Part shown: positions 1 to 64,000 of the stretch, piece after piece
Position numbering within the stretch: the first letter of the stretch is position 1
How the letters are laid out: the number at the start of each line of letters is the position of its first letter
Assembly (NCBI GenBank): GCA_963693285.1
Contig: OY848917.1
Span: 994,501 to 1,058,500, forward strand
Source: Xestospongia muta
Taxonomy: Eukaryota > Porifera > Demospongiae > Haplosclerida > Petrosiidae
Length of the DNA stretch: 64,000 bases
Direction of reading: 5' to 3'
Position numbers and translations under genes: made by a program
Notes under the pieces: model-generated
Seen by the model: only the letters and a program-made list of their open reading frames with translations
Told to the model about the DNA's origin: nothing
Databases searched by the model: none

Positions 1-4
1 ATAG

Positions 5-3000
5 CTATTTGGTGATAGTATGATCATAGCAGCTTGTAGTTCCAGGGAAGATAATTCACATGTTGTGGAATACTTAATTGACAAAGGAGGTGACGTTAAT
101 CTTCAAAATAATGTGAGTATTAATTATTAATATATATATGTATATCCACACGCACACTCACACACACACACATTATATTTGGAAAGATTCATTGTGAAAA
201 AAGTTCAAATGTGAAAGTTTCACCATCTACAATAGATATAATCTTTGCTTTATTTTAGATGTGCCATGCCACGCTGTCTTATCAATATACTTTTTAGTGC
301 TTATCATGATACTTATACCAGGTGTATATAGTCATATCACAGGCAATGCCTATAATCACTTTGGTCTGTACATATGTATACACCATACCCACACACACAC
401 ACATCTGTGCATACACACATACTCGTACATATAAACCTATACATGCACATACATTTTTCTTTCAAAATAAAGTCACAATTCTAAATTCCAATATTAGGCT
501 TTATCTGTATATAATGTATTTGAATAGCAGATCTATCTACTGGTATAAATTTAATAGCTATCTTCTTTAATTTCCGTTGTTTAGTTTTCTTTTCCTTTAT
601 ATTAATGGTAATGTAGACAATAGACTGACTTAATGTATCTGGTTATCAGTATATTTGGCCTATCAATTGTTCTTTTTTTCTACCATATAGACAAAGGGTT
701 ATCAATAGTATTACACTACATTATACCACTGTCTATTGTTTGATACAAACAGGTTGTAGTACATTTAATATATTTATAGTATATGGTCAGAGTACTATAT
801 TGTAGACCAAACAGGAGAGTTATAGATACAGTGTAGTGTAAAGAAAAATGAAGCAAAGGTCTACAGGTTCAAAGGTTATTTTTATCATAACATACTGTAT
901 GTACAACACAGTACAATATAGATTGGACTATAATGTGTATGGGTTGGTGTTTGATATTATGGAATTTAAAAATGATGTCATAATTCCAATATTGGGCTGT
1001 ATTTAGATACAGTGCAGGTTCCTTGTCACCACTACAGGTAGTCATTGCAAATGATCAAACATTATAGTAAAAGGAATTTTTTCGTCATAGTTAACAACTG
1101 CAAATTTACCAGACTGCCCTTTCATTTAGGGGTGTGACTCTCTGGGGTTGAGACTATATCAGACTGCTATTTCATTAGGGGGTGTGGCAGTTTGGAGATA
1201 TAACTAGATGTTAGGATTTTTCTAGATAAAATGATATGATGTCATTTTATTCATTCTATGCTCCTTGTCAGCACTTTGGTATCATATATACACTTTGAAA
1301 TTCTATGATATCATATGACAATAGTAGATATACTAGTATAATAGATAGTGACAGTGTTCACATAGTTAATGGAATATGTTTATTATATGATGATTTATCT
1401 GTTATTATCAGGATGAAGATACTGCACTTCACCGGGCCTCATATAATGGACATGTTAATTCTATAAAGCTTCTACTGGAAGGAGGAGCTAATGTAAATGT
1501 AAAAGATAAGGTTAGTATTATACAAAATAATGAACATTATCTGTTACTTTACCAATCATTATAATGTGCTATACTTACCATCCTGTATGAACATGCATGT
1601 ACAATGTTCTTGAGAATATAGTGCTTTTATAATTACCATGTCTATACTGTCAGTGTAACAGTGTAACATGTTTGTGTTATTAATAGAAAATATATTTCTG
1701 TAAGTATTATTAAAATTGATCTCTTCTTCCAGTTTTTTTCTATTTTCAATTATTTATTAATTAATGTTATATGGACTATAGTCTGTGTGAGTTGAGAAGA
1801 GCCCCTATTAATATTCAGTGTGATAAACATGAAATGTAGCATGAGGAATTTTCTCACTCTATTACATGTAATTTACACTGCAGTACTTTTTAACTATATC
1901 TATTATTTTATTCCTATGATTGTTATTATGTATTTGTTCACATAATTAGAGCATAATTTTGAATTGTTGATGTGACAAATGACTGTCTGACCAAGGTGAA
2001 AATTGTTTTTTGTTAAATCCTCAAAGGTGAAAAAGAGTTCCAAAAGTATGCTATTAGAAATGTATGGAGTTTTCTAGTTCCTCTGCCTTTTCGTGCCACC
2101 AGAGTGCTAAGTTTTACGTATATATAATATAGTGCATTTCCAAACTGAATCATTTGGTATAAGTCCATTATGCATAGCTTGTAAAAAGTTATTCACATGT
2201 CTGAGTGGGTCTTCTCAATTTATACAGACTACAGACATAGTCAATGTGTCAGTAGTATTAGACTACAACTATTTTTTGTTAAAGTGGTTATACTATGATG
2301 TGTTTCATAATGTAATGATATATTTAGATAGAGTATGCTAATGTTATAAAAAGATATTTAGCAAAATATAAACACTAAACCATGCTTTTTATATCAATGA
2401 AATTACCCGCTATTTTAAAAGCATATGTAACTTTTTACATATTAACTATTACTAAGCCTCACTCATTGATATACTTACTAAAAATGTTAACTATACATTT
2501 AGTTTGGTTTGACTACAGTTACTAGTAACCTGTGAACACTTCTGTTAAGTTTTATTTTATATTGTTTGTTGACTATAATATAACAACAAGTAGTCACTAG
2601 AAAATGATAAAAGTAGTTAGTCACTTAATATATTTTATGTTCTTAGCAGAAATTAAGGTGTTGCATCCTTCATTATTTTTCTTGTGGCATCTTTTTTTAT
2701 AAGACACATCCACAAAGAGACTTCCCTGATACTTTATAAGTTGCAAGAGAAACCTTACTAAATCTAGACCCTACCTTTTAAGTTCTAAAATTAAAAGAAG
2801 CCAAGTTATTAGCATTACTGGACAAACATATTCTAGAGGCCAGCCCCTTAGCTAGTAAAAAAGGTTTTTTGGTAGTGTACACATAGTACACTTGTCAAAG
2901 GGAAGTTACACATTATGTAACATTATGTTACTGTGGTTTATAATTATTACTCTTTCCAAGAAGTATTTGGATATGACAGAGTTAAACCTGATATTTCGTT

Positions 3001-6000
3001 GTGGTATGTATATATTTGTGACTTTATTAATTGGCTTTTGGTCATTATACTACATTACTTAACGTTTTGATATCTAAAAGGTGAATGAGAAGAAATCCAT
3101 TGTTGTTGTAGTTTACCCTCTACTTACATTGATACATGACCAGGTTGATATTATCTCTAATATCTAAAGGAAATGTTGTTAGCAGTGATTAACATTTAAT
3201 GTGGTTTACTCAAGTGCCTGTTAACCAAACTATGGTTTTACCAGGAATGTTATTAGTAAAGTTGTTCTCTATCACACTCTTCCTCTCTAAGTAAACAGGT
3301 GGTACCTTAAGGCAATTAGCCTTGTACCCAGGTACTCAATGAAAGGAAGGAATACCTGGTAACTACTGGTTGCTCATGTAGTATAATTATTGTACTTTAT
3401 GTCAATAATAACATGATAATTAGAGGATTTAATTGAAATGAGAAATAAATGGAGTAGGTTTATACTGATGAAGTTTAAGCATGGCTTGAAACTGTGTCTC
3501 TTGAGAAGTCTATTACATACCTAGAGACATTGAAGATGTTGATTAGTTGTTCTGGATGTATAGCTTCAATGGACAATAGCTGCTTTTTTAAAAGGATAGA
3601 TGTGATCTTCCTGGTTGCTTTAGAGCGTAAATTAGAGCATTTGAGAAGTTACTATCAGCACTACATGTACCTATCATAGATGGTTGAAGATTACAGTAAA
3701 AGGAATTGTTACATCATAATTGACAGAGGATTACTAGAGTATACTATTTTCCTACAATTCTAAGGAAATCACACTCTTGTTCAAACAGTACTTACTAGGT
3801 GTTCCTTCTCATCATAACATACAAAGTGTATATATTAATAATGATTATAATATATCATTACTATACTAAATCTTTTAGTCCTCTTCTTTGTATAAATGTT
3901 ATTAGACCTTACTATAAAATGTCCTACTTGTATTATGAAAATGACTTTGTATTTATTCTTTTAGTATGGATGTCGACCTCTTTTATGTGCTTATTTATGT
4001 GAAGAACAATCTAAAGAAGGTACTATTGAGGGACTGATGGAAGCTTGTCCTGCAGACATTGAAGAGATATATACTGTAAGTATCAATAACTATAACAGAC
4101 AAATATTTGTACATTGTTAACAACAATTAGTCATAAAATGAAGTTGTCTTAATTATGAAGTCAATGTGATGTGTTTTGTACAAGTGAGCATTGTTTACAT
4201 CTTATAAGTGTGTTGTTTGTTTTCATTGTCCATTATTGATACATGTATCTGTCCTTGTAGCTTTAATAATAATGATTTAATTTTAAGACTTGTACATGTA
4301 GGTATGTCTTATGTATACAATAAGTTATTCAATCATTATCATGGTCATTTGAACATTATGCTGGGGGTGTGATAGATGGTATCATATGAGGTAAATGGAG
4401 GAATAGCTAGAAAGTAAATGAAAACATAATATATATTGGATAAATAAAAGGACACACCCACAACCTTCATATCACATTCACTTACACAAAGTACATCCAA
4501 CCAGATTATGTTATTAACATATTATATCCTAATCAGTAATTTCATGTAACGTTAATTAACAATTTTATTGAAGTATTAATCACACCTACATGCAAAGCTA
4601 TTCTTTAATGATGACACTTTTATACATGTATTTTCTGCACTATATGCTGAAAATTGATTGAGTTGATCTATTAGACCACACCCAATTCATAAAATATTTC
4701 ATTATAATTTTATCATAATACATTATAATTATCAATACCAGTTATACCCAAAATTATACTAACTTAATAAGTTCAATTCTATTCAATCCTATTCAATATA
4801 ATCCATTGATCTCTAGTATATGGTAGTCATGATCACAAGGTGACATAATGTAGTGTTTTATACTCCAGGTGATTTGTTTATATAATTTACTACTGACATA
4901 ACAAGTATACATGTATGTAATGTTATGAAATAGTTAGTGATACTACTAAAATAGACTGATCATGAAAAAATAGTAGCTGTTGTAATACTCAAGGAAATAG
5001 AGTATTTAGTGATACAACTAAGATTGTTTAGTTTATATTATAGACATAATATAATTAATTAATTATCATGTATTTCTCTATATTATAGGAATACCAATTA
5101 TTGACAGCTGCTGAGAACAATGATGTTGAAAATTTCAAGAAAATGTTGACAGCCGATGTTAATATCAATATTGGCAATATTGTGAGTCAAGTTATTCATA
5201 CAAATATTTGTCAGTATTATGGTATATAATGATAGCTTATTTAGTAAGCCATTACACACCTTGTTCTATGGAACTATCATAAAATCTAATACTATATATG
5301 TTTGTTTAGTGTTATGTTTAAATGTTATATACTCAATAGATATATCTTGTACCTTTGTACATGAGTTATGTAACAAGTTATGACAAGATATATTATCATA
5401 ATAATATGACATATAAATTGATATTTCAGTATTATAATACATGACATTAGTGAATTAAAGATTACTAAGTAATTTATGTATTACAACAATGTAGTAATGT
5501 TTTGTATAATTAAATATATCCATTATTACATGTAGTTATTGTATTATCACATGTTTTTATTATTTGTTTCTAGTTTGGAGAGACTGCTCTCCATTTTGCT
5601 GTACTGAACAACAGTATTGATGTCACAAAGTTACTTTTAAAGATCCCTAATATTGAAATCAATGCCAAAAATTTTGTAAGTATATCAAATTACTTCTACA
5701 TCAATACATCATACATAATCATAAATTTCATAGCTTCCTATGGAAGCTGGAGACGGACATTCCTATTCCTATTTCCAATTTCATTTGCGGACCTTATATT
5801 CTAATTAAAGATGCAGTTGATGGGTTCCAATTCTAATCTACTACCAAAATCAGGAACCCAAGCCAACTAGAAACATCTCGCCAATACTCAATTCTAAGAA
5901 ATGGCTCACGGTACTTGTTTTATTAAGTAACAAGAAAATCCTAGAATGGTGCATGTGCCAAAAATGGAATTAGGAATAAGAAATTGGAACTCATCTACTG

Positions 6001-9000
6001 GGTCGTTAATTGGAATATTTTAATACAAAAACGTGCGTGGAAATAGGAATACGTATATCTGTCTTTAGCTTCCATAAAGAATAGTATTAAATTATGTCAA
6101 CTTTACTTTAAATGTGATGAGAATGTCCCACTTTGTCTACTAAGTTAGAATATATACAATTTTACCTAGCATATGATATCACTGTAACTGTACAACCTGT
6201 AATTATGATATATATCGTTAAGCTTTTACATGTACATGATCAGACTTTACTCCACCCACATTGTTACCCTGGTTTTCAATAAATCATTGACTAATTCTTT
6301 TTCTTTATTTAAAATTAAGAATGTTACATTGTCTGTTGTCTCTGTTAGTATATTGACAATGTACTTTAACTAATAATGTCACAATATGTACTTTTTATAT
6401 AAAATAATGATCACTATATGAAATGGTTTGCTTTCTCATTTGTCATTTATTTGACTACAACTGTCAGGGTCATGTATCTCCACAACATTAATGGAGATAA
6501 CAATACCATTACTAACTATGGAAGTACATACTTCTTACACATATATGTACAATATGAGATCATAACCATATCAACAATATTATGATAGCATTGATTAATA
6601 TTGTTGTTACCAATAAGTCTAGTAAACAGAGAGTTTTCCATAATATATTTATTAACTAATGGAGACAAAGTTTGTAGAGTACATAGTTGAGACAATGAAT
6701 CACTAGTTACAATCATTGTTGAATGGAGAAGCTATTTATTTATTCTGTATGTCTATGTATGTCACACTTGGAATGCTTCTCAGAATCTGTAACCACAAAA
6801 AAATGTATCATAGATGAGACTACATGTAATAATAGGTTTGTTCAGTTTTCTAGCTACTAAGAAAGTAAAAGGATCAGATAAGCAAGGATATGTCCTGATT
6901 ATTGAAAGAAGCTGTATATACTAATAGTTAAGAAACAGCTACTCACTAACTAGTGGACTTACATGTCTTATAATTAAATTACTACTAGTGACCCTGAGTT
7001 ATAAGTATAGACTCCATAGCTTATTACATTGCTTTTGAATGTTACTACTTTAGAGTTAAGTTAGACTATACTACTGTCATGACAATTAAATTATCATCAA
7101 TATTGCATATTTTAGTTATTTTACAACAGGGTATAGTTATTGCATTAAATATATCAACTAGTTGTATTTTTGTGTACATATTTGGTGAACACATGACTGA
7201 CTTAGTTCCCTTTTATTTCTTTAACTTAATCCTCACTTTTTAATAGGTTTATAGACATAGATATATAGTAACTTGCTATATGACTCTAGTCAGTATTTCA
7301 GACTATTTGATGATGATTCTTCTCACTTTATACCACAAACATAAAGTTGATGATAATATTATGTTTATGTTATATCAACAATAGCTATGTATATGGAATA
7401 AGTGTGTCTTGTACTTGTAACTTTATATGTTAAAGGTGTTATGTGTTCATACTACTAGTGTGTAGATATGACATACTAAAATGAAGTAGCTCGCAAACTT
7501 TAGAAATTTCTATCTAGAACGTTCTATACGATGTAGCACTAAATTTTGGAAGGACTATATTGTCTTACATAAGCATTTTGTGAAATACATTTTGTGGATT
7601 AGTTAACATAATTTTGATAAGCCACACCCAGATCCTTACATGTTACTTCACATGTACTTAGCTAGTCCAGAAAAGCTGATGAATGTATTGCAACTTCAAA
7701 TTATAATATCTTACTGTTGTTGTCACACCCTACTCTACTTGTCTATCTTGCTTTCTCCTTTAATGTAATCATTCCTGTCTTCTAGTTTATACTATCTATA
7801 GTTTACATGTTACTTCATTGTCAGTATTATATTACAATATAGTAGATGTTTAGACAAAACAGGTATTTATCCAAAGCAGGCTTTTATTTATTATATAACA
7901 TTAATTGGTTAGACATAATTCTATTGTAACAATGACTGGTTACTAAAAATGTAGTGATATAACTATGACATACTAAAATGTCATTAATGTCTTTAGTAGT
8001 AGTGACAGATTTTTTATATAGAACATTCTATACCCTATATCACTGACTTTTTGAGGGACAGTTTTTCAGGAATTGTCTACATAAGTTTTTTGAAGAATAA
8101 AGTTTTACAGAATCAATGGGTTAATATAATTATGGTATGAAACACCCAGATTCTTGCATATTACTTCACATGTATTTTGCTAGTCCAAAAAAGCTTGAGA
8201 ATTTCTGGCAACCTCTAAGCATAATATCTTACTGTGTCTGCTACACCATGCTCTACTGTCCTTTTGTCTATTCCTGGTTTCTGCTTTTACACAAATATCA
8301 AGTACATGTATGTTCCTCTGCTTGCTCATACTATCTGTAGTTTGTGGTCTTCAGTGTTGGCATTACATCTTTAGATAGTGATCTCCAATGATCATATAGC
8401 TACATCTTTGTATCTGTTTGTTGAAAATATTAATTCCATGTAGTAACTAAGTCTGCAATGAGATGGTTAAAACATTGCACTGTTCTAAACCTAAATGCTT
8501 TCACCTCAAAGCACAATATCAACATAATAGAAATGGTCTGTATTGTACATATATGTAGTTATGATAGGTTGTCTGTTATGATAACTAAAGGTCAAACACA
8601 AACATTATGGTTTGTGATATTACATATTTAGTTATGTCATAGTCCAATCTTAATACTGCTTTTCACATAATGAGTGTTTTATGTCAGTTTATCTTAGAGA
8701 GTGAAATATTTTCAAGTTTTTAATTTTATATCATGTACTAATAAACTATGTTATTATTAAATATACATAATGTTTTAATACAGGATAATGTCATTATACA
8801 TTTTATTTGTTTTATCCATGTAGATGGGTGAGACTCCAGTTCATTTGGCTTCCAACTATAACTATGTAGATATACTCAAACTACTAGTGCAACACAAAGC
8901 ACCTTTAGATGTGAAAAACAATGTAAGTATTTTAGTGATATTATATTTTTCTTAGATCAGTCCATTGAATAATCATAAATATAACAATTGTCTGTAAGAT

Positions 9001-12000
9001 GATTTTAATATATAAAAAGTCTATGAAAACATTAGTACTATATTCTTCACTAAAGCATACTTATTAATTATGTCATATATTACTATGTAATTATTGTTTA
9101 CAATGTCTCCTCCCATAATGTAAACATTACATAATAATACAAACAGCTTTACAAAAGATGTTAGTATATTACAATATGTATATGTAGTGGTTTCTATTGT
9201 CCACACTGACTAGAAGTATAGTACTACTTATATTGTACATGTCATTGATAACAATAGACGGTGATCATGTAGTTATTTAAACAAGGTACTTTTAATTCAT
9301 GTACAGAAATAGTAGGTTTTTTAGTTAATATCTTGTTGATGATTGCTGTACAATAACAATGTAAATCATGTATTTAATACACAGTATATAAAGAAGACAT
9401 ATTGTAAAGTATACTTTGTTCATGTTGAGACTGAACACTAACTCTGTGTTATAACTGTGGGTAGGAATGAGTTAGAGAGAAATGATTTGTACCATTGAAA
9501 ACACCTCATAAGTTCACAAATGTTATGAAAAGCTAGAGCACATCTGTCTAGGAAAGTTTAAAACTATAAATCCCATAAAGTGAATGGCATTCTTCACATT
9601 CCACCATGACGATGTCACACATATTTTGTATATTATTAATGAACATTTATACAAGCATTCTCCAGCTTCCCTAGAAAATTTTAGAAATTGTTGAAAATGC
9701 CTTTAATACTAAAAATAAGATAGATTAACTTCAAACAAGATAGAACAACTTCAAAGAACCACTAGCTTCAATAGACTTACCAAAAACGTTCCACCTATAA
9801 TACCACTCCCTAGATCATTGATGTTGTCATAATTGAAATTCCACTAAACCATAGTCATTCTCAACATGAACAGAGTATACTGTATATTGGGAAACTTTCA
9901 TGTTGGGATATTTTTGCAAATTGGTGAAATTGTGGTTTTTTTGTGAATATAAATTTTGCAAATTTGTACCATGTTTCCACCCACTTGCAATTATTATTGT
10001 TTGACCACACCCTAAACATGTTTTCTCACACCTGGACTCGACAATGGAAGATACGTTCGAAACGGAATCCTGTATGAAAGGATACCATGTTTATAAAGAG
10101 GTATAGACATCCAATGGAGAAGAAATCATTTTTTTACTAAGTATTGCCATGTGGTCGGTCACCCTTAATCAGATTTTCTGCTTAACCATTTGCTACGCCC
10201 ATAATTGTAAGAAATTGGCAAAGGATATTTTTACAAAGGAGTTAAATTTGTGAAATTCGCAAAAATTTTGCAACATGAATGTTTCCCAATATACAGTAGT
10301 AGGCAATGATGTCATTACAACTACACTCTTATAATGAGATTTGTTTGTTATTATCACCTTTTATATTGATAATTACATTACTTACCTTAGCTTCTCTTTG
10401 TAGTATCAGTTTGAGCATATGACTCAATTTATCTGTCAAGTTGTGAAATATACTCAGATACGATGAAACTCTTTTTGTTTAAATTGTACTTAACTCTAAG
10501 CCTGTTGATAGTGACACATTAAACTAATAGGTATACTCTGTCTGACTTGAGTTGAACTACCTAGACATGTAAATAACTTTGCTTTTTTACATGCTATCCA
10601 CATGGAACTTGTACCAATCAATTCAGCTTGCAAATGTGCATTTTATATATAAAATTTGGCTCTCTAGTGCAACGAGAAAGTAGCAAACTATAAACTCCAT
10701 ACATTTTCAATGGAATATCTTCCTTATACTTCAAATTCCAGACCTTCGAATAACACTTTTCACCTTGAGAAGTCAGCCGTGTGTCGCGTGGTAATTCATA
10801 ATTACAGTTCTAATTATATGAACAGATGTTATATTATAACAATTATTACTATTAAAATAATAATCAGATATTGACTTTTGCGATTTAAGGCAGCTATAAA
10901 CCCACTGAAAAGAACCTTTTAACTAAGAAGAAAGACTGAGAATGTCTAGAACTATTCGTCATCAGAACTATCAGATTGATCAGAATCATCAGACTCATCT
11001 GAGTTTGCAACCTCAGTTTCTTTCCCCTTTGTATCTTTACAAACGGGTGGCAAAAACGTGGTCTATTCGTATGACATTCACGTGAAGAAGTAATGAATAA
11101 TATTAAAATGTACTTCAGTGTTAAGTGTATAAAGTAGGTGAGAAAATACCTCACCTTACATTCCATGCATAACAAACTTTATTTTTAATGAAGGGCTCAA
11201 CTCAACTCAGAGAGAATGTAGTTTGTATTTTTGATATCTATACTTCAAAACTAATAACATACTCTATACTTACTTGACATTCTTGTTACCATGTAATACC
11301 AACTTGTGATATATTTATTCCTTTTATATCATTTGTCTTGTCTGTCATTTATTAGACATGTGACAATTATCAGACTAAATTTGACAACACTTGATATTAT
11401 AGTACTTCTCTTATATTGTGTCCATTTAATTTAGTGACACTACTGAGATAATACTCAATTATTATATTTACCAAATTATATACTAATCACCTGTTTTTGT
11501 CATGACTATGATTTAACAAGATATCTTCTTTTATTTCAGTATGGTAATACACCTCTTCATGATGCCTGCAGTAGAGGATTTACTGAAGCAATAGCATTGT
11601 TGCTATCCACCGGTATTGTTAATCCAAATGAAACTAACAATTATAACGAAACTCCCATTGAACTAATTAAGCCTGATGATGAAAATCGCTTCGAAATTTT
11701 AAAGCTTTTTCTTCCATTTGAACAATGCCGTGAAAGCTATCCTATTGATTCCTATGCCAAAGTTTTTTTCTGTGGAAATACAACAGCTGGAAAGAGTTCT
11801 TTAGCTGCAGTCTTAATTCAACGAGCCAAGAAGGGTAGTAACCACAAGTTTAATCTATTAGAGTGTGTCACTGATGTTGTACCATTAACAGCTGGTATAG
11901 CTACACATACACTGCAATCACATGAGATTGGTAATGTCGTTCTTTATGATTTAGCAGGTCACCGAGAATACTATAGTAGCCATACTGCAGTACTTGAGCA

Positions 12001-14501
12001 CTTGATGTTAAGATCACCAGCTGTATTTTGTGTTTTATCTAAGCTTACTGATAATGATAATGATATAGCAAGTGATCTCTATTATTGGCTCAATTTTATA
12101 GAGAATATTAATTCTAGAGTGACAAAGCCTTCTCACATTATTACTGTTGGAAGCCATGTTGATTTGAAAGATAGTAGTCTAGAGTTTAAGGTCATTCTTG
12201 ATGACATTGTAAGAGAAATTGTTCGTCGTCAGAAATTTAGTGGTTTTGCAGCTGTAGAATGTCATCGTCCAGGTGGTAAAGGTGTTAAAGAGCTTGTATC
12301 TCTCCTAGCTGAAAGTTGTAAAGCTGTACTGGACACATCTGACAGCATTAGTATCTATTGTCATGTTTTGTATGCATTTTTACTCAAGCTTGATAAAATA
12401 GCCATTAGCTTACAACAGCTTTGTGCTTTGCTTAAAGAGAAAAATGATCCATCTCTTCCATCAAATGAATCAGCTTTGTTAGAATTTTTGACCATTCTTT
12501 CCGACAAAGGTCTTATTTTATTTTTAAAGAATGAAGACAGTAAAAGCTGGATCATTATCAAGAAAGAGGCTCTTCTTGAGGAAGTCAATGGTACCCTATT
12601 TGCTCCATCTGCTATTACACGTGTTTATCGACAGATTGCCAGTAATACTGGAGTGGTTTCTACATCTGCTCTGAAAAATCTTTTTAAAGATAAATATGAT
12701 ATTAATATGTTGACATCATTTCTAATTATTCTTGAGTTTTGCCATATCCTAGATCCTGATACACTTGAAGAGATTTCAACTAATCTCTCACCTTCATCTC
12801 CTGCAGAAACAGAAAAATTGCTCTACATTCCTGCTCTTGTACAGGCAGAGCGTCCTTCTGACGTCACTTTGGATAAAGGAATTGGGTGGTGTCTTTGGTG
12901 CAGCAATCCTCATCAATTTTTCTCTACTCGATTCCTTTTTCGTTTGCTCCTTCGTCTTGCCTTTAAATATTGCCTCCCAAAATGTAATGTTGGGCAAATG
13001 AAAGGTGGATCTGCATTAGCTAGACGTTGTACTTTGTGGAAAAATGGTATTTATTGGATTAGTAGAGGTGGAGTAAAGGTGATTGTTCAAATGAGTGAAA
13101 ATAATCGTTGTATAACTGTACTTACTTCCAATGGTGAAGCATCAATGGCTTGCCAACTTCAAAGCAAAATTATCAATGATATTTTTAACCTTCAGAAGGA
13201 CACCTGTCCTTCTTATGACATCACAGAATGTTTGATATCTCCATCTGATATTGGTAGATCACTGACCGATAGAATTAGTGATATACCAGTGTTTGTGATG
13301 AGAGATGTCACTCATGCTATGCTAACTAATACAAAGTATGTCACCGATGACAGTGGTACAACAACAGTAGAGGTTGCTAGTTTGTTTTTTGAGAATGAGC
13401 CTTTTAGCAAAGTTTGCCCAGAATTTATTAAAGTTTTATTCGATAGTGTTAAGTCTTCAGAGCTTCTCCCATCAATTTATCTTGAGTATTTATGCTCGCG
13501 TTGCTCTGCAATAATGAAGTTATGTGCTTTGAAGGATTATACCTTCTTGTCTGTTAGAGAACATCTCAATAGTCACAGTATGTTTGCTGGACGTGATCCT
13601 TTGGTAAGTAAATATTTTAATATTTTTGTACTGTCAGTTATTGTCTATTTGTAGACTGTTGTCTTTCCTAAACTCACTGATGATGAAATACAAATATACT
13701 CAAAGGAATTCATTGATATGTTGAAATCCTCTCCAGGTATGTCTAATACTTTATCTATTATAACATAACACTGGTCAACTTAGTTTGATGTAGTAATGTT
13801 TGTATTTAGTAGTTTTGTTGTTTGTACAATGTAAATGAATTTTGAAACTATTTAATTATTAATTATATTAGGCAATAAACACACTTAGTATATTTGTCAA
13901 GTAATTTGACATTTTAATATTGTTGAATCAACACTTACTCTCTTTGAAAATAACAAACAAGCCACAGTTTGCTTTTAATCTTCTACTAAAATATATGCCC
14001 ACTTCATTTATTTTTGAAAACTTTAATATTAAATGTTGAAAGCAGCTGTTTTTTGTTATGATATCTGAAAGTATATGACACTGTAGTTATTTATGTTCTT
14101 TTACCATAGTAACAGGAGAGGACAGCTGTATTAAGGAATTTAGTTATTTTCCTAAATTATGTAAGTCATAGAGTTTGTTGTATTGTTACTATCAACATTG
14201 TTTAGCTGAAAAGCCTGAAAGAGTTAACTTGTTGAGTAAACTCACAACTATTGATGCATCATGGCACAGTATTGGCAATGGTCTTGGCCTATCTTACAAT
14301 GATCTTCAAGGTATAGATGAATCCACTAAATCTAATCAAAGAAGACTTGATCATGTCCTTCAAATGTGGCTAAACATGGATGGTGAATCTACTCCTGTAA
14401 CTTGGAAAACAATTATAGATGTCGTCAAGGGACCTCTTGTTCAAAACAAAGCTCTCGCTATTAAGATATATCAAGACTTGAAAGAAGATAGCTCTAAATA
14501 A
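5..14501 (+). CDS. Gene A: ankyrin-ROC-COR-death domain protein (5' partial)
   Basis: Spliced gene, 5' end outside the window. Exons with GT..AG borders: 5-112, 1412-1510, 3965-4075, 5089-5181, 5574-5675, 8824-8922, 11540-13603, 13655-13736, 14206-14501 (TAA stop), with an optional 51-nt exon 14110-14160. The first seven are all phase 0. They join into an open frame of 1017 codons without the optional exon. Order: about six ankyrin-type repeats, one more repeat plus ROC GTPase and COR-like region in the long exon, linker, death domain. The layout resembles the non-kinase part of DAPK-type ROCO proteins; no kinase is seen, but the N-terminus is missing. A signalling or stress/death switch is inferred from the families. 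The gene is intact and highly similar to gene C. Confidence 0.85.
5739..6076. mobile_element. MITE in gene A intron (copy 1 only)
   Basis: About 340 bp bounded by inverted ends. The left end starts TATGGAAGCTGGAGAC and the reverse complement of the right end starts TATGGAAGCTAAAGAC; similarity continues through a TATTCCTATTTCCA motif on both arms. The matching intron of copy 2 lacks it, so it either inserted after the duplication or was lost there. It has no coding capacity. The superfamily cannot be assigned from the ends alone. Confidence 0.65.
7480..8340. repeat. Diverged tandem repeat in an intron, period about 0.5 kb
   Basis: Two diverged direct units, roughly 7480-7800 and 7965-8340. 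They share GACATACTAAAATG, a TTCTATAC motif, CCACACCCAGAT or ACACCCAGATTC, TTACTTCACATGTA, a GCTAGTCC motif and ATATCTTACTGT. The same pair is present in copy 2 (about 49330-49690 and 49840-50210), so it predates the segmental duplication. The open frames 8137-8340 and 50007-50210 fall in the second unit and are not convincing genes. Confidence 0.6.
9878..10298. mobile_element. MITE with TACTGTATATTGGG ends (copy 1)
   Basis: About 420 bp with long inverted ends starting TACTGTATATTGGGAAAC; the right arm is the reverse complement, ending in TTTCCCAATATACAGTA. Similarity continues inward through TTCATGTTG and a TTTTTGC / AATTTG.GAAATT region. The TA at each edge fits a Tc1/mariner-like target. 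The same element sits at 51736-52151 in copy 2, so it predates the duplication. Confidence 0.72.
10952..11057 (-). pseudogene. Short acidic Ser/Asp-rich coding remnant in an intron
   Basis: Read on the minus strand, one frame gives a short peptide ending in a Ser/Asp/Glu-rich tail (SDESDDSDQSDSSDDE) and then TAG at 10952-10954. Upstream the frame reads PPVCKDTKGKETEV. The tail is kept with only two residue changes at 52830-52900 in copy 2, where a small indel breaks the upstream frame. It looks like the 3' end of an old captured gene or exon. No ATG, splice site or promoter could be tied to it. Confidence 0.3.
11540..13603 (+). CDS. Gene A exon: last ankyrin repeat, ROC GTPase and COR-like region
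   Basis: A single exon of 688 codons, acceptor TTTCAG, donor GTAAGT. It begins with an ankyrin repeat (YGNTPLHDACSRG). The GTPase follows: P-loop GNTTAGKSS at 11774-11800, a G2-like VVPLTAG, G3 DLAGH with Glu two residues later as in ROC domains, and VGSHVDLK where NKxD would stand. The next segment has the winged-helix look of a COR domain (GVVSTSALKNLF, then LEFCHIL), followed by a larger alpha/beta region rich in Cys and Trp (GWCLWC, RRCTLW). GTP binding and dimerisation through COR are known for ROCO proteins; this protein's partner is unknown. Confidence 0.87.
14110..14160 (+). CDS. Possible 51-nt cassette exon of gene A
   Basis: Lies between an AG acceptor at 14108-14109 and a good GTAAGT donor at 14161. 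It is 51 nt long with phase 1 on both sides, so it can be included or skipped without breaking the frame joining 13655-13736 to 14206-14501. It would add 17 residues (VTGEDSCIKEFSYFPKL and a split codon). The polypyrimidine tract is modest. No equivalent is seen in gene C, where this intron has been replaced. Confidence 0.4.
14206..14501 (+). CDS. Gene A terminal exon: death domain
   Basis: Acceptor CATTGTTTAG, phase 1 entry, stop TAA at 14499. About 98 residues with a death-fold signature: W-x2-IG-x-GLGLSYNDLQGI, then LDHVLQMWLNMDGESTPVTWKTIIDVV and a final amphipathic helix. The core Trp of helix 1 is present (ASWHSIG). Death domains mediate homotypic assembly in apoptosis and NF-kB type signalling; the partner is not known here. 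Confidence 0.8.
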
Positions 14502-15231
14502 GAGATTAAATGAAGTGAGTACTCAATGCTCTATTGTTTACTGACAATATATAGAGTTATGGTATTGTTAACTTTGTTAGTTGTACTTTAATAATGTGAT
14601 CTTTTAGTAGTACTTTAACACCTATTATTACAATTCGGTATTACTTTGTAAAGGAAATAGTATCCTAATTGATACCATCCTATATTAATAATACAAGCTC
14701 ACTATTATTGTGATATTATCATTAATTTATTGTTAACTATGTCTTTTTGACTATTAGTATATAATAACAATGTAAACTATTATATGTTCCATGAAACAGG
14801 TTGACAAAGTATACTTTGTGTACATTGTCCATTCATTAGCTATGTCTTTATAATATTTTATTTTATTTACTGTAGATAATGATGACCAAGACAAACATTT
14901 TAAACTTATTAATGTCTTATCTACATTTGACTGAGCTGTTTATTATCATTTCTATATTTTTACTATTTTAATATTTCTATATTAATATGTTGTTTTTGCT
15001 CCCTATATCAAAATACTACGACAAGGTGGAGCTAAGGAGGTTGACAGTTTGCATTCCAGCTCCACCCAAATCTGTAAAAGGCCATTAGTTGGGCGTGGTT
15101 TTAATTAATAAGTAGTTATCAAATGAATTGGGAGTTTGACATGTGTCAGTCTAAATTCGATATTATTATCAGGTTCGATACTGTTAACTACGTATCTTCA
15201 TAGTATGTATATATATTGTGTTCACCTGTAG
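14502..15231. other. Spacer between gene A and gene B
   Basis: About 0.73 kb, almost identical to 59284-60021 in copy 2. It must hold the gene A 3' UTR and either the gene B promoter or upstream exons. A TAG plus short phase-1 frame (DNDDQDKHFKLINVLSTFD, then TGA) at 14878-14935 could be an alternative 3' exon of gene A, but support is weak. An inverted repeat at 15026-15065 is described separately. Confidence 0.5.
15026..15065. promoter_or_regulatory. Conserved GTGGAGCT hairpin upstream of gene B
   Basis: Perfect 8-bp inverted repeat, GTGGAGCT at 15026-15033 and AGCTCCAC at 15058-15065, with a 24-bp loop. A GGGCGTGG box follows about 25 bp downstream. The same arms occur at 59813-59852. Its place about 0.2 kb upstream of the first gene B exon would suit a promoter element or a 3' UTR structure of gene A. 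Function is inferred only. Confidence 0.25.
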
Positions 15232-18200
15232 CTAGATGAATTGAAATCACTGATAATGTACAAGACAAGATATAAGAGTTATGATATTATCAGGTATATA
15301 GTTCTAGCTGACATATACACGTGTAGATGTGTTCTAGAGAATTGTATTGGTAAATAATTTGATGGAGTAAAAGTAACCTTGTAATATAACAATACTCCTT
15401 CATTTAATGTCTCTAGTAATGTGTGTGAAGAGTCAAGTGTTAGTCTAGTGTTGTCACTCCTTCACTTAGAAAGGAAGTATCTGGTAGTATGGATATATCA
15501 AAATCATTCAGCTCCACCATATACTGTAGTGGTTAATTATCACATTATTTCATCATAAATATTATTAAATAATACCACAAACAGTTAGGTCTACCAAATA
15601 AATTACTTAAATAAACTCATAACTACTGCTAATAAAATAGAAGTATTTAAAGTTTGTGAGTTTATAACAATCATCTAAAAGTTCTTATCACTGCTAAAAG
15701 TAATGAAGATAAGATGAATGAGTTTACCAGTGAAAGTCTACTTGGTACATCCACATCTTTAATTATATTCCAGTAGAATGTTTTTAATATATACTACTAC
15801 CAGGTCCTTCCTCTCTTATCAAAGGGACAATGAGACTTTGTTCTACAGGTACAACTTCTGACCTAATAGACTAGTTTATAATAGTTACTATTACTATAGA
15901 CCACTTGTTCTCATGATGTTGTTAGAAGTTATGATAATTTATCTCATGTACTAGGAGTTGCTACTATTCATGAAGAACATAGGTCAGTATTATGAAGTCA
16001 AAGTGTGTCTCAACCACAGTCTTCTTGAGGTGAGTGAGGTTGTGGAAAATATTTATAACACTGCTATATGTATAAATGAACCAGTGGCAAAGTGCCACCA
16101 TAATTACATATATAACTAACTATACATGTTGCTATTGAGATTATAAGATGTAGCTTGTTTCATAATGTGTATGTTGAGATTATATTATGCACTAGTTAAT
16201 ACAGTTTAATACATGCTTTCACAGAGCATTTGAGTACATGAACAGCTGTAATGAACAGCTGCAATAATTAATGAACAGGAGCTCAATCTACTATGTAGTC
16301 TGAGTACACTTAACTATCATACTAACTTATACATATTTAAATAGTATATGTTACACTTACTTTTTCAACTGCAGTACAGTAAATATATGTTCTATTACTA
16401 TTACTATAATCTATCTATCCAGGGTGATGGCTCAATGGCATTGGTCTTCTACCAACCACTTCCACATGGACGAAAAGCTGTCTACTTCATATCATAAACC
16501 AATCCAAATTACTACATTTGTCAAGTAGCTATTGATGAAAACCCACACACCCTCTCATGTGCTATCCCAAGTAAGTTTGATGACAATATCTAAAACAACA
16601 CTGAAAGTAAATTTTGAAGACATTGTGTATGGGCAGACAAATTAGTTTGATGTTCATAGCAATATTTCCTAAATTGTATGATAGCCATGCTTGCATTCAC
16701 TCTAATATGATGTAACAGTTTATACATGAAAGCACAGCAATAGTGTTAGATAAGTCCCTTTAAAGGTCATAGTATACTTTTAGCAATTGTACTAAGAAGG
16801 CAGTTTTGTTTATTGGATAGTATTTTCTTTTGTCTTTAAGAATACCTATATTAACAACATGAAAAGGAGACTTATTTTATTGATTAGCAACTATTTACTG
16901 AGTATTAGTGTCAAACTCATAACAGAACTTTTCATAATAAACTGACAAAATGTCGTCCCCTTATAATCAAAACATTACTTTGTTACCATAGTAAATAATT
17001 GAAGGATACTTTAAGCATATAATTTTCTGTTGAAGAAGTAATTGAAGTATCAGATATTTCATTGTGCACATTAAAGAAGTATAACCATCAAGTCAGGATT
17101 AGTACCTTGTACCTTGTGATGTATTGCCTCATATCATGATCAACAAATACTGTAGATAAAGGTGTGGTCATGTGACAGACAGTATGTTACCTTGTGACTG
17201 GAACTAAAACATTGCCTGCAATCATTAGCACATTAGCTATACTTACTGTTTGTCAGCACCATATACTATATTAGTTCTAATTAAAGGAAATGTTTACATT
17301 GAAGTCTTTTGAATTTTATCCAGGTAGTTAAGGAATTATGTCAGTATGTACATATGCATATACAAAGCTACATTGATTATTGTATAATGTCAGTAATTGT
17401 CATTGTATGTCATACTGTGTAATAATCCCTTGCTATGAATATAGTTAAAGTATTTTTCCCAATTTCTGAACAGAAAAAATGTTGGGAGAATCCAATAGTA
17501 ACCTGATTCCTTTAATTTGGCAGGAATTTAAAACTCAAATACATTTTCATATTATAATATGTTGAAAATTACAAATATTGCATTATGTGGAGTTCTTTAC
17601 TTGTGTTGCTATGGTTACCTTATTTGGTTTAGAAATAAACAGCTCTAGATTAATTACATACACTGTACATGTCATAGGTATTACTTACTACCTTTCTATT
17701 ATTAGAATACCCAATAGCTGAAGAGGTAGAGCTGAGGGTCTACTGTGAAAATCAGCCAATAGCAATTTCCACATTCACTTTCTTCCAGAACATGCCACCC
17801 TCAGATATGTTGCTGCAAATACTCCACTCTCAATTGCAGTCTCAATTCCAGTTAGGTGGTCAGGGTGGACTTGGTGGTACAGGTAGTGGAGCTACTGGAG
17901 GACAGGTACACTAAACAACTTTTAGATTTGACTTCCAATGTATGTTCTTCTGTAGACTATGAGTGCTGGACACTATGCTGGTTATATCCCATCATCAATG
18001 TACCAGCTTTTGTTGGGTGCATGTCGTCTTGGTTGTGAACCCCTAGTCTATTGTCTCCTGTGTTCTCCTGTGATGGAAGGAATATCTTCAGAGCAAATGA
18101 AAGAGGCACATGAATGTGCTCAAACTAATGGACATGAAGAATTAGCTGAGCATCTTATGGAATTGTTTATTCTACATGATATGGCTGTGCCACCTTAGTT

Positions 18201-19651
18201 GATTAGCTGTGGACCTGGTCAGTCTAAGGAGCCAGAAAAACATGTCCCTGATGCATTGGATATGATGGATCAAGGTGGCAATACACCTCAAGGTAATGTA
18301 CATGTTTAGTGTATACACACGGTATGCATTTTGTGTAAGTGTATGTGCAGCAATTATTTGGTAACATTATTGACTCAGTAGTAGCTATATTATAGCTCTG
18401 ATGAGGTATATGTCATAGTTATCTCTTTTTAGTACATATTAATGTATTAAGTTGTTTTCATTATTAATTATATGTCCTTCTCTCTTTACAGAACGTGCTG
18501 AGACTGTTCTCAAACAACTTGTTGTTGCTGTACAATCCAGTAAGACTAAAGAGAAAAAAGAGAATGTTGAAGAAGAGGAAAAGAAAGATGAAGAGGAAGT
18601 AGTCCTTGAAGATGATGTAATCACACCTACTAATGAGATTCCTGCCACTCTTCAAGAGCCTCCAATAGAAGATTTAACTAAACAATTGGATCAAACAAAA
18701 CTTACGGTTGCAAGAAAAATCTCAGGCTCTCGTCTAAAACGGCAAACCAAGTCAATATCAGGTAAACTATATTCTCAATTTAAATAAATTAACTCATTTT
18801 AGATGGTGATGTAGATCTACCTGAGGAAGTATTCAAACCAGCCACACCCCCTCGTTCATCAAGGGGTAGTTTATCTGAAAGTGGAGATGAAGTAGGAGAG
18901 CTACCCTATAATCAGAAGAAGCATCCATTTTATCAACACAGCGATGCTGACTCAGCTATTGGCATGGTAAGCACTAGATAGACACTATACATTTATAAAT
19001 GTAGTAAATTTAATCTGTTTCATACACTCCACTATAAAATTAGTTTTCTTAAAGTAATATATCATCTAATTTTATAGTCTTTTGAAGAAGAGTGCTCTTC
19101 CATGATCTTCTCTGAGGTTCAACGTCGTAGGAGTTCCTCTCTCCTACCAATAGACTATGTTGGTCAAAGTCGTGATGCTATTAGTATTAAACTACCTCAA
19201 GATGCTGAAATAGAAGGTATTAAACCACACTATATGATATGATTATTTAGCATACACTTATACATCCACCAATATCTTAGTTGATTGACATCAAGTGATA
19301 TTGTCTTATTGTTATAGTTGCTAGCAGTCTTGAGTGGGAATCTAATATTGTGGTCATTGAAGATTATCCACCAAATCAAGAATTCAAAATTTTCCACAAA
19401 GGAGATCGTATCATTCAGGTACATACTTTTAACCACAATAGCTGCCACGCCTACTAATTGTTATAATATCACTTGTAGTCTTATTTAGTTGGATAATTTT
19501 TACTTGTATGTACTTTTGTAGGTTGGGGAACGTCTTGTTCGTAACATGTCAGTACATGAGTTTTCTGATTTGTTTCATACTGAAGCAGCCAATGGAATGA
19601 CTCTTAAGATCATTCCAAATATGGAGAAACCAACTCAACCATCTATTGAAG

Positions 19652-19654
<3 letters not shown>

Positions 19655-19692
<38 letters not shown>
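19655..19692. repeat. (GA)n microsatellite
   Basis: About 19 GA units starting a few bases after the donor of gene B exon 19522-19650, inside a very short intron (19651-19736). Confidence 0.95.
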
Positions 19693-19695
<3 letters not shown>

Positions 19696-20474
19696 ATTCC
19701 TTGAGAGAAAGAATATTACTTCTATTTCTTTTATAGCCTACATCTGTTGCTATGCTTCGTCGTACTCCTAGTGAACAAAATGTTTATGATAACATCAAAA
19801 CTAAGATCAACCAGCTCCTGAGTATGAGGCCACCTAAGTAAGTCTAAACTTAAATCTACTCATTCATAATGTACAATACAATGGTTCTATTAATATTACA
19901 TGTAATGGTTTTCTTCTGTAGCTCTGAGAGGACAGTTACCATTCCACGCTCACCAAATGGTTTTGGTTTTAAAATGATTGGTGGTAAAACAGTGGGTGTG
20001 TTTATCTCTGATATACGTGCTGATGTGACACAAGTAAGTATAAAACACTTTGATCAGTTATATATTTATCTTAGATATTATATAGTCATTGATATATTTT
20101 ATTATTTATTTTGTAGCATAAATTTTTAAAAAGTTGTCTGGTTGTCTGAAGATTGTCTAGAGATGGATCTTGTAGTCAAGGTATAATGTAAGTATAAATG
20201 GATGGATGATAGAGAGATGAATGGATGGATAGATAGTTTTTTAATTGACAGCTGGTGATCAATGGATTATTAGAGAGTGATATAGACAGATATATAAATA
20301 CTTACATTATATAACATATTTTATTTCTTAGTTATTTCCAAAAGAGAATGTAAAATCAGTTGATCTACTGACATTAGGAGAACCAGTTCATATACTTTTT
20401 CAGTAATATCTCACACAGTAAGCTTTAAGCTTTACCTTCATAGTATACTTATAGTGCTGTCTTTGTTACTATAG

Positions 20475-20508
20475 ATGAACTGAGATCAGTCATAACATAC
20501 AAGACAAG
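20475..20508 (+). pseudogene. Relic copy of the first gene B/D exon
   Basis: After an ATAG acceptor, the frame reads DELRSVITYKTR and ends at a GTAGAG donor. This matches DELKSLIMYKTR, encoded at 15232-15293 and 60022-60083, in sequence and splice context. It suggests that a further copy of this gene's 5' end once lay here. Confidence 0.45.
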
Positions 20509-22140
20509 GTAGAGTCATGAACATCGAATTGACAGTTGAGTTACCTTTTTCATAATATGATACATCACATTAACAACTTGACTTTAGAATCTCCTATGAG
20601 AAGTAAGATAATGATTAAATTCCTTTTCCACTTACCAATAGTGTAAGATTTAGTTTAAATGTTTAATAGTAGTGATGTGTTAGTATTTGATATAGACCTT
20701 ATATCATTATTTGTTAGGATATCCTCACTGTTTTAATTGTCCAATGGTTCAATATATTGACACTACTAATAAAGCTAAGTAAGGACAGATGAAAGACAAG
20801 CAAACAGTTAAAAATGGACGATACAGATGATTAAAGGATGGATGGATGGTTTCATGAACAGTTGTCCATACAAATGGATTAATGGACATTATCATTTAGT
20901 AAGTGTTGATCCTCCCTTAATGATTTAGGTTGTCTGTTTATGTGACCTTTGTGTATAGATGTGTCATGTGTTCTCTCTCTGTCTCTCATACTCACTTTCT
21001 CTCTCTCATTTTATTCTGGTAATAATCATCAATACATCTGTTGCTACATCTTTGTATTAACCAGATCTTGTCATATCCTGGCAGTATTTGTTCTCATTGT
21101 CAATATTTGGTTAGAGAACTCTTCTGATCCAAATATAGAAATATTCTGGACTATTCTCCCTTTTTATCATCAATTAATACAGTGACTGTTAGCAATATTA
21201 ATGTCTTTATAATAACTATATCTATTTTGTAGTTATAGTTTTACTGATTATACAGTCAACTCTTTATAATATTCAAGTACTGGTCATGTTAGTTTGTAAT
21301 ACTTAGTTATAATGTTGTTACTTTGAATCAAAACTTAAAACAGGTCAAGATTTAAGCTACGCTCTAACTCCTCCACTATACAAGATAAATCAGGTAATAA
21401 AGTGTATTGTTTCAATTGTGGATGTGATTATAGGATCAGACGAGAGTGGGAGGAGTTTTGATTGTGGTCTTGAATGGCACTAATGTAGTTTATGAAGAAT
21501 GATCCAACCATCAAATGAGTTACAGGTACTTCTTCTCATTGTCATCTTATCATTTTTTTATCATGCAAATTGTTAGATGATACTATGTGCTTGAGATATG
21601 ATGAGTACATATGTTGCTATGGTAACATTTTATATAGTTGGGATCTGCTCACACAGCAATCTGATATCATAAAATGTTGATCTCCTTTAACTCATCATTC
21701 AAATGAGATTAGTAAGTTTGTTTTATATGATATGGTTGTTGTTAACGAGAATTAAACAAGTTATACCAACTGGTTTTTTCTTCACTATTTATAAGAATAT
21801 GTCCTTATTAATAATTATCATTCTAATCTATAGTACTAGCTAGTTAGTTTAAAAGTTGTCACTATCAACTGGAGGTACCATATATATTAGAAGATATCAA
21901 CTGTTTACCTTCACATGTGTTATCTGTAACTTAACTGTTAAAGGTAGGTATTTATATCACATTGTTGTACAATTGTATAGGTACATCTCATGATATTGTA
22001 GGTATAGTTAATAACAATTATTTGATGGGTGTGGCATCAAATATGTTCTAAAATGTTGTGCTGAAAGTAATTCATTTCAAAAGGTATGCAATATATATAA
22101 TTCAAAATGATGTAATAATGATGTCATTGTTTATTTTAGA

Positions 22141-22276
22141 TGATTATTGTGAGTACCAGATATGGAGAAGTCGGAGGTTTCTGTTGTGTATGTATTATGA
22201 TATTGATAACCAAGAACTGGTTAGTCAACTGTACAATCTGTTAGATATTGACAATGTTGTATTTAAAGTAGACTAG
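22141..22276 (+). other. Unassigned exon-like open stretch
   Basis: Acceptor TTTATTTTAG is followed by about 45 codons (starting DDYCEYQIWRSRR, with QELVSQLYNLLD near the end) and a TAG stop at about 22274. The composition is protein-like rather than intronic. I do not recognise the domain. It could be a relic terminal exon of an older gene copy. Confidence 0.25.
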
Positions 22277-22490
22277 TATATGATGAAGATATTGAAAGAG
22301 ACACATGAAAAAGGTTAATTTAATTAATTATTGTTAGTTAATTAATATCCATAACCTTTATCTTATTGTGACATAATAACTTATTAATAATATACAATAC
22401 TTTGTATATGAAAACTACTCAATGTTTACAACATCATCAGTTTATTATATAATTCACTGTATACATGTACATGTATGTCTCTAAGTAACT

Positions 22491-25270
22491 GTCTATCCAT
22501 CAAAACCATTTGTCCATTGATCTGTTTGTTTAACCAGACATTAAAATGTCCATTTGTCCATTGATCTGTTTGTCTAGCTAGACATTAAACTGTCCATTTG
22601 TCCATTGATCTGTTTGTCTAGCCAGACATTAAACTGTCCATTTAACTGTTTATCTAGTGGGACATTAAACTGTCCATTCGTCCATTATCTGTTTGTCTAG
22701 CTGGACATTAAACTGTCCATTTGTCCATTCACCTAGTTTGTCTAGCCAGACATTAAACTGTCCATTCAACTCTTTGTCTAGTGGGACATTAAACTGTCCA
22801 TTCGTCTATTGATCTGTTTGTCTAGACAAACATTAATCTGTCCATTCATCCATTCATCTCTTTGTCCATCTGAACATTAAACTGTCCATTTGTCCATTCA
22901 CCTGTTTGTCTAGCCAGACATTAATCTGTCCATTCAACTGTTTGTCTAGTGGGACATTAAACTGTCCATTCGTCCATTTATTTGTTTGTCTAGCTGGACA
23001 TGAAACTGTCCATTCGTCCATTGATCTGTTTGTCTAGCCAGACATTAAACTGTCCATTCGTCCATTAATCTGTTTGTCTAGACAGACATTAAACTTTCCA
23101 TTTGTCCATTCACCTGTTTGTCTAGCTGGACATTAAACTGTCCATTTGTCCATTGATCTGTTTGTCTAGACAGACATTAAACTTTCCATTTGTCCATTCA
23201 TCTGTTTGTCTAGCCAGACGTTAAACTGTCCATTCAACTGTTTGTCTAGTGGGACATTAAACTGTCCATTTGTCCATTGATCTGTTTGTCTAGCTGGACA
23301 TTAAACTGTCCATTCGTCCATTAATCTGTTTGTCTAGCCAGACATTAAACTGTCCATTCGTCCATTAATCTGTTTGTCTAGACAGACATTAAACTTTCCA
23401 TTTGTCCATTCATCTGTTTGTCTAGCCAGACGTTAAACTGTCCATTCAACTGTTTGTCTAGTGGGACATTAAACTGTCCATTTGTCCATTGATCTGTTTG
23501 TCTAGCTGGACATTAAACTGTCCATTCGTCCATTTATCTGTTTGTCTAGCCAAACATTAAACTGTCCATTCATCTGTTTGTCTAATTGGACATTATACTG
23601 TCCATTCGTCCATTGATCTGTTTGTCTAGACAGAAATTAAACTGTCCATTTGTCCATTCACCTGTTTGTCTAGCCAAACATTAAACTGTCCATTCACCTG
23701 TTTGTCTAGCCAGACATTAAACTGTCCATTCATCCATTGATTTGTTTGTCTAGCTGGACATGAAACTGTCCATTCATCCATTAATCTGTTTGTCTAGCTG
23801 GACATTAAACTGTCCATTCGTCCATTCATCTGTTTGTCTAGACAGACATTAAACTGTCCATTCATCCATTCATCTGTTTGTCTAGACAGACATTAAACTG
23901 TCCATTCGTCCATTAATCTGTTTGTCTAGCCAGACATTAAACTGTCCATTCGTCCATTAATCTGTTTGTCTAGACAGACATTAAACTGTCCATTCGTCCA
24001 TTGATCTGTTTGTCTAGCTGGACATTAAACTGTCCATTCATCTGTTTGTCTACTTGGACATTAAACTGTCCATTCGTCCATTGATCTGTTTGTCTAGCCA
24101 GACATTAAACTGTCCATTCGTCCATTGATCTGTTTGTCTACTTGGACATTAAACTGTCCATTCGTCCATTGATCTGTTTGTCTAGCCAGACATTAAACTG
24201 TCCATTCGTCCTTTGATCTGTTTGTCTAGACAGACATTAAAGTGTCCATTCGTCCATTGATCTGTTTGTCTACTTGGACATTAAACTGTCCATTCGTCCA
24301 TTGATCTGTTTGTCTACTTGGACATTAAACTGTCCATTTGTCCATTGATCTGTTTGTCTAGCCAAACATTAAACTGTCCATTCGTCCTTTGATCTGTTTG
24401 TCTAGACAGACATTAAAGTGTCCATTCGTCCATTGATCTGTTTGTCTAGCCAGACATTAAACTGTCCATTCGTCCATTAATCTGTTTGTCTAACTTGAAA
24501 TTAAACTGTCCATTCAACTGTTTGTCTAGTGGGACATTAAACCTTTCATTCGTCCGTTGATCTGTTTGTCTAGCTGGACATTAAACTGTCCATTCGTCCA
24601 TTCATCTGTTTGTCTAATTGGACATTAAACTGTCCATTCGTCCATTGATCTGTTTGTCTAGACAGATATTAAACTGTCCATTCGTCCATCACCTGTTTGT
24701 CTAGCCAAACATTAAACTGTCCATTCATCTGTTTGTCTAATTGGACATTATACTGTCCATTCGTCCATTGATCTGTTTGTCTAGCCAGACATTAAACTGT
24801 CCATTCAACTGTTTGTCTAGTGGGACGTCAAACTGTCCATTCATCCATTGATCTGTTTGTCTAGACAGAAATTAAACTGTCCATCGTCCATTGATCTGTT
24901 TGTCTAGCCGGACATTAAACTGTCCATTCATCTGTTTGTCTACTTGGACATTAAACTGTCCATTCGTCCATTGATCTGTTTGTCTAGCCAGACATTAAAC
25001 TGTCCATTCGTCCTTTGATTTGTTTGTCTAGACAGACATTAAAGTGTCCATTCGTCCATTCACCTGTTTGTCTAGCCAGACATTAAACTGTCCATTCGTC
25101 CATTAATCTGTTTGTCTAGACAGACATTAATCTGTCCATTCAACTGTTTGTCTAGTGGGACATTAAACTGTTCATTTGTACATTGATCTGCTTGTCTAGC
25201 CAGACATTAAACTGTCCATTCGTCCATTGATCTGTCTGTCTAGCTAGACATTAAACTGTCCATTCATCCA
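22491..25270. repeat. Minisatellite of 44-bp and 36-bp units
   Basis: About 2.8 kb of direct tandem repeats, of the order of 60 units. The common unit is 44 bp (CTGTCCATTCGTCCATTGAT, then CTGTTTGTCTAG, six variable bases, then ACATTAAA). A shorter 36-bp unit lacks one CGTCCATT block. The units contain a near-palindrome around TGTCTAGACA. Variants cluster at the bases right after TCTA. It lies inside the gene B intron. Confidence 0.96.
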
Positions 25271-25583
25271 TTAATCTATGTATTCACTCATACTTTAAAT
25301 GAAGTATGACATGACCCAATTCAGTTCTCATATTGTAGAAAATTAACAAACTAAAATAAACCAACATATTACAAACTGTTTATTATTTATTAATGAATAT
25401 TAATATGTTGATAAATACATTGATAGATGTACTGTAGCATATGACATATGTTGTTATATTACTTGTACTTTGTCACTTAGTTAACCACACCCATTTAACC
25501 ACTAAACATGTAAACAGATACTTATGAAGTACTTTATATAAGAGAGTACATTTCCTGTTATGATAATATACTCACTATATTGT

Positions 25584-25843
25584 TTATACACTGTAGTACA
25601 GGAGATATATTATATAAACACTAAATTACCATACCTTATACACTGTAGTACAGGAGATATATTATATAAACACTAAATTACCATACCTTATACACTGTAG
25701 TACAGGAGATATATTATATAAACACTAAATTACCATACCTTATACACTGTAGTACAGGAGATATATTCTATAAACACTAAACTACCATACCTTATACACT
25801 GTAGTACAGGAGATATATTATATAAACACTAAATTACCATACC
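25584..25843. repeat. 52-bp tandem repeat, 5 copies
   Basis: Unit starts TTATACACTGTAGTACAGGA and ends AAATTACCATACC. Starts are at 25584, 25636, 25688, 25740 and 25792, exactly 52 bp apart. Copies are nearly identical; the fourth has two changes. It lies in the same gene B intron as the larger minisatellite, about 0.3 kb downstream of it. Confidence 0.95.
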
Positions 25844-26599
25844 TTCTCAATAAAAGATTGGACATATTATATCATTGGTTCATTTATTGTAATGTGAGGT
25901 CTTAAATAGAGTAATAATGGTTATTTTGTGGAGCATACTCTATTTTTATGCCTATCTCCATTAATTATAACTTAGAACCTACCCTCATCTATTATTACAT
26001 AGAACCTGCCTGTATTTATTATTGCATAGCTCCACTCACTTTATTATTACGTTTAGCCTACAGTTAGTCCACTATTATTACTTAGAACCTATTGCCAACT
26101 GTTATTACTTAGACCCTATGTCATGTCAGCACTCAAACAAGATCAGAGTAATAATGGCAGTATAATAAGTAGTAACAATGTATTAGAATTTACAGCCACA
26201 TTAATTTTTAACCCTGTATTAAGACAATACCTTTATAATTACTATTATAACAATATGTCCTCAATTATGTTACTATTATATAAATGATGTCCATACTATC
26301 ATTACTACTGTGGTCTTGTTTGAGATAGTTTGATATCATCACTACCTTTTATATAGTTTTCATTATTAACTTGTATAATTATAAATGTATCTTGTCAATT
26401 AATATAATATTATATAGTCATTGATATTAGACCATCCTTTATAATTATATTGTTGTTCTATTACAGGTATATAGTGGTAATCAAATCCTTAACATCAATG
26501 GACATAACACACAAGGACTAACATTGTATGATGCTAGTCAACTTTTACAGAGTGTGTCTGGTGATCTTGAGTGACTGTAGTGGAGAACCGAGCTAGTAA

Positions 26600-28837
26600 G
26601 TTATAACTTATAATAACTAGATGAACACACGCACTGAGTACTTATAATAACTAATACAAAATGTAATTGTAGTCATGCTGTATCAAATATGAGCTTTATA
26701 GGGTATGGTTCTGTACATTGTCCATTTTATAATAAGATTATAATCATTAAAGATTGTCCAGTAACTTGTTTAATGATGTGACTATCAAAGTAATGGTAAA
26801 TTGGGTTAAAAATTGTTGAGTAGTTTGTAAAACAGAAAGTTAAAGCTTTAAAACATGATCTGTCATACCAATTATTATGATGTTATACTTTGTATAATAC
26901 TTTATTAGACACATAACTATTGTGGTATATTAACAATGTTATCTATTATAATCACCGTTCAACATAGTATATTTGTTACTAGTAATTATAAACAGTTGTA
27001 TTATCTACAGGTTCATAATAACCTAGTTATAGATCTACTACAAAACCTATAAATAGTTTATAAACCTCTTGTGTAAGAATCTAGTTAATTAATAACATCT
27101 ATATAACTACATATATAACAGTCAAGTCTTACCTAGTAGAAACATTAGCAGCTATCACTTTTACAAGTATGACTTCCTCACTGTTCCTCAAAATATGGTC
27201 ACTCTTTAATAGTAACAATCTCATATTAAAACTAGATAGTATTTGTACAGTTCATTTCTATATAGTCTAATATTAAACTAAATATCTACTGGATATTATT
27301 AATACTTCAATATACATTGATTATATATCTAGTACATATGTAATTATTAAATTAAGGATTACTATAACTATCTATATCACTTAATATATATAAATATAGT
27401 TAGTCTGTGATTATAATAATCTTATTGTAAACAAACACATTGTTTTCTAGTCTTAGTATCTACTAATGTCTTCAATTATTGTGCTATAAACTACATAGAT
27501 TACTCACTGACTTTGTGATAACTTAATGGACTGATATTATATTGATAAAACTATGGTAACCAAAGCCTTGATTGAAATGACATGATTTTTAAATATGTCT
27601 ATTAGTCTCCATATCATATCTATGAAATAATACCTTTAAGACTTTGTCTAATGTATCTATTCTTCAGTTAGTTTATTACTAGTTAATGTAGTTTAAGTCA
27701 ATCATATCCTACTATATTAGATAAACTCATATCTATGTCATGTGTACATATAAAATGGTCATTTAGGATATTAAGGCAATCTAGTTCACTACACATGTCT
27801 GATGGAAGAACAGTCATTAAACAATTTAGCATTACTTTTGTTCATTATCGGTATTTCTATTTAGACAGTGGTTTAGGGTTGAGCAGCTGATATAATTTGA
27901 AAATTGCTAAGAGAATCATAACTCAGTAGATATTTAAAAGCTATTTTTTTCTACCATCATTATATCTCAATGTACAATTAGCTAATGTCATAACAGTGCA
28001 GTGCTCTATAGTAATATTATTATTGTAACAGTAGTCTAAAGGTCTAATGTTCTCTTTAATCTTGTATGGTTCATTTGTGTTTGTGGTCAATACAAATTTC
28101 TAACACTACACATGTAGTACTCATTTCCTTGTTATTATAGTGACTTCTATGTACACCTAATAATATAATAATATTGATATATAGTTATTACATTAGTTAT
28201 ACTTTGACATATATACTGCTAGCATTATATATTTATATAATGTTATAGATAGTTATATGTGAGAGAGTATACACTTGTCATAACTTTACTATAATAACTA
28301 GAGTTGTACACAGTAACTGTGACATACCATAGTAATGAAGTCACTATACTAGAGGTGATTTGTTCTATTGATTCATACCAGATTTCATGTTGTCCCCGAT
28401 CCCACATATCTTGTTGCCAACACCACACCTTCCCAAGGAAATATTGAGTCTGACACTCTGACTATAACAGAACATTAGGTCCAACCTTATGATGTGTTAG
28501 TTATTCATAGTTATTCATATCTCAGTAATAGTAATGTCATAATGTTAATGTTTACATTTAACATAAGTACTGATTTGATTAATAGACTTTTAGTTATTGT
28601 TAGTTTGTTTAAAATAATGATTTTGGTTGTAAAAATGTTGAAGAAGTCCTGGGTGTGTAGTTTTAAAACTATAAAACTACAGAAAACTACAGAAAGATAT
28701 TTATAAATAAATATTAGTAATTATTATAAGCAGTGATATTATTACATGATCTTGTCTTTATTATTTATGTAATGAGAAGATAGACTAAGATGTACATAGA
28801 TTACAATGATTGTTATTATATTTTCTCCTAATTACAG
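26600..28837. other. Gene B intron, no recognisable feature
   Basis: About 2.2 kb of AT-rich sequence between the second half of PDZ 2 and the exon at 28838-28979. Only chance frames such as 28243-28428 (minus) and 28494-28706 (plus) are present. Confidence 0.5.
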
Positions 28838-29368
28838 GGTTCATATCATGCAGTATACAGTGTCTCTGATAAAACTACTCTTCATCTCCTTACAGCACTA
28901 CAACCAATAGTTCTCCAGACACCAACTGATACAGCACCTTTAATGGAACAAGTCAAGTTCACCAAGATAACTATAGATGGTAAGTAGAGCACACGTGTCC
29001 CTGTTGACTACATTTGTGTAATATCATGAGATATTAAAGATTGTAAAGTATATGAAATATAAAGATCTAGTCATTTAGTAATGAAATGATAAATACATTT
29101 ATAATATGATTTTACTATTAGCATTAATTGTAATAAAGTGACTTGACTTGTCAATGTTTTAGTTCCATACATGTAGTACTTGATATATTCTAATTTATAT
29201 AGTTCTAATGACATCTAAACTGTGTGCATCTAATACTAAGATTACTGTATTATTATTGTAGGTTACTTGTCTGGTGATAAGAAGAGTGATTTAGTGAGTC
29301 AAGCTATTGATCAAGTCCATCAACTTCGATCCCTTCCAGTATGGAGACCAATGGGTATTATTCATTAA
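28838..29368 (+). pseudogene. 3' exons of gene B
   Basis: Exon 28838-28979 (acceptor AATTACAG, reads GSYHAVYSVSDKTTLHLL and onward) ends in phase 1 and joins the exon at 29262, which reads YLSGDKKSDLVSQAIDQV and then WRPMGIIH to a TAA at 29366-29368. Both are open and in phase with each other, although the exon before them (26467) is frameshifted. I do not recognise a domain in these ~80 residues; TTLHLLTAL could be a third partial PDZ or a linker. There is no copy 2 counterpart inside the window. Confidence 0.5.
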
Positions 29369-30126
29369 CAGTTACATACTACACTAATAATATTTCCTTC
29401 AATAAATAATACACTCAATGCTGTTATAATGACACATTAGTTTGTACATAGAAAACATTTGTTATTGTAACTAATAACCATTTTGTATTTTCCATGATAA
29501 TAATAATTTTTCTACTCTGTTTCTTATCTTTTTATTGTAGTTATTATTTTTATTATTAATGTGACTTCTCATTTTGTATCATTGTTCTATTGTGTTGTTA
29601 AGTTTAAACTTTAAATTTATGTAATAACAACGAATTAAGGATAACAATAGTCAGAAAGTAAATGAAGAGTCTTCACAGGATCAGATTATATTGAATTTTA
29701 TTATGTACTACACACTGATATAAACATTGTATTAGTTTCTAAGTACAGATTTAATTTTTCTAATAGTTTTTACGGAAGCTCTTGAAGCTCAATTAATCCA
29801 AGGGGAAGTCCAGTGACAGCTTGCATTTTTATTTACTAGATACTGACCTAAGGTGTGTCTTCTCTGAGAAGGCGATTCAAGTTAGCACCTGTTTGCTTTG
29901 TTGTTTGTCAAATTATTGTCAGTGTAACTGTAACTATGAAAGGTGGCTCTCCCGTCTCTGTTATCTAGTGTATTTTCCAACATCAATCATCATTTGATTC
30001 TCTTAGAGAATATTTCATGGAATTTGAGAGTGACTATTGACTTTATAGTCAAAATTAATAACGTTGTACTTAAGTGACTGCGTTCGTTTTGGAACTGTGT
30101 CCATTTTCTTACTGTGACTACTGATT
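29369..30126. other. Spacer upstream of gene C
   Basis: About 0.76 kb between the last gene B stop and the gene C ATG. It is less AT-rich from about 29770 on, as expected for a promoter and 5' UTR. No TATA box or initiator could be chosen with confidence. An in-frame TGA at 30115-30117 supports the gene C start. Confidence 0.45.
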
Positions 30127-32123
30127 ATGGCAGAGCAGAGCTCACCAGACAACAGTGCTCCTAGTGTACCACCATCAAAAAGGCCTAGAATGAGTGAAAG
30201 TGGTAAGATAATCCATGTATATTATACACCTCTTAACAGAGGAGTATAACAGTGTGTAGTATTATCATGAACTGGACTCCCACTAATAGGAGGGATGATG
30301 TGGTTATAATGTCAAAGACACAAAATATGGAATTGTTAACACAATAGAGGAAGCCACACTCTTAATTTGCTTGTGTCAGGAAGCAAAATCTCTAAAAACA
30401 TTAGCACTAGATCCTCCCAAGAATTTTTCTAGATGAAACCAAGGTTTAGCAGTAGTATAGTTGGTTTATGTTGTGGTTATTATTATATTTGATTGATAAC
30501 TAGTACTATGGTCTGTATATTGGTTTGTTACTTAATATTTTAGAAATAATCTACATTGTAAGTTACCTCCAAATTATGTTTAAATTGACAAATATCTTTT
30601 CAAAGTTAAAACAGCTGTAATTATCTAGTGGTATCTTTAAAGGAATGTATTGATCCATTTTCCTTTGCTTTCATTTATACATCCATTAATTCAATTATGT
30701 ATCTACTTATTTTTATTTCTATTCATTTCGCTATAGGTATGTTAACTCCACCCACTTCTAATAATATCACCTCACAACCTGTCAATATTGGACAGCTAGG
30801 AAATCCAAGCCATCTAGCCACACCTTCTTTGTATAGTAATTTGTGGACTCCACAATCTGTCATTGAAACATTTAGTCAATCAAATTCTCCTATTCTTGGG
30901 AACTCCACAATCTTTCCTAATGATGTAATTAGTACTTCAAGGCACATTGTTCCTCCTGTACTATCATTATCTACCTCTTTGACTGGTTTTGTCTCACCTG
31001 TTCTCTCTTCATCTTCTGTAATGACACACTCACCCAACATGGAAACATTCTATCAACACATGAGTAGTAATATGACCACACCCTCAGATGTAATGACCAG
31101 GCAAATGGATTATCATAATCTGCAAGATTCCCAACATCTCTTTAATCCTAACGTTACCATGACAACTTCATCTTATTTTAATTCACCTGACATTAATCAA
31201 GATATACATTATCAGACTCTACTTCATATAAATGATCCATACCACGTAGGTTCTAGTTTACCTGCTATTCAGCCACTACAGGTTGATACTAACATGTTAC
31301 CACCCTCAGCCAGGATAACAAGTAATTTTAATTTTAGAAATTGTAGCACTCCAAGAATGGTAGCTGACTTTAATTCACCTCACATGATTCCACATGTACC
31401 TCACCAGATCCCAAACCTTTACTCAGTGAACACACACCCTATACTTCCAAGGGTTGAACTGTTGTCCCACACTAACCAAAGTAATATGATGGCTCACTTA
31501 CCTAATACTGGCAACATTCCTGAAGTCTTCCATAATAACAGACCCCCTACACTGAACCCAGAGACTACAGGATTACCATTGGAACAAATGTTTCAAGAAG
31601 AAAAGGTATCATGACATCTATTGACATTAAAGATAGTTTACATTAACAAAGAATAGCTAATTTCAGCTACTGATTGTTACTTTATTAGCCTAACTATTCT
31701 TCTCTAATTCTCTGAATATCTGTCTGTCATAGAGCAGTCTTTAATGATCTTATTCCACATTTGACGAATGTATTTTTCTTTTAATAACCTCCAGACATAT
31801 TTTCCATCAAATGTGCTAGTAATTTGAGTTAATTATACTTTACAAATGATATGTGTTACTCTAATAAGTTGTTGTTATTATGTTATGTTAATATCATAAC
31901 AAACACAAACAAACTGACATTTATTAAGTTATTATACTAACCTATTGTTGTTATATATTTATACAAACTGTTAATATAATAAGATATATTATATTTATTG
32001 TTACAGATATCATCAGATGAACATCTTGAAACAAATGAACTGACCACTGTGTCTGTGTCACAAAGTAGTGATAGTGATTTAAATAGTTCATCTAATGAAG
32101 AGGGTTTTGATCCTATGATATTT
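30127..32123 (+). CDS. Gene C N-terminal exons: disordered region with NLS-like motif
   Basis: Exon 1 (30127-30202) starts ATG GCA with an upstream in-frame TGA, and encodes MAEQSSPDNSAPSVPPSKRP, then RMSES; PSKRPRM is an NLS-like basic patch. Exon 2 (30737-31605) encodes about 290 residues rich in Ser, Thr, Asn, Pro, Met and His, with TPPTSNN-type low complexity and no visible fold. Exon 3 (32007-32123) is acidic and Ser-rich (SSDSDLNSSSNEEGFDP). The start loosely recalls the N-terminus of CBP/p300-type coactivators (MAE...P..KR.K/R.S); I would not claim homology. Whether gene A has the same region cannot be seen. Confidence 0.7.
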
Positions 32124-35100
32124 GTAAGTATGTTATATTTATAATGTTTATAGGAGAGCACTTGTAGTATCTATTGAGTGGACTATTAGTTACTTGTCAT
32201 GTCATCAATAAATTTACATGTTACCTTGTTATCTGTCAAAATATTGGCTCCTCGTCTTACGTACTTTAGACAGCCTATTGTCTTTTTAGTCTTATGCTCA
32301 GACACCCACTTGTTTTAAATGCTATAAAGTGTATCTGGTAATGATTCCTTATCATTTAAACAAAATGTTTTAGCTAAAGAACTAGAACAATGATGTCATC
32401 AACTACATAAATTATTAGTAAAACATAGAATAAAAGACATGACATAAATAGTAACAATATAGTTCTTTTTATTGAAACTATCTCAGTGTAAAATAGTAAT
32501 TACTTATTTCATTATTTGGAGCATATCTCATTAACTGTCATCATATACTCTTAAATGATATATCATGATATGACAATGTAAGGAAATTTAACTTAACTCA
32601 CCTGATGTTCTTTCTCACTTTAAGCCAGTAGGTATATAGGTACAAGCCTACCCTGGTCATTTTCTTTTACTGTTTTATGTGAGATCACTAACATTATCTA
32701 TTGAATCAACTGTAAATTGTTTATCATGTCAACAATAAATGTAGATTTTTCCTCAATGACAGTCACCATAATGGCCCCTCCCTTTGCATATACTTAACAG
32801 TTTATAATATCCTATGTTGTAACTTGTTGAAGTTGTTATATAACATTTTATATTGTATTATATTAAAGTATTAGTGGACTGTTTGTTACTGAACAAGATA
32901 TTTAGAGAAGAGGTTAACTGTTTTGAAATATAAAGGAATTACAAACCTTTATATATTTGTTTTTAATAATAGCTTCTTTAATGTCTCAATAAAGGTCAAC
33001 CATTAGTTATTACTATATAATACTGGCCTTACTTTCTATTATACTATTAATGTTAGTTCTATGATAATATTAATAATAATATTCATAGTTTGTTTTATCA
33101 ATATATGAATAGTGTCATTTTAATAACCTCTTATTAACATTGTTTTATATCATATCCTACTGTGATATAGTTTATAATAAAATAAGACTGATTGATTTCA
33201 TTATAATTTAGTTTAGTATAAGACTTTAATAAATCATTAAATATATGTTATTAAGTTTTATTATTCTCTATTAACTAATGACATCAAATGATGTAATAAC
33301 TGAACACATCAAACTATTGTGTATATAACTAGTGTAGTCAGTATAGACTTACTTTCATAGTTGATATTGTATCTAATGAGAAATTTACTTTTGATGTAGT
33401 GTGTATTTACAATATTAAGTTATATAATAAGTTATTACTAGTGTATACTTCACAGGATAACTCTTTGCGGAATGCTGCTTCTAACGGTAATCTTGATGAA
33501 ATTAAAAGAAGAATACAAGGTGGTACAAATGTCAATGCCAGATATGAGGTTTGTAAATATAATTATAATAATATTAGTGTAGTATACAAATAGTGCATAA
33601 ACAATATTATAGACAATAGTCAGTATGTCATTTATATTAACCACATAATTCAATGTGACAATAACTTTATATGTAGTTATTATAAAACATTTAATAGTTA
33701 ATACACTTATTTAATAATTATTATTACAATATGTTACACAACATGTTATCACAAAGTGTGTAAATCAATTGTGAGCCTCTTTCTATAGATTATTACCTTA
33801 TAACTTTAATATTGTACATTATATTTTAATTGTTCTCTGGAAGATTTTATAAAACTTTTAATGATCGGAATTTATCATCACTATATAACTGATCTAATGT
33901 ACCTTATAATAATGTAATGACAAATACTGGGATTTGTACCCAACACTATAAATCATTTATAACAAGTAGTGATCCTCAACATTTCCTAAGTATGTGTAAT
34001 TAGTCACTTGTTCATTGCCAGTATTTATAAATACTCCATTGTTTCTGTAGTGAATTATCTGTTATTTCTTTTCTCATAGTCTTTCATAGTATTATCCTCC
34101 CTATAATGTAACATTGAACTGTGTACATGTATATATTACATGAGAACAGACATTTGTATAGAACTAACACTTATTACATGACTGTTGTAATAACATCATA
34201 CTATAATACTATTAGTTAGAGTGTACATGTTATCTGTGTATCCATAGCAACAGATAATATATGAGGTATCATGTTTATATAGTCCATTATATATTATATA
34301 CTTTGTATAAGTGGTGTTATGTTACTATTGTGTAATTGAGTGTTACTATAGTTAGTACTGATGTAGTAATGTACCCAGTAGTCTATGTATATGTATTTAA
34401 TTATTGACATATTATATTGTGTCTTTTTATTAGGTTAATGGTGAAAGTATGATCATAGCAGCTTGTCAGTCCTTTAAAGATAATTTACATGTTGTTGAAT
34501 ACTTAATTGACAAAGGAGGTGACGTTAATGTTCAAAATGATGTGAGTATTAATTATTAATAATTTTATGATATTTATTATAACATTCAATTTGTGTAATG
34601 ACATTTGTTATAACATTTTAGACATGTAGGTTTATATCAGTTAAACTGAAAACATCCATAATTATATAGTATTTGATGATATACTTGTCATAGTATTATG
34701 TGACAAAAAGTCTAGCTATGATCTGTTTGTTTCTGATAGTCCAGTAGAATGTTACGAACATAACCACACCTCTAATAATTTATTTAACCTCACTGTGCAT
34801 GGGTGCAAAGTGAGGGTACTGTAGTCTGTCAGTGTGTGTGTATGTGTGTGTGTGTGTGTGTAAAAGTAAAAAACTTAACATGGAGATTTTTTAGTATGGC
34901 GTAGAGAATCTTAGAGGAATACAGAAGGCCGTTGGTCGAAGCAATCGTTAGAAAAGTTCTGAAAAGTGTTTTGTGGGCTTGGAGCGAAGTAACGCATTCA
35001 TGAAACGTCTCAAAGCACTGAAACTGCTACTAATAGATAATATATTGATTTATATTTGTACTACTGGACGTTTCTAAAGAACGCTTCATTTTCAAGTTTT

Positions 35101-38100
35101 GTATATGAAATATTGAAACATTTTAAAGCATCATGTAAAGGCTTAGAGAAACATTCATCACGAATCTAGCATTTAATCCTGCTTGGCAATTGAATGATAC
35201 TATTACTTACTCAGTTACAGCTTCACAGACATGTCAATCAGAGTGCAAAGTACCCAGTAAACGACAAAGCTTTTTTCCCTTTGATTGAAGAGAAATGCTG
35301 AGTCATTAAACAACAGTTTGTAATGTGCATCACATGGTCCCATCAATAATTTGACCACACCTTGTCCAATCTTAAATGTACATGTTACATGCACTCTGCA
35401 GTATAGAGTTACACTGGGCACCGCAGCGAGGTTAAATAATTATATTAAATGATACAGATTATCATTTTATATACATGTAGTAAGTGTTAATGAACCATAT
35501 AATAGCAAACCAAGGCTATCTAGTGTGAGTAGTAATGTTTGTAGTTATTTGTCCTTAACAAGTTGTAATTTTAATATTAATTAATATTAGGTATTTTATT
35601 AATACATTCATTACTAATAGTCATACATAAAGATTGGTATATACTGCTATAGATATTGTTAACTTGATGTTCCATCTTGTCCATTACAAACCTCATGTTT
35701 TCAAAGATAGGTGGTACTAACTAGTAAAGAATTATTACAAAATAAATAATATTAAATTTACACTGTATGTTCCACGTTCTTTATAATAGCTCTATCATTT
35801 TTGTTCTATTCTACCATATATATAAAGGGTTAATTTTAAGTAATAATTGCTGATATTTCATGTAAAACACACTGCAGTAATACACCTTACCATATATGGA
35901 AGAAATTGAGTTCCTTTTTAGTGCCTAGTACACACACATGTCATTCTGTCCTATGAATCCACTTTTTAGTGCTTGTAATGATACATGTATCAAATGGTAA
36001 TTCTATACATATTATAGTGATATCACAGATAATTCCTATAATCACTTTGGTCTACACATGAGCAGTCCACCCACAAGCACACACACGTATATACATGTAC
36101 CCTATATTTGAAAAGTTACATTGTGAAAAATTTCAAATGTTGGATAATGTACAAAAATAAACACACTAAGTTTGTTACACATTGAAATAGGAATATTATG
36201 GTATGTAATTGTCTTTGAAATTTTTTCAACATTATGATACAATGTTGTAGATAATGCTTATAATCACTTTGATCTTCATATATGTGCACCCATCCACACA
36301 CACACATGTATCATATATTTAGAAAGATTTATTGTGAAAAAAGTTCAAATGTGAAGTTTCACCATCTACAACAGATATAATCTTTTCTTTATTTCAGATA
36401 TGCCATGCCAGACTGTTTTATGAATATACTTTGCTTATCATGATACATATACCAGGTGGTAGTTCTATGTATATAGTCATATCACAGGCAATCCCTATAA
36501 TCAGTTTGGTCTGTACATATGTATACACCACACCCACACACACACACCTGCGCATACACACATACTCTAACATATAAGCCTATATATGCACATGCATTTT
36601 TCTTTCAAAATAAAGTCACAATTCTAAATTCCAATATTAGGCTTTATCTGTATATAATGTAGGTTCCTTGTCAGCACTACAGGTAACCATTGTAAATGAT
36701 CAAACATTACAGTAAAAGGAATTTTTTGTCATAGTTAACAAATGCAAATACACCAGACTGCTCTTTCATTTAAGGGTGTGACTCTCTGGGGTTGAGACTA
36801 TATCAGACTGCCATTTCACTAGAGGGTGTGTCAGTTTGGAGATATAACCAGATGTTAGGATTTTTCTAGATAAAATGATATGATATCATTTTATTCATTC
36901 TATGCTCCTTGTCAGCACTTTGGTATCATATATACACTTTGAAATTCTATGATATCATATGACAATAGTAGATATACTAGTATAATAGATAGTGACAGTG
37001 TTCACATAGTTAATGGAATATGTTTATTATATGATGATTTATCTGTTATTATCAGGATGAAGATACTGCACTTCACTTGGCCTCATATAATGGACGTATT
37101 AATTTTATAAAGCTTCTATTGAAATCAGGAGATGTTAATGTAAAAAATAAGGTTAGTATTTTCAAAATAATTAAAAGTTTCTGTTACTTTACTAATCATT
37201 ATAATGTGCTATACTTACCATCCTGTATGAACATGTATGTACAATGTTCTTGAGAATATAATGCTTTTATAATTACCATGTCTATACTGTCAGTGTAACA
37301 GTGTAACATGTTTGTGTTATTAATAGAAAATATATTTCTGTAAGTGTTATTAAAATTGATCTCTTCATTTCTATTTTTGTCTATTTTCAATTATTTATTT
37401 ATTAAAGTTATATGGACTATAGTCTGTCGGAGTTGAGAAGAGCCCCTATTAATATTCAGTGTGATAAACATGAAATGTAGCATTAGGAATTTTCTCACTC
37501 TATTACATGTAATTTACACTGCAGTACTTTTTAACTATATCTATTATTTTATTAATATGATTGTCATTATGTATTTATTCACATAATTAGAGTATAATTT
37601 TGAATTGTTGATGTGACAATTGACTGTCTGACCAAGGTGAAAATTGTTTTTTGTTAAATCCTCAAAGGCGGAAAAGAGTTCCAAAAGTATGCTATTAGAA
37701 ATGTATGGAGTTTTCTAGTTCCTCTGCCTTTTCGTGCCACCAGAGTGCTAAGTTTTGCGTATATATATATAGCACATTTCCAAACTGAATCATTAGGTAC
37801 AAGTCCATTATGCATAGCTTGTAAAAAGTTATTCACATGTCTGAGTGGGTCTTCTCAATTTATACAGACTATAGACATAGTCAATGTGTCAGTATATTAG
37901 ACTACAACTATCTTTTGTTGAAGTGGTTATACTATGATGTGTTTCACAATGTAATGATATATTTAGATAGAGTACACTAATGTTATAAATGATATTTAAC
38001 AAAAATAAATACTAAACCATGCTTTTTATATCAATGAAATTACCCACTATTTTAAAAGAATATGTAACTCTTTATATATTAACTATTACTAAGCCTCACT

Positions 38101-41100
38101 CATTGATATACTTACTAGAAATGTTAACTATACATTTAGTTTAGTTTGACTACAGTTACTGGTAACCTGTGAACACTTCTGTTAAGTTTTATTTTATATT
38201 GTTTGTTGACTATAATATAACAACAAGTAGTCACTAGAAAATGATAAAAGTAGTTAGTCACTTAATATACTTTATTTCCTTAGCAGAAATTAAGGTGTTG
38301 CATCCTCCATTATTTTTCTTGTGACATCTCTTTTTATAAGACATGTCCACAAAGAGACCCATCCTGATACCTTATAAATTGCAAGAGAATGCTACTAAAT
38401 CTAGACCCTACTTTTAAGTTCTAAAATTAAAAGAAGCCAACTTATTAGCATTACTGGACAAACATATTCTAGAGGCCAGCCCCTTAGCTAGTAAAGAAGG
38501 TTTGGTAGTGTACACATAGTACACTTGTCAAAGGGAAGTTACACATTATGTAACATTATATTGCTGTGGTTTATAATGATTACGCTTTCCAAGAAACATT
38601 AAGATATGACAGAGTTAAACCTGAGCAGATATTTCTTTGAAGTATGTGTATATTTGTAACTTTATTTATTGGCTTTGGGTCATTATACTACATTACCTAA
38701 CATTTTGATATCTAAAAGGTGAATGAGAAGAAATCCATTGTTGTTGTAGTTTACCCTCTACTTACATTGATACATGACCAGGTTGATATTATCTCTAATA
38801 TCTAAAGAAAATGTTGTTAGCAGTGATTAACATTTAATATGGTTACTCAAGTACCTGTTAACCAAACTATGGTTTTACCAGGAATGTTATTAGTAAAGTT
38901 GTTCTCTATCACACTCTTCCTCTCTAAGTAAACAGGTGGTACCTTAAGGCAATTAGCCTTGTACCCAGATACTCAATGAAAGGAAGGAATACCTGGTAAC
39001 TACTGGTTGCTCATGTAGTATAATTATTGTACTTTATATCAATAATAACTATGATAATTAGAGGATTTAATTGAAATGAGAAATAAATGGACTAGGTTTA
39101 TACTGATGAAGTTTAAGCATGGCTTGAAGCAGTTGAGTTTGTTGATTTTGCAGGGATTTTATACATACAAAAAGATAGACTTTTTCAGTATAATTGGGAT
39201 CCAAAAAGAATGCACTTTACAAAATACTGCTCTACTAGATGTCTCAATTCCTAGAGATGATTGTCTCTCTTTATATATCTATATCAAGTACAAACTTCAA
39301 ATTGTGTCTAGTAATACTGTGTGATATGTAACATATTCCATTATATATTTAACTATAGTTCATTAAAGACTAATTATAATAAATTATGATATAGTAGTGA
39401 TCAATGAATACAAAGTGTGTATATAAATAATGATTATAATATATCATTACTATATTAAAACTTTTATTCCTCTTCTTTGTATAATTATTATTAGACCTTA
39501 CTATAAAATGTCCTACTTGTATTATGAAAATGACTTTGTATTTATTCTTTTAGTATGGATGTCGACCTCTTTTGTGTGCTTATTTATGTGAATATCAATC
39601 CAAAGAAGGTACTATTGAGGCACTGATGGATGGTTGTCCTGCAGACATTGAAGAGATATATAGTGTAAGTATCAATAACTATAACTGAGAAATATTTGTA
39701 CTTTGTTAACAAAAATTAGTCATAAAATGAAGTTGTCTTAATTATGAAGTCAATGTGATGTGTTTTGTACAAGTGAGCATTGTTTACATCTTATAAGTGT
39801 GTTGTTTGTTTTCATTGTCCATTATTGATACATGTATCTGTCCTATATATTAGATAAATAAAAGACACACCCACAACCTTCATATCACATTCACTTACAC
39901 AAAGTACATCCAACCAGATTATGTTATTAACATATTATATCCAAATCAGTGATTTCATGTAACGTTAATTAACAATTTTATTGAAGTATTAATCACACCT
40001 ACATGCAAAGCTATTCTTTAATGATGACACTTTTATACATGTAGTTTTAGCACCATATGCTAAAACTTGATTGAGTTGATCCATTAGACCACACCTAATT
40101 CATTAAATATTTCATTATCATAATACATTATAATTATCAATACCAGTTATACCCAAAATTATACTAACTTAATAAGTTCAATTCTATTCAATCCTATTCA
40201 ATATAATCCATTGATCTCTAGTATATGGTAGTCATGATCACAAGGTGACATAATGTAGTGTTTTATACTCCAGGTGATTTGTTTATATAATTTACTGCTG
40301 ACATAACAAGTATACATGTATGTAATGTTATGAAATAGTTAGTGATACAACTAGGATAGACTGATCATGAAAAAATAGTAGCTGTTGTAATACTCAAGGA
40401 AATATAGTATTTAGTGATACAACTAAGGTTGTTTAGTTTATATTATAGACATAATATAATTAATTAATTATTATGTATTTCTCTATATTATTATAGGAAT
40501 ACCAATTATTGACAGCTGCTAAGAACAATGATGTTGAAAATTTAAAGGAAATGTTGGCAGCTGATGTTAATATCAATATTGGCGATATTGTGAGTCAAGT
40601 TATTCATACAAATATTTGTCAGTATTATGGTATATAATGATAGCTTTTCAACATTTTAACTAGTAAATTGTGAACCAATTGATTAGATGAGCTTGATCAA
40701 TATATTATTATGACATAATATAACAATAGTTATTATAATAATAATAATAGTCAATGAAATATTATTAAGTTATAATATTGAAAAGCCCAAACTCTTCCTA
40801 ATATATACTTTATTTTATAGAAGTTATAATATAGAAAAGAATAGTATTAAATTATTTCAACTTTACTTTAAATGTGATATAAATGTCCCACTTTGTCTAC
40901 TAAGTTAGAATATATACAATTTCCCCAGCATATGATATCACTGTAACTTATGAACATGTGAACTATCTCCATCTTCTTCATTGTAAAGTTGCCTCTCTTC
41001 TTTACTTAATACATTACATACCTTACTCTATCTCAATATTCCCTAGCTAGCTCATATGTTGGTACAAAACAAAAGCACATGTTGTGTTAAAATGACTTAA

Positions 41101-44100
41101 TACTTTATTAGAGTATTATGTAATGACATATGTACATTGTTGTCATCATTGTTGTCCAATATTGTCCATTGATATGACAAAACTTGCCACTCTTTCTTCT
41201 TTAGTTAGCATTACACACCTTGTACTATGGAACAATCATAAATTCTAATACTATATATGTTTGTTTAGTGTTATGTTTAAATGTTATATACTCAATAGAT
41301 ATATCTTGTACCTTTGTACATGAGTTATGTAACAAGTTATGACAAGATATATTATCATAATAATATGACATATAAATTGATATTTCAGTATTATAGTACA
41401 TGACATTAGTGAATTAATGATTACTAAGTAATTTATGTATTACAACAATGTAGTAATGTTTTTATATAATTAAATATATCCATTATTACATGTAGTTATT
41501 GTATTATCACATAATTTTATTATTTGTTTCTAGGTTGGACAGACTGCTCTCCATTTTGCTGCAGAGAACAACAGTATTGATGTTACAAAGTTACTTTTAA
41601 AGATCCCCAATATTGAAATCAATGCCAAAGATTGTGTAAGTATATCAAATTACTTCTACATCAATAGTATTAAATTATTTCAACTTTACTTTAAATGTGA
41701 TGAGAATGTCCCACTTTGTCTACTAAGTTAGAATATATACAATTTTACCTAGCATATGATATCACTGTAACTTATGAAGATGTGAACTATTTCCATCTTC
41801 TTCATTGTAAAATTGCCTCTCGTTCATTTTTACTTAACATTGCATACCTTGCCCTATCTCAATCTCCCATTGCTAGCTCACATGTTGGTACAAAACAAGT
41901 TGTGTTTAAAAATTACTTAATACTTTGTTAGAGCATTATGTAATGACATATGTACATTGTTGTCATCATTGTTGTCCAATATTGTCCATTGATATGACAA
42001 AACTTGCCACTCTTTCTTCTTTAGTTAGCATTACACACCTTGTCCTATGGAACAATCATAAATTCTAATACTATATATGTTTGTTTAGTATTATGTTTAA
42101 ATGTTATATACTCAATAGATATATCTTGTACCTTTGTACATGAGTTATGTAACGAGTTATGACAAGATTTATTATCATAATAATATGACTTATAAATTGA
42201 TATTTCAGTATTATAATACATGACATTAGTGAATTAATGATTACTAAGTAATTTATGTATTACAACAATGTAGTAATGTTTTTGTATAATTAAATATATC
42301 CATTATTACATGTAGTTATTCTAATATCACATGATTTTATTATTTGTTTCTAGGATGGATGGACTGTTCTCCATGTTGCTGCTGCTAACAACAGGGTTGA
42401 TGCCACAAAGTTACTTTTAAAGACCCCAAATATTGAAATCAATGCCAAAGATGGTGTAAGTATATCAAATTACTTCTACATCAATACATTATACATAATC
42501 ATAATTATCATAGCTTTAATAAGAAGGATAGTTTATGACCTTGTACATTTTTGTGTATGAACTAAATATATAGTATATAAAGGACTTTAATATATACAAC
42601 CTGTAATTATGATATATGTCCTTAAGTTTTTACATGTACATGGTCAGACTTTACTCCACCCACATTGTTACCCTGGTTTTCAATAAATCATTGACTAATT
42701 CTTTTTCTTTACTTAAAATTAAAATGTTACATTGTCTGTTGTCTCTGTTAGTATATTGACAATGTACTTTAACTAATAATGTCACAATATGTACTTTGTA
42801 TATAAAATAATGATCACTATATGAAATGGTTTGCTTTCTCATTTGTCATTTATTTGACTACAACTGTCAGGATCATGTATCTCCACAACATTAATGGAGA
42901 TAACAATACCATTGCTAACTATGGAAGTACACACTTCTTACATATATATGTATAATATGAGATCATAACCATATCAACAATATTATGATAGCATTGATTA
43001 ATATTGTTGTTACCAATAAGTCTAGTAAACAGAGAGTTTTCCATAATATGTTTCTTAACTAATGGAGACCAAGTTTATAGAGTACATAGCTGAGACAAGC
43101 AATCACTAGTTACAATCATTGTTGAATGGACATGCTATTTATTTATTTTCTGTGTCTATGTATGTCACGCTTTGGAATGCTTCTCATAACCTGTAATCAC
43201 AAAAATGTGTCATAGGTAAGACTACATATAGTTGTCTTACAGCTAAGAAAGTAAAAGGATCAGATAAGCAAGGATATATCGTAATTACTGAAAGAAGCTC
43301 TATATACTAATAGCTAAGAAGTAGCTACTCACTGAGTAGTGGACTTACATGTCTTATAATTAAATTACTACTAGTAACCCTGGGTTATAAGTATAGACTC
43401 CATAGCTTATTACATTGCTTTTGAATGTTACTACTTTAGAGTTAAGTTAGACTATATTATTGTCTAGTGTTGTTTTGGTATATCAAAACTAAAACTAAAA
43501 GTACTTTTAGTAAGGTATTTGACTTGGTAAACTAAAACTAAAACTAAAACTATTTTCCTTCACAACTAAAACTAATACTAATACTAAAAGTGTTATGTCC
43601 TTTACGTTATAACAAAGATTATATTTTTCCTTAAGATACTCAGATGATAACAATACTCAACAATACTACAAAAAATCAGAAAAGTCAAGACTATTTATAC
43701 AGTACTGTAGTTAGATTCATATTTACAAAATAATCAATAAGGTGATAATAGTCCAATTAGTTGAACATAACATCTCCTCCACCTTTAATTGTGATACATA
43801 ACAGAATCTCCTGGTTTGTAATAAATTAACCGTTGTGGAGGTCATGAAATCCTTGTGGGTCTACGCACGATATTTGTAGGTGGTTCTGTGTGTTCTGGCT
43901 CTCCAGGAATTAATTCAATCTCAGTGGGGTCACTGCTAACTGGTGCTGGGTAACTTTCCTTATTTCGAGGACGTAATTGTTCTGCGTGTCTCCTCCAAAC
44001 CATTTCTTGTACTTTTACACGATAAGAGACAGGGCCGGTTTTCTTCACTATAATGCCTGGTACCCACTTGGTAGTCCCTCGATAGTCTCTCACCCAAACT

Positions 44101-47100
44101 TCTTCTTGTTCCTGAAAACTCTTTTTCCTAGCCTTTTGGTCGAAATATTTCTTTTGCTTCACTTGTCTTTCAATGATCTTCTTATTTAAATTTGGAACCA
44201 GTAAGTCTAATCTACTCCTTGGTATCCCCTTCATCAATAACATGGCTGGTGTTTCCTTGACTGTTGATTGTGGTGTTTTCCGGTAATTTAATAAAAAGTT
44301 TGTTAGCTTTTGGTTAATATCACCTCCTCCTCTTGACATCTTCTTCATTGCGATTTTGAACATCTACACGAATCTTTCTGCTAGTCCATTTGATCTGGGA
44401 TGGTAGGGTGCTACCTTGCTATGTCTGATACCATTTTGACTAGTGAAGTCTTCAAAATCCTTTGAGACAAACTGTGGTCCATTGTCTGTGACAATAATCT
44501 CTGGCAGGCCAAAATGAGCAAATATTAATCTCAGCTCCTGTATGGTATGTTTAGCTGTTGTGGTTGACATGGGTATGACTTCAGGCCATTTAGAAAACAC
44601 GTCAACCACAAATAACCACATCTGACCTAATAAAGGTCCAGCAAAGTCTAAGTGTACTCTTTGCCATGGTTTGTTGGGTTGTTCTAGTGGGTGAAGAGGG
44701 GTTCTTTGGTCCTCCTTGTGGTTCTGTTGGCAGTCCTCACATTCATGAGCCACATCCTCTAAGTCTTTGTTTATCCTAGGCCACCAAACATAAGACCTGG
44801 CCAGTGCTTTCATCCTTACTATTCCTGGATGTGTTTCATGCAGCAAGTTCAACACTTTCTCTCGCAACTCTGGTGGTATAACTACTTGCATTCCTTTCAG
44901 TAAACAATTTTCTTCGATGGTTAATTCTTCTTTGTGTTGGTAATATGGTCGTTGTTCAGCACTTATTTCTTCTGGCCACCCCGTTTTTACACAGCTGAGT
45001 ATCTTTGCTAGTAATGGGTTCTTGCGGATGCTCTCTGCAATTAGTTTTGTTGAGACTTGTATCTCCTCAAATTGTTGCTGTTGTACAGATGCGACAATAT
45101 CTGTTGCTTTCTGTGTTATATCCTCTAACGGAAACCTCGACAATGTATCAGCATTTCCATGTTTGGTGGTTGAACGAAATTGAATGTGGTATCTATAATC
45201 CATTAAAAAGAGTGCCCATCTCTGGATTCTTCCAGATGCTAATACTGGTATAGCTTTGTCTGGATTGAATAGTATGGTCAAAGGTTTGTGGTCTGTGACC
45301 AATGTAAACTTGTTTAGATAGAGATAGGTGTGAAACTTACTAATTCCCCACACTATGCTTAAAGCTTCTCTCTCTATCTGAGAATAATTTCTTTCAGCTT
45401 TGGATAATGACCTTGAAGCATATGCTATAGGTCTTTCAGTGCCATCTTTCATAACATGTGATAACACTGCTCCAATTCCTACTGATGAAGCATCACAATC
45501 CAACTTCAATGGTAGCTTTGGGTCATAGTGTACCAGTACCTTGGCTGATGCTAGTTGTTGCTTGAGCTGTTCAAATACTTTCTCCTCTCTCTTTGTCCAC
45601 TTCCACTTTACTTCTTTCTTTCTTAATTCGTTAAGGGGGCAGCAACTGTTGACAAATTAGGTATAAATTTTCCATAATAATTTACCATTCCCATAAATGA
45701 TTGTAGTTGCTCTATACTCTTCGGAGGTTTGGCTGCTAAAATTGCTTCTACTTTCTTTTTGACTGGGTGAATTCCCTCTTTGTCGATGACATGGCCTAAA
45801 TATTGTACTGAATCTTGAAAAGATTGACATTTGCTTCGACGAGCTCGAAGACCATACTTTTCTAGTCGGCTCAAAACTTCTTCCACATTTGCTAAGTGTT
45901 GTTCCTCTGTTTCTCCTGTGATGAGTATATCATCCAGGTACCACACTACTTGATGTAGTCCTTGCAAAATTTTGTCCATTATCCCTTGGAAAATTGCGGG
46001 ACTGGATGCTACTCCATATGGCAATTGTGTCCATTGGTACAATCCCTTATGTGTATTTATGGTGGTTAAACTTTTAGACTCATCATCCAACATGATTTGG
46101 TTATAAGCTTGAGCTAAATCGATTTTGGTAAATTTGTTTCCTCCATTCATTGCTTGAAAACATTCTTCTACCCTAGGTAATGGGTATTGCTGTACTTCTA
46201 GACATGGGTTGAGGGTAACCTTATAGTCACCGCACACTCTCACAGTGCCATCAGGTTTTATTACTGGTACTATTGGCGTACCCCACTTGCTGAAATCTAC
46301 TTTTTCTAAATTTCCTTCTTCCACCATGGCATCCAGTGCCTTCTCTAGTTTTGGTTTTACCGCAAATGGTACTGCTCGTGGTTTGTAGAACTTCTCTTGT
46401 GTGTTTGGCTTAACTCTTAAATGAGCTGTGATACTTTTCAACTTACCTAGTCCTGCTCTAAAGACTGTGTTGGTGTATTTCTGAAGGACTTTGTCTAGCT
46501 TTGTTGACACTTCTTCTTCAACTGAGTGTACTACTTGGTTTGTTAACCTGCTCATCCAATTTTCTCCAAAAAATGCTTGTATCCAGTCTCTGCCAAACAG
46601 CAATGGGCATTTCTCTTTCGCTACATACAGTGTAAGTAATTTGGTGGTTTTACCAATTTGGGCCTTCACAGTTGTTTTTCCAGCAAGCTTCATCAACTGC
46701 CCAGTTGCTGATCTCAATTTTCTTGTTGATGGTTCTAATTTCACACTGCAAATACTTCTTGGTACAATCGTGACTGCAGCTCCAGTGTCAATTTCCATTG
46801 GCACTTCCGTTTTATTTATTTTGACGTTGATAATTGCTTTTTGTTTTGAACTCTTTTCTTGCAGTCCATTTAACACACTCTCGCCGTCACTGTCTTCAGA
46901 GTCTTCTCTTATCTGCTTTATTTTTGATCTTGACTGTTCTCGTTTCATCTTATTTCTACATGTGTTGGCAATGTGACCTTCTTTTCCACAGTGAAAACAT
47001 TTGACTGTCTTAAATTTGCATTCTGCTGGGTGATGTCCACCTTTTTTACAATGGTAGCATCGTTCTACTGGTTTGGCTTTTTCTGTTCTTGGAGCTTTGC

Positions 47101-50100
47101 TTATTTTCTTTCCTCCAATTTGGTGCACTTCTTCCTTGTTATTGTGCATCGTTGAAGTATCCTTTTCTGCTGCTTCCATAGCAGTTGCGATTTCACAGGC
47201 CTTAGCTAACATCAGATCTTTTTCTTGGAGCAATTTCATCTTGATTCCTTCGTTTGCTAGCCCGCATATAAACTTGTCTCTGAGAGCTTCTTCAAAAAAT
47301 GCGCCATAGTTGCAATCTTTGGCTAAACGGCATAGTGCTGCCATGTAAGTAATAACTGACTCCCCTGCTTTCTGCTGTCTTTGATGCAGTCGATACCTCT
47401 CTGCTATTACGGTTGATTTAGGTTCTAAATGTTCTGTCAATTTCATTACTATTTCTTCAAAAGATTTTGTGTTCAGCTTGTCAGGTGTGTACAAATCTTT
47501 CAGTAGATCGTACGTTTGACTACCTATAGTACTGAGCAGAATAGCCACTTTCTTTCTCTCTTCTGTGACACCATTAGCTAGTAAATATTTCTCCATCCTT
47601 TCAGCATAGGATGACCATTGTGTCGTCCCTTGATCGAAAGGTCCTAGAGCACCAACAAGCCTCGTCGCCATTTGTTATGTCCTTTACATTAAAACAAAGA
47701 TTATATTTTTCCTTAAGATACTCAGATGATAACAATACTCAACAATACTACAAAAAATCAGAAAAGTCAAGACTATTTATACAGTACTGTAATTAGATTC
47801 ATATTTATAAAATAATCAATAAGGTGATAATAGTCCAATTACTTGAACATAACAAAAGTTTAACTCTTACTAAAACTAAAACTAAAAGTATTAATTATAC
47901 TTCAGAGAATGAAGTCTCACATATATCCAGATCAAATTGATGATCCTTTCATATTTTTGGCTATAAAATCAAAACAACACAATTATTAACACAATAAGTC
48001 ATGCAGTCTTTATACCACATAGCGGTTTTTTTTCAGGGGATAAAATTTTCGTGGTTTTTGTGGTTAAGAAACAAACCACAAAATATTTATTCTCGAAAGT
48101 TAATTAGATGCAATGTGCCATGCCCATTCATGCGTACATGTGGTTGCACTCAAGTTATCATGTTGTTGATCAGCGAGTCTTAGATTCAGTATGGCCTTGT
48201 TTCGATACTTCAAAAGAACAACCTACCCGATCCTCATGGCCCTTTAGCACAATCTGTACCATGTTTGATGTCCACAAAAATTTTGCCCCCCGAAAAAACC
48301 CCGCTATACAGTATTAATTAACTTTGCTTTTAGTTTTAGTACATTCACACATTGATCTGTTGAATGTCACACATCAGTAGACATGAATAAAAAGATGAAT
48401 GCTATGTATGTACTCTCATTGTAGTTGATCATGGATTGTAAATCAAGCTGAAGTGAAGAAGTACTCTAAAAGTATATATCCAGATCAAATTGATGATCCT
48501 TTCATATTTTTGGCTATAAAATCAAAAGATGTACCCTCTCCTTTGTAATGTTGTGTTTGACCTATTATATACACCAGCATCAACAGCTCCCGTCAAATGA
48601 ATATTCTCAACAGGAGGTGAAGCAACTTCAGGAATACACAATTAGCTCACAGATTCCAACTTAGAAAGAGAAATTTTACTTAGACAGAACAAAAAGTATT
48701 TACAGTTAGTATAACAATAACATAGTTATCGGAAACATTACTACAGTGTTGTAGTTACATGTATTTAACTAATAAAACAACTTTTTTAAAACTAAAACTA
48801 AAACCAAAATGTTTTACATTATAGTAACTAAAACTAAAAAAATCATCAAAATATACCATAATGAAAACTAAAACAAAATTACATTTTGTACTAAAATTAA
48901 TACTAATACTAAAATTATTTCATCACCAAAACAACACTGGTACTGTCATGACAATTAAATTATCATCAATATTGCATATTTTAGTTATTTTATAACAGGG
49001 TATAGTTATTGCATTAAATATATCAACTAGTTGTATTTTTGTGTACATATTTGGTGAAAATATAACTGACTTAGTTCCCTTTTATTTCTTTAACTTAATC
49101 CTCAGGTTTTAATAAGTTTATAGACATAGATATATAGTAACTTGCTATATGACTCTAGTCAGTATTTCAGACTATTTGATGATGATTCTTCAAACTTTAT
49201 ACCACAAACATAAAGTTGATGATAATATTATGTTTATGTTATATCAACAATAGCTATGTATATGGAATAGGTGTGTCTTGTACTTGTAACTTTATATGTT
49301 AAAGGTGTTATGTCTTCATACTACTAGTGTGTAGATATGACATAGTAAAATAAAGTAGCTCACAAACTATAGACAATTTCTATCTAGAATGTTCTATACC
49401 ATGTAGCACTAAAGTTTGGAGGGACAATATTGTCTTATATAAGCATTTTGTGAAATACATTTTGTGAATAAGTTAACATAATTTTGATAAGCCACACCCA
49501 GATCCTTACATGTTACTTCACATGTACTTAGCTAGTCCAGAAAATCTGATGAATGTATTACAACTTCAAATTGTAATATCTTACTGTTGTTGTCACACCC
49601 TACTCTACTTGTCTATCTTGCTTTCTCCTTTGATGTAATCATTCCTGTCTTCTAGTTTATACTATCTATAGCTTACATGCTACTTCATTGTTAGTATTAC
49701 ATTACAATATAGTAGATGTTTAGACAAAACAGGTATTTATCCAAAGCAGGCTTTTATTTATTATATAACATTAATTGGTTAGACATAATCCTATTGAAAC
49801 AATGACTGGTCACTAAAAATGTAGTGATATAACTATGACATACTAAAATGTCATTAATGTCTTTAGTAGTAGTGACAGATTTTCTATATAGAACATTCTA
49901 TACCCTATATCACTGACTTTTTGAGGGACAGTTTTTTTAGGAATTGTCTGGATAAGTTTTTTGGAGAGTAAATTTCACAGAATCAATGGGTTAATATAAT
50001 TATTTTATGAAACACCCAGATTCTTACATATTACTTCACATGTACTTAGCTAGTCCTGAAAAGCTTGAGAATTTCTGCCAACCTCTAAGCATAATATCTT

Positions 50101-53100
50101 ACTGTGTCTGCTACACCATGTTCTGCTATCCTTTTGTGTATTCCTGCTTTCTGCTTTTACACAAGTATCAAATACGTGTATGTTCCTCTGCTTGCTCATA
50201 CTATCTGTAGTTTGTGGTCTTCAGTGTTGGCATTTCATCTTTAGATAGGGATCTCCAAGAATCATATAACTACACCTTTGTATCTGTTTGTTGAAAATAT
50301 TAACTCCATGTAGTAACTAAGTCTGCAATGAGATGGTTCAAACATTGTACTGTTTTAAACCTGAATGCTTTCACCTCAAAGTACAATATCAACATAATAG
50401 AAATGGTCTGTATTGTACATATATGTAGTTATGATAGGTTGTCTGTTATGATAACTAAAGATCAAACACAAACATTATGGTTTGTGATATTACATATTTA
50501 GTTATGTCATAGTCCAATCTTAATACTGCTTTTCACATAATGGGTGTTTTATGTCAGTTTATATTAGAGAGTGAAATATTTTCAAGTTTTTAATTTTATA
50601 TCATGTATTAATAAACTGTGTTATTATTAAATATAAATAATGTTTTAATACAGGATAATGTCATTATACATTTTATTTGTTTTATCCATGTAGGACGGTA
50701 ATACTCCAGTTCATAAGGCTTCCTCTAATAACCATGTAGATATACTCAAACTACTAGTGCAACACAATGCACTTTTAGATGTGAAAAATGATGTAAGTAT
50801 TTTAGTGGTATTATATTTTTCTTAGATTATTCCATTGAATAATCATAAATATAACAATTGTCTGTAAGATGATTTTAATATATAAAAAGTCTATGAAAAC
50901 ATTAGTACTATATTCTTCACTAAAGCATACTTATTAATTATGTCATATATTACTATGTAATTATTGTTTACAATGTCTCCTCCCATAATGTAAACATTAC
51001 ATAATAATACAAACAGCTTTACAAAAGATGTTAACTATTACAATATGTATATGTAGTGGTTTCTATTGTCCACACTGACTAGAAGTATAGTACTACTTAT
51101 ATTGTACATGTCATTGATAACAATAGAGGATGATCATATAGTTATTTAAACAAGGTACTTTTAATTCACATACAAAAATAGTAGGTTTTTTAGTTAATAT
51201 CTTGTTGATGATTGTTGTACAATAACAATGTAAATCATATATTTAATACACAGTATATAAAGAAGACACATTGTAAAGTATACTTTGTTCATGTTGAGAA
51301 TGAACACTAACTCTGTGTTATAACTGTGGCTAGGAATGAGTTAGAGAGAAATGATTTGTACCATTCAAAACACCTCATAAGTTCACAAATATTATGAAAA
51401 GCTAGAGCACATCTGTCTAGAAAAGTTTAAAACTATAAATCCCATAAAAGTGAATGACATTCTTCACATTCTACCATGACTGATGTCACACATATTTTGT
51501 ATATTATTAATGAACATTTATACAAGCAATCTCCAGCTTCACTAGAACATTTTAGAAATTGTTGAAAATGCCTTTAATACTAAACATAAGATAGATTAAG
51601 AGACAACTGCAAAGAACTACTAGTTTCAATAGACTTACCAAAAACATTCCACCTATAATACCACTTCTTAGATCATTGATGTTGTCATAATTGAAATTCC
51701 ACTAAACCACAGTCATTCTCAACATGAACAGAGTATACTGTATATCGGGAAACTTTCATGTCGGGATATTTTTGCAAATTGGTGAAATTGTGTTTTTTTG
51801 CGAATATAAATTTTGCGAATTTGTACCATGTTTCCACCCACTTACAATTATTACCGTTTGACTACACCCTTAACACGTTTTCTCATACCTGGACTCAACA
51901 ATAGAGGAGATGTTCGAAATGGAATCCCGTATGAAAGGATACCATGTTTATAAAGAGGTATAGACGTCCAATGGAGAAGAAATCATTTTTTACTAACTAT
52001 TTGGCACGTGGTCACCCATAATCAAATTTTCTACTTAACCATTTGCCACGCCCATCATTGTAAGAAATTGGCAAGGGATATTTTTACGAAGGAGTTAAAT
52101 TCGTGAAATTCGCAAACATTTTGCAACATGAATGTTTCCCAATATACAGTAGTAGGCAATGATGTCATTACAACTACACTCTTATAATGAGATTTGTTTG
52201 TTATGATCACCTTTTATATTGATAATTACATTACTTACCTTAGCTTCTCTTTGTAGTACCAGTTTGAGCATATGACTCAATTTATCTGTCAAGTTGTGAA
52301 ATATACTCAGATATGATGAAACTCTCTTTTTGTTTAAATTGTACTTAACTCTAAGCCTGTTGATAGTGACACATTAAACTAATAGGTATACTCTGTCTGA
52401 CTTGAGTTGAACTACCTAGACATGTAAATAACTTTGCTTTTTTACATGCTATCTGCATAGAACTTGCACCAATTAATTCAGCTTGCAAATGTGCATTTTA
52501 TATATAAAATTTGGCTTTTTAGTGCTATAAGAAAGTAGCAAACTATAAACTCCATACGTTTCAATGGAATAGCTTCCTCATACTTCAAATTCCAGACCTT
52601 CGAATAACACTTTTCACCTTGAGAAGGCAGCCATGTGTCACGTGGCTATTCACAATTACAGTTCTAATTATATGAACAGATGTTCTATTATAACAATTAT
52701 TACTATTAAAATAATAATCTGATATTGTCTTTTGCAATTTAAGGCAGCTATAAACCCACCGTGGTTCTGAAAGAACCTTTTAACTAAAAAGAAAGACTGA
52801 GAATGTCTAGAACTATTCGTCATCAGAACTATCAGATTGATCTGAATCATCAGACTCATCTGAGTTTGTAACCTCAGTTTCTTTCCCCTTTGCATCTTAC
52901 GAACAGGTGGAAAAACGTTTTCTGTTCATATGACATTCACGTGAACAAGTAATGAATAACATTAAAATGTACTTCAGTGTTAAGTGTATAAAGTAGGTAA
53001 GAAAATACCTCACCTTACATCCATGCATAACAAACCTTATTTTTAATGAAGGGCTCAACTCAACTCGGACAGAATATAGTTTGTATTTTTGATATCTATA

Positions 53101-56100
53101 CTTCAAAACTAATAAGATACTCTATACTTACTTGACATTTTTGTTACCATGTAATACCAACTTGTGATATATTTATTCCTTTTACATCATTTGTCTTGTC
53201 TGTCATTTATTAGACATGTGACAATTATCAGACTAAATTTAACAACACTTGATATTATAGTACTTCTCTTATATTGTGTCCATTTAATTTAGTGACAATA
53301 CTGAGATAATTTGTAATTGTTATATTTACCAAATTATATACTAATCACCTGTTTTTGTCATGACTATGATTTAACAAGATATCTTCTTTTATTTCAGGGT
53401 GGTTATACACCTCTTCACTATGCTTGCAGGAATGGATCTACTGAAGCAATAGCATTCCTGCTATCCACCGGTATTGTTAATCCAAACGAAACTAACAATA
53501 ATAACCAAACTCCAATTGAATTGGTTAAGCCTTATGATAAAAATCGCTTCAAAATTTTAAAGCTTTTTCTTCCATTTCAACAATGCCGTGAAAGCTATCC
53601 CATTGATTCCTATGCTAAAGTTTTCTTTTGTGGAAATACAACAGCTGGAAAGAGTTCTTTAGCTGCAGTCTTAATTCAACGAGCCGCAAAGGGTCTTGAC
53701 CACAAGTTTAATCTATTAGAGTGTGTCACTGATGTTGTACCATTAACAGCTGGTATAGCTACACATACACTACAATCACATGAGATTGGTAATGTCGTTC
53801 TTTATGATTTAGCAGGTCACCGAGAATACTATAATAGCCATACTGCAGTACTTGAGCACTTGATGTTAAGATCACCAGCTGTATTTTGTGTTTTATCTAA
53901 GCTTACTGATAATGATAATGATATAGCAAATGATCTCTATTATTGGCTCAATTTTATTGAGAATATTAATTCTAGAGTGACAAAGCCTTCTCACATTATT
54001 ACTGTTGGAAGCCATGTTGATTTGAAAGATAGCAGTGTAGAGTTTAATGTCGTTCTTGATGACATTGTAAGAGAAATTGTTCATCGCCAGAAATTTAGTG
54101 GTTTTGCAGCTGTAGACTGTCATCGTCTAGGTGGTAAAGGTGTTAAAGAGCTTGTATCTCTCCTAGCTGAAAGTTGTAAAGCTGTACTGGACAGATCTGA
54201 CAGCATTAGTATCTATTGTCATGTTTTGTATGCATTTTTACTAACGCTTGATATGGTAGCCATTAGCTTGCAACAGCTTTGTGCATTGCTTGAAGAGAAA
54301 AATGATCCATCTCTTCCATCAAATGAATCAGCTTTGTTAGAATTTTTGACCATTCTTTCCGACAAAGGTCTTATTTTATTTTTGAAGAATGAAGACAGTG
54401 AAAGCTGGATCATTATCAAGAAAGAGGCTCTTCTTGAGGAAGTCAATGGTACCCTATTTGCTCCATCAGCTATTACACGTGTTTATCGACAGATTGCCAG
54501 TAATACTGGAGTGGTTTCTACATCTGCTCTGAAAAATCTTTTTAAAGATAAATATGATATTAATATGTTGATATCATTTCTAATTATTCTCGAGTTTTGC
54601 CATATCCTAGATCCTGATACACTTGAACAGATTTCAACTAATCTCTCACCTTCATCTCCTGCAGAAACAGAAAAATTGCTCTACATTCCTGCTCTTGTAC
54701 AGGCAAAGCGTCCTTCTGACGTGACTTTGGATGAAGGAATTGGGTGGTGTCTGTTGTGCAACAATCCTCATCAATTTTTCTCTACTCGATTCCTTTTTCG
54801 TTTGCTCCTTCGTCTTGCCTTTAAATATTGCCTACCAAAATCTTACGTTAAGCAAAATCAAGGTGGCTTTGAATTAGCTCGACGTTGTACTTTGTGGAAA
54901 GATGGTATTTATTGGATTAATAGAGGTGGAGTAAAGGTGATTGTTCAAATGAGTGAAAATAATCGTTGTATAACTGTACTTACTTCCAATGATGAAGCAT
55001 CAATGGCTTGCCAACTTCAAAGCAAAATTATCAATGATATTTTTAACCTTCAGAAGGACACCTGTCCTTCTTATGCCATCACAGAATGTTTGATATCTCC
55101 ATCTGATATTAGTAGATCACTGACCAATAGAATTATTGATATACCAGTGTTTGTGATGAGAGATGTCACTCATGCTATGTTAACTAATACAAAGTATGTC
55201 ACCGATGACAGTGGTACAACAACAGTAGAGGTTGCTAGTCTGTTTTTTGAAAATGAGCCTTTTAGCAAAGTTTGCCCAGAATTTATTAAAGTTTTATTCG
55301 ATAGTGTTAAGTCTTCAGAGCTTTTCCCATCAATTTATCTTGAGTATTTGCGCTCACGTTGCTCTGCAATAATGAAGTTATGTGCTTTGAAGGATTATAC
55401 CTTCTTGTCTGTTAGAGAACATCTCAATTGTCACAGTATGTTTGCTGGACGTGATCCTTTGGTAAGTAAATATTTTAATATTTTTATACTGTCAGTTATT
55501 GCCTATTTGTAGACTGTTGTCTTTCCTAAACTCACTGATGATGAAATACAAATATACTCAAAGGAATTCATTGATATGTTGAAATCCTCTCCAGGTATGT
55601 CTAATACTTTATCTGTTGGGACCTCAAACTGAGAGAACTGAGACTTAATTGTTACTTATGATCAAATGAAATAGCCTAATATTGCAGAGTTCATTTACCT
55701 TAATCATTTCATTTGTGAATTTAGCATTTCTTTTTTGTTATCTATTTTTTTAATTCAAATTGTACAGCATTACAGCTTAGCCTTTAGAAAATGCTAAAGA
55801 TGTACAAATAATAATAAAAGATCATTTATATATAGAAATTAAAGCATCCTATCATATTTGGTTCAGACCATGTTAAATTATACCCAATAAAAACCTTGAT
55901 TTAGATCATCATTTAATGAATTTTATCCTTTTCCATTATTAATTTGTACAGTTATAAAAACTATTTGCTTGATTTAACATGTTTAACTGTTTCTTTTAGT
56001 TGATGAGAAGCTTGAAAGCATCATCTATTAAACCTAAATACAATTTAGACAATATTGTGTTTATTTAAATATAATTTTACAGTTTCCCAATAGTCTTGCT

Positions 56101-56830
56101 ATCTATACATGTGTATGACAATAACATAATTACATTCATCTTAGTGTTTAACAAATAAGTTCATTTTGTTATGTCAATACAAACATGTCCTTTAGTTTAA
56201 TTTCTCATTATCAGGTAATATGGATGAAGGAGTATTTGCTTTACCAGATTGCCTACTGGATCAACAGCCTCCCATTTTAGAAATAACTACATATGCTAGA
56301 ACTGCAGAGTGGAATCGATTAGGTGTGCAACTAGAACTGAACGATATGGACTTAGCTGGATGTCATGACCTTACCGAGATGTACCAGTTATGGATTATGG
56401 AGAAAGCTGAAAATGCAACACGAAGGAAATTAATATCTGCTTTAAGAGCAGTTGGACAAAATAATGTAGCATATAACTATGAACAACATCTTAAAACAGT
56501 TTCCATATGAACCTAAGATATTCCTCCACAATAAGACTTTGTCTGATTGTAATCGTTTTCCCTTTAGATTAAACAGTATACATTTTCCTATGCTGTATCT
56601 TTAATGTAGTTATTTTATTTACCATTTGAGTAGTATGTTTAGTTTTTTTTTCTAAATTTTTCTGATCAAATTGCGTTTTCCTATTTAGTTTTGTTAAAGT
56701 TGTTATTTGGTATACCAATGTAAGACACATATACATCTGACTTGGTTTTCTTTATTTTTGACCTTAATTGATTATTTACATTTTTTAACCTCGCTGCGTG
56801 TGGGGGCAAAGCAAGGTTACTGCAGTCTGT

Positions 56831-56876
<46 letters not shown>

Positions 56877-59283
56877 GAAGCATAACACTTTTGACTGTTT
56901 ACATTAGACATTAATTAATTTGTTGCATAATGTTCATTTAGAGGTGTTGATTGTTTTTTAGACTCTTCCAGAAACTTCTGGTTACTAGATAGCTCTGACT
57001 CTTTTAGTTGTTATATCTGACTAATTTTTGTACCTTGTTTTTTCCTCTCTCTGATTCATCATTACTAAAAAGACTTTAACAGGTTATGAGCCCAGGCTGC
57101 CCTGCTACGTGTTAGAATGACAGAATTGAAGCAAGTCTCGATTGTTCCGTTAAAAGGACCTATATAACTATGGAAAGTGCAGTGTACGATGGCACTCAAG
57201 AAGGACGGAGTGTGGGCGATCGTGAGTGGTACTGAAGAGGCTCCTGTTAGTGATGCTGATCCAAAGGAGATGGAACGCTATGCCGCAAGGCGAGACAAAG
57301 CGTTGGCCACTATTGTCCTTTCAGTTGATCTGTCTTTGTTGTACTTAATTGGAGATCCAGTTGAACGTAGTTGAAGTTAGCCTCACATTCCTAAGAAAAC
57401 CACATCATAGACATTCCAAACGCCTACTCAATTGGATCATTTGGAATGTGAGGCTCGAGGCTCGAATGTGAGGTTGGAAGCAATGGTTGCACGTGAAAGT
57501 GAAAGAAGGTTTGTGTTTTGAATTTGCTTACATATGAATATGAAAATATCCTTGGCTTACTTCTAGGTTTGGTATATAATGTATGAACTGAGAATATGGC
57601 GTATGAACTGAAAATATGGCAATCAGGTCAGCTGTGCCAGCTATGTCTCACTCCAAGTACTGAGTAAATGAAGGTAAGTCCTGGATATAGTACAAAACAA
57701 ACGACTAACCTGAGACTCGTATATCTAACCCAACACCTACAAAGGAGATGTTTTCATTTAAATCAATAGATAACTTGTATCTGGTGTCCAGATATGAACA
57801 TCCAACTGCCAAATGATAGTTTCATTACCTCCTAATCAATTGTGATGAGTTTGATCAATGCTTTGTGAGGATTGTAAGAACTTGAAATACATGCTAAATC
57901 CTGAGTGAGTATAGATATTGTTGACTTATATTATAAAGAAGTAGTCATAGCCTCAAGCCTTCACTATAGCCTTGCTATATTATATGGACTACCTAGCAAT
58001 AAGTATGAAGGATGGTAAGTATTGTTATATGGCAGTAGTTCAATGGGATATTTATATCTGGACACAGACAAATCAGTTTATTAGTTTGACCAGAACTTTC
58101 TCCTAGGGTGGGAGGGGTCAGGCTATGGTAGACTAAGTGTACATGCCCCAAAATACAGCTAGATCTAGATATTTTAATAGTAAATATCAAATGCAGTGAG
58201 AGATCAATGTTTTTGTGGAAGTGTACAGTATTTATATACTAGCTTTATATAACAAGCTCAAATTATTGTATTTACTAATGTTTCACCTTCATCATATAGG
58301 AGTTTATCTTTCATTGCCTCAACACAAGAAGGACATTTGTATGTTGCACAACTTAATGCCTGTTCCTTGCTGATATCAACACATTCAGGATGAAAAAAGT
58401 CTGCACAATAGTTGCACATAATCATGAAGCTTGAAAATGAAGTAGTAAGTGTTTATTTAGACTTTTTAAAATATACCTTTCATCATTGTATGGTTTCTGG
58501 CATATGCAATAAAGGTTAGGAGCAAAAGAGTCAATTGAGTCAACATAATACTCAGATTTGTTAGGCTGTAAATAATCAGGTGAATATTTTGACATTATAT
58601 AACTATCATTGAGGGTCTTGTTGTAATATAAAAGTCTAGATGAGAATAATTGATAATGATTCACTGGGCTATTATACTTCAAAGGGAGAGCTCCCCCCTC
58701 CGCTATCCCATCTAAATCAAGCCTATCTACCATCACAGAGTTGAAAAGACTTAATTAATTGGAGTCATACGTCTAGCCTGATCTCCATATTTGGATAAGT
58801 TCTTTGTTCCTTTTCATTTTATCATGTTGTCCTTTGACAATATCTACAAGTTTGTCTTTTCATATTAATTGTTTACAAAGTATGAATATCATTGTTTAAT
58901 TCTTATATATTGGCTAATTATTGTAACATCTCTAGTGTACTGACTTAACCTCTGTAAAGAAGAAACTTATAACACAACATTGTTTAGCTGAAAAGCCTGA
59001 AAGAGTTAACTTGTTGAGTAAACTCACAGTGATTGATTCATTAGGGCGCAGTATTGGCAATGGTTTTGGCCTATCTTACAATTATCTTCAAGGTTTAGCT
59101 GAATCCAATATCTCTAATCAAACAAAACTAGATCATGTCCTTCAAATGTGGCTAAACATGGATGGTGAATCTACTCCTGTAACTTGGAAAACAATTATAG
59201 ATGTTGTCAAGGGACCTCTTGTTGAAAACAAAGCTCTCGCTATTAAGATATATCATGACTTGAAAGAAGATAGCTCTAAATAA
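30127..59283 (+). CDS. Gene C: disordered N-terminus-ankyrin-ROC-COR-death protein
   Basis: Complete spliced gene. Exons: 30127-30202, 30737-31605, 32007-32123, 33456-33548, 34434-34541, 37056-37151, 39554-39664, 40497-40589, 41534-41635, 42354-42455, 50694-50792, 53398-55461, 55513-55594, then either 56215-56510 or 58988-59283. Either end gives 1435 residues, because both last exons are 296 nt. All phases are consistent and no stop interrupts the frame. Order: Ser/Thr/Asn/Pro-rich region (about 1-354), eight single-exon ankyrin-type repeats and a ninth at the start of the long exon, ROC, COR, linker, death domain. It resembles DAPK/ROCO signalling proteins without a kinase. The long intron 42456-50693 holds nested transposons. 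Confidence 0.85.
31606..33455. other. Gene C introns 2 and 3
   Basis: AT-rich introns around exon 3 (32007-32123), about 0.4 and 1.3 kb. No repeat, RNA gene or additional exon was recognised. Confidence 0.5.
34783..35436. mobile_element. MITE with TTTAACCTCNCTG ends
   Basis: About 650 bp in a gene C intron, absent from the matching copy 1 intron. The left end reads TTTAACCTCACTGTGC; the reverse complement of the right end reads TTTAACCTCGCTGCGG. A (GT)n run lies about 50 bp inside the left end (34833-34861). A related left end, also followed by (GT)n, occurs at 56784. No open frame of note. Confidence 0.65.
36035..36560. repeat. Intronic repeat, about 3 units of 225-235 bp
   Basis: A motif close to CCTATAATCACTTTGGTCT recurs at about 36035, 36257 and 36494, each time followed by a CA-rich microsatellite and a WATATTTRGAAAG-like stretch. 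Copy 1 has about one such unit at 345-420, so the number of units differs between the copies. Confidence 0.55.
37152..39553. other. Gene C intron matching 1511-3964
   Basis: About 2.4 kb, near-identical to the copy 1 intron except at the 3' end: 3500-3800 and 39125-39370 differ because unrelated short segments are present in each. No gene was recognised; the open frames 3494-3679 and 39076-39324 lie in these unmatched segments and look like chance. Confidence 0.55.
40842..42485 (+). repeat. Tandem duplication of an ankyrin exon, unit about 820 bp
   Basis: Unit 1 is about 40842-41664 and unit 2 about 41665-42485. Each holds the flanking intron, starting TAGTATTAAATTATTTCAAC, and one ankyrin exon (41534-41635; 42354-42455). 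Intron parts match at about 97-98% by eye, while the two exons differ at about 15 of 102 positions. Copy 1 has a single exon here (5574-5675). Confidence 0.85.
43591..43772 (-). repeat. 3' LTR of the gypsy element
   Basis: 182 bp with TGTTATGT / ACATAACA ends. Differs from the other LTR at 5 positions by my count. In element orientation it follows the polypurine tract. Confidence 0.95.
43773..43784 (-). other. Polypurine tract of the gypsy element
   Basis: On the minus strand this reads AGGTGGAGGAGA directly before the 3' LTR, the expected place for the plus-strand primer of reverse transcription. Confidence 0.75.
43842..45622 (-). pseudogene. gypsy pol: RNase H and integrase, interrupted
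   Basis: Continues pol after a one-base frame change near 45625-45640. The RNase H part shows LDCDASSVGIGAVL and VTDHKPL. Integrase follows: an HHCC-type region (HPGIVRMKAL, CEDCQQ), then the catalytic DDE core with HLDFAGP, VTDNGPQF and NGLAERFV, and a C-terminal GPF-like segment (WVRDYRGTTKWVPG, GPVSYRV). An in-frame TAG at 44364-44366 lies just after AERFV. The frame resumes directly and runs to the stop at 43842. Similarity to gypsy pol is clear throughout. Confidence 0.88.
45623..47671 (-). CDS. gypsy gag-protease-reverse transcriptase
   Basis: 682 codons from an ATG at 47671, two bases inside the 5' LTR border. Residues 1-200 are a gag capsid-like region (GALGPFDQG, then W-x2-Y). Two CCHC zinc knuckles follow: CYHCKKGGHHPAEC at 205-218 and CFHCGKEGHIANTC at 225-238. 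The aspartic protease has its active DTGA at about 295. Reverse transcriptase covers about 420-640: FTKIDLAQAYNQ, LPYGVASSPAIF, catalytic YLDD at 578-581. Gag and pol share one frame. The frame ends early at 45623 through a one-base shift before the RNase H part. Confidence 0.93.
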   Translation of the reverse strand: MATRLVGALGPFDQGTTQWSSYAERMEKYLLANGVTEERKKVAILLSTIGSQTYDLLKDLYTPDKLNTKSFEEIVMKLTEHLEPKSTVIAERYRLHQRQQKAGESVITYMAALCRLAKDCNYGAFFEEALRDKFICGLANEGIKMKLLQEKDLMLAKACEIATAMEAAEKDTSTMHNNKEEVHQIGGKKISKAPRTEKAKPVERCYHCKKGGHHPAECKFKTVKCFHCGKEGHIANTCRNKMKREQSRSKIKQIREDSEDSDGESVLNGLQEKSSKQKAIINVKINKTEVPMEIDTGAAVTIVPRSICSVKLEPSTRKLRSATGQLMKLAGKTTVKAQIGKTTKLLTLYVAKEKCPLLFGRDWIQAFFGENWMSRLTNQVVHSVEEEVSTKLDKVLQKYTNTVFRAGLGKLKSITAHLRVKPNTQEKFYKPRAVPFAVKPKLEKALDAMVEEGNLEKVDFSKWGTPIVPVIKPDGTVRVCGDYKVTLNPCLEVQQYPLPRVEECFQAMNGGNKFTKIDLAQAYNQIMLDDESKSLTTINTHKGLYQWTQLPYGVASSPAIFQGIMDKILQGLHQVVWYLDDILITGETEEQHLANVEEVLSRLEKYGLRARRSKCQSFQDSVQYLGHVIDKEGIHPVKKKVEAILAAKPPKSIEQLQSFMGMVNYYGKFIPNLSTVAAPLTN
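47660..47670 (-). other. Primer-binding site, tRNA-Ser type
   Basis: On the minus strand TGGCGACGAGG follows the 5' LTR after two bases. It is complementary to a tRNA 3' end reading CCTCGTCG plus CCA, which is the acceptor end of common animal tRNA-Ser(GCT). It overlaps the gag start: the ATG shares its TG with the PBS. Confidence 0.75.
47673..47854 (-). repeat. 5' LTR of the gypsy element
   Basis: 182 bp, same ends as 43591-43772, so it should hold the element's promoter reading to the left. Five differences from the other LTR (about 2.7%) point to a fairly recent insertion. Confidence 0.95.
48011..48313. mobile_element. Mariner-like MITE nested in the hAT-like element
   Basis: About 300 bp with imperfect inverted ends of about 40 bp. 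The left arm has ATAGCGG then a T run, CAGGGG and AAAATTTTCGTGG; the reverse complement of the right arm starts TACTGTATAGCGGGG, then a T run, CGGGG and AAAATTTTTGTGG. TA at both edges fits a Tc1/mariner target. Non-coding. Confidence 0.65.
50793..53397. other. Gene C intron matching 8923-11539
   Basis: Near-identical to the copy 1 intron. It holds the second copy of the TACTGTATATTGGG MITE (51736-52151) and the acidic coding relic (about 52830-52900, minus). Nothing else recognised. Confidence 0.6.
51736..52151. mobile_element. MITE with TACTGTATATTGGG-type ends (copy 2)
   Basis: Counterpart of 9878-10298, same place in the intron. The left end has TACTGTATATCGGG and the right end TTTCCCAATATACAGTA. 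Its presence in both copies dates it before the segmental duplication. Confidence 0.72.
53398..55461 (+). CDS. Gene C exon: last ankyrin repeat, ROC GTPase and COR-like region
   Basis: 688 codons, exactly as long as its gene A counterpart. An ankyrin repeat (GGYTPLHYACRNG) leads into the ROC domain: P-loop GNTTAGKSS at 53632-53658, VVPLTAG, DLAGHRE, VGSHVDLK. A COR-like winged helix (GVVSTSALKNLF) and a C-terminal alpha/beta region follow. By eye well over 90% of residues match gene A. Changes are densest in the first ~70 residues, where several reverse charge (D to Y, E to K, E to Q), and sparse around the nucleotide-binding motifs. The switch appears to be under strong constraint. Confidence 0.87.
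56215..56510 (+). CDS. Gene C alternative terminal exon 1: death domain
   Basis: Acceptor CTCATTATCAG, phase 1 entry that fits exon 55513-55594, TGA stop at 56508. The ~97 residues end in a death-domain pattern: AEWNRLGVQLELNDMDLAGC, M-x2-LW, ATRRKLISALRAVG, then NVAYNYEQHL. The helix 1 Trp and the W-x2-LG motif are present. It differs strongly from the other terminal exon (58988-59283) but has the same length. Gene A has no counterpart. Confidence 0.7.
56784..56872. mobile_element. Left end of a TTTAACCTCGCTG element with (GT)n
   Basis: Starts TTTAACCTCGCTGCG, shares GGGCAAAG and TACTG.AGTCTGTCAGTGTG with the MITE at 34783, then runs into about 20 GT units (56833-56872). No matching right end was found, so it is probably a truncated copy. 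Confidence 0.5.
56945..57375 (+). mobile_element. Ty1/copia remnant: LTR and start of gag
   Basis: A candidate 137-bp LTR (56945-57081, TGTTGATTG to TTTAACA) is followed directly by GGTTATGAGCCCAGG, the half-tRNA-Met type primer site usual for copia-like elements. A gag start at 57117 reads MTELKQVSIVPLKG and then breaks. After a frame change the gag N-terminal region continues (WKVQC, ALKKDGVWAIVSG, RRDKALATIVLSVD, LYLIGDP) and stops near 57372. The rest of the element is missing. Confidence 0.72.
58258..58736 (-). CDS. Small PHD-finger protein gene inside the gene C intron
   Basis: Two minus-strand exons, 58477-58736 (ATG ATG at the right end, in-frame stop upstream) and 58258-58429 (TGA), join through a 47-nt intron with a GT donor and an AG acceptor into 143 codons plus stop. 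The C-terminal half is a PHD finger of the C4HC3 type: YCICQKPY, then CNYC, FFHPEC, and YKCPSC. PHD fingers read histone H3 tails in chromatin proteins. The N-terminal ~70 residues are Tyr/Asn/Ser-rich and unrecognised. It could be a complete small gene or the captured end of a larger one. It is absent from copy 1. Confidence 0.55.
58988..59283 (+). CDS. Gene C alternative terminal exon 2: death domain
   Basis: Homologue of gene A exon 14206-14501, same length and phase, TAA stop. The second half (LDHVLQMWLNMDGESTPVTW and onward) is almost unchanged. The first half differs at many residues, and the Trp of helix 1 (ASWHSIG in gene A) is replaced (SLGRSIG). Because exon 56215-56510 also ends in a stop, a transcript can use only one of the two ends. 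Confidence 0.7.
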
Positions 59284-60021
59284 GAAGAGATTAAATGAAG
59301 TGAGTACTCAATGCTCTATTGTTTACTGACAATATATAGAGTTATAGTGTTGTTAACTTTGTTAGTTGTACTTTAATAATGTGATCTTTTAGTAGTACTT
59401 TAACACCTATTATTACAATTTGGTATTACTTTGTAAAGGAAATAGTATCATAATTGATACCATCCTATATTAATAATACAAGCTCACTATTATTGTGATA
59501 TTATCATTAATTTATTGTTAACAATGTCTTTTTGACTATTAGTATATAATAACAATGTAAACTATTATATGTTCCATGAAACAGGTTGACAAAGTATACT
59601 TTTGTGTACATTGTCCATTCATTAGCTATGTCTTTATAATATTTTATTTTATTTACTGTAGGTAATGATGACCAAGACAAACATTTTAAAGTTATTAATG
59701 TCTTATCTACATTTGACTGAGCTGTTTATTATCATTTCTATATTTTTTACTATTTTAATATTTCTATATTAATATGTTGTTTTTACTCCCTATCTCAAAA
59801 TACTACGACAAGGTGGAGCTAAGGAGATTGACAGTTTGCATTCCAGCTCCACCCAAACTGCATGCAAAGGTCATTAATTTGGGCGTGGTTTTAATTAATA
59901 AGTGGTTATCAAATGAATTGGCAGTTTGACATGTGTTAGTCTAAATTCGATATTATTATCAGGTTCGATACTGTTAACTACGTATCTTCATAGTATGTAT
60001 ATATGTTGTGTTCTCCTGTAG
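59284..60021. other. Spacer between gene C and gene D
   Basis: Matches 14502-15231 almost completely. Contains the GTGGAGCT / AGCTCCAC inverted repeat at 59813-59852. It holds the gene C 3' UTR for the second terminal exon and presumably the gene D promoter. Confidence 0.5.
59813..59852. promoter_or_regulatory. Conserved GTGGAGCT hairpin upstream of gene D
   Basis: The 8-bp arms are identical to those at 15026-15065, with one change in the loop. A GGGCGTGG box follows. Possible promoter element of gene D or 3' UTR structure of gene C. Confidence 0.25.
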
Positions 60022-63000
60022 CCAGATGAATTGAAATCACTGATAATGTACAAGACAAGATATAAGAGTTATGATATTGTCAGGTATATAGTTCTAGCTG
60101 ACATATACACGTGTAGATATGTTATAGAGAATTGTATTGGTAAATAATTTGATGGAGTAAAAGTAACCTTGTAATATAACAATACTCCTTCATTTAATGT
60201 CTCTAGTAATGTGTGTGAAGAGTCAAGTGTTAGTCTAGTGTTGTCACTCCTTCACTTAGAAAGGAAGTATCTGGTAGTATGGATATATCAAAATCATTCA
60301 GCTCCACCATATACTGTAGTGGTTAATTATCACATTATTTCATCATAAATATTATTAAATAATACCACAAACAGTTAGGTCTACCAAATAAATTACTTAA
60401 ATAAACTCATAACTACTGCTAATAAAATAGAAGTATTTAAAGTTTGTGAGTTTATAACAATCATCTAAAAGTTATCATCACTGCTAAAAGCAATGAAGAT
60501 AAGATGAATAAGTTTACCAGTGAAAGTCTACTTGGTACATCCACATCTTTAATTATATTCCAGTAGAATGTTTTTGATATATACTACTACCAGGTCCTTC
60601 CTCTCTTATCAAAGGGACAATGAGACTTTGTTCTAGAGGTACAACTTCTGATCTAATAGACTAGTTTATAATAGTTACTATTACTATAGACCACTTGTTC
60701 TCATGATGTTGTTAGAAGTTATGATAATTTATCTCATGTACTAGGAGTTACTGCTATTCATGAAGAACATAGGTCAGTATTATGAAGTCAAAGTCTGTCT
60801 CAACCACAGTCTCCTTGAGGTAAGTGAGGTTGTGGAAAACATTTATAACACTACTATATGCATAAATGAACCAGTGGCAAAAGTTCTACCATAATTATAT
60901 ATATAACTAACTATATATATGTGCAATTGAGATTATAAGATGTAGCCCATTTCATAATGTGTATGTTGACATTATATTTTGCGCTAGTTAAAGTTTAATA
61001 CATGCTTTTACAGGGTATTGGAGTGCATGAACAGCTGTAATGAACAGCTACGATTAATTAATGAAAGGAGCTCAATCTACTGTTTAGTCTGAGTACACTT
61101 AACTATCATACTAACTTATACATATTTAAATAGTATATGTTACACTTACTTTTCAACTACAGTACAGTAAATATATGTTCTATTACTATTACTATAATCT
61201 ATCTATCCAGGGTGGTGGCTCAATGGCATTGATCTTCTACCAACCACTTCCACATGGACGAAAAGCTGTCTACTTCATATCAAAAACCTATCCAAATTAC
61301 TACGTTTGTCAAGTAGCTATCAATGAAAACCCACACACCCTCTCATGTGCTATCCCAAGTAAGTTTGATGACAATATCTAAAACAACACTGAAAGTAAAT
61401 TATGAAGACATTGTGTATGGGCAGACAAATTAGTTTGATGTTCATAGCAATATTTCCTAAATAGTATGATAGCCATGCTTGCATTCACTCTAATATGATG
61501 TAACAGTTTATACATGAAAGCACAGCAATAGTTTTAGATAAGTCCCTTTAAAGGTCATAGTACACTTTTATCAATTGTACTAAGAAGGCAGTTTTGTTTA
61601 TTGGATAGTATTTTCTTTTACTTTAAGAATACCTATATTAACAACATGAAAAGGAGACTTATTTTATTCATTAGCAACTATTTACTGAGTATTAGTGTCA
61701 AATTCATAACAGAACTTTTCATAATAAACTGACAAAATGTCGTCCCCTTATAATCAAAACATTACTTTGTTACCATAGTAAATAATTGAAGGATATTTTA
61801 AGCATATAATTTTACTGTTGAAGAAGTGATTGAAGTGTCAGATATTTCATTGTGCATATTAAAGAAGTATAACCATCAAGTCAGGATTAGTACATTGTAC
61901 CTTGTGATGTATTGCCTCATATCATGATCAGCAAATACTGTAGATAAAGGTGTGGTCATGTGACAGACAGTATGTTACCTTGTGACTGGAACTAAAACAT
62001 TGCCTGCAATCATTAGCACATTAGCTATACTTACTGTTTGTCAGCACCATATACCATATTAGTTCTAATTAAAGGAAATGTTTACATTGAAGTCTTTTGA
62101 ATTTTATCCAGGTAGTTTAGGAATTATGTCAGTATGTACATATGCATATACAAAGCTACATTGATTATTGTATAATGTCAGTAATTGTCATTGTATGTCA
62201 TACTGTGTAATAATCCCTTGCTATGAATATAGTTAAAGTATTTTCCCAATTTCTGAACAGAAAAAATGTAGGGAGAATCCAATAGTAACCCGATTCCTTT
62301 AATTTAGCTGGAATTTAAAACTCAAATATATTTTTTATATTATAATAATTATGTTGAAAATTACAAGTATTGCATTATGTGGAGTTCTTTACTTGTGTTG
62401 TTATGGTTACCTTATTTGGTTTAGAAATAAACAGCTCTAGATTAATTACATACACTGTACATGTCATAGGTATTACTTACTACCTTTCTTTTATTAGAAT
62501 ACCCAATAGCTGAAGAGGTGGAGCTAAGGGTCTACTGTGAAAATCAGCCAATAGCAATTTCCACATTCACTTTCTTCCAGAACATGCCACCCTCAGATAT
62601 GTTGCTGCAAATACTCCACTCTCAATTGCAGTCTCAATTCCAGTTAGGTGGTCAGGGTGGACTTGGTGGTACAGGTAGTGGAGCTACTGGAGGACAGGTA
62701 CACTACTACACAACTTTTAGATTTACTTCCAATGTATGTTCTTCTGTAGACTATGAGTGCTGGACACTATGCTGGTTATATCCCATCATCAATGTACCAG
62801 CTTTTGTTGGGTGCATGTCGTCTTGGTTGTGAGCCCCTAGTCTATTGTCTCCTGTGTTCTCCTGTGATGGAAGGAATATCTTCAGAGCAAATGAAAGAGG
62901 CACATGAATGTGCTGAAACTAATGGACATGAAGAATTAGCTGAGCATCTTATGGAATTGTTTATTCTACATGATATGGCTTTGCCACCTCAGTTGATTAG

Positions 63001-64000
63001 CCGTGGACCTGGTCAGTCTAAGGAGCCAGAAAAACATGTCCCTGCTTATTATGATGCATTGGATATGATAGATCAAGGTGGCAATACACCTCAAGGTAAT
63101 GTACATGTTTAGTGTATACACATGGTATGCATTTTGTGTAAGTGTATGAGCAGCAATTATTTGGTAACATTATTGACTCAGTAGTAGCTATATTATAGCT
63201 GTGATGAGGTATATGTCATAGTTATCTCTCTTTAGTACATATTAATGTATTAAAGTTGTTTTCATTATTAATTATATGTCATCTCTCTTTACAGAACGTG
63301 CTGAGACTGTTCTCAAACAACTTGTTGTTGCTGTACAATCCAGTAAGACTAAAGAGAAAAAAGAGAATGTTGAAGAAGAGGAAAAGAAAGATGAAGAGGA
63401 AGTAGTCCTTGAAGATGATGTAATCACACCTACTAATGAGATCTCTGCCACTCTTCAAGAGCCTCCAATAGAAGATTTAACTAAACAATTGGATCAAACA
63501 AAACTTACTGTTGCAAGAAAAATCTCAGTTTCTCGTCTAAAACGGCAAACCAAGTCAATATCAGGTAAACTATATTCTCAATTTAAATAAATTGACTCAT
63601 TTTAGATGGTGATGTAGATTTACCTGAAGAACCATTCAAACCAGCCACACCCCCTCGTTCATCAAGAGGTAGTTTATCTGAAAGCGGAGATGAAGTAGGA
63701 GAGCTACCCTATAATCAGAAGAAGCATCCATTTTATCAACACAGTGATGCTGACTCAGCTATTGGCATGGTAAGCACTAGATAGACACTATACATTTATA
63801 AATGTAGTAAATTTAATCTGTTTCACACACTCCACTATAAAATTAGTTTTCTTAAAGTAATATATCATCTAATTTTATAGTCTTTTGAAGAAGAGTGCTC
63901 TTCCATGATCTTCTCTGAGGTTCAACGTCGTAGGAGTTCCTCTCTCCTACCAATAGACTATGTTGGTCAAAGTGGTGATGCTATTAGTATTAAACTACCT
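60022..64000 (+). CDS. Gene D: TIG/DBB-like, ankyrin-like, PDZ adaptor (3' partial)
   Basis: Exons: 60022-60083, 60207-~60273, 60745-60819, 61211-61358, 62498-62697, 62750-63095, 63295-63564, 63606-63769, 63881 to the window end. Phases join and no stop interrupts. The true start is unclear: a TAG sits in frame just before 60022, so an upstream exon or the internal Met of IMYKTR is used. Exons 60745-62697 look like a TIG/Ig-like fold (EVKVCLNHSLLE, VELRVYCENQPI, FTFF), as in the DBB region of Dof/BCAP/BANK adaptors, followed by ankyrin-like helices (HECAETNGHEELAEHLMEL), a Tyr motif (PAYYDALDM), a Glu/Lys-rich coiled stretch and a Ser-rich linker. PDZ domains are expected beyond the edge, from gene B. 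A cytoplasmic scaffold role is inferred. Confidence 0.7.

Follow-up and report, generated by a model that had tools for sequence, protein, structure and literature searches.

A tandem ANK-Roc-COR array of the sponge Xestospongia muta with probable diversifying selection on a few predicted ligand-facing ankyrin codons

Introduction

How can an exon differ more between two copies of a gene than the introns that flank it? The question is raised by a stretch of 64,000 nucleotides from Xestospongia muta (hereafter the window; C1:994501-1058500; the genome measures 158 Mb in 28 contigs), in which two gene copies, A and B, carry ankyrin repeats ahead of a Roc-COR core. A sequence-only reading of the window had proposed diversifying selection, or exon exchange with other paralogues, on the ligand-binding repeats of a protein with a fixed GTPase/COR core, as in a recognition system with a variable sensor and a constant effector.

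Results

The array and its gene anatomy

A 601-base DNA query around the exon at 8824 found 26 places in the genome, 16 of which are distinct copies on one contig, spanning C1 from 744 kb to 1166 kb with 86-100% identity to the query; the remaining places lie on C9, at 9.4-9.6 Mb of C1, or are fragments. Copies A and B of the window are members of this tandem ANK-Roc-COR array, from whose fetched parts 15 ROCO exons were obtained. Genome-wide, at least 150 COR (PF16095) matches were detected, 148 of them over the cut-off, a figure that comes from 150 scored of 261 candidates and is a lower bound of matches rather than a gene count.

Most of the ankyrin repeats occupy an exon each; these exons measure 93-111 bp, are bordered by AG and GT and are in phase 0. 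The last repeat is an exception, being encoded within the ROCO exon. The exons of the two copies (named below by their first position in copy A) are the following.

5..112, + strand: copy A ankyrin exon, phase 0 (Pfam Ank 23.6 bits; AG/GT borders; copy B counterpart 34434-34541)
1412..1510, + strand: copy A ankyrin exon (Pfam Ank 38.9 bits; copy B counterpart 37056-37151; 7 array copies aligned)
5089..5181, + strand: copy A conserved ankyrin-like exon (8 copies compared; copy B counterpart 40497-40589), so called by eye only because Pfam finds no ankyrin repeat in 5089-5226 at E<=1
5574..5675, + strand: copy A ankyrin exon (10 array copies; two tandem copy B relatives, 41534-41635 and 42354-42455)
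8824..8922, + strand: copy A hypervariable ankyrin exon, the central finding (Pfam scan, 16-copy comparison, site test)
11540..13603, + strand: copy A terminal large exon with the last ankyrin repeat, a part-repeat, Roc and COR (ORF, Roc Pfam match, Foldseek)
14208..14498, + strand: copy A exon for a death domain, located after the ROCO exon (Pfam Death 24.7 bits over 14172-14498, cut-off 22.6)
33456..33548, + strand: copy B probable first ankyrin-like exon (home-made profile, weak at 6.1 bits; borders by eye; no Pfam match at E<=1)
34434..34541, + strand: copy B ankyrin exon (home-made profile, borders, alignment to copy A exon 5)
37056..37151, + strand: copy B ankyrin exon, with a 3-bp deletion relative to copy A
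40497..40589, + strand: copy B conserved ankyrin-like exon (borders, array alignment)
41534..41635, + strand: copy B ankyrin exon, the upstream member of a tandemly duplicated pair (array alignment)
42354..42455, + strand: copy B ankyrin exon, the downstream member of that pair (array alignment)
50694..50792, + strand: copy B hypervariable ankyrin exon, counterpart of 8824-8922
53398..55461, + strand: copy B terminal large exon with the last ankyrin repeat, Roc and COR (frame open to 55512)
58990..59280, + strand: copy B death-domain-like exon (shares 84.5% identity with its copy A counterpart over 97 residues; its own Pfam scan gives no family at E<=0.1)

The two units of the copy B tandem duplication, 40840-41666 and 41663-42486, are 92.8% identical. 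In the terminal exon of copy A the frame is open to 13654 and a GTAAGT donor stands directly after 13603; this donor follows codon 688 of the large ROCO exon in both window copies, and in each of the 15 array copies the ROCO frame runs without a stop for 689-704 codons. Also, a Ty3/Gypsy-like element (43842-47671, minus strand; gag, protease, reverse transcriptase, RNase H and integrase by Pfam) lies inside a long copy B intron, at the break in the A/B alignment between 43464 and 48941.

Divergence between copies A and B

A comparison of exon 8824-8922 with 50694-50792 shows 16 differences in 99 bp, 15 of them in nine residue-changing codons and one synonymous (AAC/AAT), with 2 differences in the 84 bp before the exon and 3 in the 115 bp after it. 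For exon 5-112 against 34434-34541, 16 of 108 positions differ, 15 of these in residue-changing codons, and for exon 1412-1510 against 37056-37151 there are 11 differences in 96 bp plus a 3-bp indel, with 2 differences in the 207 bp before the exon. All these counts agree with those given in the sequence-only reading. Its statement that introns lie far below exons holds for the flanks counted, but not as a general rule, since 8 of 149 positions differ after exon 1412. Moreover, the introns after exon 5 align badly (54 differences in 132 positions, 33 gap columns), and the low divergence of the flanks is local rather than a rule of the whole A/B alignment.

The non-exonic part of the A/B alignment has a mean of 3.92 differences per 99 columns, and 8 of its 13149 overlapping 99-column segments, located near 6700 and 14200, reach 16 differences. 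Around 6700 the change is of the ordinary, scattered kind, and no ankyrin exon is present there by the rule used. Because these eight non-exonic segments match the 16 differences of the exon, the single A/B pair is suggestive only, and it is the comparison of 16 copies that places the pattern of exon 8824 far beyond chance.

Variation among 16 copies of exon 8824

In the 16 copies, the variation is concentrated in codon 1 (9 codons, 8 residues), codons 3, 8 and 33 (6 codons and 6 residues each) and codon 12 (7 codons, 6 residues), followed by codons 11 and 14 with 5 codons and 4 residues each; 15 of the 33 codons are residue-invariant, with a pi of 0.006. For the five most variable codons, pi is 0.65, 0.47 and 0.35 at codon positions 1, 2 and 3, the corresponding values for the other codons of the exon being 0.06, 0.04 and 0.06. 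The downstream flank (300 bp) has a pi of 0.021 and the upstream flank (90 bp) one of 0.022, or 0.056 if copy 919909 is included. Over 120 pairs, pN is 0.134 and pS 0.079, with pN above pS in 81% of the pairs, not in all of them. Excluding the five variable codons, pN is 0.052 and pS 0.065, and this framework pS is above the approximately 2% of the flanks.

Targeted hypermutation of the ligand-facing codons would likewise limit the change to a few codons, and between A and B two or three bases per codon often differ. However, third positions vary least in the variable codons, although they are raised too, which makes targeted mutation very unlikely; the excess at positions 1 and 2 fits the retention of amino-acid change. 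Also, all four bases are present among the variants, rather than an adenine-only pattern, and neither a template nor a dedicated enzyme is seen in the window, whose sole reverse-transcriptase frame identified by Pfam is that of the Ty3/Gypsy-like element.

As for the state of individual copies, the exon 8824 copy at C1:979025 (L030) has a GC splice donor and is perhaps decaying, and the exon 5 copy at C1:908927 has an in-frame stop. The latter was left out of the exon 5 comparison, and copy 919909 of the correlation tests given below.

Other ankyrin exons and the site-model test

Over all pairs, pN and pS are 0.147 and 0.098 for exon 5 (7 copies), 0.158 and 0.108 for exon 1412 (7 copies), 0.046 and 0.027 for exon 5089 (8 copies), 0.150 and 0.162 for the 5574 type (10 copies), and 0.085 and 0.176 for the last repeat (15 copies). 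A dN/dS at or below 1 in the ankyrin exons had been named as the result that would contradict selection. Taken as whole exons, two of the six ankyrin-type exons, the 5574 type and the last repeat, are of this kind, with pN above pS in the other four; for those two, a few codons account for the signal, which only the site test brings out.

Positions with at least four residues are 1, 2, 13 and 15 in exon 5, 11, 12 and 14 in exon 1412, and 1, 3, 11, 33 and 34 in the 5574 type, and none was found among the 8 copies of exon 5089. In the last repeat, positions 1, 3, 8, 11 and 12 show 4-7 residues each in 15 copies. The variable repeat positions of exon 8824 overlap those of the last repeat and of the 5574 type, and from ankyrin numbering they would be placed on the binding face of the repeat.

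The site test was carried out with home-made M1a/M2a code on FastTree trees, not with PAML, and printed divide-by-zero and overflow warnings; it covered the Roc part and, among the ankyrin-type exons, 8824, the 5574 type and the last repeat. For exon 8824, the improvement of M2a over M1a is 2dlnL 61.8 (p 4e-14) with an omega of 12.3, and the posterior is >0.99 at codons 1, 3, 8, 12 and 33, no other codon being >0.9. Replacing the tree by a star tree or by either of two random trees leaves these five codons unchanged, with 2dlnL of 164, 132 and 153, respectively. For the 5574 type, 2dlnL is 25.4 and omega 13.8 (codons 3, 11 and 34), and for the last ankyrin repeat, 16.8 and 2.1 (codons 1, 3, 8, 11, 12 and 20). 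In the Roc part, 2dlnL is 30.9 and omega 2.4, with 7 of 160 codons called, 4 of them within the first 13 codons after the repeat. Since the test also calls these Roc-part sites and codon 20 of the last repeat, false sites driven by recombination are possible. The 16-copy variation, the other repeats, the M2a sites and the alternative trees together support the proposal of diversifying selection on predicted ligand-facing ankyrin positions.

Two other explanations bear on this pattern. If constraint were relaxed, or the copies were pseudogenes, the exons would drift freely beside functional introns, for which the stop in copy 908927, the GC donor in copy 979025 and the unusual likeness of the exon-proximal introns could be cited. 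This is most improbable, given that scaffold codons hardly change, that the changes are concentrated and not scattered in a neutral-looking manner across the 33 codons, that none of the 15 ROCO frames is interrupted, and that free drift would not pick the same repeat positions in several exons. Just as improbable is an assembly chimaera or a collapse of haplotypes: tandem arrays are hard to assemble, but the pattern is codon-specific across 16 copies and several exons. Moreover, the ROCO frames P0004 (694/694) and P0010 (682/682) repeat without mismatch on far shorter contigs elsewhere, which speaks against a wholesale assembly artefact, although this recurrence concerns ROCO frames and not ankyrin exons.

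The Roc-COR core and the death-domain exons

The Pfam match to Roc (E 1.4e-5, 25.7 bits) is just under the cut-off of 27, and no Pfam COR-A match at E<=0.001 was found in frames P0001 and P0002. An AlphaFold model of the ROCO frame (pLDDT 71.9, pTM 0.74) is matched by Foldseek to LRRK2 (8fo9, E 1.4e-16), to the C. tepidum Roco protein (3dpu, E 3.4e-15) and also to the RocCOR tandem 6hlu. Judged by this predicted fold, the protein is a member of the Roco family, with a Roc GTPase and a COR directly after it. The core is Roc-COR, no NACHT or NB-ARC match being present in the frames scanned by Pfam, and no kinase domain is seen in these frames either.

The view of a fixed GTPase/COR core is borne out only as constraint on Roc, which has within-type pN of 0.010-0.026 and pS of 0.036-0.106 in three segments of 11690-12139. 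From 12140 onward, COR falls into two types (6 copies of the first and 9 of the second among the 15 ROCO exons) that differ from each other by a pS of 0.28-0.64 and a pN of 0.07-0.37. For 12 of the 15 ROCO exons a death-like exon is present in the stretch fetched after them; eight of these death-like exons belong to one type (84-100% identical), four to another (34-38%). None was found in the downstream sequence compared for ROCO exons 812472 and 1107138, and the third miss, 950639, is barely covered downstream. The six copies of the first COR type all carry the first death type; among the six of the second COR type with a death match, two carry the first death type and four the second. Because COR has two diverged types, as has the death-domain exon nearby, the core is not fixed.

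By eye, no phase-matched splice junction leading from the ROCO exon to the death exon was found; joining of the two by splicing is putative. Copy B also contains a second, different death-domain frame at 56196-56507 (Pfam Death 25.3 bits).

Thus, in the comparison with a variable sensor and a constant effector, the sensor part stands, and a small set of exchangeable effector ends takes the place of the constant effector. If this reading is right, the effector halves being dimorphic, sensor and effector would evolve as separate modules.

Exchange between copies and intron likeness

The distance between copies at the variable codons of exon 8824 is not related to that of the flanks (r 0.07 upstream, -0.16 downstream), nor are the two flanks related to each other (r -0.07), and none of 21 codon pairs within the exon correlates at p<0.05. 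Likewise, Roc distance is unrelated to COR type (r 0.02). This lack of correlation, and the fact that Roc halves are mixed under COR ends of two clear types, make recombination likelier, although a star-like history could remove correlation as well. Exon-level change, which the sequence-only reading had also considered, is directly visible: one gene has a tandem second copy of exon 8824 (919909 beside 918834), and paired 5574-type exons are present in 4 copies examined. The copies look mosaic, and recombination therefore probably acts alongside selection.

These same observations are what exchange with older paralogues would produce, namely old variable codons shuffled by conversion over introns and scaffold that were recently homogenised, with selection only keeping the variety; several codons are, moreover, shared by copies that are not close otherwise. 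Against it, the invariant codons of exon 8824 bear almost no linked old variation, and the uncorrelated distances are equally given by a star-like history. In addition, the three distant exons that were fetched besides the one on C9 resemble the array in their residues at the variable positions, yet no donor was evident. Exchange with older paralogues as the main cause is thus a possible explanation, to be held tentatively.

The intron next to the exons is very similar in 15 copies, with a mean pairwise difference of about 0.00-0.03 at 8724-8823, 8974-9123 and 11274-11523, the mid-intron stretches of the same number of copies reaching 0.05-0.13. This likeness may come from recent conversion or from functional constraint.

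In the distant C1 cluster (9.4-9.5 Mb), three exons differ at codons 1, 3, 8 and 12, and also at 17 and 27. The exon is above its flank in only one of the three pairs (L036/L037; 4/99 in the exon, 4/500 in the flanks); in the other two pairs, the exon differs at 5/99 and 9/99 and the flanks at about 10%. A ROCO cluster of 3 copies on C6, considered as a further comparison, tests nothing, its frame having no ankyrin repeat and its copies being nearly identical.

Discussion

A model for the array

Selection on a few binding codons over a background homogenised by exchange is the explanation that accounts for the facts with least strain. With a probability of roughly three in four, the locus belongs to a tandem ANK-Roc-COR array with a probable death-domain end, in which few ligand-facing codons are under diversifying selection, scaffold and introns are alike, and recombination re-sorts exons and effector ends. 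According to this model, the ligand-facing codons, at about 1, 3, 8, 11-12 and 33 of repeats mostly held one per phase-0 exon, would be driven apart, and the repeat scaffold and exon-proximal introns would stay alike between copies. Conversion, unequal crossing-over and exon duplication would spread and re-assort exons and effector ends, recombination then being the probable homogeniser of the copies. In the protein, the ankyrin stack is predicted to bind varied ligands, Roc-COR would act as the switch and the death domain would signal.

Comparison with known systems

A close likeness is with the LRR-ROCO genes of brown algae (PMC11378527, also citing Zambounis 2012), proposed immune receptors in which each exon encodes a single LRR, exons are shuffled and PAML places positively selected sites on the concave face. 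Both share repeat exons of constant phase, few variable repeat positions and a Roc-COR effector. However, the repeats before Roc in the array are ankyrin by Pfam and not LRR, and its exons are of about 99 bp, in phase 0 and in tandem, with a death-domain exon nearby, whereas the algal LRR exons are of 72 bp and phase 2, in mostly dispersed genes numbering 9-47 per species, compared with the at least 150 COR matches of this genome.

For fungal NLR proteins with highly conserved ANK, TPR or WD repeats, five positively selected positions are described in the ankyrin repeats, all but one of them on the concave face (PMC4986451). Conserved scaffold, selected positions, concerted evolution and change in repeat number are common to those ankyrin repeats and the array. 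In contrast, the fungal core is NACHT/NB-ARC and the repeats lie within one gene, whereas here the core is Roc-COR and the repeats are separate exons across paralogues. For a sponge, lineage-specific expansions of death-domain proteins with ankyrin ends are described, on TRADD-N and not on Roco proteins (PMC8195603). Among the entries listed from the open-access literature, none reports ANK-ROCO exons that are diversified in an animal.

By analogy, the array may function like the brown-algal LRR-ROCO and fungal NLR ankyrin systems, as a Roco protein by fold in which ankyrin replaces LRR. If the death exon belongs to the same protein, the domains would follow the order ANK-Roc-COR-Death of DAPK1; in contrast to DAPK1, no kinase is seen in the frames scanned, and the array is large and diversified rather than a single gene. 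The variable positions of the array are presumably those randomised in DARPins or adjoining ones, except for position 8. DARPin libraries also combine a fixed ankyrin scaffold with varied surface positions, which lie on the concave surface (PMC8229355, PMC8683736), although these libraries are man-made and natural selection operates in the array.

Selection at surface positions on a conserved scaffold, the mark of a diversifying repeat receptor, is present in the array, with the surface location predicted from ankyrin numbering. This is the pattern that a recognition-receptor family with variable residues on the predicted ankyrin binding face would show, and an immune or self/non-self role may be involved. 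If true, an animal has arrived with ankyrin repeats at the solution that brown algae reached with LRRs, a variable sensor with one repeat per exon on a Roc-COR switch. The array would then be a concrete and testable candidate for recognition specificity, which names the codons to examine in populations. A more far-reaching idea, which we consider doubtful, is that of an animal with an anticipatory-style intracellular ANK-Roc-COR-Death repertoire, in which single-repeat exons would be cassettes whose binding codons outpace their own introns, effector ends would be swapped and individuals would differ strongly, and which could serve self/non-self recognition.

Other features of the window

Another duplicated stretch that resembles a gene, its open frames some 60-120 residues long, lies at 17678-18978 and 62470-63781; the pieces scanned give no Pfam family beyond a weak low-complexity match, and the A/B block that contains the stretch differs by 2.9%. 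Finally, a minisatellite array with a 44-bp unit and about 65 copies is located at 22506-25277, and a Copia-type gag fragment (Pfam Retrotran_gag_2, 38.8 bits) at 57168-57371.
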